NCBI GenBank assembly: GCA_030765065.1
Contig: CM060977.1
Span: 162,201,052 to 162,265,051, forward strand
From: Deroplatys truncata
Taxonomy: Eukaryota; Arthropoda; Insecta; Mantodea; Mantidae
DNA length: 64,000 nt
Direction of reading: 5' to 3'
The position numbers and the translations under genes are program-made. The notes beneath the pieces are model-generated. The model made no database searches, was not told where the DNA came from, and worked only from the letters and a program-made list of their open reading frames with translations. Below, one piece after another: positions 1 to 64,000 of this stretch (positions are counted from its first letter, which is position 1; the number at the start of each line of letters is the position of its first letter).

Positions 1-1900
1 CTTATTTATAGGCTTGCCTTAAGATACACCTAAAGATTATAAATGAACTGCTATTGGCTAATAAAACGCGCCAACATTAGCGTCTATTTTACTATCCAAT
101 GAAAACCACTAATACATATTACTTTTATAGAACATTCTGGAAGCTTTTTTTACTGAAAAGGCGCGAAACATTACGTAACTTCCTGGTTCCCGGTAACGAT
201 AAACAACTCACCCTTTGCTGCATTATTGCGTTATTGTTGACAGTTTCAGTAGAGCCGTATATTATTATTTACCAATAATAATTACAATTATTAAACCTCT
301 GAAATCAATGTTACATAAAAATACATATTCATATTAAAATAATTATTTACCTTTAAGTAATTTGTGATACAAATTACCGTATCAAATTTAGAAGCTACAT
401 TGCTGTTAAAATATCCATGAAAGGATATAACGTTATTCTTAATATTCTTAATTCTCCTTAATTTGTAATAGAGGGCCACTAAAGTTATTCACGACGTTCT
501 CAGATGAAATACCCATACTTCCTTACATACTGTCGCCATCCTCAAAGTTATTAATAGCATCATAGGCTGCTTTATTCTTATTGTAACTCCTTTCAATCTT
601 CTCATTTTTACAGTTAATCTGTATTGCTGTTAATCTGTTAAATTTGTATTGCTTCAAACAAATATATCTTTTTGTCATCTAATTTGCCTGTGAGCTTAAA
701 GTACCATAACAGTTTCTAGGGTTATCTTTAATTAAAGCCAGCTCTTCGTTGTAAAGGTAATTATTGCAAGATTTCCTTACAATATCTTTTTCACCGAGTT
801 TACGTTTAAAACAAGCATTAAAATGGATAGAAACATTCTAAAAGGGTTACAAATTACGTCTCAGCATTGGGACACGAATTTCTTAGCAATAGCTCGCACT
901 CCACTGAGATGAGAGATTCATTAAAAATGTAAATATTATAATCTGAAAAATGTCTTTTGACAAACCCAATTTTATTACAGCAAACTGAAGTACAGTTTAA
1001 GGCATTTTTGCAACACAAAGCTAAATGGATAGAAAAATTAAACTGTTGCAGTTTTACCTGGAAATGATTCTGAAAGTTAGTGAAAAGGTTTCCAAGGCAT
1101 GCTAGATCACTATTTGACCTAGTATTACAATAAAAACCAAACTGAATTAATAAATGGTTAAACGCAACCGCTGTTGTATTATTGAGGTTATATAAAAGTC
1201 AGATTTTGTGATTTGACCATTTTGTTAAATTTATTAAAATATTTTCAAAACACATTAAAACATGTATGTATTACCATCAGGAAGACGATAGAGAGAAAGG
1301 ATTGTTAACTATGACTGCCAAAGCTCCAATTTATCTTTCAGGACTAATGTCGCATTTAAATTAAGTTTCGTAAATGTAATATATTCACGGGCATATATTT
1401 CACTATTCCCATGTTTACGCTGCGATCTTACGTAATACATAACTAACTTAAAACCATGTATCTTAAAACATTAAAGATAATTAGAGTTCAGCTACTGTTC
1501 TTAAATTCATATACAGCTGCACGTGCTGTCCTTAATAATGACGTCCAGGTCATTTTAATTGCTCAAATGCCCTGAACACTTAAAAACAGAATATGTATAC
1601 AAGATGGACGCAACATTTGTTTTTGCGTAGTTTCTCATTTAGGTTTCTTTCTGTTGATAACTTGGGGAAAAAAGGGAACGCCGAACACGTGCATTTTCAG
1701 GCCAAGTATTTGGGTCCATCGCCAAGTTTTATTGCGTTTCAAAAATATGAGTTATGATAGATGAATGTAGTTCTGTATGTTTAGAGTTTTATTTCTGGAT
1801 CACTACTTCAGGTTATACCGATTTTAGATAAGAAGAAACATGTTCACAGGTAGTTTCAGAATCCAGTCTGTAAACATGCACAGGCATCGTGTTTTGATAC
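1..1900. other. Unassigned AT-rich sequence with a promoter-like start
   Basis: No coding region is supported. The first 260 bases hold a cluster of motifs seen in insect promoters. These are an inverted CCAAT (attgg) near 52, a CCAAT near 95, a palindromic bZIP-type site TTACGTAA near 172 and an ETS-like ACTTCCTGG just after it. I could not attach a first exon on either strand, so this is weak. The remainder is simple AT-rich DNA with no recognised repeat. Confidence 0.3.
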
Positions 1901-1910
1901 TCCTTGTAGT

Positions 1911-2500
1911 TTAAATCACTGTGGTAGATGCACTTACAATTTTGTTTCCAATAACTACTTGACGTCCTTGTCTAGGTTGTCTGCTTACAACCTTGTAATT
2001 TTCTTCACTCTTTGTTTCCCCAGGTACACTCTTGTTTGCACACACATTCACATTCTGGTGACCAGTAGGTTTGTCATTTACTTGCAGCGGTTGAATTGCA
2101 CGTGCAGAAACAGTTTCATTATTGGTCATATCACATTTATTCCAACTTTATTGCCATTTGAATTGAAACAGGTTGCGTCATTTCGCAGTAAGTGAGATTT
2201 TAGCACTGCTGAACCAAGATCCTGCATCTTTGTTAAACGATCGACCTGTTGCATTAGACTATTTACTTTGTACTACAGCATAGAAATTAACGAATCCTTT
2301 TGCTTAATTACATACGCAAGTCTTTGGTCCACCTTATTTTCTGAATTATCCCAATCTTTTATAATCAGCGAACTCCATAAAGTATTACGTTCATTCACTA
2401 TTTCACCTTCACTAAGAGAATTTACTTTATCCATATTTCCCAAAGAGACCCCTAGAAACTTTTTAACAGTACTGCACTGACTTCTCATCACAAATTTTCA
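1911..2500 (-). pseudogene. LINE ORF1-like remnant
   Basis: Two minus-strand blocks in different frames (2491-2273 and 2129-1911) read as one decayed protein. The first half is helical and charged and includes the stretch DQRLAYVIKQKDSLIS. It is followed, after a frame change, by a Q/L-rich coiled-coil-like stretch and then a basic segment with RQPRQGRQVVIGN. That order (coiled coil, then a basic IIGN-type motif) resembles ORF1 of insect Jockey-like LINEs as I remember them. The zinc-knuckle or PHD part expected in a full ORF1 was not found, and stops interrupt the join. It could also be an unrelated decayed ORF. Confidence 0.35.
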
Positions 2501-2801
2501 TATTTATTTTTATCTTAGCACAGCTATTATGAAATACACTACAGCTCATTCGCATTCTTTTCGGCCAGCATATAGGGGAAGAAAGGGTAGGACACATTTA
2601 TAGAACTAGGCAACATGCTCCCCCTCCTTTCAGACCTGGGAAAAAAGGAATGCGAATGGACTGCAGAACGGAAAATGTATCGTAGACCGCAACTACTTCA
2701 GCCTTACAACGTTTATACGTTGATTCTTCGGAAGCTTTGTTGGCAGAGAGGACAGAAACCCGCCCATTCACCACGATTGCCAACTAACCTAGCATAGTTG
2801 T

Positions 2802-2885
2802 CCTCGGTGGTCTAGGGGTACCATGTTAGCCACTAGTTCCCGAGTCGCGGCTTCAGACCCGGCGGAGTGCGATGGATGTTTTCGG
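2802..2885 (+). repeat. tRNA-derived SINE, decayed
   Basis: A tRNA-like head has an A-box-like segment (ggtggtctaggggtacc) and a degenerate B box (cttcagacccggcgg). The same layout recurs at 30640-30712, including the following cggcggag and a later t-rich stretch with cggc(c/t)gtaa. The two therefore look like members of one SINE family. The B box here has lost the GGTTC core, so it is probably inactive. Confidence 0.6.
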
Positions 2886-2889
2886 CCGT

Positions 2890-3310
2890 AATTTACATTA
2901 CAACGACCACCACCAGACATTACCACAATCACCACCATGACCACCATCTCGACCACCACCGAAACACTATGATGGGCACCATGACGATCACCACCACCAC
3001 GACCACCACCACAACCACCATGAAGACCGCTATAACGACCGCCACCACCAAGAACATCACCATCACCACGACCACAACCACCACTACTGCAACCAAGGCC
3101 ATCAAGATCATCACCACCACTACTACCATGATCACCACTCCCAAATATGCCAATACCTTAAACATTAATACCAGTACTTTTATTGTTACTTTTAAAACTG
3201 CAATCACCAGTCTCATCAGCAAAAAGGCTAATGAATCCAGTAATGCTGTTTATACCTTCACCATTACCGCTAACCCTACTACCAACATTATCGTCATGAT
3301 TACCATACCC
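2890..3310 (+). repeat. Imperfect ACC/CAC trinucleotide-rich tract
   Basis: A long low-complexity stretch is dominated by ACC/CAC triplets with ACG and ATC variants. It decays into less regular sequence after about 3160. It is open in several frames (Thr-rich on plus, Val-rich on minus), which follows from the triplet composition and is not evidence for a gene. It begins directly after the SINE tail at about 2885. Confidence 0.85.
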
Positions 3311-3439
3311 CTACCTTAGAATAAGTAGCAATGATCCAAGTAACCGAGCTCGAATCGCTCGGTGATGGGGTGAGGCATTCCCTGTGAGTTTTGTTATCTG
3401 TGTTATGAGAGATGCTAAATTCCCAAAGAACACACACAC

Positions 3440-3541
<102 letters not shown>

Positions 3542-3934
3542 AAATACTCTATTATAACCACAACAGCCATACTACTACCTCCAAACCATAAGTCACTACC
3601 ACTTCTACTTTGCAGCACACTGTTTTAAATAGCATCGTTCTAATGGTATACTACCTCAGAAAACCTGTTGGCCTAGTACACTAAGTTAAAGTTTACCACT
3701 CTGCTCATGCTGCATAATCGAGCCTTTGTATAGAAACGTGAAACAAATATCTCGTCATAGTGTGAACCAAGACTCCACTGGAGTATGAGCAGGTAGCATT
3801 CTTTGACTTCAAATGCTCAAAATGCTCAAACGTTTTTGTCCTCTTAGTACTAGTTTTGCTACTACCTATAGTAAGGTACTTTCTATGTTAAACAAAATCA
3901 GCATGGGACATACAAGAGAGGCTTCCAAACTTAC

Positions 3935-4113
3935 ATCCAGATTATCTGCGAAAGGTTGTAAAGGTTCAGCTTCGCTCGGAGAACTCAAGAACGGACCAGC
4001 CAGTTGTCGCCGCTGTAGTGCAAACAACAAAAGCAAGAGGTATTCTGCCCTTAAAGAAGGGTTTCTCTTATCTTGCACCAGTTTCCTTATCCAATCCACA
4101 GCCAACTTCCGCT
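3935..4113 (-). CDS. Internal exon of a DUF4485-like gene
   Basis: On the minus strand a strong acceptor (pyrimidine-rich gtttttccttcag, AG at 4115-4114) opens an exon that stays in frame. It ends at CTGGAT followed by the donor GTAAGT (donor G at 3934). The exon is 179 nt: two bases completing a split codon, then 59 full codons, so it ends in phase 0. The encoded segment carries a WIRKL motif, a leucine-rich helix with RAEYLLLLL, and a GPF-x-S-x-P loop. This is the pattern I associate with the DUF4485 domain (Pfam), whose typical form is a W-x-x-K-L helix, then a Y-x-x-x-L-L helix, then PF-x-x-P-P. DUF4485 has no defined biochemical function. Neighbouring exons were not identified; the upstream exon should lie above 4115 and the downstream one below 3934. 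The splice signals and absence of stops argue for a live host gene. Confidence 0.55.
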
Positions 4114-4139
4114 CTGAAGGAAAAACTTATAGGTAAATA

Positions 4140-5080
4140 ATATTCAGAAAACTCTTAAACAGTGACACATAAAACAAATGTATAAAAATTAGGTGTGGGC
4201 GTAAATAAAATTAAGCAATAAGTATTTGAAGATTTAATTATTTATGGCCTGTAGTGAATTCACTGAAATTGAAAAAAACTAATTTATCTTTTGTTTTCAT
4301 TTATAAGGGAATACTTATGGAAGACCAAAGATGCGCGGCTCTAATTCAAATCTAGCTTTCCTTTTCCGATTCTATGGGTGTAAACGCACAATCCAATACG
4401 TTTTAGTTCAACTCATTAGTGGGGAATATCTTGTCCGCCTCATAATCCAGAGGACTCGAGTAAAGCTACTTGTACACTTTCAAATTTTCGTCAAATCCAA
4501 TACATTACAAGGCTTTTCAAGAGTTGTAACAGCTTCACAACCTTTCTTGTCAAATTGCTTCCAGTACTTTTAAAAGTCTTGAAGGCAAATAAGGACATGC
4601 TCTAAACGATCAAAGATTTGACAATGATTTGATGGCTTTAGCCAATGGAATGCGAGTATTTACAGTGCGTCACGAAATCTGCAACATGGCTGAAAGCAAA
4701 AGTAAACAAAAAGGGTTACCTGGCCAAGGCATGTCGTATGCGAACTGATTAGGGTATACATAAGCTGGTCAAGCGTATGTCTAGGATTATCACAAGATGA
4801 AGCAGATGAACGCATATGAAGAATTAATTGCCAGGCAGTTTTACGAACTAAGTGTACATTAATTCAATGTTATATAGTGTGGTTAACCTATCAGTTGGTG
4901 TTATTTCCATTGTATTCCATGAATCGTAATGTGATTTCATTGGATATAATATGTGAAAGTGCTACATAATATTAGAACAATATTTCATCGCAAAATGTTA
5001 TATCTACCGTGAGCACATAATAAATTGCTTTGTGCGTAATATATTATCAGTGTGTTCTGAAGGGTTTCAGTTTGAAAAAA
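4140..5080. other. Non-coding stretch, probably intronic
   Basis: No repeat family or coding region could be assigned. Short open stretches (for example 4331-4573 plus) have no recognisable motif. If the exon at 3935-4113 is real, this would be intron or upstream sequence of that gene. Confidence 0.4.
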
Positions 5081-5935
5081 TCTGATGTGTTACACTCACA
5101 TGAGTTTCTCTACTCTTGTACAAAGTATTTTTACAAACGCTTACTCTCCATATGCTTCATGTTAATTGAGATATCGACATGTCAATCTTATTGCCAGTTT
5201 TCTTGTAGATGCAAGGTGAATGTGGTAGGTTTTAAGCGATAGTCAAATATTTTAACGCTGGTTGCTATGCGGCGCATTCCATTCTCTTTGCATGTCCAGG
5301 ACATAAAAAAAGGAATAACGAATTTGAGAAAATGTATAGGTATTGGAAAATTTAAGGGAATAACAAGCATAATCTCGAAAATGGTTCACTCAACAAAAAA
5401 AAATGTATATGACATAAATTGTGTATTTTAACGCGATCTACAGTTTTTGTGTAGTAAAATTTTGTCTATCTCTTATGGTTTACGAGTTATGCAAAAGTCG
5501 TTCACAATGAAGAATACTTTTGGAGACATTACCATAAAATTCAAGATATACATTTTATTTGTCATGAAAACATCTTAAACATATGATATTTTAATGAAAA
5601 TCGTTAGAGCAATTTTTGAGAAAATTAAAATTTTCGAAAAATGTTCCATGTAAAGGGTAATCTGGAGTGGGGGGGATTTTCTTGAAAACCTTCGTGTTGC
5701 ATCCTTGGAAGATACTGAATCTAAATACCAAGTTTGGTGTTTATCCGACTGTTCGTTTCTGAGTTATGCTATTCACAGACAGACACACAGACACACACAC
5801 GGATATGTTTCCAAAAATGCTTTTTTTGGATTCAGGGGGTCTCAAAACATATATTTCCGGTAAAATCTTGGTATCGAATTTTTGGGTGGAATACAATACT
5901 TCCCCTACATACTATACGTAGTAGAGAAAGTAAAA
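5081..5935 (+). mobile_element. Helentron-like non-autonomous element (HINE-like), copy 1
   Basis: This is the first of at least eight near-complete copies in the window. It starts TCTGATGTGTTACACTCACA and ends ctatacgtagtagagaaagt plus an A run. Features shared by the copies are a 5' hairpin (ATGTG, 7-nt loop, CACAT), a subterminal inverted repeat (actttctctac near the 5' end, gtagagaaagt at the 3' end), a central CA/CAGA microsatellite, and a 3' hairpin (TACTA, loop TACG, TAGTA). No transposase is encoded. This architecture matches Helentron-associated or DINE-1-type elements. The family assignment is inference; the repeat itself is certain. Confidence 0.8.
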
Positions 5936-6224
5936 AAAAAGACAACTTGTCAATACACAACTCTTGTCCAATCTTGTCACATATTGAAAAACTTTGGCAA
6001 ATTTTCTTGTAAACTCTTGAATTGAAAAAAAGTTTGATTGTGTACAAGGGGGCTTTAGAATCTCGTTTGTAAGTGTTAAATAGGTAAGGCATTTTCTGTT
6101 GTATCAATTTATTCTATGCAGATAAATGTCAGGTAGTTGCAGGCTCTGTGAGCTATAGTCTCATTTCAACATTAGTTATTCTTTTAGTAGTGTTTAACGC
6201 CCGTTCTTACTACATACGCACCAC

Positions 6225-7100
6225 AGGTGGTGAAATATTTGGGAAAGAAATTTTTAGGAACGAAACATTCCAGGCCTAATTTTAGGGTACCTCCCTGGCT
6301 TTCCAGTTATGACTTTGACAAACCTGGAAGAAACTTCAGTCAGGGAAGACTGTCCGGGCGGATTTTGAACTGCGTTCACTACCCGTTTCCGTGTCCGTGT
6401 CTTAACGACTTCGGCCACCCTCTTCGGTTACAGTAATTCATTGCTGGATACTACCACACAGCATTGAAGCGGTGTTAAAATGAAAAAGGGTAATTTTGAG
6501 TAATTCTTAAGTTAAAACTGGAAACACAAGAAATACCCAAATAAAGCCTCTTTGTATAATAAGGTATGTATTTAATTTAGCACCCGATGAACAATTTGTT
6601 TGAAATGCTGCTTACTTTATCTTCTTCTTCTTTCTCTGTTTATCCTCCTTATGTAGGAATTACTCCCCCAGGACATACAAGCGGGTGTCTGGGGTCAGAA
6701 GCCTGTCGAGGAGCAGATACTTTGGATCAGATACAATATCCAGAATGGGCGATCAGTCCGACGTCTGCTATGAGAGCGAAGAAGTAGATGATATGTAACG
6801 ATGGTGAAATAGATGAAAGGAAATTTAATGATGGAGCAGTTGGTTGAATGAATGGCGGGGGAAACTGGAGAACTCGGAGAAAATCCGATCACATGCCGCT
6901 TTGTCCACCATAAATTCCACATACGGGTCCCTGAGATCGAATTGGTGACAGGCGCTAGATACCATCCGAATGGTTTCTCAGTGTATCTTTTTCAGGGCAA
7001 AAGCTTAGTTTGGTCACAAGAAAATTTTAAAAGCTATTACAATGCGCATGCGTCGCGGCTATTCCACCATAAGAATAACTTAAATGGCCACCTCGTGTAG
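6225..7100 (-). repeat. SINE-like dispersed sequence
   Basis: On the minus strand 6430-6355 resembles a tRNA head (gggtggccgaagtcgttaag, A-box-like) with a weak B-box-like cagttcaaaatcc. Further on, 6690-6960 contains text reminiscent of SINE bodies. No ORF is supported. Boundaries are uncertain. Confidence 0.35.
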
Positions 7101-7885
7101 AAATAGCTGTCTACCTCACATTTAAGTGGTCCCGTGCTGGAATTTTGGTTAGGGTGTGTTACCCGGATAAGGGTTTTTTTCAGCAATTTTCCCTTATCCT
7201 GAAAGGTGAATATCGAATAATTTGAGCATCATTTCACCCATTTTCATTAACTCATCGTTCGATATGACCTACCCGGGTAAAGGATGTTAAAAGAAATAAT
7301 ACACAGGAAGACAGAGGACGATGGCACAGCAATGAATTAAAATCCATTGCCTGAGGTTTATTTTTCTGAAGTCCAATATCTATATTTTACATTAAGATAA
7401 TTTAGGTTTCCGAATGTTATATTAGGTTCATTTTTACTTCTTCAGTGTACCCTCAGATGTCACGTTTTCAAATTTGTTCCAACCACATTCCACTTGTCTC
7501 TTTCTTGATTATTAAGGTTTTTCTACACCAATGGAACCTAACACTGTACAACAAATTTAAGCCTTTTTTTGCTCTCAGAAATGAAAATAAGTATTTTAGT
7601 TAATTAACATGCGATAATTTCGAATCTGAAGTCGGTTTTTCTATCAACTAATGGAGGATGTGATGAATCTTTTGCAACCTTTAGTATTGTAGTTCATTTG
7701 TACTCAGTTTTAGGATGATGTTTTGCAATAATATTACTAGATTTGAATCCATCCTGCTAAATAAAATCATAAATAAGTATTATAATATTTTATAACCTAA
7801 AATACCCCAAGAAATATTTCTAAGAATGGTAAAATCATGCTCAGAATATTATAAAAAAACCCTTATTTGTTTAATAGTTCTTCCT
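7101..7885. other. Unassigned AT-rich sequence
   Basis: No coding region, tandem repeat or known repeat family was recognised. Two short related segments (acccggataaggg near 7160 and acccgggtaaagg near 7270) are the only internal similarity noticed. Confidence 0.5.
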
Positions 7886-7889
7886 GGAT

Positions 7890-8345
7890 GATTTACAGCG
7901 ATAATATGACTCCGAAACGTCTATGATTAGTTGATAGCAGTAATAAAGAAACATGTTAGTTACTGGTTTCCGTTTGCATCGCCTTTCCATTTCTAATGTG
8001 TCCTGGTGAAACCTTTCCTATGCTCATCCTAACGTTAACCAAGTTCGATAGTAAGAAATCCAAGTGGGAATGAAGTAAGTGAACACATTGCATTTCAATA
8101 TTTTATAATTCCTCAACAAATCTTCCACAAACGCTTTATAGTTCCCCAGGAAATTCACATATATCAATTTAAATGCAAACCAAGCTGTGTGGATGTTTTA
8201 TCGAATACAGCATCATTAAGCAATCACGTATTTGAGGCCCTCAAAGATGCCTTTAGCTTGACTCAAACGTTGAAATTTCCTCTGTGATTGTCGGAATGCT
8301 CTTCCTGTTTTGTCTATTGCCTTAATAAAGTTCTTCGTCAGCCCC
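7890..8345 (-). pseudogene. Fragment of a repetitive insect ORF family
   Basis: Read on the minus strand in shifting frames, this contains NFIKAIDKTGRAFRQ near the start, a NFLGNYKAFVEDLLRNYK block in the middle, then a HSHLDF-like block and a FHQDT block. That order matches a large family of uncharacterised insect proteins, commonly multicopy, in which FLGNYKA, HSHLDFF and GERFHQD blocks follow each other. This is from memory, and the function is unknown to me. Several stops and frameshifts break it. The copy abuts the Helentron-like element at 8405. Confidence 0.5.
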
Positions 8346-8404
8346 AGGTTTATATGCAATGTGCTAACATCATTTTAGCATCATCAAGTGGTTTTTATTT
8401 CACA

Positions 8405-9256
8405 CTTTTTACTTTCTCTACTACGTATAGTAAGTAGGGGAAGTATTGTATTCCACCCAAAAATTCGATACCGAGATTTCACCGGAAATATATGTTTTGA
8501 GACCCCCTGAATCGAAAAAAAGCATTTTTGGAAACATGTCCGTGTGTGTGTCTGTGTGTCTGTCTGTGAACAGCATAACTCAGAAACGAACAGTCGGATA
8601 AACACCAAACTTGGTATTTAGGTTCAGTATCTTCCAGAGATGGGACACGAAGGTTTTCAAGAAAATTCCCCCACCCCAGACTACCCTTTACAAGGAACAT
8701 TTTTCGAAAATTTTAATTTTTTCAGAAATGGCTCTAACGATTTTGATTAAAATATCATATGTTTAAGACATTGTCATGAGAAATGAAATGTATATCTCGA
8801 ATTTTCTGGAAATGTCTCCAAAAGTATTCTTCATTGTGAACGACTTTTGCATATCTGGTAAACCATAAAGGATGGGCAAAAGTTTACTACACAAAAGATG
8901 TAGATCGCGTTAAAATACACAATTTATGTCATATACATGTTTGTTGTTGAGTGAACCGTTTTCGAGATATTGCTTGTTATTCCCTTAAATTTTCCAACAC
9001 GATACTTTCTCTCACATTCGTTATTCATTTTTTTGTCCTGGACATGCAAAGAGAATGGAATGCGCCACATAGCAACCAGCGCTTAAAATATTTGACTATC
9101 GCTTAAAGCCTACCAATTCCCCTTGCATCTACAAGAAAATTAGCAATAAGATCGACATCTCGATATCTCGATTAACATGAGGTATATGGAGAATAAGCGT
9201 TTGTAAAAATAGTTTGTACAAGAGTAGAGAAAGTCATGTGAGTGTAACACATCAGA
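8405..9256 (-). mobile_element. HINE-like element, copy 2
   Basis: Reverse orientation of the family described at 5081. The 3' end (tttttactttctctactacg on plus) lies at 8405 and the 5' TCTGATG end at 9256. The central microsatellite is read as tgtgtgtctgtgtgtctg on the plus strand. It is near full length. Confidence 0.8.
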
Positions 9257-9633
9257 TTTTTTGTTCTACTACTATATTTTCTATTGGTTACACCCTAATT
9301 TCACAATAACTACTATATTGCTACTAACCCGCCCACAGGCCAAAATGCAACATTTTGTGTATCGTGGCTGCATTCCTCTTAGCATATCTAGACGTTTGTA
9401 TCATTACAGATCTACCAAAATGCTCTGGATAGTTTAAAGACTAATTATTATGCTCGTACTGGCATACGTTTCTTTCATATTAGCGGAGTGGGTTATTGGG
9501 TCTGAAGGATATAAATTCTCGTTATACAAAACACGGCCTTTAAAATCAGTTTCGAGTATGAAGAGATGTCACTGTTGAGGATTATGATCTGTTCCCAATG
9601 CACTCATTAGCCCATTAATATCATGACAGTAAA
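9257..9633. other. Unassigned spacer
   Basis: AT-rich sequence between the Helentron-like element and a more balanced region. Nothing recognisable. Confidence 0.4.
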
Positions 9634-10300
9634 TTAATTGTTAATTTTCTGTAAAATGACCTCAGATGGTATTCCCATTTTCTCTAAGGTGTTATTTTTG
9701 TACCAGGCTGCAAAAGATTCCATTCGTGAAGTCGAGATAATAGAATCTGGGGCGAAAACCTTATTGTTACCTATCGAGAAGGCTGTGTCAAAGTAATGGA
9801 CTGGCTCGGCAGGTCGGAGTCTCCGGGTCCCTGCCCGCTGGTCTCGAAGAAGTTTTCTCTGTTTGGAGGTGACTCCTGCAGACAATCTCCGTCGTATTGT
9901 GTTGTCTTGAAATAAAGGTTTTCCTGGGCAAGGTTTCTCTCAGAGTAGAGACAAGCGTCTTTGCTACGGCTTGCTAACGATAACGTAGACCTAGGATCGT
10001 GGACAGGTAATTGGACCACTGGATAAGGTGATAACACAAACACGTATAAGCTTTGAATTTAAACTGTAATTAAACTTTTGTTTACATATTGTACAAATAC
10101 CTGTAATTTTTTCACTTTCACAAAACGCGTGCCACTGTTAAGTATATTCCTGGCGTTGTAAACGTCTTTTATACTGCGCAACGAACTCTCACTTGATTCT
10201 CGCGCAACCTTCTGGTTTACACAACAACACATAACATTTAAACACAACATGTTTATTGGCACCTTCGCGGTATTAACATTAATCTCGCCGAAATATAACC
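9634..10300 (-). other. Possible minus-strand transcription unit or LTR remnant
   Basis: On the minus strand a TATAAAAG box lies at 10173-10166. About 35 bases downstream is a CAGT initiator-like sequence (near 10136), and AATAAA (near 10250) lies just upstream of the TATA box. Downstream are two overlapping ORFs of 90 and 83 codons in different frames (10043-9771 and 9885-9634). Neither resembles a family I know. A poly(A) signal close to a TATA box is compatible with a retroelement LTR, but no terminal TG...CA pair or second copy was found. It could also be a small host promoter. Confidence 0.3.
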
Positions 10301-10939
10301 ATCAGCACTTTCATTGTCCGTGGAATATTTCCGCGCGAGTTTTCTATCACTTACTAGCGTAGATTCGGCATAGGTTACATGTCGAGACTGGGGCACTGAA
10401 AAATAATTTTTGCTGTATTTATACTGAACTATCCCACCCTTAGAGCATAACTAAACTAATTTCTTATTGGTCACAATATCGTGCCGTTGGCCGCGTCATT
10501 CTTCAGCGAGTAATTCTACTCTCCTCTTATTGGGTTAAGTGCTTAACCACATAACTATTTACATTATCTAACCTGGGACTTTCCCTTCTTCCGCCAACAT
10601 TTCGCCTTCCACGTCACCTACTCTACCTTCTCTGATGTTAACAATAGAAGAATAGACTTCTCCCTTTCAGTTATATACAAAGACCTACAAGCTAGATAAA
10701 CTGAAAGGTTTCACTTCTACGCTCACAGTGCACGTTTTTAAGACTCCTAACTTGATAAACCAGGTATATTTTAACATGGAGGGTATTTACAACGAGAAAA
10801 AAATATAACTTAGTAACAAAAGTAATAATTACATTCCACAAAACGTCAGCACATCCAGGCACAGAAGGATCAGATATAACCATTGCTGAGAGATTTTGTA
10901 TTAAATATATCTATAGAAACGTAAGATAAATTGTGTGAG
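10301..10939. other. Unassigned sequence
   Basis: It contains two CCAAT-type motifs on the minus strand near 10467 and 10528 but no identifiable gene or repeat. Confidence 0.4.
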
Positions 10940-11760
10940 GATGTGAGCTTTGCCAGAAAGCTAAACCCATCAACGTTAAACTTCATTTTGTTCCACAAAC
11001 GATCATTAGATAGGAAGAGATCAAGTTGATTACCATAGATACCCATGGGGAATTGTCAGCCAGCAAATTCAATTGCAAATTCATTTTTGTCATGTATGAT
11101 GTCTTCATAAAGTTTTTAAAGATATGTAAACAAAATCAATTGGATTCCAAAGCATGGAAAAATTGAAGCAATATTGGCCGACAATGCACAGCACATAAAA
11201 GTTACATTTTCAAGGACATCTTGTCCAACAATGGAATAAAATTGTACAGCTCGTCGAGCCTTTATTATCAAGGAAATCCATGTGAGAGAACTATGAGAAA
11301 TCTTGGAATTTATTTTCGCATCCTAAGCCACTTGAACCATAAGCCAAAACATAGAAGACATAGTAAGCAGTACAACAAACCCTACCACAAAAACACCCCA
11401 TTCGAAATGATGAAAGGGAGAAAAGCAAAAGAATTGGTTACCTACGTCCCTTATCCCAAAGGACACACATAAACGATGGAAGAGAAGTGTAAAACAATCT
11501 TCCAGAGAATAAAGAGAAAAGCCGGAAGAGTTTGGAGAAAATAAACCAGAAGAAATGGAACCCATGGATAGGCGATAAAGTACTTCTGAAACAACATCCC
11601 ATCTCTAAAGCATCTTAAAGGATCTATAGAAGAATGCGTTTACCGTACAAAGGAGCATACACCATTCAAAACATTTATATGATTTTAAAGATGGGAATAG
11701 AACCATAGGAAAATACCACAAGATAATGCTGAAATCATTCAAGGAGAATGAAAATGTCAA
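10940..11760 (+). pseudogene. Ty3/gypsy-type integrase fragment
   Basis: A CELCQKAKP segment matches the second half of the integrase zinc-binding motif (C-x2-C). It is followed by an in-frame stop and then an integrase core start (ITIDTHGELSASKF, with the first catalytic Asp; FIFVMYDVFIKF). Further on in another frame come ADNAQ (second Asp position) and the GIKLYSSS...GNPCERTMRNLG block, equivalent to the helix with the catalytic Glu. TPFEMMKGRK follows. Order and spacing fit a gypsy-like integrase. It is broken by stops and at least two frameshifts. No LTRs for this copy were found, and it is cut off by the element at 11858. Confidence 0.75.
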
Positions 11761-11857
11761 TAACACACCAGAAAACAATGACGCGGACACCGATAATAAT
11801 GCATAGAGAAATAGAGAACATTTTCACCGCTTTTGTAATTAATCATAAGAGAAAAAA

Positions 11858-12690
11858 TCTGATGTGTTACACTCACATGACTTTCTCTACTCTTGTACAA
11901 CGTATTTTTACAAACGCTTATTCTCTATATGCTTCATGTTAATCGAGATATCGAGATGTTAATCTTATTGCTAATTTTCTTGTAGATGCAAGGGGAATTG
12001 GCTTTAAGCGTTTAAGAGCTGGTTGCTATGTGGAGTATTCCATTCTCTTTGCATTACCAGGACAAAAAAAAAGAATAACGAATTTGAGAAAAAGTATAAG
12101 TATTGGAAAATTTAAGGGAATAACAAACAATATCTCGAAAATGGTTCACTCAACAAAAAATATGCATACGACATAAATTGTGTATTTTAACGCGATCTAC
12201 ATTTTTTGTGTAGTAAAATTTTGTCTATCTCTTATGGTTTACCAGTTATGCAAAAGTCGTTCACAATGAACACTTTTGGAGACTTTCCCAGAAAATTGGA
12301 GATATACATTTCATTTGTCATGAAAATTTCTTAAACATAAGATATTTTAATCAAAATCGTTAGAGCCATTTTTGAGAAAATTAAAATTTTCGAAAAATGT
12401 TCCATGTAAAGGGTAGTATGGGGTGGGGGGGATTTTTTTGAAAACCTTCATGTCGCATCTCTGGAAGATACTGAACCTAAATACCAAGTTTGGTGTTTAT
12501 CCGAATGTTCGTTTCTGAGTTATGCTGTTCACAGACAGACACACAGACAGACACACAGACACACACGGACATGTTTCCAAAAATGCTTTTTATGGATTCA
12601 GGGGGTCTCAAAACATGTATTTTCGGTATCGAATTTTTGGGTGGAATACAATACTTCCCTTACTTACTATACGTAGCAGAGAAAGTAAAA
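11858..12690 (+). mobile_element. HINE-like element, copy 3
   Basis: Near-complete copy of the family at 5081. The microsatellite is CAGACAGACACA-type. The 3' end is gtagcagagaaagtaaaa, with one change in the hairpin stem. Confidence 0.8.
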
Positions 12691-13334
12691 ATTGGAATAA
12701 GAATTAATGTTCAAGAAATTTTGTTTATATAATATTTAAAACATAAGTAATGAAAGGGTTATCATTTAGAAAACGCTTGTGAAATATTTAGCAATAATGT
12801 CACAGAGAGGGAATTTTTATACCACATACTTTATATAGAAAGGAAATTGAAATTAAAATAAAAATTTGGAATTTGAAAACACATAAAGCATATCAGCTAA
12901 TAAGAAGCACTTGAGACAACATTTTAATATGTCTAACTACATAATTTATATGTTAAACTACCTGAACACAACGCATAAAGGAGCATTCAAACCGATCAAT
13001 TGAAAAGTGCTTATCAAATTAGCTTCCGAAAATTAACAGTAAAAAGGAGGCCAGAGAAGGACTTGGAGTAACTAACCTAAAATGAATAAAAACTTCATTG
13101 TAATCAAAATTACATTTAAGCGAATGTGACTAAAATAATGAAAACTAAATGGGTATCAAATTATTAGCTCTGCATGCAACCAAAATGAAACGCATGTGGA
13201 GACAGTCAACAACCAATAGGATTGTGTAAAATCAGGTTACTACAGAAATATATCTCAATGCTCACAAGCTTGAAGGTGACAGTAGGCGATGAAGACACCC
13301 TTTAACTGCTCGTTACAGAGTAAGGTCGCGTTAG
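12691..13334. other. Unassigned AT-rich sequence
   Basis: No gene, tandem repeat or repeat family recognised. Confidence 0.5.
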
Positions 13335-14300
13335 CCATGAGGCAGTATTTTAACACTTAAATAATATCAGTCTAATTGTATAATATATAAATTCAATAAC
13401 AGCCCGCCTTAAAGCAATATATGTATAATATAACATATAAAATTATGTAACAGTCATTGTATTAATGTTTATATTATTGTATCCATGTTTAATAATGTTA
13501 TGTGAACGTATTACGTAATTTAATAATGTAGGAGCTGTGAGAATATAGGTAAAAAGTTACTAACAATGAGTTAACAATGAGGTAACCTTGAGGCAATAAT
13601 GAATTAGAAAGTTTAATAATGCTAGCTTAAGTTAAATAAAAGTATTCTATTGGAGTAGGATTAGCCAATCAGAGACTTGAAATTCAGAAATTTGCAAATT
13701 CAGGCGGGAGAAGTCAGTTGCTTGTAGACAGTGTTCCTAACTAGACGCAAGACGCGTCCTCGAGAAGTTTTATACGTATCCAGTGTGAGACAAAAGTTCA
13801 TTACAGCGAGGATATTATAAAGTTTACGTGTTTAAAAAAGTGCAGGTAATTAATAAATAATCTCACAGTTCTCTATATCAGAGAAGTGTTATTTAATCGT
13901 GTGAAGGATTAATAAAAGGAGTGAAGTAAAAATTATAATTTGTGTAAGCCTACATTCTTTAACCGTATCACACCCTGTTAAGAGAAACACGTTTCTACAA
14001 ATTAATACTGACGCAGCCGAGGCAAACATAAATATATATAATATTTAAAGAAACATTAAAATACAAAGTTGAAAGTAAAGTTGGGGCGAAGGCCACCGGA
14101 AAGTAAACTTGGGGTAGAGGCCACCGGAAAGTAAAGTTGGGGCGAAGACCACCGGAAAGTGAACATTGGGGTGAAGGCCACCGAAAACTTTGTACCATAC
14201 GTGGGGCAGTTATTTCATCAAGTTTGGCACCCCAACATTTGAACTACAATACAACTCCTAAAATAAACCTACTTCAGCCAGCACAAAATTTTGTTACGCC
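13335..14300 (+). repeat. ~1-kb LTR-like dispersed repeat, copy A
   Basis: Nearly the same sequence occurs at 37611-38606 and 55366-56310. Shared landmarks in order are gaggcagtattttaacactt, attacgtaatttaataatgt, ggagctgtgaga, an inverted CCAAT in tagccaatcagagacttga, cgtcctcgag, aataaaaggagtga (poly(A)-like), gtgtaagcctacattctt and ctgacgcagccgaggcaaac. Then comes a leader with repeated gaaggccaccgg and tggcaccccaac. A promoter-like and poly(A)-like layout followed by a primer-binding-site-like leader suggests an LTR plus leader of a non-autonomous retroelement. No TG...CA ends or coding sequence were confirmed. Confidence 0.55.
14072..14190 (+). repeat. Short tandem repeat of ~35 bp
   Basis: Three to four head-to-tail imperfect copies of a unit containing ttggggcgaaggccaccgg followed by aaagtaaa or aaagtgaa. 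The other family copies have fewer units (one or two near 56090 and one partial near 38440). The unit number therefore varies among insertions. Confidence 0.8.
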
Positions 14301-15867
14301 GACATCAGTGAACATTTATAATTGTTTAAGTAGTGCAACACTAATCTGTTTAAAAGTAATTTAAAACGAACAAGCATATTTTGCTTTGTGAAATTTGTTT
14401 TATTTCGTGTGTGAAATAAGAGGAAAGTGAAATTTGTCCTACGAAATCACATCTTTTTATTCTCTTTAGAGACTACGACCGAGATACCTACAGTATAAGT
14501 AAGAATATTTTTACAGGAGTGCAGTATTATAAACTACCGCTGAACTAACCAACGCCGGAACACATCTAAGTAGCAGATCGATACGTCAACACCAGGTACA
14601 TCCAAGCTGCTACGATTAGCGAATTATCAGACAATTATTCCGCTACAATGATTAGAAGAGAAACTAGAGCCAGGAGACATAGTCACTTCCTCCAAAGTCC
14701 ATGTTTCAGGGGTTTTTAGAACTGGTAAAGAATCACTGTAGTCCCGACGGCCTTATAGGAGAATCTAATACAAACAATAAACACGTGGCAAGCTGTGTGC
14801 ATCGGCCTTGGATTACAAGAACGTAGTTCTATGTCGGACTACGGAAATTAATTTGATTTATATTATTAAAGAGTTTATTTTGTTGAAAAGCATAGAATTC
14901 TAAATTTAGCTCATGTTGCATTTAAATACACACACACACACACACATATATAATTTATAAAATGAATGGAGATATGTGTAAGCACCATTTTCTGTTACTG
15001 AAATACAGTTGGTCACTCTTGCTGCATTTAGCGGCTCTAGCTTGTTTTAAAATTATTTATTATAGTGTGGTTAACGGCGGCTAAGGTTAATAATTATTAT
15101 GAGCAATCAAAATAAATATGTGAAACACCCCAATGGGAAAATTTTTGAAATGGTGAAAATACTATTGTATTAAATGTGTTCATAAGGTTTTGGAGAAGTA
15201 TTCGAATTTACCCATTTAAGACGTTACTAATTTAACGTCCGAGCTTACTAGTGTATCCCTAAAAACTGTCAACTCCATTCACGTGTAAAAGTACAAAACT
15301 AGAAAACTGTTATAACCTTCAAATGAAAGAAAACGTGAAAAAATGGGCTTGGCACGAAATGTGATGAGGAAATGGACGGAATTGGACCACTTTCATATTC
15401 TGATTAATATAGTACATTTAAAATGTTATTAACTTTGCGGTTCTATAATTTCATAATGTTTATATCACTACTCCAATATTTTAAACGGTTTATAACTCGT
15501 ATTCGGTCAGTAGGAAGCATGTTAATTTAAGTATGTTATTCAAGATTCTAGTGCACCAACACCAAATTATTTCATAGTGTGTTTTGGTCATAGGTTACGT
15601 CACAACAAATGTAAAATATTCTTGTGTTGTCAAAAGGGGACAATATCATCTTACAGTGTGCCCCACGGTGATGAATATGATGTGTTATATTGTCCAACAG
15701 ATGTCACACTATGCCATTCACTAGCTCAACACATGTCACGTATGTCATATGTTTATGCTGCCAACATATAACAAATTAATGCCGCCAAAACGAAAATTAA
15801 TGCCGCGAATGCGGAAACGACCACAGAGTGTAGCCCAGGGATCTTAGACAACCTGTGCTTTATGAAT
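14301..15867. other. Unassigned AT-rich sequence with a (CA)n run
   Basis: A short (CA)n microsatellite lies at 14928-14946. No coding region or known repeat family otherwise. A 64-codon open stretch near 15577 has no recognisable motif. Confidence 0.5.
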
Positions 15868-18115
15868 TAACGGAAGGTTACGCTTACGTTAGATTTTTTG
15901 TTTATGTAAGCTTTCGAAAGGTTAGGTTTAGGTTAGTTTTTTTATATAAGCTTACGTTTCTGAATTCACGAAAGGTTAGGTTTAGGTTAGTTTTTTTTAT
16001 ATAAGCTTACGTTTCTGAATTCACGAAAGGTTAGGTTTAGGTTAGTTTTTTTATATAAGCTTACGTTTCTGAATTCACGAAAGGTTAGGTTTAGGTTAGT
16101 TTTTTTTATATAAGCTTACGTTTCTGAATTCACGAAAGGTTAGGTTTAGGTTAGTTTTTTTTATATAAGCTTACGTTTCTGAATTCACGAAAGGTTAGGT
16201 TTAGGTTAGTTTTTTTTATATAACCATAGGTTTCTGAATTACCTAAATATATATATCTTTGTTTTAATTTGTTATCACTGTTTACATCAAAGCACGCGAG
16301 CGAAGCGAGCGTGCGTTCCTAAACTTACGTTTCTGATTCAGGGAGGTTAGGTTAGGTTTAGTTTTTTTTATATCAGCTTACGTTAATGGATTCACGGAAG
16401 GTTAGGTTTAGGTTAGTTTTTTTATATAAGCTTACGTTTCTGAATTCACGAAAGGTTAGGTTTAGGTTAGTTTTTTTTATATAAGCTTACGTTTCTGAAT
16501 TCACGAAAGGTTAGGTTTAGGTTAGTTTTTTTTTATATAAGCTTACGTTTCTGAATTCAGGAAAGGTTAGGTTTAGGTTAGTTTTTTTATATAAGCTTAC
16601 GTTTCTGAATTCACGAAAGGTTAGGTTTAGGTTAGTTTTTTTATATAACCATAGGTTTCTGAGTTACCTTTATATATATCCTTGTTTTAATTTGTTATCA
16701 CTGTTTACATCAAAGCACGCGAGCGAAGCGAGCGTGCGTTCCTAAACTTACGTTTCTGATTCAGGGAGGTTAGGTTAGGTTTAGTTTTTTTTATATCAGC
16801 TTACGTTAATGGATTCACGGAAGGTTAGGTTTAGGTTAGTTTTTTTTATATAAGCTTACGTTTCTGAATTCACGAAAGGTTAGGTTTAGGTTAGTTTTTT
16901 TTATATAAGCTTACGTTTCTGAATTCAGGAAAGGTTAGGTTTAGGTTAGTTTTTTTATATAAGCTTACGTTTCTGAATTCACGAAAGGTTAGGTTTAGGT
17001 TAGTTTTTTTATATAACCATAGGTTTCTGAATTACCTTTATATATATCCTTGTTTTAATTTGTTATCACTGTTTATATCAAAGCACGCGAGCGAAGCTCG
17101 CGTGCGTTCCTAAACTTGCGTTTCTGATTCACGGGAGGTTAGGTTAGGTTTAGTTTTTTTTATATCAGCTTACGTTAATGGATTCACGGAAGGTTAGGTT
17201 TAGGTTAGTTTTTTTATATAAGCTTACGTTTCTGAATTCACGAAAGGTTAGGTTTAGGTTAGTTTTTTTATATAAGCTTACGTTTCTGAATTCAGGAAAG
17301 GTTAGGTTTAGGTTAGTTTTTTTATATAAGCTTACGTTTCTGAATTCACGAAAGGTTAGGTTTAGGTTAGTTTTTTTATATAACCATAGGTTTCTGAATT
17401 AGCTTTATATATATCCTTGTTTTAATTTGTTATCACTGTTTATATCAAAGCACGCGAGCGAAGCGAGCGTGCGTTCCTAAACTTACGTTTCTGATTCACG
17501 GGAGGTTAGGTTTAGTTTTTTTTATATAAGCTTACGTTTCTGAATTCAGGAAAGATTAGGTTTAGGTTAGTTTTTTTATATAAGCTTACGTTTCTGAATT
17601 CACGAAAGGTTAGGTTTAGGTTAGTTTTTTTTATATAAGCATAGGTTTCTGAATTACCTTTATATATATATATATATATATATATATCCTTGTTTTAATT
17701 TGTTACCATTGGTTACATCAAAGCACGCGAGCGAAGCTCGCGTGCGTTCCTAAGCTTACGTTTCTAATTCACGGGAGGTTAGGTTTATTTTTTTTTTACA
17801 TAAGCTTACGTTTGTGGATTCACGGAAGGTTAGGTTTTTTTTTATATAAGCTTACGTTTGAATTCACTAAAGGTTGGTTTTTTATATAAGCTTACGTTTC
17901 TGAATTCATGAAAGGTTAGGTTTAGGTTAGTTTTTTTATATAAGCTTACATTTATGGATTCACGGAAGGTTAGGTTTAGGTTAGTTTTTTTTATATAAGC
18001 TTACGTTTCTGAATTCACGAAAGGTTAGATTTAGGTTAGTTTTTTTTATATAAGCTTACGTTTCCCAATTCACGAAAAGTTAGGTTTAGGTTAGTTTTTT
18101 TATATAAGCATAGCA
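15868..18115 (+). repeat. Higher-order satellite with telomere-like motif
   Basis: Head-to-tail monomers of about 53-56 bp each contain gaattcacgaaaggttagg, the motif GGTTAGGTTTAGGTTAG, a T7-T9 run and atataagcttacgtttctg. Every few monomers an insert interrupts the array, with tatatatccttgttttaatt, tgttatcactgtttacatc and a GC-rich hairpin (gcacgcgagcgaag...gtgc). The hairpins begin at 16292, 16715, 17083, 17450 and 17723, giving higher-order periods of 423, 368, 367 and 273 bp. The first two differ by 55 bp, one monomer. The last kilobase is more degenerate. TTAGG is the common insect telomere repeat, but here it alternates with TTTAGG inside a satellite, so this is an interstitial telomere-like satellite. 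The repeated 74-codon ORF at 17178 is a shadow. Confidence 0.9.
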
Positions 18116-18955
18116 CGTGTTGAGTTAGAATGCTAAAGACAGTATTCTCACATCCCGTGCAAACCATTTTGCTTTATATTAAATACGCACTGTTAATTTG
18201 CACGCGTTGCGTTTCAACAAAATCGCAGAACAACAACAACAAAGAGCGGTAACAACGGCGCATCGGATTTTTAGCCGACTTCACATTTTTATTTACGTTG
18301 GCAGTACCCAATTTGCATGTAATTTTTTGCAAAATGGCTACGTTTGTTTACTTCCTGACGCGATTTTCCTATATAACTAAAATACCTTAAACGGGCGGGC
18401 AGGTGGGCACCAGCTATAGACGAGACCACATCGTGTTCTAAGCTCACTCTTAAGGTAATTTATTCGCTTTCCTTTTGATTTTATAAGCATTTTCTACGGG
18501 CACACTATAAGATAATATTAGCCTCAAAAGGAAGTAGCAGTGTTAATAAAAAGAGGACAATGCGATCGTTCAGAAATAAACACTGCTGATGTGCATTTAT
18601 GCCGGTCAGGTGGTTCAGGTCAGAAGCATGTGCGTATGCTCCGCCCAGAGCATAGTAATACAATTTGCAGACCAGTATTTCGCGCGTTGTTTTTGTTTAC
18701 ATCAGGTTCCCTTCTCAGGCCGGCGGGATTATATGTTTAATATAATTTGTCGCTGATCGGAAATTGGGATACTCAATTGCATGCTTACTTTTTGAGGTGA
18801 AACTAGATATATGGACCATGCAGAAGTAGCAATACTTGTGTGGTCCAAAGGTTTCCTCCATGCATCGGAGTGCCAAATAGCATACATGAATACGTTAACA
18901 GCTTTGACCAACCTGTTATAAAGTTCTTTGACTATTTTTACAACAGGAGTTTGGC
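18116..18955. other. Unassigned sequence after the satellite
   Basis: No gene or repeat family assigned. It holds an octamer-like atttgcat near 18312 and a (caa)n run near 18230. The short open stretches have no recognised motif. Confidence 0.4.
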
Positions 18956-18959
18956 AACC

Positions 18960-19485
18960 AACATTAGCTTTGACCCGAATTTACTGTAATTCTCGAAATA
19001 TAAATTGTAAGCCTTCACAAGTAGAGGTGTAATAGTTTTGCGCTGAGGTTTTGTAAAGTTGGTATCAGTGAAGTTCTCTTCATTAGAAAAGAAGTTTGTA
19101 TAATTTTATATGTCGGCTAAGCCATGAGAGATGCACAAAATGTAGATCCCTTTAAAACAGAATTTGTTTGAAATAATTTTCTGTGGTATAAGCCATTTCC
19201 GAGATATCCGTTTTTATTGCTTTGAATTTTTCAAAACTTGGTATCACGTAGGAGTACCTCACGAGATTTTGGCTGAGAAAGTTTCAGATCTTTAACCTCT
19301 TATCATATTCATAAGTGCTGCAACTATTCATTTGTTTCTTGCAATGTTATGGAAAAGGTATAGAATTTTACACCAGAATATACCCACTATGCTTAGATTT
19401 TGTAAGAATAATATGCAGAAGCTACTGAAAAATAATCGACAGTGAGTAGAGAAAGGTATATGAATGTAGCAATCACATTTTAAAA
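18960..19485 (-). mobile_element. Old diverged HINE-like fragment
   Basis: On the minus strand the 5' signature is still visible (acctttctctactcactgtc near 19460). The internal markers ggatatctcggaaatgg, agggatctacattttgtg and tctcatggctta also remain. These align in order with the younger copies, but with many changes. The 3' half is missing. Confidence 0.6.
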
Positions 19486-19714
19486 TATATTTTCCAAACC
19501 AAGCTCTCGCCCTAGAACATAATTAGGGTATTATCTCGGATATTGTTGGGCATAGTTTAAAACAAATCGGTCAACAGGTGCTGAAAGTAAATAATTACCC
19601 ATATAATGGGTATAGGTTATACAAATGGGGCACCCCGCACACTACGACCTACATAGATCTACTGTGACTACCACTCGTGACAGACAGGCTCCAGAGAAGC
19701 GCGGAGGTCTCAAA

Positions 19715-21274
19715 GGGCCGTATTCATAGATTTCACATAGGTGTGGACTATCTCCAGACTCATTTGGTCCGGAACAAAGGCCGGCCAAGTTTTTGATATT
19801 CGTAGACGATAAAACGTCTCGGACCAAGAATGGCCGTGGATCAGCAAGGAGAGAATGTTACACGACGAAGAAAGGTAGTTCTGCGCATGCGCGACTGCCA
19901 TAGAGTAGTAAACTAACCACTCTCACTCTCTAGTTTTTAACTTTCTATAGTCGTTTCACAGCTGTTTTTTCATCGGTTCAGTGCTCACTCCTTGCCCTCA
20001 GTAAAAAAACAGAAAGAGATAACTTAGAAACGTGCATTAAAATGGTCGGAGGAGGAAAATGCCTGTTCTCCTTAATAAAAAAGAGGAGGAGGAGGAATGG
20101 AACGTTTTTATACACCAGATACACAGTTTCATGGCATTGTTAATCATTTCAATATGAATTTAACTTGCTGGAATATTAACTTTTAACCTTAAAATTTCAG
20201 AATCAAATCGTATTTAAATAGGGAGGAACATTTGCTGTTATTAAAATCTCACCCTGGATCTTAACAAAATAAATATTGTATGGTAGTAATTATAATACAG
20301 AAATAATTACCTGAGGAAATTCTAATACATCATAAACATTCCGGGAGTTGTAATCCTCCTCTCTTCAACGGGAAAACGTAAGTAAAACCTGAATTACTTC
20401 GAACTTCACCCAAGTGACTAACTGAACGCGACATAACGTGAACATCTTATACATTGTATTAAATGGAGCTATTTCGGGTTGTCTTAACGTGGCTTATTTT
20501 AACGACGAAACTTAAGAATTTGGCAGTGTCAAACTTTTCCTTCCCGTTACTCAAATTTAATGTAGCATGGCAATTAGAACCAATCGGCGTGAAGCCGTAG
20601 CATGAAATAATAGAAGAACAATCGATCAATTAAGATTCATTCCGGTTACGTTATGTGCATCCTAATTAAACCTTTACTGTAGCCGAATTTCTTAACTTTG
20701 TACTACAACCCGTCATGATACGTAAAGTGCATAGTAATCCCGGTTAAACGAAGGTAAATCTAGGAATGACATATGAGTCATGCGGCTTACTGACGCCTTA
20801 CTTAGGTCAGTAGTGCTTTCTTGATACCCTTCTCTTTCATAATGTGGAAATGCTATTATCATCGTATCAATTGAGATACTCAAGCCTCGGTTATCGTCTC
20901 TGTCATATAGGTTAGGATGAATCCGTTTTATCAGCCTTCTAACCTTTGCTTTACTAAACCTGTATTTGTTTGGAAGTTTAGGTCGCCATACTTTCCAATT
21001 GTGTCTAATTTTTGTAAATAGTTTTACTCCACCGTCTCATTTTGTGAATTCTACGCAAGCAGCCACGCCCATTACTCCAAAGTCGTCCATTTTGTAAAGA
21101 TGGTCTGCCTTTAATCTACCCCTCTCAGGTAGACCAAAATTTGCTCCCGACCAAGGCGTTTGATCCCTGGACCAACGCAACTCCCGGTCTATGAATAAGA
21201 AAATCTATGGTCCGCTGTAAATCCACCGGAAGTAGAGAGTTGATCCGGACCAAGATCGACTAGGAATGCCGCCC
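19715..21274 (-). mobile_element. PIF/Harbinger-type DNA transposon, copy 1
   Basis: The termini are inverted repeats: GGGCCGTATTCATAGA on the left, and the right end read inward as GGGCGGCATTCCTAG. Flanks are AAA on the left and TAA on the right, compatible with a decayed 3-bp TWA-type target duplication. The same element occurs inverted at 32753-34346 at similar length (1560 versus 1594 bp). Subterminal blocks with ggtccgga recur on both sides. It carries only the N-terminal part of a Harbinger-type transposase on the minus strand (20760-21090), so both copies look like the same internally deleted, non-autonomous form. Confidence 0.8.
20760..21090 (-). pseudogene. HARBI1-like transposase N-terminal remnant
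   Basis: The reading starts at an ATG at 21090 with MDDF. After an early stop it continues with WRPKLPNKYRFSKAKVRRLI, then IHPNLYDRDD, then LSISIDTM and a SKASVSRM segment. This follows the N-terminal helices of HARBI1/PIF nucleases: R-x-RF-x-L-S-x-x-x-V-x-x-L, then L-x-I-x-x-x-x-x-x-A, then S-x-x-S-V-S-R. The DDE catalytic part is absent in both copies. It is non-functional here. Confidence 0.75.
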
Positions 21275-21574
21275 TAAGAGTTCCTGGCTCGAAGACCCGT
21301 CCCACTGCTATAGCTGTCTAGAGAGGGCGATGAACGATCCGTCGACCAAGGAGATCACGTAGTGGTCTGGTGCCCACGTGGGGTACTCCTTTCTTTGAGG
21401 AAGCAACCACGCCATCTGTCTGGCATCGCCATACTCACAAAATCTATAAACACACCTGAAAGATGAGAAGAAAACGGAATGAAAGGGAGATGATAGAAAG
21501 GATATCGTGTTACATGAGGAACCGCCTAGCATTCACCTACCGACAAGAGGAAACTACGAAAAACCCAAAGTCAG
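21275..21574. other. Spacer with SINE-body-like sequence
   Basis: Moderately GC-rich sequence that leads into the minus-strand tRNA-like head at 21660-21575 and may be the 3' body of that SINE. No gene. Confidence 0.4.
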
Positions 21575-21662
21575 AGTGGGCGGTCAAGGGGAATCGAACC
21601 CAGGACTTCCCGAATCAAGCCTCACACGTTATCACGGAGCTATCTCACTCGTGATAATTACC
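21575..21662 (-). repeat. tRNA-derived SINE head
   Basis: Read on minus, an A-box-like gagtgagatagctccgtgat is followed about 35 bases later by a good B box, GGGTTCGATTCCCC. This is a pol III promoter of tRNA type in SINE context. No acceptor stem pairing was found, so it is not a tRNA gene. Confidence 0.7.
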
Positions 21663-21691
21663 GATATTAATGTGCTGTCTGCTATTAATGT

Positions 21692-21800
21692 TGCCGGCCC
21701 TCATAGCCGTGGTCGCTGGAGCGTATAGCTTCGGGGCTCCGCTAAGCTGAGGGTCGCGGGTTCGAGTCTCCCCATGGGCATGGGTGTTTGTGTATTGTAT
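21692..21800 (+). repeat. tRNA-derived SINE head
   Basis: It has an A-box-like gccgtggtcgctggagcgta and a perfect B box in gcgggttcgagtctcc, placed divergently from the SINE just upstream. The two heads are about 30 bp apart and face away from each other. An A-rich and G-run tract follows near 21870. Confidence 0.65.
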
Positions 21801-22576
21801 GTGTAATTGCGGTAAAAAGCGGTTAAGTAAACAGCAAAACACAGTAATCATAAACTGGGCAAACAAACGAAAAAAGAAGGGGGGGGGGAAAGAAATGCAG
21901 AGTACAGGAGAGAATGCATTTCATTACAGAAATTTCTGGACGCGGAATTCGAAAACTAAAATCATACTTATTCTTTTACAGTATTTAGAATTTGAGGAGT
22001 GTTACAGATTGACAAATTTATTGTACTTGTTTTGTGAACTTCGCTGTATTGTAATGCTTTTGATCAATTTACTGTTTATGGTTTTGTGTGTTATACTGTA
22101 TAGTATTTCATTTGAGAGTTTTAATCCGTATTTCATTTTTATTATTGTCTTATATAGCTTTGCTAATCATCGTCATCATCATCTGTTCTTAATCTTTACG
22201 AAATCAAGAATTTGCACAAAATTCTTCTTGTCGTAACAAATGAAATGGACTGAAATAACAGAAGTTACAGGCTTCTTTTGGGAGAAGGGGCCTTCGGTTG
22301 GTCAGGACCATTTAGCTGTTAGACTGTCATATTTGATGCTTTGGTGATTATTTGCTTGATAATTAATTAAAGTCCTTCGACCGGGTAGGTCATATTGGAC
22401 GTTGAGTAAAGGAAATTATTGAAATTATGCTTAAATGTGTCCGGGGTTCCTAGAGCTTAAAGCTACTCGACATTCGTCTTCTGAGGTTAAGGGAAAAACC
22501 GCTTAAAATACATTATCCAGGTTCATTCATCCTAACCGAGATTCTAACCTTGAACCTCTTGAAAAATAATACTTAA
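21801..22576. other. Unassigned sequence
   Basis: It contains a G9 run near 21880 and a 150-codon open stretch starting inside the SINE (21784-22236). That stretch is hydrophobic and compositionally AT-driven with no family resemblance, so I do not treat it as a gene. Confidence 0.4.
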
Positions 22577-22650
22577 TATTGTGGTATCGATCCCCATTCA
22601 TTTATACGATAGGCGTCAATCTTAACCATTGCACTACGGAGGACATAATT
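22577..22650 (-). repeat. tRNA-like SINE remnant
   Basis: Read on minus it has a tRNA-like tagtgcaatggttaagattg (A box) and ggggatcgataccac (B-box-like). The pattern resembles a tRNA head but with a changed B box. Confidence 0.55.
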
Positions 22651-23376
22651 ACAGGACTTGACCATATAAAAATATTACTAACCTCTTTCTTCGAGCAACT
22701 TTGGGATTAAAGGTGTAACAAACTGTAGGTAGAAATTGAAATCTTCTTCTGGCTTATCAGAAAGTACAATTTTAGGCGCAGTGCGCGAAGCTGCATTTAA
22801 ATTTGGCATTTGGTAATATTTATTCACTAACTGTAAATGAGGATGTAACAAATGTGTTTCATTTTTGTTCGGTTATTTTGCACTCTGTCATGGAGGAATA
22901 AACTACTTGTAATTTATTTCTCCGTGCTACTAGTATCCATGGAGTAATTAAACTAATTCCTTTATGCTCGTACATTATTTTCTATAAAAACCTGCGAAAA
23001 AGAATTTGTAATGAAACTGTCACGCATCACTGCTTCATAAGAACCGTAACAACAAAGAGCTGTTGCTCTCTCTGGAGGCTGCTACATAAAGCAAACCAAA
23101 AGTCAAAGAAAACTGAAGATGACATGACATAAATACTCTCTGCCAGCCAAAATCAATTAAAACTATAAAGCATATATCATACTGCGTGAACATGGGTTCA
23201 AATTAATATTCTATTTTGTAAAGGAATAACCACAGGGCTATGGCAGTGCTCCACTGAGAAATCTGACGCGCTGCCTTCGCATATCTTTCTACACTCATTC
23301 CTTTATAAATTATTCTTTCAAAACCTTACTATTACATCTACTTCTTTTTAATCACGATAAACTTTCACTTCACATT
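22651..23376. other. Unassigned sequence
   Basis: No coding region or repeat recognised up to the Tc1-like element. Confidence 0.4.
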
Positions 23377-23378
23377 TA

Positions 23379-24928
23379 TACACTGGTGTGCAAAACCTAA
23401 GTACGAGATGGGTAAAGTAACATAACAAATGAATTACTTGGTGAAAGTAGATGAAGGTGCGGGAGCATGTTGACAGAAGTGTCTCACACGTACACAGAAC
23501 GCTGGACGTAACATGGCGTGAGTGTAGCGAGCCTATATTACCAAAACGGTCTGGTCCCGCAACACGGGGCAGTTGACGAAACAGGACAAGACGGTGTATG
23601 GCAATTAGCGAGCTGTTACGGTGCACTGTAGTGGTATTTTCCATTGCAACATGGCCCGTAGACACCGTTTGGTGTACGTCACACCGGGAAGAATCGTTGA
23701 GAAACTGGAAGAAGAGCGAAGTGTGACGAGTGTTGCTCAGGAGTTTGGAATTACTCACAGCATTGCTTCACGTGCATGGGGAACCTTCCAAACAACAGGC
23801 AACTGCTGTCCCAAGGAGAGATGGTGGTAGACCACGCTCAACTACAGCAGCAGATGACCGCTACATTGTGCAACAGGCAAGAAGGGATCCGCGCCAAACA
23901 GCGGGTGCAATTGCAACCACATTTAACAGGACAGCTAGGCACGCAATCTCACGATACACAGAGGCACGGCGACTGCACAGAGGTGGTCTCTTTTCCCGAC
24001 GGCCAGTACGTTGTGTTCCATTGACATCCACACATCGGTGGTACCGTTTGCGATGGTCCCAGGAGCATCAAAATTGGACTAAAGAGGAATGGGTACGCGT
24101 ACTCTTCTCGGATGAGAGCAGATTCAGTCTAAGTAGTGATTCTTGACGTACCCTCATCTGGCGAGAGGTGGGAACACGTAATGAACCCAGGAACATCCTT
24201 GAACATGATCGTTTTGGTGGTCCGGGTGTTATGGTTTGGGGAGGCATAATGTTGCGGGGGCACCTACTTCCAAATCTTTGAACAATGTACGCTCACTGGT
24301 CAACGTTATTGTGATACTGTACTCCTTCCCCATGTGCGTCTTTTCAGGGGTGCAGTCGGCCCTGACTTCGTTTTTATTGATGCCAATGTGTGACCGCATG
24401 GAACAGTGCAGGTGGAGGTTCTCTTGGAACGAGAGGATAGTCGGCGAATGGACCGGCCTGCCCATTCCCCCGATTTAAATCCTATCGAACACGTGTGGGA
24501 TGCTTTGGGGAGACGCATTGCAGCACATCCACATGCAACAACGACCATCCCACAGTTGTTAACAGCGCTGGTGGAGGAATGGAACGCCCTACCACAAGAA
24601 CTGCTTACCAACCTTGTGGCCAGCATGAGAGCACGATGCAGAGCATGCATTGCTGTCCGTGGTGATCATACACCATTTTAAGCACCATGTATCTGTTTCT
24701 GTAAATCTAGAGAGTCACAACATGTCGTATTGACTTTAGTGTAGCTTATGGTCTATGGATAAAAGTGGCATTTCTGTTAGTCTCATTGCATATTTCGTTT
24801 AGTTGCCTACTGTAGCATACCATAGCAGTTCCCTCTATGTATGATTCAAGTTCCATCGGGCTATATTACTTGGCAGTGTCTCAGCATACGAAGATTACAT
24901 TCGTCATGAGGTTTTGCACACCAGTGTA
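23379..24928 (+). mobile_element. Complete Tc1-like transposon
   Basis: The terminal inverted repeats TACACTGGTGTGCAAAACCT (left) and its exact complement (right) are 20 bp without mismatch. They are flanked by TA at 23377-23378 and 24929-24930, the standard Tc1/mariner target duplication. The total length of about 1550 bp is normal for the family. The transposase inside is broken, so this copy cannot move itself, but its intact ends could still be substrates if active transposase exists elsewhere. Confidence 0.95.
23651..24681 (+). pseudogene. Tc1-like transposase, frame-broken
   Basis: The start at 23651 gives MARRHRLVYVTPGRIVE, an N-terminal helix-turn-helix. After about 50 codons a frameshift near 23810 moves the reading to another frame (GRPRSTTAADDRYI, then the second DNA-binding part with RRDPRQTA). 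The first catalytic Asp is in VLFSDESRF (near 24110). An in-frame TGA follows at 24144-24146. The VMVWGGI block follows in the same frame. The region of the second Asp is damaged near 24300-24400. A further frame change gives the C-terminal SPDLNPIEHVWD, which holds the final Glu of DD34E. The total span is about 340 codons, as expected for Tc1. There are at least two frameshifts and one stop. Confidence 0.93.
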
Positions 24929-24930
24929 TA

Positions 24931-26005
24931 TTTTGTTGTAGGTTAGATTAGGTAAACCGACAGTCAGGTGTTTAAACAGCATTACATTATCAGTCATGTA
25001 ATTTCTTTCCCAAACTTTCTAACCCTTAATCTTTCTAATATAACCTAAACTACGCTTCAAGTGATAGAGTTAGACAGTTTGTAGGTTTACCTGAGTGACG
25101 GAGGAAGTCCGCCGTTCCATCTTCGTCGTGCCTGGTACCTACTTCGAGGTGGCAAATTAGCACTATGTAGATTTAAACAGGCTCCTGCTGGGCAAGTAAT
25201 CAGACGAGAGACGGCCGTCAAAAAATTCTAAGTTTAAATACCCAACAAAATGCTGATTAATGCCTATGCTAGTAACTAATGCAAGCGTATGTCATCAAAA
25301 ATTGTCTAAATCACCCACGTGTGGGACATGAAGTGATCGTGCCACCAAAACCTCTGCTTACTTCAACATCCGGGAAATGACTCGCAAGAAATCTAAAGTC
25401 AAATTGCTGGGTTTACTTAAAGAACGTTTGTCCTGAATATCTCAAATGTTATAATACCATATTAATGACGTTATTTTAAAAATAAAACTGTAACCGCCAC
25501 GCTACTTCCATCCGAGCAAAGAACTTGGCGGATGAAATAGGCTTGTTTTGACGTCAGCGTATCGTATTGCAATAGCTAATTCCGGATTGAAAATCAGTTT
25601 TATTTTTGCTAAAGCTTGAACTAACTTCATTATGTATAAGCGCCACTTCTGTTCTTTGGGAATTTGACGAATGAAAGACTTTTAAATCGACTGTGGCTTA
25701 CCTGATATTTATGTAAATGTTTTTACGAAATAGGTGAGAACATCTTCCTAACGCCCATCAACAATCCGGCATAAGCCTTGGTGTATGGAGCGGTCATAGA
25801 AATGATGCGAAGGCAAACGCATTGCGGAAACCAGTGTTATCCAACGTCTGTGCTGCAGAAAGCCTTTGTTTCAGCCTCAGCAACTGCTCATACCATTGCT
25901 GTGTATTCTTCGTTATGTTACCGTTCTATGATATCCACACAGAGAGAATACTCGCTTAATACCCAATGGTAATATTCTTCAAATGCATTTGTCTAGACTA
26001 ATAAT
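24931..26005. other. Unassigned sequence
   Basis: No coding region or repeat family recognised between the Tc1-like element and the Penelope-like structure. Confidence 0.4.
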
Positions 26006-26062
26006 GTAAAAATAAATGAGTCGAATGATATTAAAAGCCTTCACTTACATCATGGTGGTAAA

Positions 26063-26101
26063 AGATGGACGATCATTTCGAGACTTCAAGGTCTCATCAT
26101 C
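26063..26101 (-). ncRNA. Decayed hammerhead-like fold, left arm
   Basis: Inverted counterpart of the fold at 26884. Stem II GAGAC/GTCTC and GAAA are kept. Stem III has a mismatch (ATGAT against ATCTT). The base preceding TGATGA is again A, so this change predates the duplication of the arms or is a family feature. Confidence 0.4.
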
Positions 26102-26638
26102 GGCAAAGGAGACGACTGAATCTTGCTTCACAACACAAAATGTATCTGACCCATGTGGACGATTGGAAGGACCTCAGGTGGTAGTTTTCATAACTGCTGA
26201 AGGTGAACCATAAGGCTGCTGTCCCAACATCTCTTGTTGTGGAACTAGAAGTAGGATGGGCTCCGTTTTGAACTGTTTTCTTCTGAAGGTGAACCAAAAG
26301 GCGGGTGACGTCATCCAACGGCGGAATTTCAAAATTTATAACTTGTAAATTATTTTTAATAATGAATATTTTTTCCAAAGCATCCAAAATAGATGAATTA
26401 TGTGTGAGTTTTAATAGTTCAATGTATTGACCAATTTCATGTTGTGTATTCCAAAACTGGTGGGACACAGCTTATCAGTTTGTTTTAATTTAATATTTCT
26501 TTGATGATCTTTAAGACGCATTGAAAGGTTCCATTTTGTTTTTCCAATGTAAAACCTGTCACAATGATCACATTTTATTTTATAAATACCAGAAAGAGTT
26601 TTCTTATCTTTGTCATTGACATTTGGCTTATTTAACAA
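26097..26638 (-). pseudogene. GIY-YIG endonuclease domain of a Penelope-like ORF
   Basis: From 26638 downward the reading contains SGIYKIKCDHCDRFYIGKT, with the GIY and YIG motifs and a CCHH-type start (C-x2-C) typical of Penelope GIY-YIG domains. WNLSMRLKDHQRN follows. A frameshift near 26450 moves the rest to the frame with ILDALEKIFI, the usual C-terminal block. The 3' end enters the left arm. In the full protein this domain nicks DNA for target-primed integration. Here it has lost the upstream RT. Confidence 0.85.
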
Positions 26639-26883
26639 ATTATTGATACTGAATCTATTCTGTGGATGACATCACCCGCCTTCTGGTTCACCTTCAGAAG
26701 GAAACAGTACAAGACGGAGCTCATCCTACTTCTAGTTCCACTACACTACAAGAGCTGTCGGGACAGCAGCCTTCTGGTACACCTTCAACAGTTATTAAAA
26801 CTACCACTTGAGGTCCTTCCAATCGTCCACATGGGTCAGATACATTTTGTGTTGTGAAGCAAGATTCAGTCGTCTCCTGTTCC

Positions 26884-26926
26884 GATGATGAGACCTTGAA
26901 GTCTCGAAACGATCGTCCATCGTTTA
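26884..26926 (+). ncRNA. Hammerhead-ribozyme-like fold in the Penelope arm
   Basis: The sequence reads TGATGA, then stem II GAGAC / GTCTC with a 6-nt loop, then GAAA, then stem III ACGAT / ATCGT around loop CGTCC, then T. This is the order of a type I hammerhead, which Penelope-like elements are known to carry. The nucleotide before TGATGA is A where active hammerheads have C, and no convincing stem I was found. It is either a decayed ribozyme or a variant. A second, further-decayed copy is on minus at 26101-26063. Confidence 0.5.
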
Positions 26927-27034
26927 CCCCATGATGCAAGTGAAGGCTTTTCATATTAATCGACTCATTTATTTTATCAATTGACTCTTCATTGTTAATA
27001 TTGTCCTATTTCAACTTTAATAATAATGCAAAGT

Positions 27035-27821
27035 ATATTGAAACTCGGGGAACTCTTTTCTTTTATGTTACACGCACGCGCGTTGGTTAAGGACACGATG
27101 TTTAGCGTGGGGCTACGAGGTAGTCAGCAACTGGACTCGGGCGAGTGTAGACACAATCGCCGGCTCTCCCAGCCCGCAAGACCAAGGCGACGATCATGGC
27201 TGGGCAAAGCAAGTGGGAGCGTCATGCCTCATCCTGTAAAATGTAGCTTAGTTTTCCTTTAATAAATTTTGCATATGTGTGTATATGTTTTGAGTTATCT
27301 ATCTTCTTCCCATTCTTTTATATGTATGTACTCTGAATTAAGCTATCCACCTTTTCATTCTTCCTTATGTGAGTGCCCAAGCTTTTTAAGCTATCGTTCC
27401 TTTCATATTCCCTTTGCATAGAAAACTTTAGATGAGTTCCTGGGGATCCTCAGCCCGCCAAGCGAGCGCTTATAATAATGATGCAGAATGCCTTGTTTTT
27501 CTGTTTCTTCCTTTGCTCTCCTCAGAAATACACGCAGGAATAGGCAGTTTCACCACCTCCTGATTCGATGTCCGATTGACTCCAGAAAACCTCGCCATGC
27601 CTACGGAGAGAGAAGGTTTTGCCCCCTTCCCCGGGGAAGTAGAGCCGGTGGTCCCGTGTCGTAGATTCACGGCATATAAAAGAGCCTCAAGCCTGATAAG
27701 GAGGCCTCTGAGCAAAACTTCCGGTCTTTCAAGCCAGTATAGAATGGGACGCTAGGAACCACAGCAGCTAACAGTACAACATCATGCCGCATAGTCGGTT
27801 TTAATATGTAGGTATGCCACA
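27035..27821 (+). repeat. 5' LTR of the gypsy-type element (5'-truncated)
   Basis: It matches the 3' LTR from the segment with gttggttaaggacacgatg onward. AATAAA lies near 27261, and the end ggtatgccaca corresponds to ggtatgttaca in the 3' LTR. After the end comes taatggtggagg; TGG at this point fits a tRNA primer-binding site, though the tRNA was not identified. A SINE piece sits inside at 27640-27745 and is absent from the 3' LTR. Confidence 0.8.
27640..27745 (+). repeat. SINE fragment inside the 5' LTR
   Basis: The segment ggaagtagagccggtggtcc and the following ccgtgtcgtagatt match the SINE body at 30765-30850. The 3' LTR reads straight through this point (ctttccccacttttctact), which shows it was inserted after LTR formation. 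Confidence 0.7.
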
Positions 27822-29144
27822 TAATGGTGGAGGTCTTGTTTCTACTTTATTTCCACTAATTATTGCTATTTATTTTTCAGCCATTTGCTCTGTTTAAAAA
27901 TGTGTTGCATTTCCATTTCATACATGTCCTCATGTGCACTGAGTATATGACGTGGTGTCATGGCGGCTTTTAAACCAGCGTGAATAAATTTTCAAGTTGT
28001 GTTTTTTCATTCAGTGTATATCTAAGGCATGCTACTTTATTTTCATGTTATATTGTGAGTGCATTGTATAGTACCTTTGTTTTACAGGTTCTTGTACATT
28101 TTCCTGCTTCAGACTACTATTTATTTAGTTAAGCTGCTTTTGTTTTCTTTACGACGTGCTCTGCATTCTGGCTCTCTAGTGAGTATATGTCCGCTCTTTT
28201 GAGTGCCGGGCCGCCATCCCGTATAGTAGCGTGTGTTGCATGTATATTTTCTCCAAATTACTAAGTTTTTGTACCTCAATAGTACGTTTTAGTGCAATGT
28301 TTCAGGGATGGTAAGTATTGCGTGGAATCTGTGAAACTCTTTAATAGTGAGTGAATCTACGCTGCGTGGAATCTGTGAAATTCTTTAATAGTGAGTGAAT
28401 CTACGCTGTGTGAAATCTGTGAAATTCTTTGATAGTGAGTGAATCTACGCTGTGTGAAATCTGTGAAATTCTTTAACATTGTGGGAATTTGGCGCGTGGT
28501 GCTTTCGTTACGTAAATGATGCGATTATTTACAAAATCAGGTAAGAAAGCGCTCCCTTTCTCGTGTTATGTTTCTGTTGTTGAGATTAATGATCTGTGTG
28601 TATGTGCTTGGCCAGCTGTTGTGTGTGCGTTGCCAACATATAGTTTCATACATCTTACGTGTATAGTACAATCTTGCAATTGTAGCATAAGTTTTAATTT
28701 CCTTTTTGAAGTGGTGTGATATTTTTTTTCGCTGTGGATGTTTAGTGCTAGGTAGTGTTACGAACCTTACGTTTTCACATGCATGCTCATTTATAGCTAT
28801 TTCTTTTAGAGTGAGTGTCGCGCTTGAGTGAATTTATTGGCCGATCGCTGTGGCTAACTCTGTATTTTGGTATTTGTGGTAGAACCATCTCCCTTTGTGG
28901 TCGACGGGCCAAGATTTTTACCCTGATCTAGTTTATTTATTTTAATGTGTAACTTGTAGGAACCAGAATGTATATTTATTTTCAGCTTAATGTAAACCAA
29001 TGACATCTTGTATTTTTCTCTTTCGTGGTATGTAACACTGTCTATTTTTTATTCGCTATTATCGAATAGCGTTGGTACGTTCCCTGTCAAAAATGTAAGG
29101 CATGCTTTTCAGCCTGGTGCATATGCAGAGTAATTTACCTCCGT
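27822..29144 (+). other. Untranslated leader of the gypsy-type element
   Basis: Non-coding sequence between the 5' LTR and the first gag-like sequence. It contains a 44-bp tandem repeat (28320-28480). Short ORFs here have no gag resemblance. Confidence 0.6.
28320..28480 (+). repeat. 44-bp tandem repeat in the leader
   Basis: Nearly four head-to-tail copies of a unit containing gtggaatctgtgaaattctt then aatagtgagtgaatctacgc, starting at 28321, 28365, 28409 and 28453. Leader tandem repeats are common in gypsy elements. Confidence 0.9.
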
Positions 29145-30180
29145 GTGAAATTACTTGTTGAGTATTGTGCAAAGTATAATTTTTCCACTGTGTCTAATTT
29201 ACCATCAACTGTAACTAAACCTCACATTGTCCCAGGTACTTTTGACAATAGTTGTACTATACCTGTAGCAGATTTTCTTCAGCATCTTAAGCTTGTTGCT
29301 AGAACTAACACTAGAACGACGTACAACATGCACACTTTTTCCATGCTATTTCAGAGGCTCTGCTGCCACGTAATCACAGACTCCCTTCCAGGTTCCCTCA
29401 CACACGTAGGCGTATCTTAAGTGTTACTTTTCAAATGCTTTTCAGGTACCTCACCAGGAAGATTTACTTGAAATTCAGTTAGGGCAACGGGTGCAAAGGC
29501 TCAATGAAGATGTTTTCGATCGTATATATGTGTATTTATATGATCGAAAACATAGTATGATATACAATCTTGTTTTGACGTACCTCTATTAACCTCCTTA
29601 TGTCACAGGCAGAACAGATAAAGAACTTGTCCAAAGGACTGAAGCCCGAGCTAATGCAGCTCGTTGTCACACAGAATTCTAAAAAAGGTGTTGAATTTAT
29701 AGATGTAAAACATGTAGAAGAAGCTAGTTTCTATATTACTCCTTCTACTCATCAGATGGTACCCTTAACAGCTGGATCTTCTCTGCCAAAATGGTGCAAC
29801 CTTAGTGCCCTCCATCTGAGATGTCAACGACCTTTACTTCGGTCTCTGAGATGGACATTTCCATTTTGACCCAATAGTGTCGCAGCTGTGTACACATGTT
29901 TACTTGTCTTTATTATTTGTTGAGAATAGTCATCGTTGCAATTAACTTTATGATAAAATGGCTGAGATAGGTGATAGACTGTAAATATTATTGTGTACCT
30001 CGCATTCACCACCTCCTGGAAGACGCTGGCCTTCTACATCCCACCTACTCAAATCGTGTGTTTAAGGTGCAATCGATCGAGTCATATTGCTCGCCAACGT
30101 CATGTACCACGTCGTTCTTCACACAATCGACCACGACGTAAATCGGATAGTCACTTTTTTAGTGAATCTACCCAACCATA
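29145..30180 (+). pseudogene. gag remnant of the gypsy-type element
   Basis: Segments include AEQIKNLSKGLKPELMQLVV (29610-29670), a capsid C-terminal type motif. In another frame near 30058 comes a zinc-knuckle-like CLRCNRSSHIARQR. There the C-x2-C and His positions remain, but the last Cys is replaced by Arg, and a basic tail follows. Frames change between these blocks. Retrotransposon Gag packages RNA in cytoplasmic particles. Confidence 0.65.
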
Positions 30181-30239
30181 GGAATATCATGATGCGAATG
30201 TTCTTAATAATCATTGCAGCAAACAATGTTTAAATTGTG

Positions 30240-30475
30240 AAAGCTAACTTTAATGGTGTACCTGTGCACGCATTTTAGTTACGGAAGTGCAGTAAGTTTA
30301 GTTAATTACCATCATGTTTCTGACTGTTCTCAAGTAAAACCCACTGATGTGTTACTTGGCACAACAGGTAACAAGCTGTTGGATGTCTGGTACCAGACTG
30401 ACTTAAAATTTCAGATCTCCACTGTGCCATTTAAGGCAGATTTAATAATTGCAAAGGACGTTTATTTTGATTGAT
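30240..30475 (+). pseudogene. Aspartic protease remnant
   Basis: It reads ...YGSAVSLVNYHH... where gypsy proteases have a D-T/S-G-S/A active site, so the catalytic DT pair is lost. It is followed by the LLGTTGNKLLDVWYQTDL block and a C-terminal ADLIIAKDV (normally I-L-G-x-D), which fits the protease fold order. Truncated at about 80 residues by a stop at 30472. Confidence 0.6.
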
Positions 30476-30639
30476 TATTAGAAAATGATTGATTATTGAA
30501 GCTGTTATTGACTATTATTACATGCCAGAAAATAAGCATAAGACCTTGGTAGTTCTTTTCATAAATAAATTGGTTATCCTTTGTACATGTACTGCTATTT
30601 TGCCTTATGATGATGACAGTAGCTCTACGCCTAAACCTG

Positions 30640-30855
30640 TCGTCCACCGTCGTGTAATGGTTACCTAGCCTCCAGTTCCCGAAGCCGAGGGTTCAAACCC
30701 GGCGGAGACAATTCATTTTTGTCGGCTGTAAAAATCCTTAGCAAGATTTCTTCGAAAGGGAAGTAAAGCCGCTGGTCCCGTGTCGTAGATTTGCAGCACG
30801 TAAAAGAACCTCAATCCTGAGAGAAGTCTTTGAGCAAAATTGCCGGTCTTTCCCG
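30640..30855 (+). repeat. tRNA-derived SINE inserted between protease and RT
   Basis: The head has an A-box-like gtcgtgtaatggttacctag and an excellent B box in gagggttcaaacccgg. A body follows with gggaagtaaagccgctggtc and cctcaatcctgag. It separates two parts of the gypsy pol that would otherwise be adjacent. Best copy of this SINE family in the window. Confidence 0.8.
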
Positions 30856-32010
30856 ATGTTTTATTAGAACCTTTAGTTAGTGTTATGCAGAGAAAGCATA
30901 TTAATGTTGCAGCAGGCTTGTTCAAACCACGCGATGAGTATGTTTTGCCTTTACCCAATTTGTCAGCTGAATCCCAGACTTTATTTGCAAACACTCTTCT
31001 AGCCACCGCTCATACTGTGAGCTTTAGTGCAGAGTAATGCTATTTCTTCTCAGAAAGTTACCAACTTAACCTCACTTTTATTCAATAATGTCCTTACTCA
31101 AGAACAAACAGAGCAATTGCAGGCAGTGTTAGACACCCATCGTCAAGTTTTTGCTACCTCTTTACAAGACTTAGGCACTTCTGTTGTTGCAGAATTTTCA
31201 ATTCAGGCTAGTGACACTAAACCTATCAAACAACGTTCTTATGAGGTTTCTCACTTTCAAAAGGAGATTATTTCTCAAGTTAAAGAAATGAAAGATGTAG
31301 GAATCATTGGAGAGTCAAATCTCCTTGGGTTTCACCTGTTGTCTTACTAGAAAAAGAATAGTTGTATCCGCTCCTGCGTTGATTACAGGAGGTTAAATGC
31401 TGTCACAGTTAACTCTTCATACCATCTACGTCTTATTGATTATCTATTAAGCTAATTTTAGTTATTTTCATAATGCGCAGTGGTTTACTTCTCTTGATTT
31501 GTTACCAGCTTATTTCTAACTTCCAATTGCTATAAAAGTAAACAGACACTTCCTTTGTCAGGCCTCAGCCACAATGTCAATTTAACAGGCTATCTTTTGG
31601 ACTGGCTAATGCACCAAGGTGTTTTAGCTATATTGTGATCAGCTCCTAGGTGATTATAGGTTTAAAAATCCCTTACTTGTCTCTAGCTTTTGCACTTATT
31701 TTTTGAACATGTTAGCAAATTCAGAGTCTATGTTCCAAAGATTGGAATCGCATGCTGAATTCAAAATCATGCCTGATAATTGTAATTTTGCTATGAATAA
31801 AGTAAAGCTCTTGGGTTTTGAAGTATCAAAAATGGTATCTAGCCAGACCAGATAAAGTATTTTTATATAGAACTAGCCTATGCCTAAGAATGTGCGAGAT
31901 GTTCGTCGAACCCTTGAATTGTTTAATATTTACAGGAGGTTTATATGTAATTATTCACAGATTGCCTAGCCACTTGTATTATTAACAAGGAAGAACCAAT
32001 TTCTAGTCGG
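30856..32010 (+). pseudogene. Reverse transcriptase remnant (gypsy-type)
   Basis: It begins with a spacer ending in SAESQTLFANTLLATA. Then come the RT N-terminal blocks TKPIKQRSYEVSHFQKE and VKEMKDVGIIGESN (31215-31320), which precede the palm in all gypsy RTs. Later blocks in other frames include CVDYRRLNA near 31377 and KIMPDNCNFAMNKVKLLGF near 31770. The YxDD box region near 31640-31720 is not recognisable. Multiple stops and shifts. Confidence 0.8.
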
Positions 32011-32079
32011 GACCGCCGTAACAGGAAGTTTTTGAGACACTCAAACGTCTTCTATCCTCTGTTCCTATCTTAGCTCATT

Positions 32080-32470
32080 TTGTTCCCGGTGCTCCTAGTG
32101 AATTACACACGGATGCCTCAGGAGTTGGCATTGGATGCATACTACTTCAAGCTCAGAATGGAGCTATGAAACCTGAAGGTTTTGCTAATATAACTTCATC
32201 CAAATGTGAGAAGAACTACAGTTTCCTGAGCTTGAGCTTTTAGCTACTTTTTGGTTTGTCTCATTTTTGTTCATATGTATATGGTCGGAAGATTTAGATT
32301 GTCTCTGATCACCATTCTTTATGTCACCTAAATAATTTAAAGGATCTCACAGGTCATCTAACACGATAGAGCCTAAAATTTCCGGAGTTTGACTACGATA
32401 TTTGTTATAAATCAGGTATGAAACATACCGATGTTCACACCTAGTCTCGCCTTCCCACATTGGAACAAGA
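32080..32470 (+). pseudogene. RNase H remnant (gypsy-type)
   Basis: LHTDASGVGIGCILLQ (near 32105-32150) holds the first catalytic Asp and the glycine turn of gypsy RNase H. It is followed by a decayed stretch with TSSKCEKNYS and, near 32300, a VSDHH-like sequence. Frames are broken after about 30 codons. Confidence 0.75.
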
Positions 32471-32752
32471 ACAGCAGCAGCTTGATTATTTGGATACCTA
32501 CTTGTTTTCTTTCTTCAGTACAGGTTGAGCAACAGCAAGCTAGCGATCTTGCCCTAGTGGGCGATGCCTAGGCATTGACGGATCCAGCTGCAGCAACACC
32601 TAAGCTGCAACGCCGGGCTTCTTCGTATGTCCTAAAGTTTGATGTTTTGTATCGTAAAATGCAGCTGGGGTCTTTCATTGACTTGTAATTCCAGAAACCT
32701 TAAAATATGAAATTCTTGTTTTGTTCATGAGGACTCTTTGTCTGGTCACTTT

Positions 32753-34346
32753 GGGCGGTATTCATAGTCGATTTTGGTCCGGACCAACTTGCTACTTCGA
32801 GTGGATTTACAGCGACCATCGATTTTCTTATTCATAGACCGGAACTTGCGTTGGTCCAGGGATCAAACGCCTTGGTCGAGACCATGCTTTGGGCTACCTC
32901 AGAGGGGTATATTAAAGGCAGATCTTTACAAAATGGATGACTTTGAAGTAATGGGCGTGGCTGCTTGCGTAGAATTCGCAAAATGAGACGGCGGAGTAAA
33001 ACCATCTACCAAACTTAGACATAATTGGAAAGAATGGCGACCTAAACTTCCAAACAGATACAGGTTTAGTAAAGCAAAGGTTAGAAGGCTGATAAAACGG
33101 ATTCATCCTAACCTATATGACAGAGACGATAACTGAGGCTTGAGTATCTCAATTGATACGATGCTAATAGCATTTCCACATTATGCAAGAGAAGGGTATC
33201 AAGAAAATCCTACTGACCTTAGTAAGGCGTCAGTAAGCCGCATGACTCATATGTCATTGCTAGATTTTCCTTTGCTAAACCGGGATTACTATGCACTTTA
33301 CGTAACATGACGGAATGTAACGCGAAGTTAAGAAATCGTACTACAGTAAAGGTTTAATTAGGATGCACTTAACGGGAATGAATCTTCATTTATTGTTCTT
33401 CTATTGCTTCATGCTACTGCTTCACGCCGATTGGTTCTAATTTGACACTGCCAAATTCTTAAGTTACATTGTTAGTTAGCCACGTTAAGACAACCCTAAA
33501 TAGCTCCATTTAATACAATGTATAAGATCTTCACGTTAAGTCGTGTTGAGTTAAGTCACTTGGGTTAAGTTTGAAGTAATTCGGGCTTTATTTACGTTTT
33601 CCTGGCGAGGAGAGGAGGATTACAACTCCGGGAAGGTTTATTATGTATTAGAATTTCCTCGGGTAATTATTTCTTTATAACTACTATCACACAATATTAA
33701 TTTGGTTAAGATCCAGAGTGAGATTTTCATAAAAGTAAATGTTCCTTTCTATTTAAATACGATTTGATTCTGAAATTTTAAGGTTAAAAGTTAATATTCC
33801 AGCAAGTTAAATTCTTATTAAAATGCCATGAAACTGTGTGCATAAGAACGTTTCCAAAAAGGGAGGTGTGAAAATAGGTTAGAATCATGCACAAAACTGC
33901 CTATATATGCATTATCTCCCTCCATACCTCCACCTTTTTTGCGTTTGCATTTGTCGAAACCTATTTGTTTTAAACAATATCTATCATTTTTGTATTAAGG
34001 AAAACGGGCATTTTCCTCTTCCGGCCATTTTAATGCACACTTCTAGGTTTCCATTTTTTGTGAGGGTGAGGAGTGAGCACTGAACCGATGAAAAACCAGC
34101 TGTGAAACGACCATAGAAAGTTAAAAACTAGGGAGTAACAGTGATTAGTTTACTACTCTATGGCAGTTGCGCATGCGCAGAACTACTTTTCTTCGTCGTG
34201 TAACATTTTCTCCTTGCTGACCCACAGCCTGTCTTGGTCCGAGACTTTTTATCATCTATGTATATAACAAACTTGGTCGGCCTTTGTTCCGGAACAAATG
34301 AGTCTGAAGATAGTCCAGGGCAATGTGTAATCTATGAATACGGCCC
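32753..34346 (+). mobile_element. PIF/Harbinger-type element, copy 2, inside gypsy pol
   Basis: The ends GGGCGGTATTCATAG (left) and CTATGAATACGGCCC (right) form a 15-bp inverted repeat with one difference. Flanks are TTT on the left and TTA on the right, a near-match 3-bp target duplication. It is an inverted copy of 19715-21274. It disrupts the gypsy polyprotein between the RNase H and the integrase zinc-binding region. It is younger than that insertion, and the gypsy reading resumes immediately after it. Confidence 0.85.
32933..33270 (+). pseudogene. HARBI1-like transposase N-terminal remnant
   Basis: An ATG at 32933 begins MDDFEVMGVAACVEFAK and a stop. The same frame continues with WKEWRPKLPNRYRFSKAKV, then IHPNLYDRDD, a stop, LSISIDTM, and SKASVSRM near 33230. 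It is the same truncated version as copy 1, including the early stop. Both copies therefore derive from one defective parent mobilised in trans. Confidence 0.75.
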
Positions 34347-35410
34347 TTAGGTTTTAGTAAACCTTTCGGGAAGATCCATGACAGATACTATTGGATAGCC
34401 ATGAAGAAGGATATTGAAAAGTTTGTCAAAACATGCCAAAGTCGTCAAACCCGCATAGATTCTACTAATTAGAAACCAGCAGGATTATTGCAGCCCATCC
34501 CGGTTACAGGTATTGGAGAACGTTGGGGCATTGACCTCTTAGGGCCATTGCCAAGGTCTAATTTTGTAATAACGATATTATAATAGCCACGGAGCACACT
34601 GGCCGTTGGATCGAGGGCTCTGCGCTGCCAATTGCTACCATACTTCGTGTTACTAAGTTCATTCTTCAACACATTATTTGTAAGCATGAAGCCCCTGCAA
34701 CTTTACTTTCAGATCGTGGAGCTGTATTCTCAGCGATGTTTTTCAAGAGTTGCTAAGATACATGGACACCACCCCTAATTACAGCAATGCATATCACACA
34801 GCTTGAAATGGCCTTATGGAAAGATTGCATCAAACCTCAATTAACATGTTAAGCCATTGGGATAGAGTATTGCCACATGTTGTTTTCTCTTATAATGCTA
34901 GTGTACACGAGACTACTAAGCATACATCCTTCTTCTTGACCAATGGACGTGAACCTACTTTATCTCACCAGGTGCCACTTCAGAAAAACTTGAGTTCTAT
35001 TTATGGATGCTCTTTAACTGTAGTAGTCCTTAGCATCCCATTCTATATTGGGCGTGAAAGACTGGTAATTTTGTCCAGAGGCCTCTATGAATGCTACTTC
35101 CAACGACCTGTTTATAAAGTAAACGCGAGAAGATATTCAGAAAGCTCGTGAGCGGGTAATTAACATCATATCTCAACAGCAATTTGTTCAGATGTGTAAT
35201 TTTGATAGAAAGCATAGAGATGTTTCTTTATAGGTTGGTCAACTAGTGAAAGTTTTCACCCCATTCGTAAATAAGGGAAGTGCACCAAGCTGTTCCATAG
35301 ATTCCTTACACGATTTGAAATTGTGCGACAAGTTATACCCCACTTACTTACATGGACCTTACCCCTCTGGACCTTATAGAGCATAAAGTGGTCGTATCAC
35401 TTGGATGATC
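34347..35410 (+). pseudogene. Integrase remnant (gypsy-type)
   Basis: Blocks in order: YYWIAMKKDIEKFVKTCQ (zinc-binding region), IGERWGIDLLGPLPR (first catalytic Asp, near 34510-34550), TEHTGRWIEGSALP in another frame, LSDRGAVFS (second Asp, near 34713), then MERLHQTSINMLSHW (catalytic Glu helix, 34816 on) and the PHVVFSYNASVHETT block. This is a typical Ty3/gypsy D,D-35-E integrase layout. No chromodomain was seen. At least three frameshifts. Confidence 0.85.
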
Positions 35411-37080
35411 TATTTGGATTCTTTTTATATTTTTCTTGTGCTTTGTTTGTTTCTTCTTTTTGTCTGTTATCTCTTTTTACAGGAAAACGTTATGAGTTTC
35501 AGGTAATAATTTGTGCCCTGGCCATTTTTGGTGTTTGTGTATGGTCATGTTATAATGATGGCTTGTATTTGAATGATATTTGTGATTTTGTGCTTCCAAT
35601 CTGATTTGGTATACTGTGTGTGCTAGAATAGCCCTCAGTATGGTGTGTATGCATTCAAAGAACTGTAATGTAACACCTTGCTTGTGTGAGAAAATATACG
35701 AATTCTATGTGTGTAGTTTCACCTATAAAGTGTATACTTTTGTGTGTAGTGTTAGATACAGTGGCAGTACAAAAGTAACCATTGTTGTTGTCATGAGATA
35801 TCGATGATTGCTTTTGTGCTATATAACCAAACATTGAATACAACCTTTGTGCTAATTGAAATCCATTCCAGGTGACTTCTGTTGCAGATTACTGTTTACT
35901 ATGTTCCCCAGTTGTCAGGGATGGATGCAATAGACCATATAGACTTTCCACAGCCAGATGTTAACTGCAACTCCAGGATTTGGTGGGAAGATTGTAGCAT
36001 AGATTATCCTTGTAGTTTCCTTTTCATTTGTACATCCAACATTTAGTGTTTAACTACTCCTGAATGAGTAGAATGTTGGTACCCACGGTTCCTATGTGTT
36101 TGTAGTATTCCTCCTATGCGCCATGGGTTTATCACTACTGCGCCAAGCGTTCATTTTTACTCTTGCGCACCGCGATCATGTAACCCCATTGTTGAACTTT
36201 ATTTTATTGTATCATCTTTCGCCTAAGTCTGTAATTTCAGTATTTTATAGTACGTATCAAATGTTTTCTTTCATAAATAAAATATATATACATATATAAT
36301 CTTTGTAATTTCACAAGGAACTCTTTCTATTGTCTAAACTTTGTTAAAACTCCTTTCAAATGCCCACCTGATACACTTTCAGTTAAATTAGTTGTTCACT
36401 TATAACTTAATTGAGGTTCTTTCTTTGTTTTTCTTCTCTTTGGTTTTCCATTTTGTAAACAAAATTTTAAGTTATTCCTTTGTGCTAATAATTTCTGTTG
36501 ACTGCTTTAGACAAAAGATCAGTGACCCCTACCAGAAGCAGTTTCCGTACCTCCAGGTTTGTTGTCCTCAAATCTCGTTTTCCTATGAAAAGAAAAATTG
36601 AAGGAGCAGACATTGGTGTCGTCCCAAAGTTGCTGTTGGCAGGTGTGGACCAAGGCAGCGTTCACCTCCCAATTTGAGTCCATTTCCAGAGGTCGTCGGC
36701 TGTGGGAAAGGGCCCTCCTCACAGCACATATCCAGTTAGACAGCCAGTTACTGCTGTCAATATACTTTCTATAACAGTGCAAGTTCAACTTACAGTGCCA
36801 GCGAGATATGTTGCAGTGATATGACAACCGCGGGGGGGGGGCGGAACAGGGTTGATAGTGGGGTCTACCAAAACTTTGACCCATAAATTTGTAAACAGTT
36901 ACACAAGCCTTAATAAACTGCGAGATTGTAAGGCAAGCAAAGAAGAGGAATTGTTGGCTTACTGTAATGTATTTATAGTGTATCTCTGTTTTTAACTTTG
37001 GTCCTGTGTAACTGCTCTTTCTTTGTAATTTTTTTTTCTCTTTAGGCGATGAGGTCGCCACCTTGTGTGCCGCGGAGAGA
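35411..37080 (+). other. 3' internal region of the gypsy-type element
   Basis: Between integrase and the 3' LTR. It contains only short ORFs; one is strongly hydrophobic near 35410-35490. No envelope-like gene can be supported. It ends in the purine-rich tract gccgcggagaga next to the LTR. The 180-codon minus-strand opening at 36519-37061 has no family resemblance. Confidence 0.5.
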
Positions 37081-38841
37081 TGTAACGTTTATATTTAATT
37101 CTATATTATTTACTCGTATTGTTTTCAATCAATGTTGTGTAACTGTTGCGTGGAAATACATTTTATAGGGATTTGTTAATATCGGGAAACTCCTTTGTTT
37201 TATATTATACGCATGCGCGGTGGTTAATAGCACGATGTTTAGCGTGGAGACGCGAGGCAGTCAGCAACTGGACTCCGGCGAGTGTAGACGCAGTGACAGG
37301 CTCTCCCAACTCGCAAGACATAAGCGACGATCATGATTGGGCAAAGCCAGGTGGGACCGTCATCTTGTAAAATGTAAGTTAGTTTTCGTTCAATAGATTA
37401 TACGTGTGTGTGTGTGTGTGTGTGTTTTTAATTGATCTATCGTTCTTTTCATTCTTCCATATGTGTGTGCCCTGAGTTACTATTGACCTTTTCATTCGTC
37501 CTTAAGTGTGTGTCCAGACTTTTTAAGCTATCGTTCTTTTCGTTCTACCTTTGTATAGACAACTTTAGGTAAGTAAGTTCCTTGGGACCCTCAGTCCGCC
37601 AAGCAAGCGATTTGCGGCAGCATTTTTAACACTTAAATAATTTCAGTGTAATTATATAATATATATAATTCAATAATAGCCAGCCTTAAAGCAATATGTG
37701 TATGTAACAATATATAAAAAGTGTATATTACAGTCATTTTATATGTTTATATGATTGTATACACGTATAACAATGGTATGTGAATGTATTACGTAATTTA
37801 ATAATGTAGGAGCTGTGAGAAATAGGTCAAAAGTTGCTAACAATGAGGTAATCTTGAGGCAATAATGAATTTGAAAGTTAAACAATACTACTTGTAATTC
37901 TTGTAAGCAATAATATAATTTTTGTGAAAGTTTATAAAATAGGCAATCAACAACCAGAAAAAGCTTTGGTTAAATGAAAGTATTCTATTGGACTAGAATT
38001 AGCCAATCAGAGACTTGAAATACAGAAATTTTCAAATTTAGGCGGTAGATATCAAGTCAGTTGCTTGTAGACAGCGCTCATAACTGGACGCGTTGGTTGT
38101 AGACAGTGTTCTTAACCGGACGCGAGGTGCGTCCTCGAGAAATTTAATATGTATTCGTGTGAGACGAAAATAGTTTACGTGTTTAAAAAGTGTAAGTATG
38201 TAATAAAGGAATCTTACAGCTCTCTATATCACTGAAATGTTATTTAAATCGTGTCAAGAATTAATAAAAAGGAGTGAATAAAAAATTAAAATCTGTGTAA
38301 GCCTACATTCTTCAGCCGCACGACGCCTTGCAAAGAAATCCATGTCTCTAACAATAATACTGACGCAGCCGAGGCAAACATAAATATATAATATTTAAAG
38401 AAACAGTCAAATTACAAAGTTAATATTTTTAAATTTTTTGGGACGAAGGCTACCGGGTACCATACTTGCGGTTGCAACTACTTCAAGTTCGGCTCCCCAA
38501 CAGTCGAAATATAATAGATATCCAAACTGACTTTCCATACGTAGTAGCAACAAACCTTCTTCAAATTGGCTCCCAAAGCGTGGGGCAAATAACAACGTAA
38601 AAATAAGGTAAAGACAATAATAATAACGCAGAATGCCTTGTTTTCCTGTTTCTTCCATTACTCTCCTTAGAGATAGATGTAGGAATAGGCAGTTTCATCA
38701 GTTCCTGATTCTGTCTGGATGACTCCAGGAAACCACGCCGTGCCTTCGGAGAGAGAAGGCTTTACCCCCTTTCCCCACTTTTCTACTACCATTACCTTAC
38801 ATTATGCCGCATAGCCTGTTTTAACATGTAGGTATGTTACA
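37081..38841 (+). repeat. 3' LTR of the gypsy-type element, split by an insertion
   Basis: It starts TGTAACG and ends GTTACA. The first part (37081-37610) and last part (38607-38841) match the 5' LTR in order; the middle is an unrelated LTR-like repeat. LTR-to-LTR divergence is obvious by eye, so the gypsy insertion is old. A (GT)n run is at 37408-37424. Confidence 0.82.
37611..38606 (+). repeat. ~1-kb LTR-like dispersed repeat, copy B
   Basis: Same family as 13335 and 55366. It interrupts the 3' LTR between ccgccaagcaagcg and ataataacgcagaatgcc, which are adjacent (with small changes) in the 5' LTR. This fixes its boundaries to within a few bases. Its end carries a tggctcccaaagcgtggggc sequence resembling a primer-binding-site leader. 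Confidence 0.65.
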
Positions 38842-38923
38842 ATAGTACATATTTACGTAGAGATGAGTATGTATTGTAGGTTTAAAAACTGTAGCTGGGA
38901 TCAAAATTCCTAGCGTTAATGTA

Positions 38924-38972
<49 letters not shown>

Positions 38973-38995
38973 TTGTCATTAATAATAATAATAAG
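38924..38995 (+). repeat. (ATT)n microsatellite with inverted (AAT)n tail
   Basis: About 16 ATT units are followed after ttttgtc by (ATA)n in complementary phase. The two can pair as a hairpin. Confidence 0.9.
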
Positions 38996-39800
38996 TTTCA
39001 ATAAAAAGTAGTTTATACTGTTGGGTTTTCTTATACCTATTTAAAACTTCTGTGTAATTTTCATTGTAATGAAAACGGAAGACCAATTGCAGACTCTTTT
39101 GCGGAGAGAAAACATAATGCAGTAATATTAACATCAAAAAGTGAGATATACAACAATTACACGACTTTTTCTACGCATCTCTTTACGGCAATTCTACATA
39201 TTCGTATAAAATGTTATTTTTCGGCCCATAATGTTAACGGTGAATATTTATCAATCTAGTAATTAATTTTCAATTAGATCCCGGAAGTTAAAACTATGTG
39301 GGTCAGTTGTCTAAATAGCGAGATGCAAAGTACCTTTAGAGAGTAAATTTTCCTTCTTTCTGTCCGAGGAGGACAGAGGCCTTTGCAAAGGAATACATTT
39401 TAGTAGTACAACTTATTATAATGTGAATATCTCCCTCCCATTGTCTAAATAAACAAATGTATCATTATATTATAACCAAAGTCTGAGAGTTTATTTATTT
39501 GTATTGAATATAAATCCTACCGTTGCATCGATTCCGACCAACTCTTTCACAGGTAACATTTGGCACCAACAGTGTTCAATTTTGAATGTGATATTTCGCC
39601 CAGCAGCATTCTTCTTCTTCTTCCTCTACCACTACGGTAGCAACAGAAAGTATTGTATGGAAAGTTGAAGAATTCAATGCCATGTCTGGGCTGGAAGCAC
39701 GGATCTTATGATGTATTCTATTTCATTAAAATTTGTTAAGATTTCATACAGAGATTGCAGCAGAAATACACGTTTTATGATCCTCTGAACCCAAATAAAG
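38996..39800. other. Unassigned sequence
   Basis: No gene or repeat family recognised. A (ttc)n-like run is present near 39610. Confidence 0.4.
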
Positions 39801-39805
39801 ACTTC

Positions 39806-39920
39806 TCTACTATTTAAATAGAGTACATTAAAGTAATGCATTCCACCTAAATTTCGATACTGAGATTTCAGTAAAAATACATGTTTTGAAGTTCCCTAAA
39901 TCCCAAAAAAGCATTTCTTG
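39806..39920 (-). mobile_element. Old HINE-like 3'-end fragment
   Basis: Order of motifs on the plus strand: ctctactatttaaatagagt, gcattccacctaaatttcga, actgagatttcagtaaaaat, catgttttgaagttccctaa. These correspond to the last ~120 bp of the family in reverse, with many changes. Confidence 0.6.
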
Positions 39921-39939
39921 TTGTTGTTCACCAATAGCA

Positions 39940-40640
39940 CTGGGGATTAATTCATCTGCATTATTTTCCCGCTGGCTTCCCAATATAAAGTCTGTAAGTT
40001 ATCACTTTTAAGGCCTTTGCATTTGGCGAGATACTGTTTGATCAGGATGACATCTTCTTCACAGAGAGTGCGTGCTTGTGTGTAGATAGGCATCGTATCC
40101 TGTAGAGGTGTTCTGCGAGGCAATCGTGGCCAGTTGCCATCCTAAATAAGGTCACTACAGTTTTCCTTGGCATTTTTTGTATATAAACTCTATCTTTAAT
40201 ATTCATATAATCTTTATATTTTAATTTACCTTCTTTATCAAGTCTCTTCTGTCTTTTGAAATGTGGTTTAATGTTGTTTAATTGTTCATTTATTTCTATT
40301 GGTTCTGCAGGTTTTATTTGTTGCGTTGCACCTTTTTGTGCTAATTGATCCGCATGTTCAGTTCAAAGTTCGAAATGAGCTGGGATCCTTTGTAGAGTGA
40401 CATGATTTCTACTTTCAAAGGCTTCTTATTTCTTTAATATTTCTTGTTGTTTTATTATTGTAATTTACTATCCCGTCTATGCCTGATTGTGAGTCTGATA
40501 AAATGACTATTTTTTATTTTGTGTATGGTGTATATAGAATGTTTTGTAATGCTGCTTTTATAGCAGTTAATTCTCTATCATAGTGGTTTGACTTTCATCT
40601 AATGTTAGATACTGTGCAAAGTGTTTAGAGTATACTCCTG
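39940..40640 (-). pseudogene. LINE ORF2 C-terminal fragment (RNase H and tail)
   Basis: Minus-strand reading from 40640 gives NAGAGVYSKHFAQYLTLD (RNase H start), later AIKAALQNI and VILSDSQSGIDGI (the second catalytic region), then a decayed H-S/IPAHF segment. Next comes the C-terminal zinc-like region with LFRMATGHDCLAEHLYRI and a decayed IRCLSTHK block near 40090. This is the RNase H plus C-x2-C tail of Jockey-group LINEs. Stops and small shifts throughout. Confidence 0.75.
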
Positions 40641-40651
40641 CACCGGCGTTT

Positions 40652-41497
40652 TCAATTTCTCTACTACGTATAGTAAGTACGGGAAGTATTGTATTCCACC
40701 CAAAAATTCGATACCGAGATTTCACCCAAAATACATGTTTTGAGGCCTCCTGTATCCAAAAAAAGGTTTTTCTGGAAACATATCCGTGTGTGTTTGTCTG
40801 TCTGTGTGTGTGTGTGTGTGTGTCTGTGTGTCTGTGAACAGCATAACTCAGAAACGAACAGTTGGCTAAACACCAAAATTGGTATTTAGGTTCACTATCT
40901 TCCAGAGATGCGACACGAAGGTTTTCAAGAAAATCCCTCCACCTCAGATTACCCTTTACATGGAACAGTTTTCGACAATTTTAATTTTCTTTAAAATGCC
41001 TCTAACGATTTTGATTAAAATATCATATGTTTAAGATATTTTCATGACAAATGAAATGTATATCTCGAATTTTCTGGGAATGTCTCCAAAAGTATTCTTC
41101 ATTGTGAACGACTTTTGCATAACTGGAAACCATAAGAGATAGACAAAATTTTACTACACAAAAAATGTAGATCGCATTAAAATACACAATTTATGTCATA
41201 TACATTTTTTTGTTGAGTGAACCATTTTCAGATATTGCTTGTTATTCCCTTAAATTTTTGAATATTTATTTTCTCAAATGGGAATTCGTTATTCATTTTT
41301 TGTCTTGGATATGCAAAGAGTATTAATCTGTGGCAAAGAGAATGGTGCTGCGCATAGCAACCAGCTATTAAGAGTAATGTCTATGCTTAAAGGCTACTGT
41401 ATTTCTATATTGCCCTTGTGAATATATATTCCCCTTACATCTACAAGAAAATTAGCAATAAGATAGAGTATGCAAATGTTTATCTCGACACATCAGA
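40652..41497 (-). mobile_element. HINE-like element, copy 4 (5' internal deletion)
   Basis: The 3' end at 40652 is intact. The 5' TCTGATGTGT is at 41497, but the next ~100 bp, including the 5' hairpin partner and actttctctac, are deleted. The body contains the subfamily marker gatatgcaaagagtattaat shared with copies 6, 7 and 8. Confidence 0.75.
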
Positions 41498-41589
41498 TTT
41501 TTTTAAAATCAGTCGCCGCAAGACGAAATATAAAATATAAAAGACTAGCCGTCAGAGAAAATTAAAGAACATTGAAATATTGGAGATTG

Positions 41590-42145
41590 GATTGGATTTT
41601 AAAGCGGAGGGGATTCGGCACCAATCCAGGAATGAGGATGTTGTATCGACGCCCCTCGAAAGGGGCATTTACGGGAGGGATGAGGTGAAGGTAGTCACCT
41701 GGCGACGGCCCAGCAATGATAGGTCCTACAGTTTCCAGATATAGACGCCTCGGCAGTCGGACAGGCAGACCGGGAACCACGCCCCACACAGGGTCCAACG
41801 CTCTGCATGGGATGGTTCGTATACCCCAACAACCAGCCGAAGGTCGAGGGACGGAGAAACTTAACCGAGAGCATCCTTTTTCTCTGTCCAGCTGCACCGA
41901 AACACCATCGCCGACACTTCCAACCCCGAAAGAGATCAAAGGAAATGAAGGTTGAATGAAATGATTAATGGAACGAAATGGAGGAACAGAAATTCGGGGG
42001 ATGAAAGAAGCCACTCCAGCATTCGCGTGACGATCCAGAAAAACTCTCGAAAAAAACCCTGGGTCACAGTGGTTCACAGGAATCGAACCCGGGACCTCCC
42101 GAATAGACGTTACCGCCTGAGCGATCCCGCTCGGTAAGATTGGAG
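41590..42145 (-). repeat. Long SINE-like element
   Basis: The minus-strand head at 42145-42060 has A-box-like gagcgggatcgctcaggcgg and a strong B box in cccgggttcgattcctg. It is followed by a GC-richer body to about 41590. The 199-codon minus-strand opening here (41562-42161) translates the tRNA head and body and has no protein family features. Confidence 0.6.
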
Positions 42146-43480
42146 AGACGTGCATCAACATATAAGCTGTTCTTGGAGTTTGGTTTTGGGGAGACTACAG
42201 TGAGAGACATACGAAAAGTGTTGGTTACATTGGTTCCGTTTATCGTCCAGAAAACCTGTGAAAACCTCGAACTACGGAAACCTGGATGAGGCCATGAGGC
42301 TTAACCAGAAACGAGCTGAAGATACTCCTGTATCTGGTCTAATGTTAGCTGCACAAGCAGAATGTTTTCAGGATGCGTTTGGGTTGGAAGACGATTTCAA
42401 AGCATCAGCTGGTTGGCTTACAGGATACAAAAGTCGCTATGGAATAGGGGAAAATGCAAATCATGGGGAATGAATTAGTGTCGCTACAGAAGCTGCTGAA
42501 ACCTTCGCTCAAGAATTTAAACTGTTTGTTGAAAGCGAAAGTCCAGATTATAGGGAAAAGTATACTACAGAGGAAACCGGATTGTACTTGAAGTGCTTAC
42601 CAGCTTGCACACTTGTTATGGAGAAAGAAAAGCAAGCCTCAGACCATAAAATATCGGAAGAAAGAATAACCATGCACCGGGTGATCACAAATTGAGATTG
42701 CTGGCGATAGGAAAATCCAAAACTCCCCGTTGTTTTAAGAACAAGGATGTCCCATTACATTATTACCATTAAAAATCAAGCTGGATGAATAGCGAGATAT
42801 TCAAGGACTAGTTTCACAACAATTATGTTCCTGCTTATTTAACCGAACAGTCTCTCCCAGTCAAGGCGTACTGCTACTAGACAGCGCGTCTTCCCACCCT
42901 TACGAAAGTAAACTTAAAATGGGATTATTTGCGATAAATTACTTCCTAAAACATATGTCTGTCCTTCACCCTGTAGACTAAGGTGTGACGACTACATTAA
43001 AGAAGTACAGTTCATCACTTCTCTACAGACTTGGTGAAGAAGATGCGGATATTGAAACTTTTTGGCAGAAATTCAGTCTGCTAGACGCACTGCATAATAT
43101 CAACAAATCATGGGACTGTTTTCCATCAGTTTAGCTTGCGGTTATGGAGTCCGATTTTCCCTGATGTCCAGAACAATGTTGAATTCTAAGAAGAAGAAAT
43201 TTTAAATGCTCAGTCTTAAGTTGCAAAAATGACGCCCTTATTACAGAAAATAGGAGGTTACGAAGGTGTGGAAGAAAGCGAGTTCTGAGAGAAAGTGAGA
43301 AATTGAGTGGTTAAAGGTCGACAGTAATCTTAAATACAAACAAGAAAGTGAGGACGACATCGTTCCTGATCTGACAATTGACGCCGAACAAAACGACGCA
43401 GATAGTGACGTGTATGAAGACAAAATCACGGACATTCCGAAAGTTACGCACATCCACGCTAGTGTCGCTGTAGATATGTG
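42140..43480 (+). pseudogene. pogo/Tigger (jerky-type) transposase, decayed
   Basis: Blocks in order: a pre-HTH RRASTYKLFLEFGFGETTV; the CENP-B-type second HTH (LDEAMRLNQKRA, PVSGLMLAAQA); FKASAGWLTGYKSRYGI; then after a stop a catalytic core start with KYTTEETGLYLKCLP (first acidic residue, normally NADETGL). Next come KISEERIT, a decayed middle, SLLYRLGEEDADIETFWQKF and an acidic tail. This is the domain order of Tigger/jerky proteins. The first Asp codon reads Glu-Glu here, and the central DNAPSH block is damaged. At least three stops and two shifts. TIRs were not found. Confidence 0.85.
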
Positions 43481-43563
43481 TGTGTGTGTGTATGTTACAC
43501 AGAAAATCACGATGATGTTTCATTTCAGACATTGTTTTCTTACGAAAACTACAATAAAAAAAA

Positions 43564-43790
43564 TCTGATGTGTTACACTCACATGACTTTCTCTACTCTT
43601 GTACAAACTATTTTTACAAACGCTTATTCCCCATGTGCTTCATGTTAATCGAGATATCGAGATGTTAATCTTATTGCTAATTTTCTTATAGATGCAAGGG
43701 GAATTGGTAGGCTTTAAGCTATAGACAAATATTTTAAGAGCTGGTTGCTATGTGGAGTATTCCATTCTCTTTGAATTACCAGGGCAAAAA
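43564..43790 (+). mobile_element. HINE-like 5' fragment, nested pair 1
   Basis: The first ~227 bp of the element run from TCTGATGTG to ttaccagggc plus an A run. The next full copy begins in that A run (43796). The remainder of this copy is not found after the second copy. Confidence 0.8.
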
Positions 43791-43795
43791 AAAAT

Positions 43796-44613
43796 TCTGA
43801 TGTGTTACACTCTCATGACTTTCTCTGCTCTTATACAACCCATTTTTACAAACGCTTATTCTCCATATGCTTCATGTTAATCGAGATATCGAGATGTTAA
43901 TCTAATTGCTAATTTTCTTGTAGTTGCAAGGGGAATTGGCTTTAAACGTTTAAGAACTGGTTGCTATGTAGAATATTCCATTCTCTTTGCATTACCAGGA
44001 CAAAAAAATGAATAACGAATTTGAGAAACAGTATAAGTATTAGAAAATTTTAGGGAATAACAAGCAATATCTCGAAAATGATTCACACAACAAAAAAATG
44101 TATACGACATAAATTGTGTATTTTAACGCGACCTACATTTTTTGTGTAGTAAAATTTTGTCTATCTCTTATGGTTTACCAGTTATGCAAAAGTCGTTCAC
44201 AATGAAGAACACTTTTGGAGACATTCCCAGAAAATTCGAGATATACATTTCATTTGTCATGAAAATATCTTAAACATATGATATTTTAATCAAAAGCGTT
44301 AGAGCCATTTTTGAGAAAATTAAAATTTTCGAAAAATGTTCCATGTAAGGGTAATCTGGAGTGAGGGTATTTTCTTGAAAACCTTCGTGTCGCATCTCTG
44401 GAAGATACTGAACCTAAATACCAAGTTTGGTGTTTATCCGACTGTTCGTTTCTGAGTTATGCTGTTCACAGAAAGACACACACAGACACACACATGCTTT
44501 ATATGCATTAGGTGCACCTCAAAACATGTATTTCCTGTGAAATCTCGGTATCGAATTTTTGGGTGGAATGCAATACTTCCCCTACTTACCATACGTAGTA
44601 GAGAAAGTAAAAA
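43796..44613 (+). mobile_element. HINE-like element, copy 5
   Basis: Nearly complete and directly head-to-tail with the fragment at 43564. Its microsatellite is short (acacacagacacacaca) and some sequence after it is missing. Confidence 0.8.
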
Positions 44614-44879
44614 TAGGAATAAATGAACGATACACCAAGAAACAAACAAAGTTGACGGACTTCTTTTCTTGAATTAATGGTATGTATTTTGTAGAATATG
44701 TTTCTTTTTAGCTTGTTGAATAAAAATTGCATTGTGTTCACACTTACATGCGTAGTGTATTCATTTTCAGAGTGCACTTTACTGTGTTTTAAATATAAGG
44801 AGAAGGTTAAGCGGACAATTTGCGGAAGTTCGTTCATTAATTACCTCGAATTATCGGGAGTCGACTATACATAGAAAAA

Positions 44880-45215
44880 TCTGATGTGTTGCACTCACAT
44901 GACTTTCTCTACTCTTGTACAAACTATTTTCACAAACTCTTATTCTCCATCTATTTCATATTAATCGAGATAAACATTTGCAGAAACGATCTTTTGATAT
45001 GAAGAGAGAATTACATTTTACACATAGGGACTAGTTCTAAAAATATTTGACTATCGCTTAAGGCGTACTATGTTCCCCTTGTTTTGTAATTGCAAGCAAA
45101 GTATAGAAATGCAGTAGCCTTTAAGCATCGACATATATCTTAATAGCTGGTTGCTAGGTGCAGCACCATTCTCTTTGCCACAGATTAATACTCTTTGCAT
45201 ATCCAAGAGAAAAAA
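44880..45215 (+). mobile_element. HINE-like 5' fragment, nested pair 2
   Basis: The first ~335 bp of the longer subfamily end at catatccaagagaaaaa. This is the same A-run position where pair 1 is broken. The next copy starts at 45216. Confidence 0.8.
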
Positions 45216-46131
45216 TCTGATGTGTTACACTCACATGACTTTCTCTACTCTTGTAAAAACTATTTTTACAAACGCTTATTCTCCATCTACTTCATGTTAA
45301 TCGAGATAAACATTTGCAGACTCTATCTTATTGCTAATTTTCTTGTAGATGTAAGGGGAATATATACTTACAAGGGCAATGTAGAAATGCAGTAGCCTTT
45401 AAGCACATACATATCTTTTAATAGCTGGTTGCTAGGTGTAGCACCATTCCCTTTGCCACAGATTATAACTCTTTGCATATCCAAGACAAAAAATGAATAA
45501 CGAATTCCCATTTGAGAAAATAAGCATTGAACAATTTAAGGGAATAACAAGCAATATCTCGAAAATGGTTCACTCAACAAAAAATGTATATGACATAAAT
45601 TGTGTATTTTAACGCGATCTACATTTTGTGTGTAGTAAAATTTTGCCTATCTCTTATGGTTTACCCGTTATGCAAAAGTCGTTCACAATGAAGAATACTT
45701 TTGGAAACATTCCCAGAAAATTCGAGATATGCATTTTATTTGTCATGAAAATATTTTAAACATATGATATTTTAATCAAAATCGTTTGAGCCATTTTTGA
45801 GAAAATTAAAATTTTCGAAAAATGTTCCATGTAAAGGGTAATCTGGGGTGGGGGCATTTTCTTGAAAACCTTTGTGTCGCATCTCCGGAAGATACTGAAC
45901 CTAAATACCAAGTTTGGTGTTTATCCGACTGTTCGCTTATGAGTTATGCTGTTCACAGACAGACACACACACAGGCAGACACACACACACACACACGGAC
46001 GTGTTTCCAAAAATGCTTTTTTTGGATTCAGGGGTCTCAAAACGTGTATTTCCGGTGAAATCTCGGTATCGAATTTTTGGGTGGAATACAATACTTCCCC
46101 TACTTACTATACGTAGTAGAGAAAGTAAAAA
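45216..46131 (+). mobile_element. HINE-like element, copy 6
   Basis: Near-complete long-subfamily copy. It has a long CA/CAGA microsatellite near 45958-46000 and intact 3' hairpin and terminus. Confidence 0.85.
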
Positions 46132-46135
46132 ATAA

Positions 46136-46600
46136 GCTTTTGTAAGAATAGTTTGCAGAAAGGTTATTAGAGAAAGTCGTATGAATGCAACACATCACAT
46201 TTTTGGAAAATGGTTTGTCTCGCTCTGTCTGTGAAGACTATAATTAAAAAATGGAAACTCAAAGAAACAGAAAATCCCATTTGCGTCAGGCACTGTTTAA
46301 TTTTACCATACACAACTATGCCATTCAAGAAAAACCCCACCCCAAACAACCCCTTACGAAGAAAAAAGTTCAGTTATTCCTTTTTTTAAAAACGGCTCAA
46401 ACGCTTTTGATTAAAATGCTTTGTCATATTTGTATGACTACTAAAATGTATATCTTAAATTCTCTCTGAATGGCCTGAAGACCTCTTCACTCAGAGTGAC
46501 TTTTCTGTACTTTTGTGTAATTGGTAAAGCATAAGAGAGACTACCACACACAATACGTGTATATACACGATATAACTTACTGAAATACACAATTAATACT
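46136..46600 (-). mobile_element. Old, rearranged HINE-like fragment
   Basis: A minus-strand 5' end (atgtgatgtgttgcattcat on minus, near 46200) abuts copy 6. Beyond it lies diverged internal sequence in minus orientation (gctcaaacgcttttgattaaaa). The order is not collinear, so it is rearranged. Confidence 0.5.
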
Positions 46601-46728
46601 GAAATGGCTTCTCTTGTAACATTAGCCTTTTAGAAATCTTCGTTAGTATTAAATTTTTAGATTTCCTCAAGTTGAACTGTCAAATGGCAACTTTAAAGCA
46701 CTTTAAAGGTTTCTTATTTGTTACCGCA

Positions 46729-47147
46729 CAGGCATGCCCGTACGCAGAAAACAATTTAGGGGGAGGGTTTTCCACAAGTGGATCTAAACTTAACAATACC
46801 CCACACAGTTACCATGTACCTACCCCGTTGTATATAGACGTTACATGGATAAGAAAATTGCTTGGAGACATATAGACAAGAAAAGCTCACCAGAATGAGG
46901 ATATTCCACCTTACAGCACAAAACATGGAGACTGCTTCGAAAAACGGAATGTAAGGTCAGCTTACCTATGTAAGGCGACGATATTAACTTTCCCTTTTCA
47001 TGTAAATGTGCTACTAGCAATAGACCTACTGTTATCTAACGATATTTTTCCATATTGGTTTCCTTTGAATTTAAATAAATAAAACTGTCAGAAGTTTCGG
47101 CGGGGGGGTGTTTCAACCCTAGAAACCCCCCTCTAAATACGGCCCTG
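46729..47147. mobile_element. MITE-like element with CAGG termini
   Basis: The left end is CAGGCATGCCCGTACGCAG. The right end read inward is CAGGGCCGTATTTAGAG, an imperfect terminal inverted repeat with a C/G-run subterminal part on both sides. It is flanked by a perfect 4-bp duplication, CGCA (46725-46728 and 47148-47151). No transposase. A 4-bp duplication would fit Academ- or Sola-like superfamilies better than hAT (8 bp). The superfamily is uncertain. Confidence 0.5.
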
Positions 47148-47151
47148 CGCA

Positions 47152-48521
47152 CAGTTGCGTTAGTAGGTAACAAAATTAACTCTTAATATGTGGACATTTG
47201 GGTTTTCGTTTTCCGTATCATGCACGTAACAGAATCTATGTTTTCTTTGAGATTATCTCTGGTCAAATATTTATTGTGACATAACCTGAATTGAATAATG
47301 ACTTTTTGTATGAATACAATAACATATAAGAGAAGACGTGACCTAATAAAATTGTTACGGAAATATGAGTTTTGGTTTTAGTTAAGATTGCGCGAAAGCA
47401 AAAACATCTAAGGAAAAGAGACCACCGACAAACTTTCTACCTTTACTCCTTTTTTTCTCTTCCTCCTCCTCCTCCAGCATCACATTTTAGCAGTAATTAA
47501 GACATAATAAAAGCAATTTCACTATCGTTTACCAAAACATCACTATATATATACTGAGAGAGAAGGAAAGAGAGGTGTAAGAGTGAATGTGGGAGAGAGT
47601 GGAAATGAGAGAAGGGAGAAAAGGAAACGTAAAGAGGGATATGTAGGGAGAGAGGGAAAGGGAAAGAAAGAGGAAGTGACACTATGAGCAGTAAGAGAAA
47701 GAGAGAGGGAGGGATTCCATATTAATGTAATAAGCCAGAAAACCTCTGGATTCTTCTTGTAAACAAATAAATTATGTTGATTCTCTATACAGAGTGTTCG
47801 ACGACAAGCACAGATGGCTATTTTCTGGAATCTAAAATAGAGGAGGGAAACGAGAGAGAAAGGAAAGACAAATACGTTGATTAAAACAAAACTATATACA
47901 ATAGTCACACAACTTCCTCTAAACATTACCATTTCATAGAGATTCTTATAATAGTCACATAGAAGTTTTTTTTGTATCCACTTCTAACATTATTCCACAT
48001 AAACATGTCATAGAAATAATTAATTTACAGTTCGTTTGTGCCACATGATCAATAGCGAGATGCGTTCTAGCTGCAGAGAATATACGTAATACTGTCTTCC
48101 TTCATTCTGTGGACAGAAGATGTAATGCTAAGTAGAACATTTTATTGTACAGGGAGGTAGGACAACAATCAAACGTTTATAAATACTTCCTACTAGTTTC
48201 TCAGATACAAAAAGTTAGGTAATTGGCATTTCCATGTACACTGCTTAAAATCTGGAAACATTTTAACCTTCCAAAGCAAATATTTGGATGTGGCTATTTT
48301 AAACGTTTCTATTTATAAAGAAAATATTTTGTTGTGGCAAACATGTATGTGGAGCTTTCAGAGTTATACGAATTGCAGGAATGGAAAGAATTAATAGTAG
48401 TTATGCATTTTATAAACCTTCTTATATCGCGATGTTAAATTTATAATATTTAATGTCGGTGCAAATTCTGTAACAATAAAATGACTAATGCGTTATTTAC
48501 ATGAAAATTATTATTAAAAAA
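47152..48521. other. Unassigned sequence with GA-rich tract
   Basis: A purine-rich region (gagagaagg-type) occupies about 47555-47720, with a (tcc)n run near 47465. No gene recognised; ORFs on the minus strand are composition-driven. Confidence 0.5.
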
Positions 48522-49387
48522 TCTGATGTGTTACATTCACATGACCTTCTCTACTCTTGTACAAACTATTTTTACAAACTCTTATTCCCCATCTGTTTCA
48601 TATTGATCGAGATAAACATTTTAGAAACGATCTTTTGCCATGCAAAGAGAATTACATTTTACACATAGCGACCAGTTATAAAAATATTTGACTATCGCTT
48701 AAGGCGTACTATGTTCCCCTTGTTTTGTTTTTGCAAGGGCAATATAGAAATACAGTAGCCTTTAAGCATAGACATATCTCTTAATAGCTGGTTGCTATGT
48801 GCAGCACCATTCCCTTTGCAACAGATTAATACTCTTTGCATATCCAAGAAAAAAGAATGAATAACGAATTCCCATTTGAGAAAATAAGTATTGAAAAATT
48901 GAAGGGAATAACAAGCAATATCTCGAAAATGGTTCACTCAACAACAAAAATGTATAAGACATAAATTGTGTTTACAATGAAGAATACTTTTGGAGACATT
49001 CCCAGAAAATTCAAGATATACATTTTATTTGTCATGAAAATATCTTAAACATATGAAATTTTAATCAAAATCAAAATTAAAATTTTCGAACAATGTTCCA
49101 TGTAAAGGGTAATCTGGGCTGGGGGGATTTTCTTGAAAACCTTCGTGTCGCATCTCTGGAAGATACTGGACCTAAATACCAAGTTTGGTGCTTATCCGAC
49201 TGTTCATTTCTGAGTTATGCTGTTCATAGATACACAGACAGGCACACACACGGACATGTTTCCAAAAATGCTTTTTTTGGATTCAGGAGGTCTCAAAACG
49301 TATATTTCCGGTAAAATATCGGTATCGAATTTTTGGGTGGAATACAATACTTCCCCTACTTACTATACGTAGTAGAGAAAGTAAAAA
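48522..49387 (+). mobile_element. HINE-like element, copy 7
   Basis: Long subfamily. A small internal deletion (after aaattgtgt near 48970) removes the gcgatctacat segment. Ends intact. Confidence 0.82.
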
Positions 49388-49409
49388 ACTAATCTTGCAT
49401 TTTCCAAAT

Positions 49410-49570
49410 GTATCAAATTTTAATGTTTGTACTACTTTTGTTTTCAAATGTTTGCGGTTTGCTTCGTTTTTTCTCTTGAAGTTATGTTTTTGAGCTCAGG
49501 AGCCTCAAAATTATTTTCTGATGAAACGTCGATGTAATATCAAATATATTAGTAGAATCCCTCCTCCCCC
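49410..49570 (+). mobile_element. Old HINE-like 3' fragment
   Basis: The order gttatgtttttgagctcagg, agcctcaaaa and ctgatgaaacgtcgatgtaa corresponds loosely to the last ~100 bp of the family. Weak. Confidence 0.35.
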
Positions 49571-50637
49571 CTAGAAAGTCGTCACCATGCTTTGGACTAA
49601 GTGCAGTAATACTCCTCTCTGTAGAACAATTAACTGTTTGGTTGAAGGTTTATGGTAGTGTCCATTATTTTGTGACTCTTATGTTCTTATATACGTTTTG
49701 TGAAATAAAATGAAAATTAAATAACGAGATATTTAGTTTCATACTTTGTATAAGAATTTATCATCACCTAGTAAGTCACATGTATAGAATGGTGTTAACC
49801 GAGAACCAAAATATGAACAGAATACCCTCTATAGATCATCACTCAAAGGTAACTTCCTGTTTTCATTTGTTTTATGAAGCAACACCGTCACTCTCCCTTG
49901 AGACTTGTCAAGACATTACAGCAGATTGCTTTGTGTTCTTTCAGTCGAGCTATCTGCTCCCATAGGAGGTCATTGTGAAGATAAAATCTTTAGACTTATG
50001 TGGGGCAACAAACACATGTTCCTCTTTAAAGATTATTAGTTTATGAATGTTCATAGAAGCAATATTATAATGCGTTTCTGGCAACCGTAAAACAAAACAA
50101 CTATTTGATCAACAATTTCTAACCAAGTATTCATATGGTACGTGCATTTAAAACGACTTTTAGTGTTTGTCCTCAAAATACAGTACCAACCAGCAGCAAA
50201 ATTAATGGCTCTGTTACACAAAAAACATTTTTTTTCTCGAAGAACCTACGTGGCAGTGTGAGCCAAAGAAAGGTTATTTCTTCTATTAACAGTTGCGTAT
50301 ACTTTTCCTGGCCTGAAAGTTCCTAGGTGTTTCTCCCCCTTCATGTTTCTAAAACTGTTGAGTACTATATAAGGAGTGTACATATTAATATGTTTTCCCA
50401 TTAAGTATGACAGTTATATAAAAGAGGGCTAGAATAAAGACAATAGTTTCACTGTCATTCAAATGTTAGGTTTCCTAAACCATCATCAGTACTGCAATAT
50501 TCAGAACTTTTTAACATAACCTAAGAGGGTTCTCTGAACTCACTTCAAAGTGCAATGCTGTTGCACTCGTGGCAAAAATGCGATCCCGTTTACGTAATAT
50601 GAAACGTGCATAGCATCACCGGAAGCAATAGACATAA
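49571..50637. other. Unassigned sequence
   Basis: No gene, tandem repeat or family recognised. Confidence 0.4.
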
Positions 50638-51533
50638 TCTAATGTGTTACACTCACATGACTTTGTCTACTCTTGTACAAACTATTTTTACAAACGCTTA
50701 TTCTCCATCTACTTCATGTTACACGAGATAAACTTTTGCAGACTCTATCTTATTGCTAAGTTTCTTGTAGATGTAAGGGGAATATATATTTACAAGGGCA
50801 ATATAGAAATACAGTAGCCTTTAAGCACATATATATCTCTTAATAGCTGGTTGCTAGGTGCAGCACTATTCCCTTTGCCACAGATTAATACTCTTTGCAT
50901 ATCAAAGACAAAAAAATGAATAACGAATTCCCATTTGAGAAAATAAGTATTGAAAAATATAAGGGAATAACAAGCAATATCTCGAAAATGGTTCACTCAA
51001 CAAACAAAATGCATATGACATAAATTGTGTATTTTAACGCGATCTACATTTTTTGTGTTGTACAATTTTGTCTATCTCTTATGGTTTACTAGTTATGCAA
51101 AAGTCGTTCACAATGGAGAATAGTTTTGGGGACATTCCCAGAGAATTCGAGATATACGTTTCATTTGTCATAAAAATATCTTAAACATATGAAATTTTAA
51201 TCAAAATCGTTACAGCCATTTTTGAGAAAATTAAAATTTTTGAAAAACGTTCCATGTAAAGGATAATCTGGGGAGGGGGGATTTTGTTGAAAACCTTCGT
51301 GTGGCATCTCTGGAAGATACTGAACCTAAATACCAAGTTTGATGTTTATCCGACTGTTCGTTTCTGAGTTATGCTGTTCACAGACAGACACACACCGACG
51401 GAGATGTTTCCAAAATACTTTTTTGGATTCAGGAGACCTCAAAACATGTAGTTCCGGTGAAATCTAAGTATCGAATTTTTGGGTGGAATGCAATACTTCC
51501 CCTACTTACTATACGTAGTAGAGAAAGTAAAAA
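50638..51533 (+). mobile_element. HINE-like element, copy 8
   Basis: Long subfamily, near full length. The first bases are TCTAATGTG (G to A in the terminal motif). Unlike other copies it is not preceded by an A run. Confidence 0.8.
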
Positions 51534-51732
51534 GTGGTAATAAATTCTTACCATAGATATTTCACCGCTCCTGCCGATTACTTAAGGTATATAAATTACT
51601 GTATTCGAAAGAAAAAACATTCGATATCGAGATTTCGCCGGAAGCAAGTCATTTGAATAAAAACATAAGTTTAAAAAAGATCCATGAATGTGTGTGTTAT
51701 GTGTGTGTGGTGCGCGCAGCATTATTAAAATG

Positions 51733-52110
51733 TCTGATGCGTTACATTCACAAGACTTTCTATACTATCTCCGCTACATTATATTCCTACAGGCGTTTGT
51801 TCTTCTTTCTACTGGACTTTAATAATAAAGAAAAGCTATTCCAGAAACGTTAAGAGGAATACAAGAGGCTGAAGAGACTTTCAAAATCTTTAAAGCTAAT
51901 CGCTATGCTTTGGCTCTGAAATTAACCACGCATGATCATCAAAACAAACGAATGGCGACGTACTGCTTAAAAAAGTATATGTAAATTCAAACCAATTACT
52001 ACAAATATTTCGAAATAATTAACACTGAAAAAACTTTGGTATAAATTTATGTCTTAACCCATTCCGCATTTTTTTGTGTAGTAACCTTTGTCTAGAAGAA
52101 TTATTAACAA
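51733..52110 (+). mobile_element. Old truncated HINE-like copy
   Basis: It starts tctgatgcgttacattcaca and then agactttctatac. It then shows diverged body sequence and stops at a gtgtagtaacctttgtctag point. The 3' half is missing. Confidence 0.55.
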
Positions 52111-52147
52111 AAATTGCATTCAATTAGCAGATCCCAGCAAAAAAAAA

Positions 52148-52840
52148 TCTGATGTTTTACTTCCACATGGCTTTCTCTACCCATACCTCAACAAAATTAT
52201 TATTACAAATGGTTATTCTTCTGTCTATTTCGTGTAAATCGAGATAAACATTTGGAGAAAATATTTTATTTAGTGCCTTTGTGGGCTGGTATGTAGCATG
52301 CTTACTTCCAAATCCAGAGGTCTAGGATTCGATTCCCGACTGTGGGATGGGAATTTTTATTTAGGCAGAATTATTCCCACCCTCCCTAGAGTCTGGAGGT
52401 ATAAATGGTAGAGTAAATATGTGTGAATTTAACAGAATTATGACATTCTGATAGCTCATTGGTCCTTGACGACCAAAGGTACATACAAAAAAATTCTATT
52501 GCGTTTTTCGTAGGTATAAGAGGATTGTGAAAATACAGCAGGGCTAAGCGATAGTCGCTAATGGCTTTAAAATTCCGTTCTATTTACATGACCACGAGCA
52601 GAAACCAAATAGCGATTTTCCTCTCGACAAAGGCATAAGTATTTGAGAATTCAAACCAATAACAAAGAATATCTTGGAAATGGTTAAGTCCACAAGCAAA
52701 TTTGTTTGACATAAATTATGTGCTTTAACGAGATACACATGTTTTATGTTGTAAGGTTTTGTCTATCTCTCACGATTTATATATTATAGGAAATTCATTA
52801 AGAATGAACGCATTTGGGGCATAAAACATCTTGGTATTGT
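52148..52840 (+). mobile_element. Old HINE-like copy with SINE inside
   Basis: It starts TCTGATGTTTTACTTCCACA. The body resumes after the SINE with gcgatagtcgctaatggctt and later gttttgtctatctctcacga. Highly diverged; the 3' half beyond about 52840 is replaced by a transposase fragment. Confidence 0.6.
52268..52495 (+). repeat. tRNA-derived SINE
   Basis: The head has A-box-like gggctggtatgtagcatgct and a B box in taggattcgattcccgac. It ends in an A run near 52490. It is inserted in an old Helentron-like copy. Confidence 0.65.
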
Positions 52841-52879
52841 GGTAGAACACAACCGCTATTCCCCTAAAGTCAACATATT

Positions 52880-53310
52880 TTGTGTTGTTACTTCATCAAA
52901 AGGATAATTTGTATTTGCGAAGAAAACTGTTGCCGGTCCATTGTGGTGTTTATTATTAATAATGGCTGTCCTGCAGATAGCCAGGACTTTATTCACCAGC
53001 AAGACGTCTGTGGATGCTTTGAAGCTGAAATTCCTCGTCGTTGGATTGGACGTGCTGCTCGAGATGACACTCCTCTTCTTTTGTGGCACCACGATTACCT
53101 GAACTACCCCCACGTGGCTTTTTGTGATGTGTTTATGTCAAAGGTCGTGTATTCGCGCATTTGCCACCTGATTTGGCACAGCTACTAGAGATAAATGTAG
53201 CGCTGCTATCGACCGACAGATGTTAGGGCGTGTGTGGCAAGAGCTTGAATATAGGATTGGTGTCTACCGCATCACCAGGAAAAGACGCATATCGCAGCCA
53301 ATTTAAAGTT
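52880..53310 (+). pseudogene. IS630/mariner-type transposase C-terminal fragment
   Basis: The reading around 52980-53190 gives FIHQQDVCGC then EIPRRWIGRAARDDTPLLLW, a decayed SPDLTPCDFF-like block (LNYPHVAFCDVF), and after a stop a C-terminal stretch RPTDVRACVARA...YRITRK in shifting frames. The order W-I-G-R-x, then the W-P-P-R-S-P-D-L-T-P-x-D-F-F block and VKDRVY matches the C-terminal half of mariner/Tc-type transposases found in many animals. The catalytic block is damaged. Confidence 0.6.
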
Positions 53311-55150
53311 AGGTGAGAGCAACCAAGTGGGATACTTCAGGAGTTACTGACGCTTTAGACCATCTGGCGAATAAGGCTTTAAGGGAAAGCCTTTCCGATT
53401 TGGTGTCACAGAGGCTGCGTACTCCTTGGTTGAAGTGTTGGGTGACACCGAGATGACATAACGCCTGATACTGGGCGAGTGTTAAGACCATCAACGAACC
53501 GCTGACGATCGCCTTGGGGATTCATGCGGTCTTTCTGACTTCCACTCCAGGTTCACTGAGAACGCAGAGCGTACCGATGAAAATAAAACAGCAGCTCAGG
53601 ATAGTCACGGCAGAACACTGAGTGACGTGTGTGCTTGCTGTATGTGTGAGTTTGCGTACGCAAGTGCTTTTAGAGGATGCGGTGAATTGGAACATCCGTT
53701 GAAAGACGACTGAGCAGTCGGAAAAAGAATACAACCTAACCGGTGAGGGGAACGTCAGCACCGTTACAATTTCCCCTCGAGACATTGGACACCGGAAACC
53801 TTGTGGCAGTGATGGGGTGTGACTAGAGAGGTATCAACAACCAAGTAGTTGTGCAGTGTCTAGTGGGAACGGGAAGACTTTGCCTGTTTATGAAAAAATC
53901 CTACTGGTGCTTACCTCAGGATGCAGCGTCTTCATATTACGGGCGTTGTTTTGTGAAGGCGACTGAGGACTTGCTATTGGAACTGGTTGACCATCATTAA
54001 CTCAGCAATAGTTTCACATGAGCGATGATACTCTGGAGTTCAAAGTCCAAGAATATCCTAGGTGATTCTGTTGAAACACGAGGTAATGACTGCAAGAAAC
54101 GAAGAACCTTGAGAGTGGCAAGCTGACGTTCTTCCAATCTGGTGTTGCACAGGCGGACAGCCGTGCGTGATGCTGTTGCACCGAGAGATACTTCGTATGC
54201 GACAGTTTGTGGTGAAGGTCTACCCGGAGCCGCCAGGGAAATGCGTTAGCCGAGTTGCACTCCTCTCCTTGGGGTTTTCCATTAAGCCGCTACCTAGTTT
54301 CCTAAAAGAGCCCCCACCCGCTTTCACAGGGATGCAAGTGGATACGCCACTTACCTACATCAATCCCAGAGGGGAATAACTACCGATAGGGCCGTCAGTG
54401 AACTAGCACACCGTTTCCCAGCTCTCAAGGCTGCTGCCGGAGGACATTGAGGTGTCTCACAACCCCACCTGGGTATCACCGTCCAGACATACCCATACTC
54501 CGATGGATTTCGGAACACTACCACGACGAGAACCCAATTTGAACACCTCCCCTTAGGGTGGAGCTAAGATGCTCGGCCCGACGTACTTTTGGTAACTTCA
54601 GTAGTATCACGAGTGCTAGGGGCACGCAGCGCTCGCACCACGACAGCCAAATGGGTAAGAACTCCACCCCTACTGGGAATTCGCATGCGACAGCTAAAGT
54701 TGACAGACTCAGACTCCAATATTCAGCGGCGTAGCAAGAACTGGAACGCCGACTAGAAAATCTGTCCAGCGGAGCGGCTCACTCACTATCAGATCGCGTC
54801 GCAGCTGTTCTGTTCAACCTGTACACATGCATGTTTCAACTATTTATATCATAAGCAGGTTTTTGTAAATAATAGGCTTATGCAAAGCAAAAGAACAAAA
54901 TATAACGGGCACCAATGCACGAATTCTCTTTTGTTTATTTTAATAACTGTCTGAAACTTATTCATACATTGCTTTGTAGTTCCTTATAATTCCATCAAAT
55001 GCTCGGCAAAAATGGATTCAGGATAGTTTTATAGGAACACAGGCACGTAGAGGAGACTACGATCGTCTGATGTTCAGTGCAAGAGAATATGTAAGTCTTT
55101 ATATTGCATAGTCCTTACATGGACTGATGAGATACAAAATAAAGGATATT
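53311..55150. other. Unassigned block, GC-richer than its surroundings
   Basis: From about 53300 to 54830 the sequence is visibly more GC-rich than the AT-rich flanks and lacks long A/T runs. No ORF above 90 codons and no family could be assigned. It begins just after the transposase fragment and may be part of an unrecognised transposon. After 54830 the sequence returns to AT-rich. Confidence 0.45.
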
Positions 55151-55159
55151 TCAAAATTC

Positions 55160-55350
55160 TAGGGCGCCATGGTAGCGCAGTGGTTTCGTTTGCGGCACTT
55201 GTACTGAGGGTCTGGGATTTGATTCCCGGCTCTGGGATGGAGATTCTAAGTCGGCCCTAACCACGCCTTCGCCTCTGACTTGCTCATGTGAAGTATTCCA
55301 GGCCAAACGTGGTTCAAAGTACACAGTAAAAGCTGTCCTCACCATCATTG
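55160..55350 (+). repeat. tRNA-derived SINE
   Basis: A clear A box in atggtagcgcagtggtttcg and a B box in gggatttgattcccgg (one change from consensus), with a ~110-bp body. The distance between boxes fits a tRNA-derived pol III promoter. Confidence 0.75.
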
Positions 55351-55365
55351 GAGGAGATTTGAGGC

Positions 55366-56310
55366 AGTATTTTTAACACTTAAGCAATTTCAGTCTAATT
55401 ATATAATATGTAAATTCAATAACAGGCTGCCTTGAAGCAATGTGTGTAACAATAATTTGTAAAATGTATTACGTAATTTAATAATGTAGGAGCTGTGAGA
55501 ATAATAAGTTAAACGTTGCTAACAATGAGGTAACAATGAGGTAACCTTGAGGCAATAATGAGTTTGAGACTTTAAATGTTATTTGTGATTCTTGGAAGCA
55601 TTAATGTAATTTTAGTGACAGTTTATAAAAAATAGCCAATCAACAACCAGAAAAAGCTTTAGTTAAATGCAGGTATTCTATTGGAGTAAAAATAGCCAAT
55701 CAGAGACTTGAAATACAGAAATTTATAAGTTTAGACGGTTAAAATCTAGTTAGTTGCCTGCAGACAGTGATAGTAACCGGATGCAAGATACGTCCTCGAG
55801 AGAAATATAAATTCGTGTGAAACGAAAGTAGTATACATGTTAAAAAAGTGCAAGTATTAAATAAAAGAATCTCACAGCTCTCGATATCAGTGAAGTCCTA
55901 TTTAATTGTGTCAAGAATTAATAAAAAGGAGTGAATTAAAACTTAAAATCAGTGTAAGCCTACATTCTTGTCGCGTCACGCCCTGCCAAGACTTCCATGT
56001 CTCTAACAATAATACTGACGCAGCCGAGGCAAACCTAAATATTTAGTACTTAAAGAAACGGTCAAATTACAAAGCTATTATTTTTTAAACATGGGGCAAA
56101 GGCCACCTAAAAATACATTTGGGGCAAAGGCTACCGGAAACTGTTTACTATACGTGCGGTTGCAACTACTACAAGTTCAGCTCCCCAACAGTTGAAATAT
56201 AACACAACTCCTACTTCAAATCGGCTTTTCATACGTAGCAGCAAAAAACGTAATAAAAACATACTTCTTCAAATTGACACCCAAAGCGTGGTGCAAACTT
56301 CTACAACAAA
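55366..56310 (+). repeat. ~1-kb LTR-like dispersed repeat, copy C
   Basis: Third member of the family at 13335 and 37611. It keeps all landmarks from gaggcagtatttttaacact to ctgacgcagccgaggcaaac and the leader with tgacacccaaagcgtggtgc. Confidence 0.6.
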
Positions 56311-56475
56311 ACAACTAACTTCTACTTCAGGTGAATGTATTGCAAAGGCTTTTTAACAGCAAATATTTCACCAGAGAACATGGAGAAGAATTCAGCAAGC
56401 CTACGTAGCATTATGTGATCTGTATACACAGGTGCACATTCGCATTATTTTATGTTCTAGCAGGGAGTCATCAGC

Positions 56476-56476
<1 letters not shown>

Positions 56477-56516
<40 letters not shown>
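56477..56516 (+). repeat. (TA)n microsatellite
   Basis: About 20 uninterrupted TA units. A G9 run with a (gt)n stretch follows near 56645. Confidence 0.95.
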
Positions 56517-56519
<3 letters not shown>

Positions 56520-56797
56520 GGAGTAAGTTGATATGAGTTCTTTGGAGAATTTTAATAAGGATTGACTATCTGCACATGATTTGGGGTATTTATTTAGTTC
56601 TGTATTAATTTTCAGTTTGAAAGTCTCCCAAGGAACACAGTGTGTGTGTGGGGGGGGGAGGTAGTGTATATACGTGAGGTAAGGTGATATTAAGATTCAT
56701 AAGTTAGTTAGAAATTCTCAGATGGAAAGGAGGATACTATGAGATCGATTTGAAGATATGCCTCTTGATGGAACTATATACCCATACATATTGGATT

Positions 56798-57370
56798 TTA
56801 CCTGACTGCGAGCTTCAGTGCATATGAAAAGCTTAGTTGCTGACGTCTGACGTGAAGAGGCAGTTCATTGGTTTTAATTTGCATGTTATTAATGGGAATT
56901 GTGTGAAATGAGCCAAGGATTTTTCTTAAAGCAGCAGACTGTATTGGGTCAAGCATTTTAGGGTCTGTAGGGCTAGCTGAAGCATAAACGATGGAGCCAC
57001 AGTCTAGCCTAATACGAATTATTACGTAAATATGTAGAACTGTGTTGTCAGCATCCCAGTTTTTGTGAGCCAATGCTTTCACGATATTCTAATGGCGAGT
57101 GAAACGTTTTTTAGAAGTTTCATGTGAGGAATCCAGGTTAATTTTGGGTCTAATAAAATTCCCAGGATTTTCAACGAGTCTGTTGCCTCTATAACATTAG
57201 AAGGTTTCTTGAGATCAAGTTTCTCTCAAGGCATTTATTTTTAGAACTGGATAATTTAAAGCCAGTAGAATTAACGCATTTTTATAAGCTTATCAATCGA
57301 TTCTTGACGAACTGCTTCTGTGGTTTCAATGTTTCTGCCTTTACAAATCTGGTGATATCATCTGTAATTA
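56798..57370 (-). pseudogene. LINE reverse transcriptase C-terminal fragment
   Basis: The minus-strand reading ends with LDPIQSAALRKILGSFHTIP, then NELPLHVRRQQLSFSYALKL. Upstream it has DCGSIVYASAS and, in other frames, STGFKLSSSKNKC and KILGILLDPKLTW. The order (F-x-x-S-K-T/N-K, L-G-x-x-x-D-x-x-L-x-W, D-Y-G-x-x-x-Y, E-P-P-L-x-x-R-R) is that of Jockey/I-group LINE RT thumb regions. Frames are interrupted above 57082. Confidence 0.8.
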
Positions 57371-57374
57371 AATT

Positions 57375-57456
57375 GATTTTTATTTATGGACGCTCTTTAA
57401 CTACTATGGTTTCTATTGTTCCAGTCTATATTGGGCATGAAAGACCGGAAATTTTA
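57375..57456 (+). pseudogene. Short gypsy pol fragment, cut by the palindrome
   Basis: The segment with tttatttatggacgctcttt and tctatattgggcatgaaaga matches the gypsy-type element at 34996-35070, with small differences. The similarity stops exactly where the palindrome arm begins. Confidence 0.75.
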
Positions 57457-57867
57457 CTCAGCATCTAATGACGTGTTTTCCTCCATGTGTAATGTATGAA
57501 AAATTGAGTTTCTCATCCGCTAGTTGCACAGATTTTCTCCGGCAGGAGCTCATGCTAAAACTAAAAGAAATTAAATGAATACGGGAATGCTAACGCTCGA
57601 AGGAATTAAAAGCGAATGAATGAATTCATAACACGCAGCTATGTATATATTCAGTGTGAGGACGCCGGAGGGAATAGCAATCTTTGCATAGCAGCGGGAA
57701 AGGATGCTCTCTGGAAACATTTGTGGAGAAGGAGGCTCTCAACAGAACATGGCGAATGCGAGCATGGAAAAAGGATGCTCTCTGGGAACATTCGTGGAAA
57801 AAGGATGCTCTCAACAGAACATAACGATTGCGAGCATGGAAAAAGGATGCTCTCTGGAAACGTTTGT
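57457..57867 (+). repeat. Left arm of the 3.3-kb palindrome
   Basis: It is the inverted complement of 60377-60778. The outer ~150 bp are identical between arms. The inner part has two closely spaced differences (near 57680-57690). It contains about 2.3 tandem copies of a ~72-bp unit in which ggatgctctc recurs at alternating spacings of 30 and 42 bp. The outer 90 bp are the antisense copy of codons 1-31 of the zinc-finger ORF at 60687. Confidence 0.95.
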
Positions 57868-60376
57868 GGAAAAGGCTGCGTAACAATGGAATCACGCTAT
57901 GTAACAAAGGAATCACGTTATGTAACAAAGGAATCACGCTATGTAACAAAGGAATCACGCTATGTAACAAAGGAATCGCGCTATGTAACAAAGGAATCAC
58001 GCCATGTAACAAAGGAATCGCGCTATGTAACAAAGGAATCGCGCCATGTAACAAAGGAATCGCGCCATGTAACAAAGGAATCGCGCTATGTAACAAAGGA
58101 ATCGAGCCATGTAACCAAGGAATCGCACCATGTAACAAAGGAATCACGTCATGTAACAAAGGAATCGCGCCATGTAACAAAGGAATCACGCCATGTAACA
58201 AAGGAATCGCGGTATGTAACAAAGGAATCGCGGAATGTAACAAAGGAATCGCGCCATGTAACAAAGGACTCACGCCATGTAACAAAGGAATCGCGCTATG
58301 TAACAAAGGAATCGCGCCATGTAACAAAGGAATCGCGCCATGTAACAAAGGAATCGCGGTATGTAACAAAGGAATCGCGCCATGTAACAAAGGCATCGCG
58401 CTATGTAACAAAGGAATCGCGCTATGTAACAAAGGAATCGCGCCATGTAACAAAGGAATCGCGCTATGTAACAAAGGAATCGCGCTATGTAACAAAGGAA
58501 TCGCGCCATGTAACAAAGGAATCGCGCCATGTAACAAAGGAATCGCGCCATGTAACAAAGGAATCGCGCCATGTAACAAAGGAATCACGCCATGTAACAA
58601 AGGAATCGCGGTATGTAACAAAGGAATCGCGCCATGTAACAAAGGAATCACGCCATGTAACAAAGGAATCGCGCCATGTAACAAAGGAATCGCGCTATGT
58701 AACAAAGGAATCGCGCTATGTAACAAAGGAATCGCGCTATGTAACAAAGGAATCGCGCCATGTAACAAAGGAATCACGCTATGTAACAAAGGAATCGCGC
58801 CATGTAACAAAGGAATCGCGCCATGTAACAAAGGAATCGCGGTATGTAACAAAGGAATCGCGCCATGTAACAAAGGAATCACGCCATGTAACAAAGGAAT
58901 CGCCACATGTAACAAAGGAATCGCGCTATTTAACAAAGGAATCGCGCCATGTAACAAAGGAATCACGCTATGTAACAAAGGAATCGCGCCATGTAACAAA
59001 GGAATCGCGCCATGTAACAAAGGAATCACGCCATGTAACAAAGGAATCGCGGTATGTAACAAAGGAATCGCGCCATGTAACAAAGGAATCACGCCATGTA
59101 ACAAAGGAATCGCGCCATGTAACAAAGGAATCACGGTATGTAACAAAGGAATCGCGCTATGTAACAAAGGAATCGCGCCATGTAACAAAGGAATCGCGGT
59201 ATGTAACAAAGGAATCGCGCCATGTAACAAAGGAATCGCGCTATGTAACAAAGGAATCGCGCTATGTAACAAAGGACTCACGGTATGTAACAAAGGAATC
59301 GCGGTATGTAACAAAGGAATCGCGCCATGTAACAAAGGAATCGCGCCATGTAACAAAGGAATCGCGCTAGGAATCGCGCCATGTAACAAAGGAATCGGAC
59401 TATGTAACAAAGGAATCGCGCCATGTAACAAAGGAATCGCGCTATGTAACAAAGGAATCGCGCTATGTAACAAAGGACTCACGCCATGTAACAAAGGAAT
59501 CGCGCCATGTAACAAAGGAATCGCGCCATGTAACAAAGGAATCGTGCCATGTAACAAAGGAATCGCGCTATGTAACAAAGGACTCACGCCATGTAACAAA
59601 GGAATCGCGCCATGTAACAAAGGAATCGCGCCATGTAACAAAGGAATCGTGCCATGTAACAAAGGAATCACGGGATGTAACAAAGGAATCACGGTATGTA
59701 ACAAAGGAATCGCGCTATGTAACAAAGGAATCGCGCCATGTAACAAAGGAATCGCGCCATGTAACAAAGGAATCGCGCTATGTAACAAAGGAATCGCGCC
59801 ATGTAACAAAGGAATCGCGCCATGTAACAAAGGAATCGCGGTATGTAACAAAGGAATCGCGCCATGTAACAAAGGCATCGCGCTATGTAACAAAGGAATC
59901 GCGCTATGTAACAAAGGAATCGCGCTATGTAACAAAGGAATCGCGCCATGTAACAAAGGAATCGCGCTATGTAACAAAGGAATCGCGCTATGTAACAAAG
60001 GAATCGCGCCATGTAACAAAGGAATCGCGCCATGTAACAAAGGAATCGCGCCATGTAACAAAGGAATCGCGCCATGTAACAAAGGAATCACGCCATGTAA
60101 CAAAGGAATCGCGGTATGTAACAAAGGAATCGCGCCATGTAACAAAGGAATCACGCCATGTAACAAAGGAATCGCGCCATGTAACAAAGGAATCGCGCTA
60201 TGTAACAAAGGAATCGCGCTATGTAACAAAGGAATCGCGCTATGTAACAAAGGAATCGCGCCATGTAACAAAGGAATCACGGTATGTAACAAAGGAATCA
60301 CGCTATGTAACAAAGGAATCGCGCTATGTAACAAAGGAATCGCGCTATGTAACAAAGGAATCACGCTATGTAACAA
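57868..60376 (+). repeat. 21-bp tandem array, about 119 units
   Basis: The unit is aaaggaatcgcgccatgtaac. Variation is confined mainly to a G/A position in atc(g/a)cg and to c/t/g just before the atg. One short 12-bp unit occurs near 59360. A block of about 20 units is duplicated: the rare variant aaaggcatcg appears near 58390 and 59871 with the same following variant order. A 5-unit block is repeated near 59470 and 59580. Because 21 is a multiple of 3 and the unit lacks stops in several frames, very long ORFs appear on both strands (up to 928 codons). These are regarded as by-products. Confidence 0.97.
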
Positions 60377-60778
60377 ACGTTGCCAAAGAGCATCCTTTTT
60401 CCATGCTCGCAATCGTTATGTTCTGTTGAGAGCATCCTTTTTCCACGAATGTTCCCAGAGAGCATCCTTTTTCCATGCTCGCATTCGCCATGTTCTGTTG
60501 AGAGCCTCCTTCTCCACAAATGTTTCCAGAGAGCATCCTTTCCCGCTGCTATGCGAAGATTGCGATTCCCTCCGGCGTCCTCACACTGAATATATACATA
60601 GCTGCGTGTTATGAATTCATTCATTCGCTTTTAATTCCTTCGAGCGTTAGCATTCCCGTATTCATTTAATTTCTTTTAGTTTTAGCATGAGCTCCTGCCG
60701 GAGAAAATCTGTGCAACTAGCGGATGAGAAACTCAATTTTTCATACATTACACATGGAGGAAAACACGTCATTAGATG
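60377..60778 (+). repeat. Right arm of the 3.3-kb palindrome
   Basis: Inverted partner of the left arm. It contains the upstream region and first 31 codons of the zinc-finger ORF, and it ends within the zinc finger between the adjacent cysteine codons. Since the ORF continues as a coherent protein, this arm is probably the original and the left arm the copy. Confidence 0.95.
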
Positions 60779-61154
60779 CTGTATATGCGAGCGGATTTTT
60801 AAGAATCGTTCTTTGTCAAGATTTAAGCTTCATAGAGCAACATGTTATACTGGATCGACTCTCTCTCCTACACTCGAAGATCCGAAGATGTATAGAGGGG
60901 GATGTTATACCGGATCAAGCCTCTGTCCTTCACTGGAGACTACTGATGGTGAAAAATCTGGATACAGCGGGAGTCGCGAGAATATGAAATCTTCATATGA
61001 TGATGATTCAGTGATATCTACGCTTGAAAATCCAAATAGACTAGTAAATATATTGAGGTTACTAATTGCATCGAGGAATGCTGGTAATAATAGTCACACA
61101 CAAGAGATTGAGGAGATTATAAGTAAGCTGAAAGCTTCTAAAGTTATAGCATGA
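60687..61154 (+). CDS. C2HC zinc-finger small protein
   Basis: An intact 155-residue ORF that begins MSSCRRKSVQLADEK. Residues ~30-52 carry C-x2-C-x14-H-x3-C with a Phe four residues after the second Cys (RCCICERIFKNR...HRATC), a C2HC zinc-finger-like fold probably binding DNA or RNA. Residues ~53-85 contain an internal duplication of the motif CYTGS-x-L-x-P-x-LE. The C-terminal ~40 residues (NILRLLIASRN...EIEEIISKLK) are helical and charged, probably a dimerising helix. A sequence like an acceptor (tttcttttag) precedes the ATG by 8 bases, so this may be a downstream exon. AATAAA at 61411 is a plausible poly(A) signal. The family was not recognised; it may be a host gene or a domesticated or accessory transposon gene. 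Confidence 0.6.
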   Translation: MSSCRRKSVQLADEKLNFSYITHGGKHVIRCCICERIFKNRSLSRFKLHRATCYTGSTLSPTLEDPKMYRGGCYTGSSLCPSLETTDGEKSGYSGSRENMKSSYDDDSVISTLENPNRLVNILRLLIASRNAGNNSHTQEIEEIISKLKASKVIA

Positions 61155-62181
61155 CAGGATCGAGAAATTGTGTTAATCAATTACAGTCATGGTTAACAGG
61201 AACTTTGAAATATCAAAACCTTGTACTTATAAAATACATCATCCAGACATTCTTGAGATGTTTAGTTTTTTATGGATAATGCAGGTCTCTTTCTGTGTGA
61301 TGTATATGATTATATAACTGAGTGTTTTAGAATGTCTAGACTATCACCTTTGTCTTTAGGAAATATGTATGTTTTTTGTATATGAATGTAATAGGAAAAT
61401 GTTTATAAAAAATAAATGTTGTTTATATTACATAGACCTCATTTTTTTATTAATCTTTTTATACACCTCATATCATACAGCCCAATATTAAGATGGTTCT
61501 GGCTTCTAGATTCCCATTTATTCAAGTCTCTTTCAGTAATAGTTCATGTAGCATCAATGTTTTTAAGATAGGCATTCTCCTTAAACAATTATGAAATTAT
61601 TTATGAAATCAATGGTATAGGCTGGTATAGCAGTAATAATGAGTACATAATTATATATATATTATTGTTATATTCTACACACGCGGATGTTTTTTTCCAT
61701 GTATGTTCCGCACTGGTGCAATTCTTCATTGATTGAGGTTACTGGGAGGTGTTGAGAATGTTCCTATCACATTTCTGTTTATGATGTTTTAAGCTATCTC
61801 GTTCTTCCTCTTCATTTACATTCAGCTGGGCATTCCTGTAACACACATTCACATTATTTGCAACTTCTTGTAGGTATATACTTCGATGTGGAGAATCACT
61901 GCAAGGGGTATTAAAGTTCTTTCTGCACGAAATCACACAGAGTACAATCTAGACATTATTTACACATATTTTTTAATACAGTGATGCATGCTTTTGACAA
62001 CTGCTATCCTGCTGGAAATTATTTGAAACTTGCTGTAGGTATCTGCTTTGAGGTAAAGAATCAGTGAATAGACTATTAAACTTCTTTCTGCAGATCCTCG
62101 CTCAGACTACATCCTGGACGTTATTTTTTTTTACATATTGATGTATACTTTAGACAAATGTTATCCTACTGAAGTGCGAAT
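61155..62181. other. Intergenic region with a 165-bp duplication
   Basis: It lies between two convergent genes. Segments 61853-62017 and 62018-62180 are diverged tandem copies sharing attatttg(c/a)aac, tgtaggtat, attaaa(g/c)ttctttctgca and the end gacaa(c/a)tg(c/t)tatcct. Minus-strand reading of the first copy gives an open 65-codon stretch, but the second is broken, so coding is not supported. Confidence 0.6.
61411..61416 (+). promoter_or_regulatory. Poly(A) signal for the zinc-finger gene
   Basis: AATAAA about 255 bases after the stop codon, followed within 30 bases by a GT-rich/T-rich stretch. Confidence 0.45.
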
Positions 62182-63181
62182 TTATAAACTCAACGAATGT
62201 AACTCTAAATGAAGCTTTGAAAGGATAGCTGAATTATTTCTACAAACCTTAATAGGAAGAAAAGACAATTTACATGTCTTAAACTTGCCGGCTGGTACTA
62301 CTCCATGATATACCATTTGAAACTTCCCAGGCATTTCCTCCAACTGTTGGCTTGTTAGGGTTGAATATCTTGTCGGGAGAAACACTTGCTTATTCTCTAA
62401 AAGTGCAACGACTCTAGCACCGTATCGAGTATCAATTTTTCTTAAGGATTTTATATTATAAGGCTCCTCTGGCTGAAGATCTTGTAGTCTTTGAACGGCT
62501 GGGTAAATGCTACCCTCAGCCAATGTGTTAAGTTGAGATGTCAAACTTTCTGCATTAGGAAGAGAAAAAAACATATTCTTTATTAGAGAATGTGTTGCAT
62601 AACAAAAATTTCATTTATTTGAAAGTTACAAACTTATTAACTTTTTTCTGAAAATGATAATATGTGTAAATATAATTGAGGTTCTGATTCACTAATGAAG
62701 TTCATTAAGTACTGTATTTTTCAATTTAAATGTTTTAATATAATGTAGATATTTACTTTGCTAGAGCGAATGATTCGCGCAACAGACTTTTTGTAATATT
62801 CTAAAGCAAAAACGTTAATAAGGTATTCAAATAATTGTATTTTCTCCAAAAAGGAATATAATTCACTCTGTGAAATCCTGTATTTAAATATCTGGAATAA
62901 TAATTACTCAACAAGGTGAATACTTAACTAAATTGTTCCCATTTTGAGAATTCGCGCAGTTAGCTATTAAATGTAGAATAAGCTTGCCTAAAATGAATAC
63001 TTAACTAAACTGTTCACATTTCAGAAAATTCACTTGTCTAGCTATTAACTTTTAGAATGCTCAGCTATTCGCATATAAATGCCATGCATTAAAAACAAGA
63101 ACGCGAATATAAGTTAAATGTACAGAGTAATAATTTAACTTTTAAAGTAAATGAAGTGTTTTGTTACAACTTACCAGACAT
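62182..63181 (-). CDS. Two-exon small protein gene, function unknown
   Basis: Exon 1 (63181-63175) contributes only ATGTCTG, followed by a consensus donor GTAAGT. The 625-bp intron ends with a T/C-rich tract (ttttttctcttcctaatgcag). Exon 2 (62549-62182) then continues in frame: MSESLTSQLNTLAEGS and on to a stop, about 124 residues. A longer unspliced reading would translate the intron's polypyrimidine tract and is not preferred. The middle has KIDTRYGARVVALLENKQVF and LPTRYSTLTSQQLEEM, a beta-rich pattern. I have seen similar small proteins repeatedly in insect genomes; an OB-fold-like nucleic-acid-binding role is only a guess. The upstream sequence has a TATA box and a CCAAT box. It is convergent with the zinc-finger gene. 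Confidence 0.7.
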
Positions 63182-63247
63182 GATGTTCGTTGAAATTTCA
63201 CTTTGAAAGAGAAAAGTTTGCAGAGATCTTAGCTCGCTGTGTTGTCA

Positions 63248-63357
63248 CAATACAGTGAAATCGCTGGGGAAGCTACTGCTTTTATATCGCTTCGCCTGAT
63301 AAAAATCTGAAGGGGTGAGAGGTGTGACGTTATATAATACAGCAATTTTGATTGGCT
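63248..63357 (-). promoter_or_regulatory. Core promoter of the two-exon gene
   Basis: On the minus strand TATAAAAG lies at 63286-63279. An initiator-like TCACT is at 63258-63254, placing the A about 30 bases from the TATA start. A CCAAT box is at 63355-63351 (about -95), with a CRE-half-like ACGTCA near 63330. The predicted start gives a 5' UTR of about 75 bases before ATG 63181. Confidence 0.6.
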
Positions 63358-63649
63358 ACTCCAAAAATTCGAGAAGGAGAGGGAAATGCTAGCCTCGCAC
63401 AGGGACATTTCGTAAGCAAGTCTAAACCCGTTATGGGGGAAACCATCGCTCACGCCAGCGTTCCTTAAGGGGAATGCTTCTGCGTATGACGCTAGGAAAT
63501 AAAAAATATATTTTATTTTTTACATTTACCGCTAAAAATTCATTGTTAATTATTGTTACATTACCAAATTAATCACAGAGCGAAAATAATGTATTGTTTC
63601 TGTAGATATAATTTTCCTCGAACCAGCAACCTTTCGATTGTGAATAGAC
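63358..63649. other. Unassigned upstream sequence
   Basis: No gene or repeat recognised. Confidence 0.4.
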
Positions 63650-63790
63650 ACGTTACAGATGTTTAAAGAACGTCTGATGCTATGTGATGGCTTTATAATT
63701 CTATTCTCTATGCATTACCACGGGAAAAAACGAATAGCGAGTTACCGCTTGAGAAAAGTTAAAAGTATTTGAAAATTTAAACCAATATCA
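63650..63790 (+). mobile_element. Old HINE-like fragment
   Basis: Diverged internal sequence (attctctatgcattaccacg, gaatagcgagttaccgcttg, aaatttaaaccaatatc). It is interrupted by the younger copy at 63796 just after caatatc. Confidence 0.5.
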
Positions 63791-63795
63791 AAAAA

Positions 63796-64000
63796 TCTGA
63801 TGTGATACACTCACATGGCTTTCTCTACTCTTGTACAAACTATTTTTACAAGCACTTATTCCCTATATGCTTCATGTTAATCGAGATATCGAGATGTCAA
63901 TGTTATTGGTAATTTTCATGACGATACAATGTGAATATGATAGGTTTTAAGCGATAGTCAAATATTTTAACGCTGGTTGCTATGTGGTGCATTCCATTCT
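63796..64000 (+). mobile_element. HINE-like element, copy 9, cut by the window end
   Basis: It starts TCTGATGTGATACACTCACA and continues collinear with copy 1 up to the last base of the window. Confidence 0.8.

Follow-up and report, generated by a model that had tools for sequence, protein, structure and literature searches.

Introduction

In the part of the work on human inverted duplications that we draw on (PMC3907307), single-copy spacers span 766-70,466 bp with a median of 3,428 bp, and inverted microhomology of 2-8 bp was found in 13 of the 21 sequenced junctions, which was explained by a fold-back of DNA. Another route to long inverted repeats is the foldback transposon, and the nearest satellite-linked element of this kind that we found is Tetris of Drosophila virilis. 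According to the sections of its description used here (PMC4079207), Tetris occurs in several copies, has target-site duplications of 8-10 bp, and carries inside its arms the repeats of ~220 bp that became satellite. Finally, newborn hairpin RNA (hpRNA) loci of Drosophila simulans are described, in the portion of the source considered here (PMC10317233), as partial gene copies that make an inverted repeat beside the gene, the copied part being the 5' region in one case.

Here we analyse a locus of Deroplatys truncata that invites comparison with all three. It lies in a stretch of 64 kb (the window), where two inverted arms enclose a 21-bp satellite (Table 1). With the human fold-back duplications, as characterised in those parts of the source (PMC3907307), it shares the inverted copies, the single-copy spacer of a few kb, and the inverted microhomology of a few bp at the spacer end. 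It differs from them in that its arms are 409 bp long, whereas the human cases with a disomic spacer are large duplications, in that its spacer is a tandem satellite, and in that it lies between other repeats in a window without sign of terminal deletion. With Tetris, on the same partial basis (PMC4079207), it has in common an outer unique part, inner tandem repeats, and an association of satellite arrays with inverted repeats; unlike Tetris, it has no target-site duplication, an open frame runs over one of its ends, and the satellite makes up its loop. Like the D. simulans hpRNA loci in the account cited (PMC10317233), it includes a partial copy of a putative gene forming an inverted repeat by that gene, but its promoter words point away from the repeat.

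Table 1. Coordinates of the features of the locus and of related repeats in the window
Feature	Position	Strand	Description
Short dispersed repeat at left boundary	57370-57461	.	Other copies: 34987-35072; 27708-27771 (reversed)
Left arm	57459-57867	-	409 nt; repeats, in inverse orientation, the start of the right-hand frame and the part upstream of it, including the 72-bp repeats, the promoter words, and codons 1-31
Truncated frame in left arm	57458-57553	-	31 codons identical to the right frame, then stop
Left promoter words	57617-57649	-	TATATA at 57649, Inr-like TCATTC (A at 57621 or 57617)
72-bp tandem repeat, left arm	57699-57873	.	2.4 copies
12 bp before satellite	57868-57879	.	Left side only; first part resembles the 72-bp repeat
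21-bp satellite	57880-60377	+	~119 direct units, single orientation
Inner right junction	60370-60377	.	Satellite GTAACAAA joined to arm ACAAACG
Right arm	60373-60781	+	Continuous with reading frame
Right promoter words	60591-60623	+	TATATA at 60591, Inr-like TCATTC (A at 60619 or 60623)
Open reading frame	60687-61154	+	155 codons plus stop; ATG inside right arm
Dispersed repeat family copies	5075-5936, 8406-9262, 11852-12700, 40649-41488, 43789-44613, 45204-46131, 50626-51533, 63790-64000		

Results

Two nearly identical arms and a one-way loop

The inverted repeat that had been predicted at 57457-60778 is real, and ordinary in kind. Its ends had been placed correctly to within 3 bases, and the arms, estimated at ~405 bp, measure 409 bp. 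They agree at 405 of the 409 positions (99% complementary), with four mismatches at 57676, 57685, 57854, and 57858, which bears out the predicted identity of ~99% and fits the recent origin that had been suggested. Ongoing gene conversion between the arms, offered as the alternative, may have played a part. The 72-bp tandem repeat was also correctly noticed, with ~2.4 copies in each arm. The arms are separated by 2,505 nt, and the description of the whole as a palindrome holds for the facing arms and fails for the loop, where the units all point one way. A scan of the window for inverted pairs (minimum arm length 60 bp, maximum distance 6 kb, seed 16) gave 26 pairs. The one at 57459/60781 is the longest of them and, among the 25 longest of the 26, the most nearly exact, the runner-up reaching 96%. 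No third copy of the arm was found in the 64-kb window. A second close inverted pair (26009-26317 and 26663-26975) is 91% identical over 314 bp, with its arms ~345 bp apart.

The right arm continues into a reading frame

The right arm is not a free end, as it runs on into an open reading frame. The frame is open over 60651-61154, has its first ATG at 60687, passes the arm boundary at 60781, and continues for 123 codons beyond it. None of 2000 dinucleotide shuffles of these 123 codons stayed open, a figure to be read knowing that the stretch was picked for being open. An AATAAA-type signal lies downstream, at 61411. Besides the 31 codons of the left arm, there is no second copy of the frame in the window. 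The frame is probably a small real gene.

The predicted protein of 155 residues contains a C-x2-C-x14-H-x3-C motif that straddles the arm boundary. We take this motif to fit a BED-type finger, the label being a guess, and Pfam gave no BED-type finger match for the protein at E up to 10. The only Pfam hit of the frame was Utp13 (E 0.013 and 0.011), which is under its cut-off and which we took as chance, as we did PI3-kinase, the best match in the PDB (E 0.032). The first 62 or 78 residues had no match in Pfam, and the peptide pattern of the frame matched five stretches in viral contigs, none confirmed as a relative. No homologue was found in Pfam, solved structures, or viral contigs, and the single-sequence structure model of the protein is poor (mean pLDDT 39.3). 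Within the frame, two adjacent 60-bp copies at 60840-60959 repeat the motif CYTGS; the excess of differences between them at third positions is only slight (10 of 25), too little to demonstrate selection on the protein.

Promoter words face outward in both arms

The same promoter words are present in both arms and face outward, i.e., leftward in the left arm and rightward in the right one. The distance between TATATA and TCATTC fits that of a TATA-Inr core promoter. When both strands of the 64-kb window are counted, there are five TATA-Inr pairs 28-32 bp apart, four of which are in the arms, two per arm; when the arm was shuffled by mononucleotides, 12 of 5000 sequences contained such a pair. 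The right promoter most likely serves the putative gene and the left one is most likely a relic. The left copy of the frame ends at a stop codon formed at the arm boundary, and the left promoter would yield a peptide of 31 residues at most.

The left boundary lies in a short dispersed repeat

The left boundary had been described as cutting into a gypsy fragment. It does fall within a repeat: the ~90 bp to the left of the arm are one of three copies of a short dispersed repeat found in the window. The gypsy label was not confirmed, as three pieces of the flank gave nothing in Pfam up to E 1. The minus strand of the left flank resembles what we take to be a remnant of a non-LTR (jockey-like) reverse transcriptase. 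A piece of the window at 34.8 kb is presumably gypsy-like, and Pfam likewise gave nothing for it up to that E value.

The arm starts with CAG (57459-57461), which is a 3-bp match with the copies of the dispersed repeat. The copy at 27.7 kb matches through CTCAG and the one at 35 kb also has CAG at this place, so that repeat and arm share the CAG. The match is weak, because 6.1% of random joins reach at least 3 bp and the repeat copies compared are diverged.

Microhomology and derived changes at the inner right junction

On the inner right side, the satellite abuts the arm directly, and ACAAA (60373-60377) constitutes an inverted microhomology of 5 bp. In 200,000 random joins of the window, inverted microhomology of at least 5 bp arose in 0.64% and of at least 3 bp in 6.1%. 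Two of the four arm mismatches, 57854 and 57858, are within 14 bp of this junction, and these two can be polarised with the other copies of the 72-bp repeat, unlike those at 57676 and 57685. At these sites, the other two 72-bp copies either have the left arm's letter or at any rate lack that of the right arm, which occurs in neither of them; this indicates that the right arm is the changed (derived) one. These changes are few (n = 2) and gene conversion could have shifted them.

The satellite

The ~119 copies of a 21-bp unit that had been predicted between the arms are there. GTAAC marks 118 unit starts, the last of them at the arm junction, and the 117 spacings are of 21 bp in 115 cases, 42 bp in one, and 33 bp in one. 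Counted within the window, the satellite is present once, between the arms and in a single orientation. Compared with the consensus, its outermost units have 3, 3, 2, and 2 differences on the left and 3, 2, 1, 1, and 2 on the right, and most inner units have 0-2. The longest exact repeat inside the array measures 384 bp, with its copies spaced 1503 bp apart. This implies that the array grew at least partly in blocks.

A derivation of the satellite from the arm or from the 72-bp unit found no support in local alignments, which were unremarkable against shuffled units: with an edge variant of the unit as query, 159 of 500 shuffled units scored at least as high as the real one in sense, and 485 of 500 in antisense. 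The end-to-end joining of two arm-plus-satellite units was ruled out, since the orientation of the satellite never switches and a simple meeting of two such units is incompatible with this constancy. Open frames of 929 codons traverse the satellite on each strand, and we rejected a protein-coding meaning for them because a stop-free 21-bp unit holds a frame open by itself. The exact satellite pattern had no match in viral contigs or in bacterial and archaeal genome contigs.

Other features of the window

The whole window gave nothing with Rfam at gathering scores or with a tRNA scan. A complex tandem array occupies 15915-18109, with units of ~54-55 bp containing GGTTAGGTTTAGGTTAG and a higher-order period of 368 bp over part of it. 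A family of dispersed repeats of up to ~0.9 kb is present in both orientations, its longer pairs being 87-92% identical and its last copy cut by the window end. The plus strand at 23727-24143 encodes a fragment of a Tc1/mariner-type transposase (Pfam HTH_Tnp_Tc3_2, E 4e-15). On the minus strand, 62185-62610 holds an open frame of 142 codons, with no Pfam match above cut-off and, in viral contigs, 25 matching stretches, none confirmed as a relative.

Discussion

We consider, with moderate confidence, that the locus arose when the 5' part of a putative gene was duplicated in inverse orientation by fold-back or a template switch, with the satellite as spacer and the left side cut off. The mirror-image copy would most likely have originated in an accident of DNA repair, rather than through a jumping gene. 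We infer the fold-back step and the order of events as follows. The process would have involved 1) a small gene (60687-61154) with tandem repeats upstream of its promoter as the starting point; 2) a broken or stalled end within the 21-bp satellite, which would have folded back; 3) pairing of the folded end, via ACAAA/TTTGT, with the 72-bp repeat of the neighbouring arm; 4) extension of the paired end by outward copying of the arm; 5) a product in which the gene's 5' end stands twice, in opposite orientations, on either side of a satellite spacer that keeps one direction; 6) truncation of the left copy 31 codons into the frame, either by a second join at the shared CAG or by a later deletion; and 7) enlargement of the satellite through its own exchanges. 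The polarity of the changes bears on this order. If the right arm is the newer one, the loss of the left gene copy at the CAG join must be a later event, because it is the right side that holds the intact frame and a second loss on the left is then required. The reverse order is possible too: the gene side would be old, and the satellite would have been turned round by two template switches.

The original prediction likened the structure to foldback transposons, and a DNA transposon of this type (of the Tetris, Galileo, or FB kind), beside the gene or carrying it, would account for the satellite as its middle domain. The anatomy of the arms agrees with this: they are 99% alike, they are inverted repeats of 409 bp with ~2.4 internal units of 72 bp each, and, with tandem repeats on the inner side of a unique outer part, they resemble Tetris, as far as it is described in the sections used (PMC4079207). 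The ends of the structure argue in the opposite direction. Target duplications had been suggested as something to look for, and the sequences abutting the outer ends share no direct repeat of 2-12 bp, as against the 8-10 bp given for Tetris in the same sections (PMC4079207); the longest direct match between the 20-bp outer flanks is of 5 bp (ATTTT) and out of register, random pairs having a mean of 4.0. The right end lies inside a frame that no shuffle kept open, so that the outer ends are not both boundaries with unrelated DNA beside them. The left flank has no match in 60782-64000, and no inverted-repeat partner of the left end stood out in 61155-64000 (best score 10, ten shuffles giving 9-13). 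Nor does the window contain a further copy of the arm. We regard a transposon as unlikely.

Long satellites and arms that are 99% identical are difficult for assembly, and this is what speaks for an artefact, in which the second arm would come from one-arm reads collapsed through the satellite or from a foldback read. Such an error would sit poorly with the details of the locus. A one-way loop of 2.5 kb is not expected from a missed-adapter palindrome, the left side has its own 12 bp adjoining the satellite, the arms differ at four sites, and the edge units of the satellite are unlike on the two sides. We find an artefact quite improbable. A further reading concerns the present role of the locus: read-through of both arms would give a 409-bp duplex and siRNAs against the gene or its paralogues. 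In the account cited above, one D. simulans hpRNA case likewise has the 5' end of a gene copied inversely beside it (PMC10317233). Here the loop is long and repetitive, and because both promoters face outward, away from the hairpin, its transcription would require a third promoter outside. A hairpin-RNA locus is thus a candidate that we hold to be very improbable, and one that could represent a later use of a fold-back duplication.

If the fold-back duplication is what took place, the locus would be a small, base-resolved example of how a single repair event can produce a divergent second promoter together with an inverted partial copy of a gene. Such material has been seen to give rise to hairpin-RNA silencers, and there is a slight chance that the locus is a young candidate for a self-targeting one, where the inverted 5' end of a finger-like gene, read from outside, would yield an RNA duplex directed at the gene or at paralogues of it. 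On that improbable reading, the satellite between the outward promoters could be a shared array of binding sites, which the finger protein itself might recognise. More broadly, under the fold-back reading the locus would show how a palindrome with a satellite loop can mimic a transposon without being one, the main clue being the reading frame that crosses its boundary.
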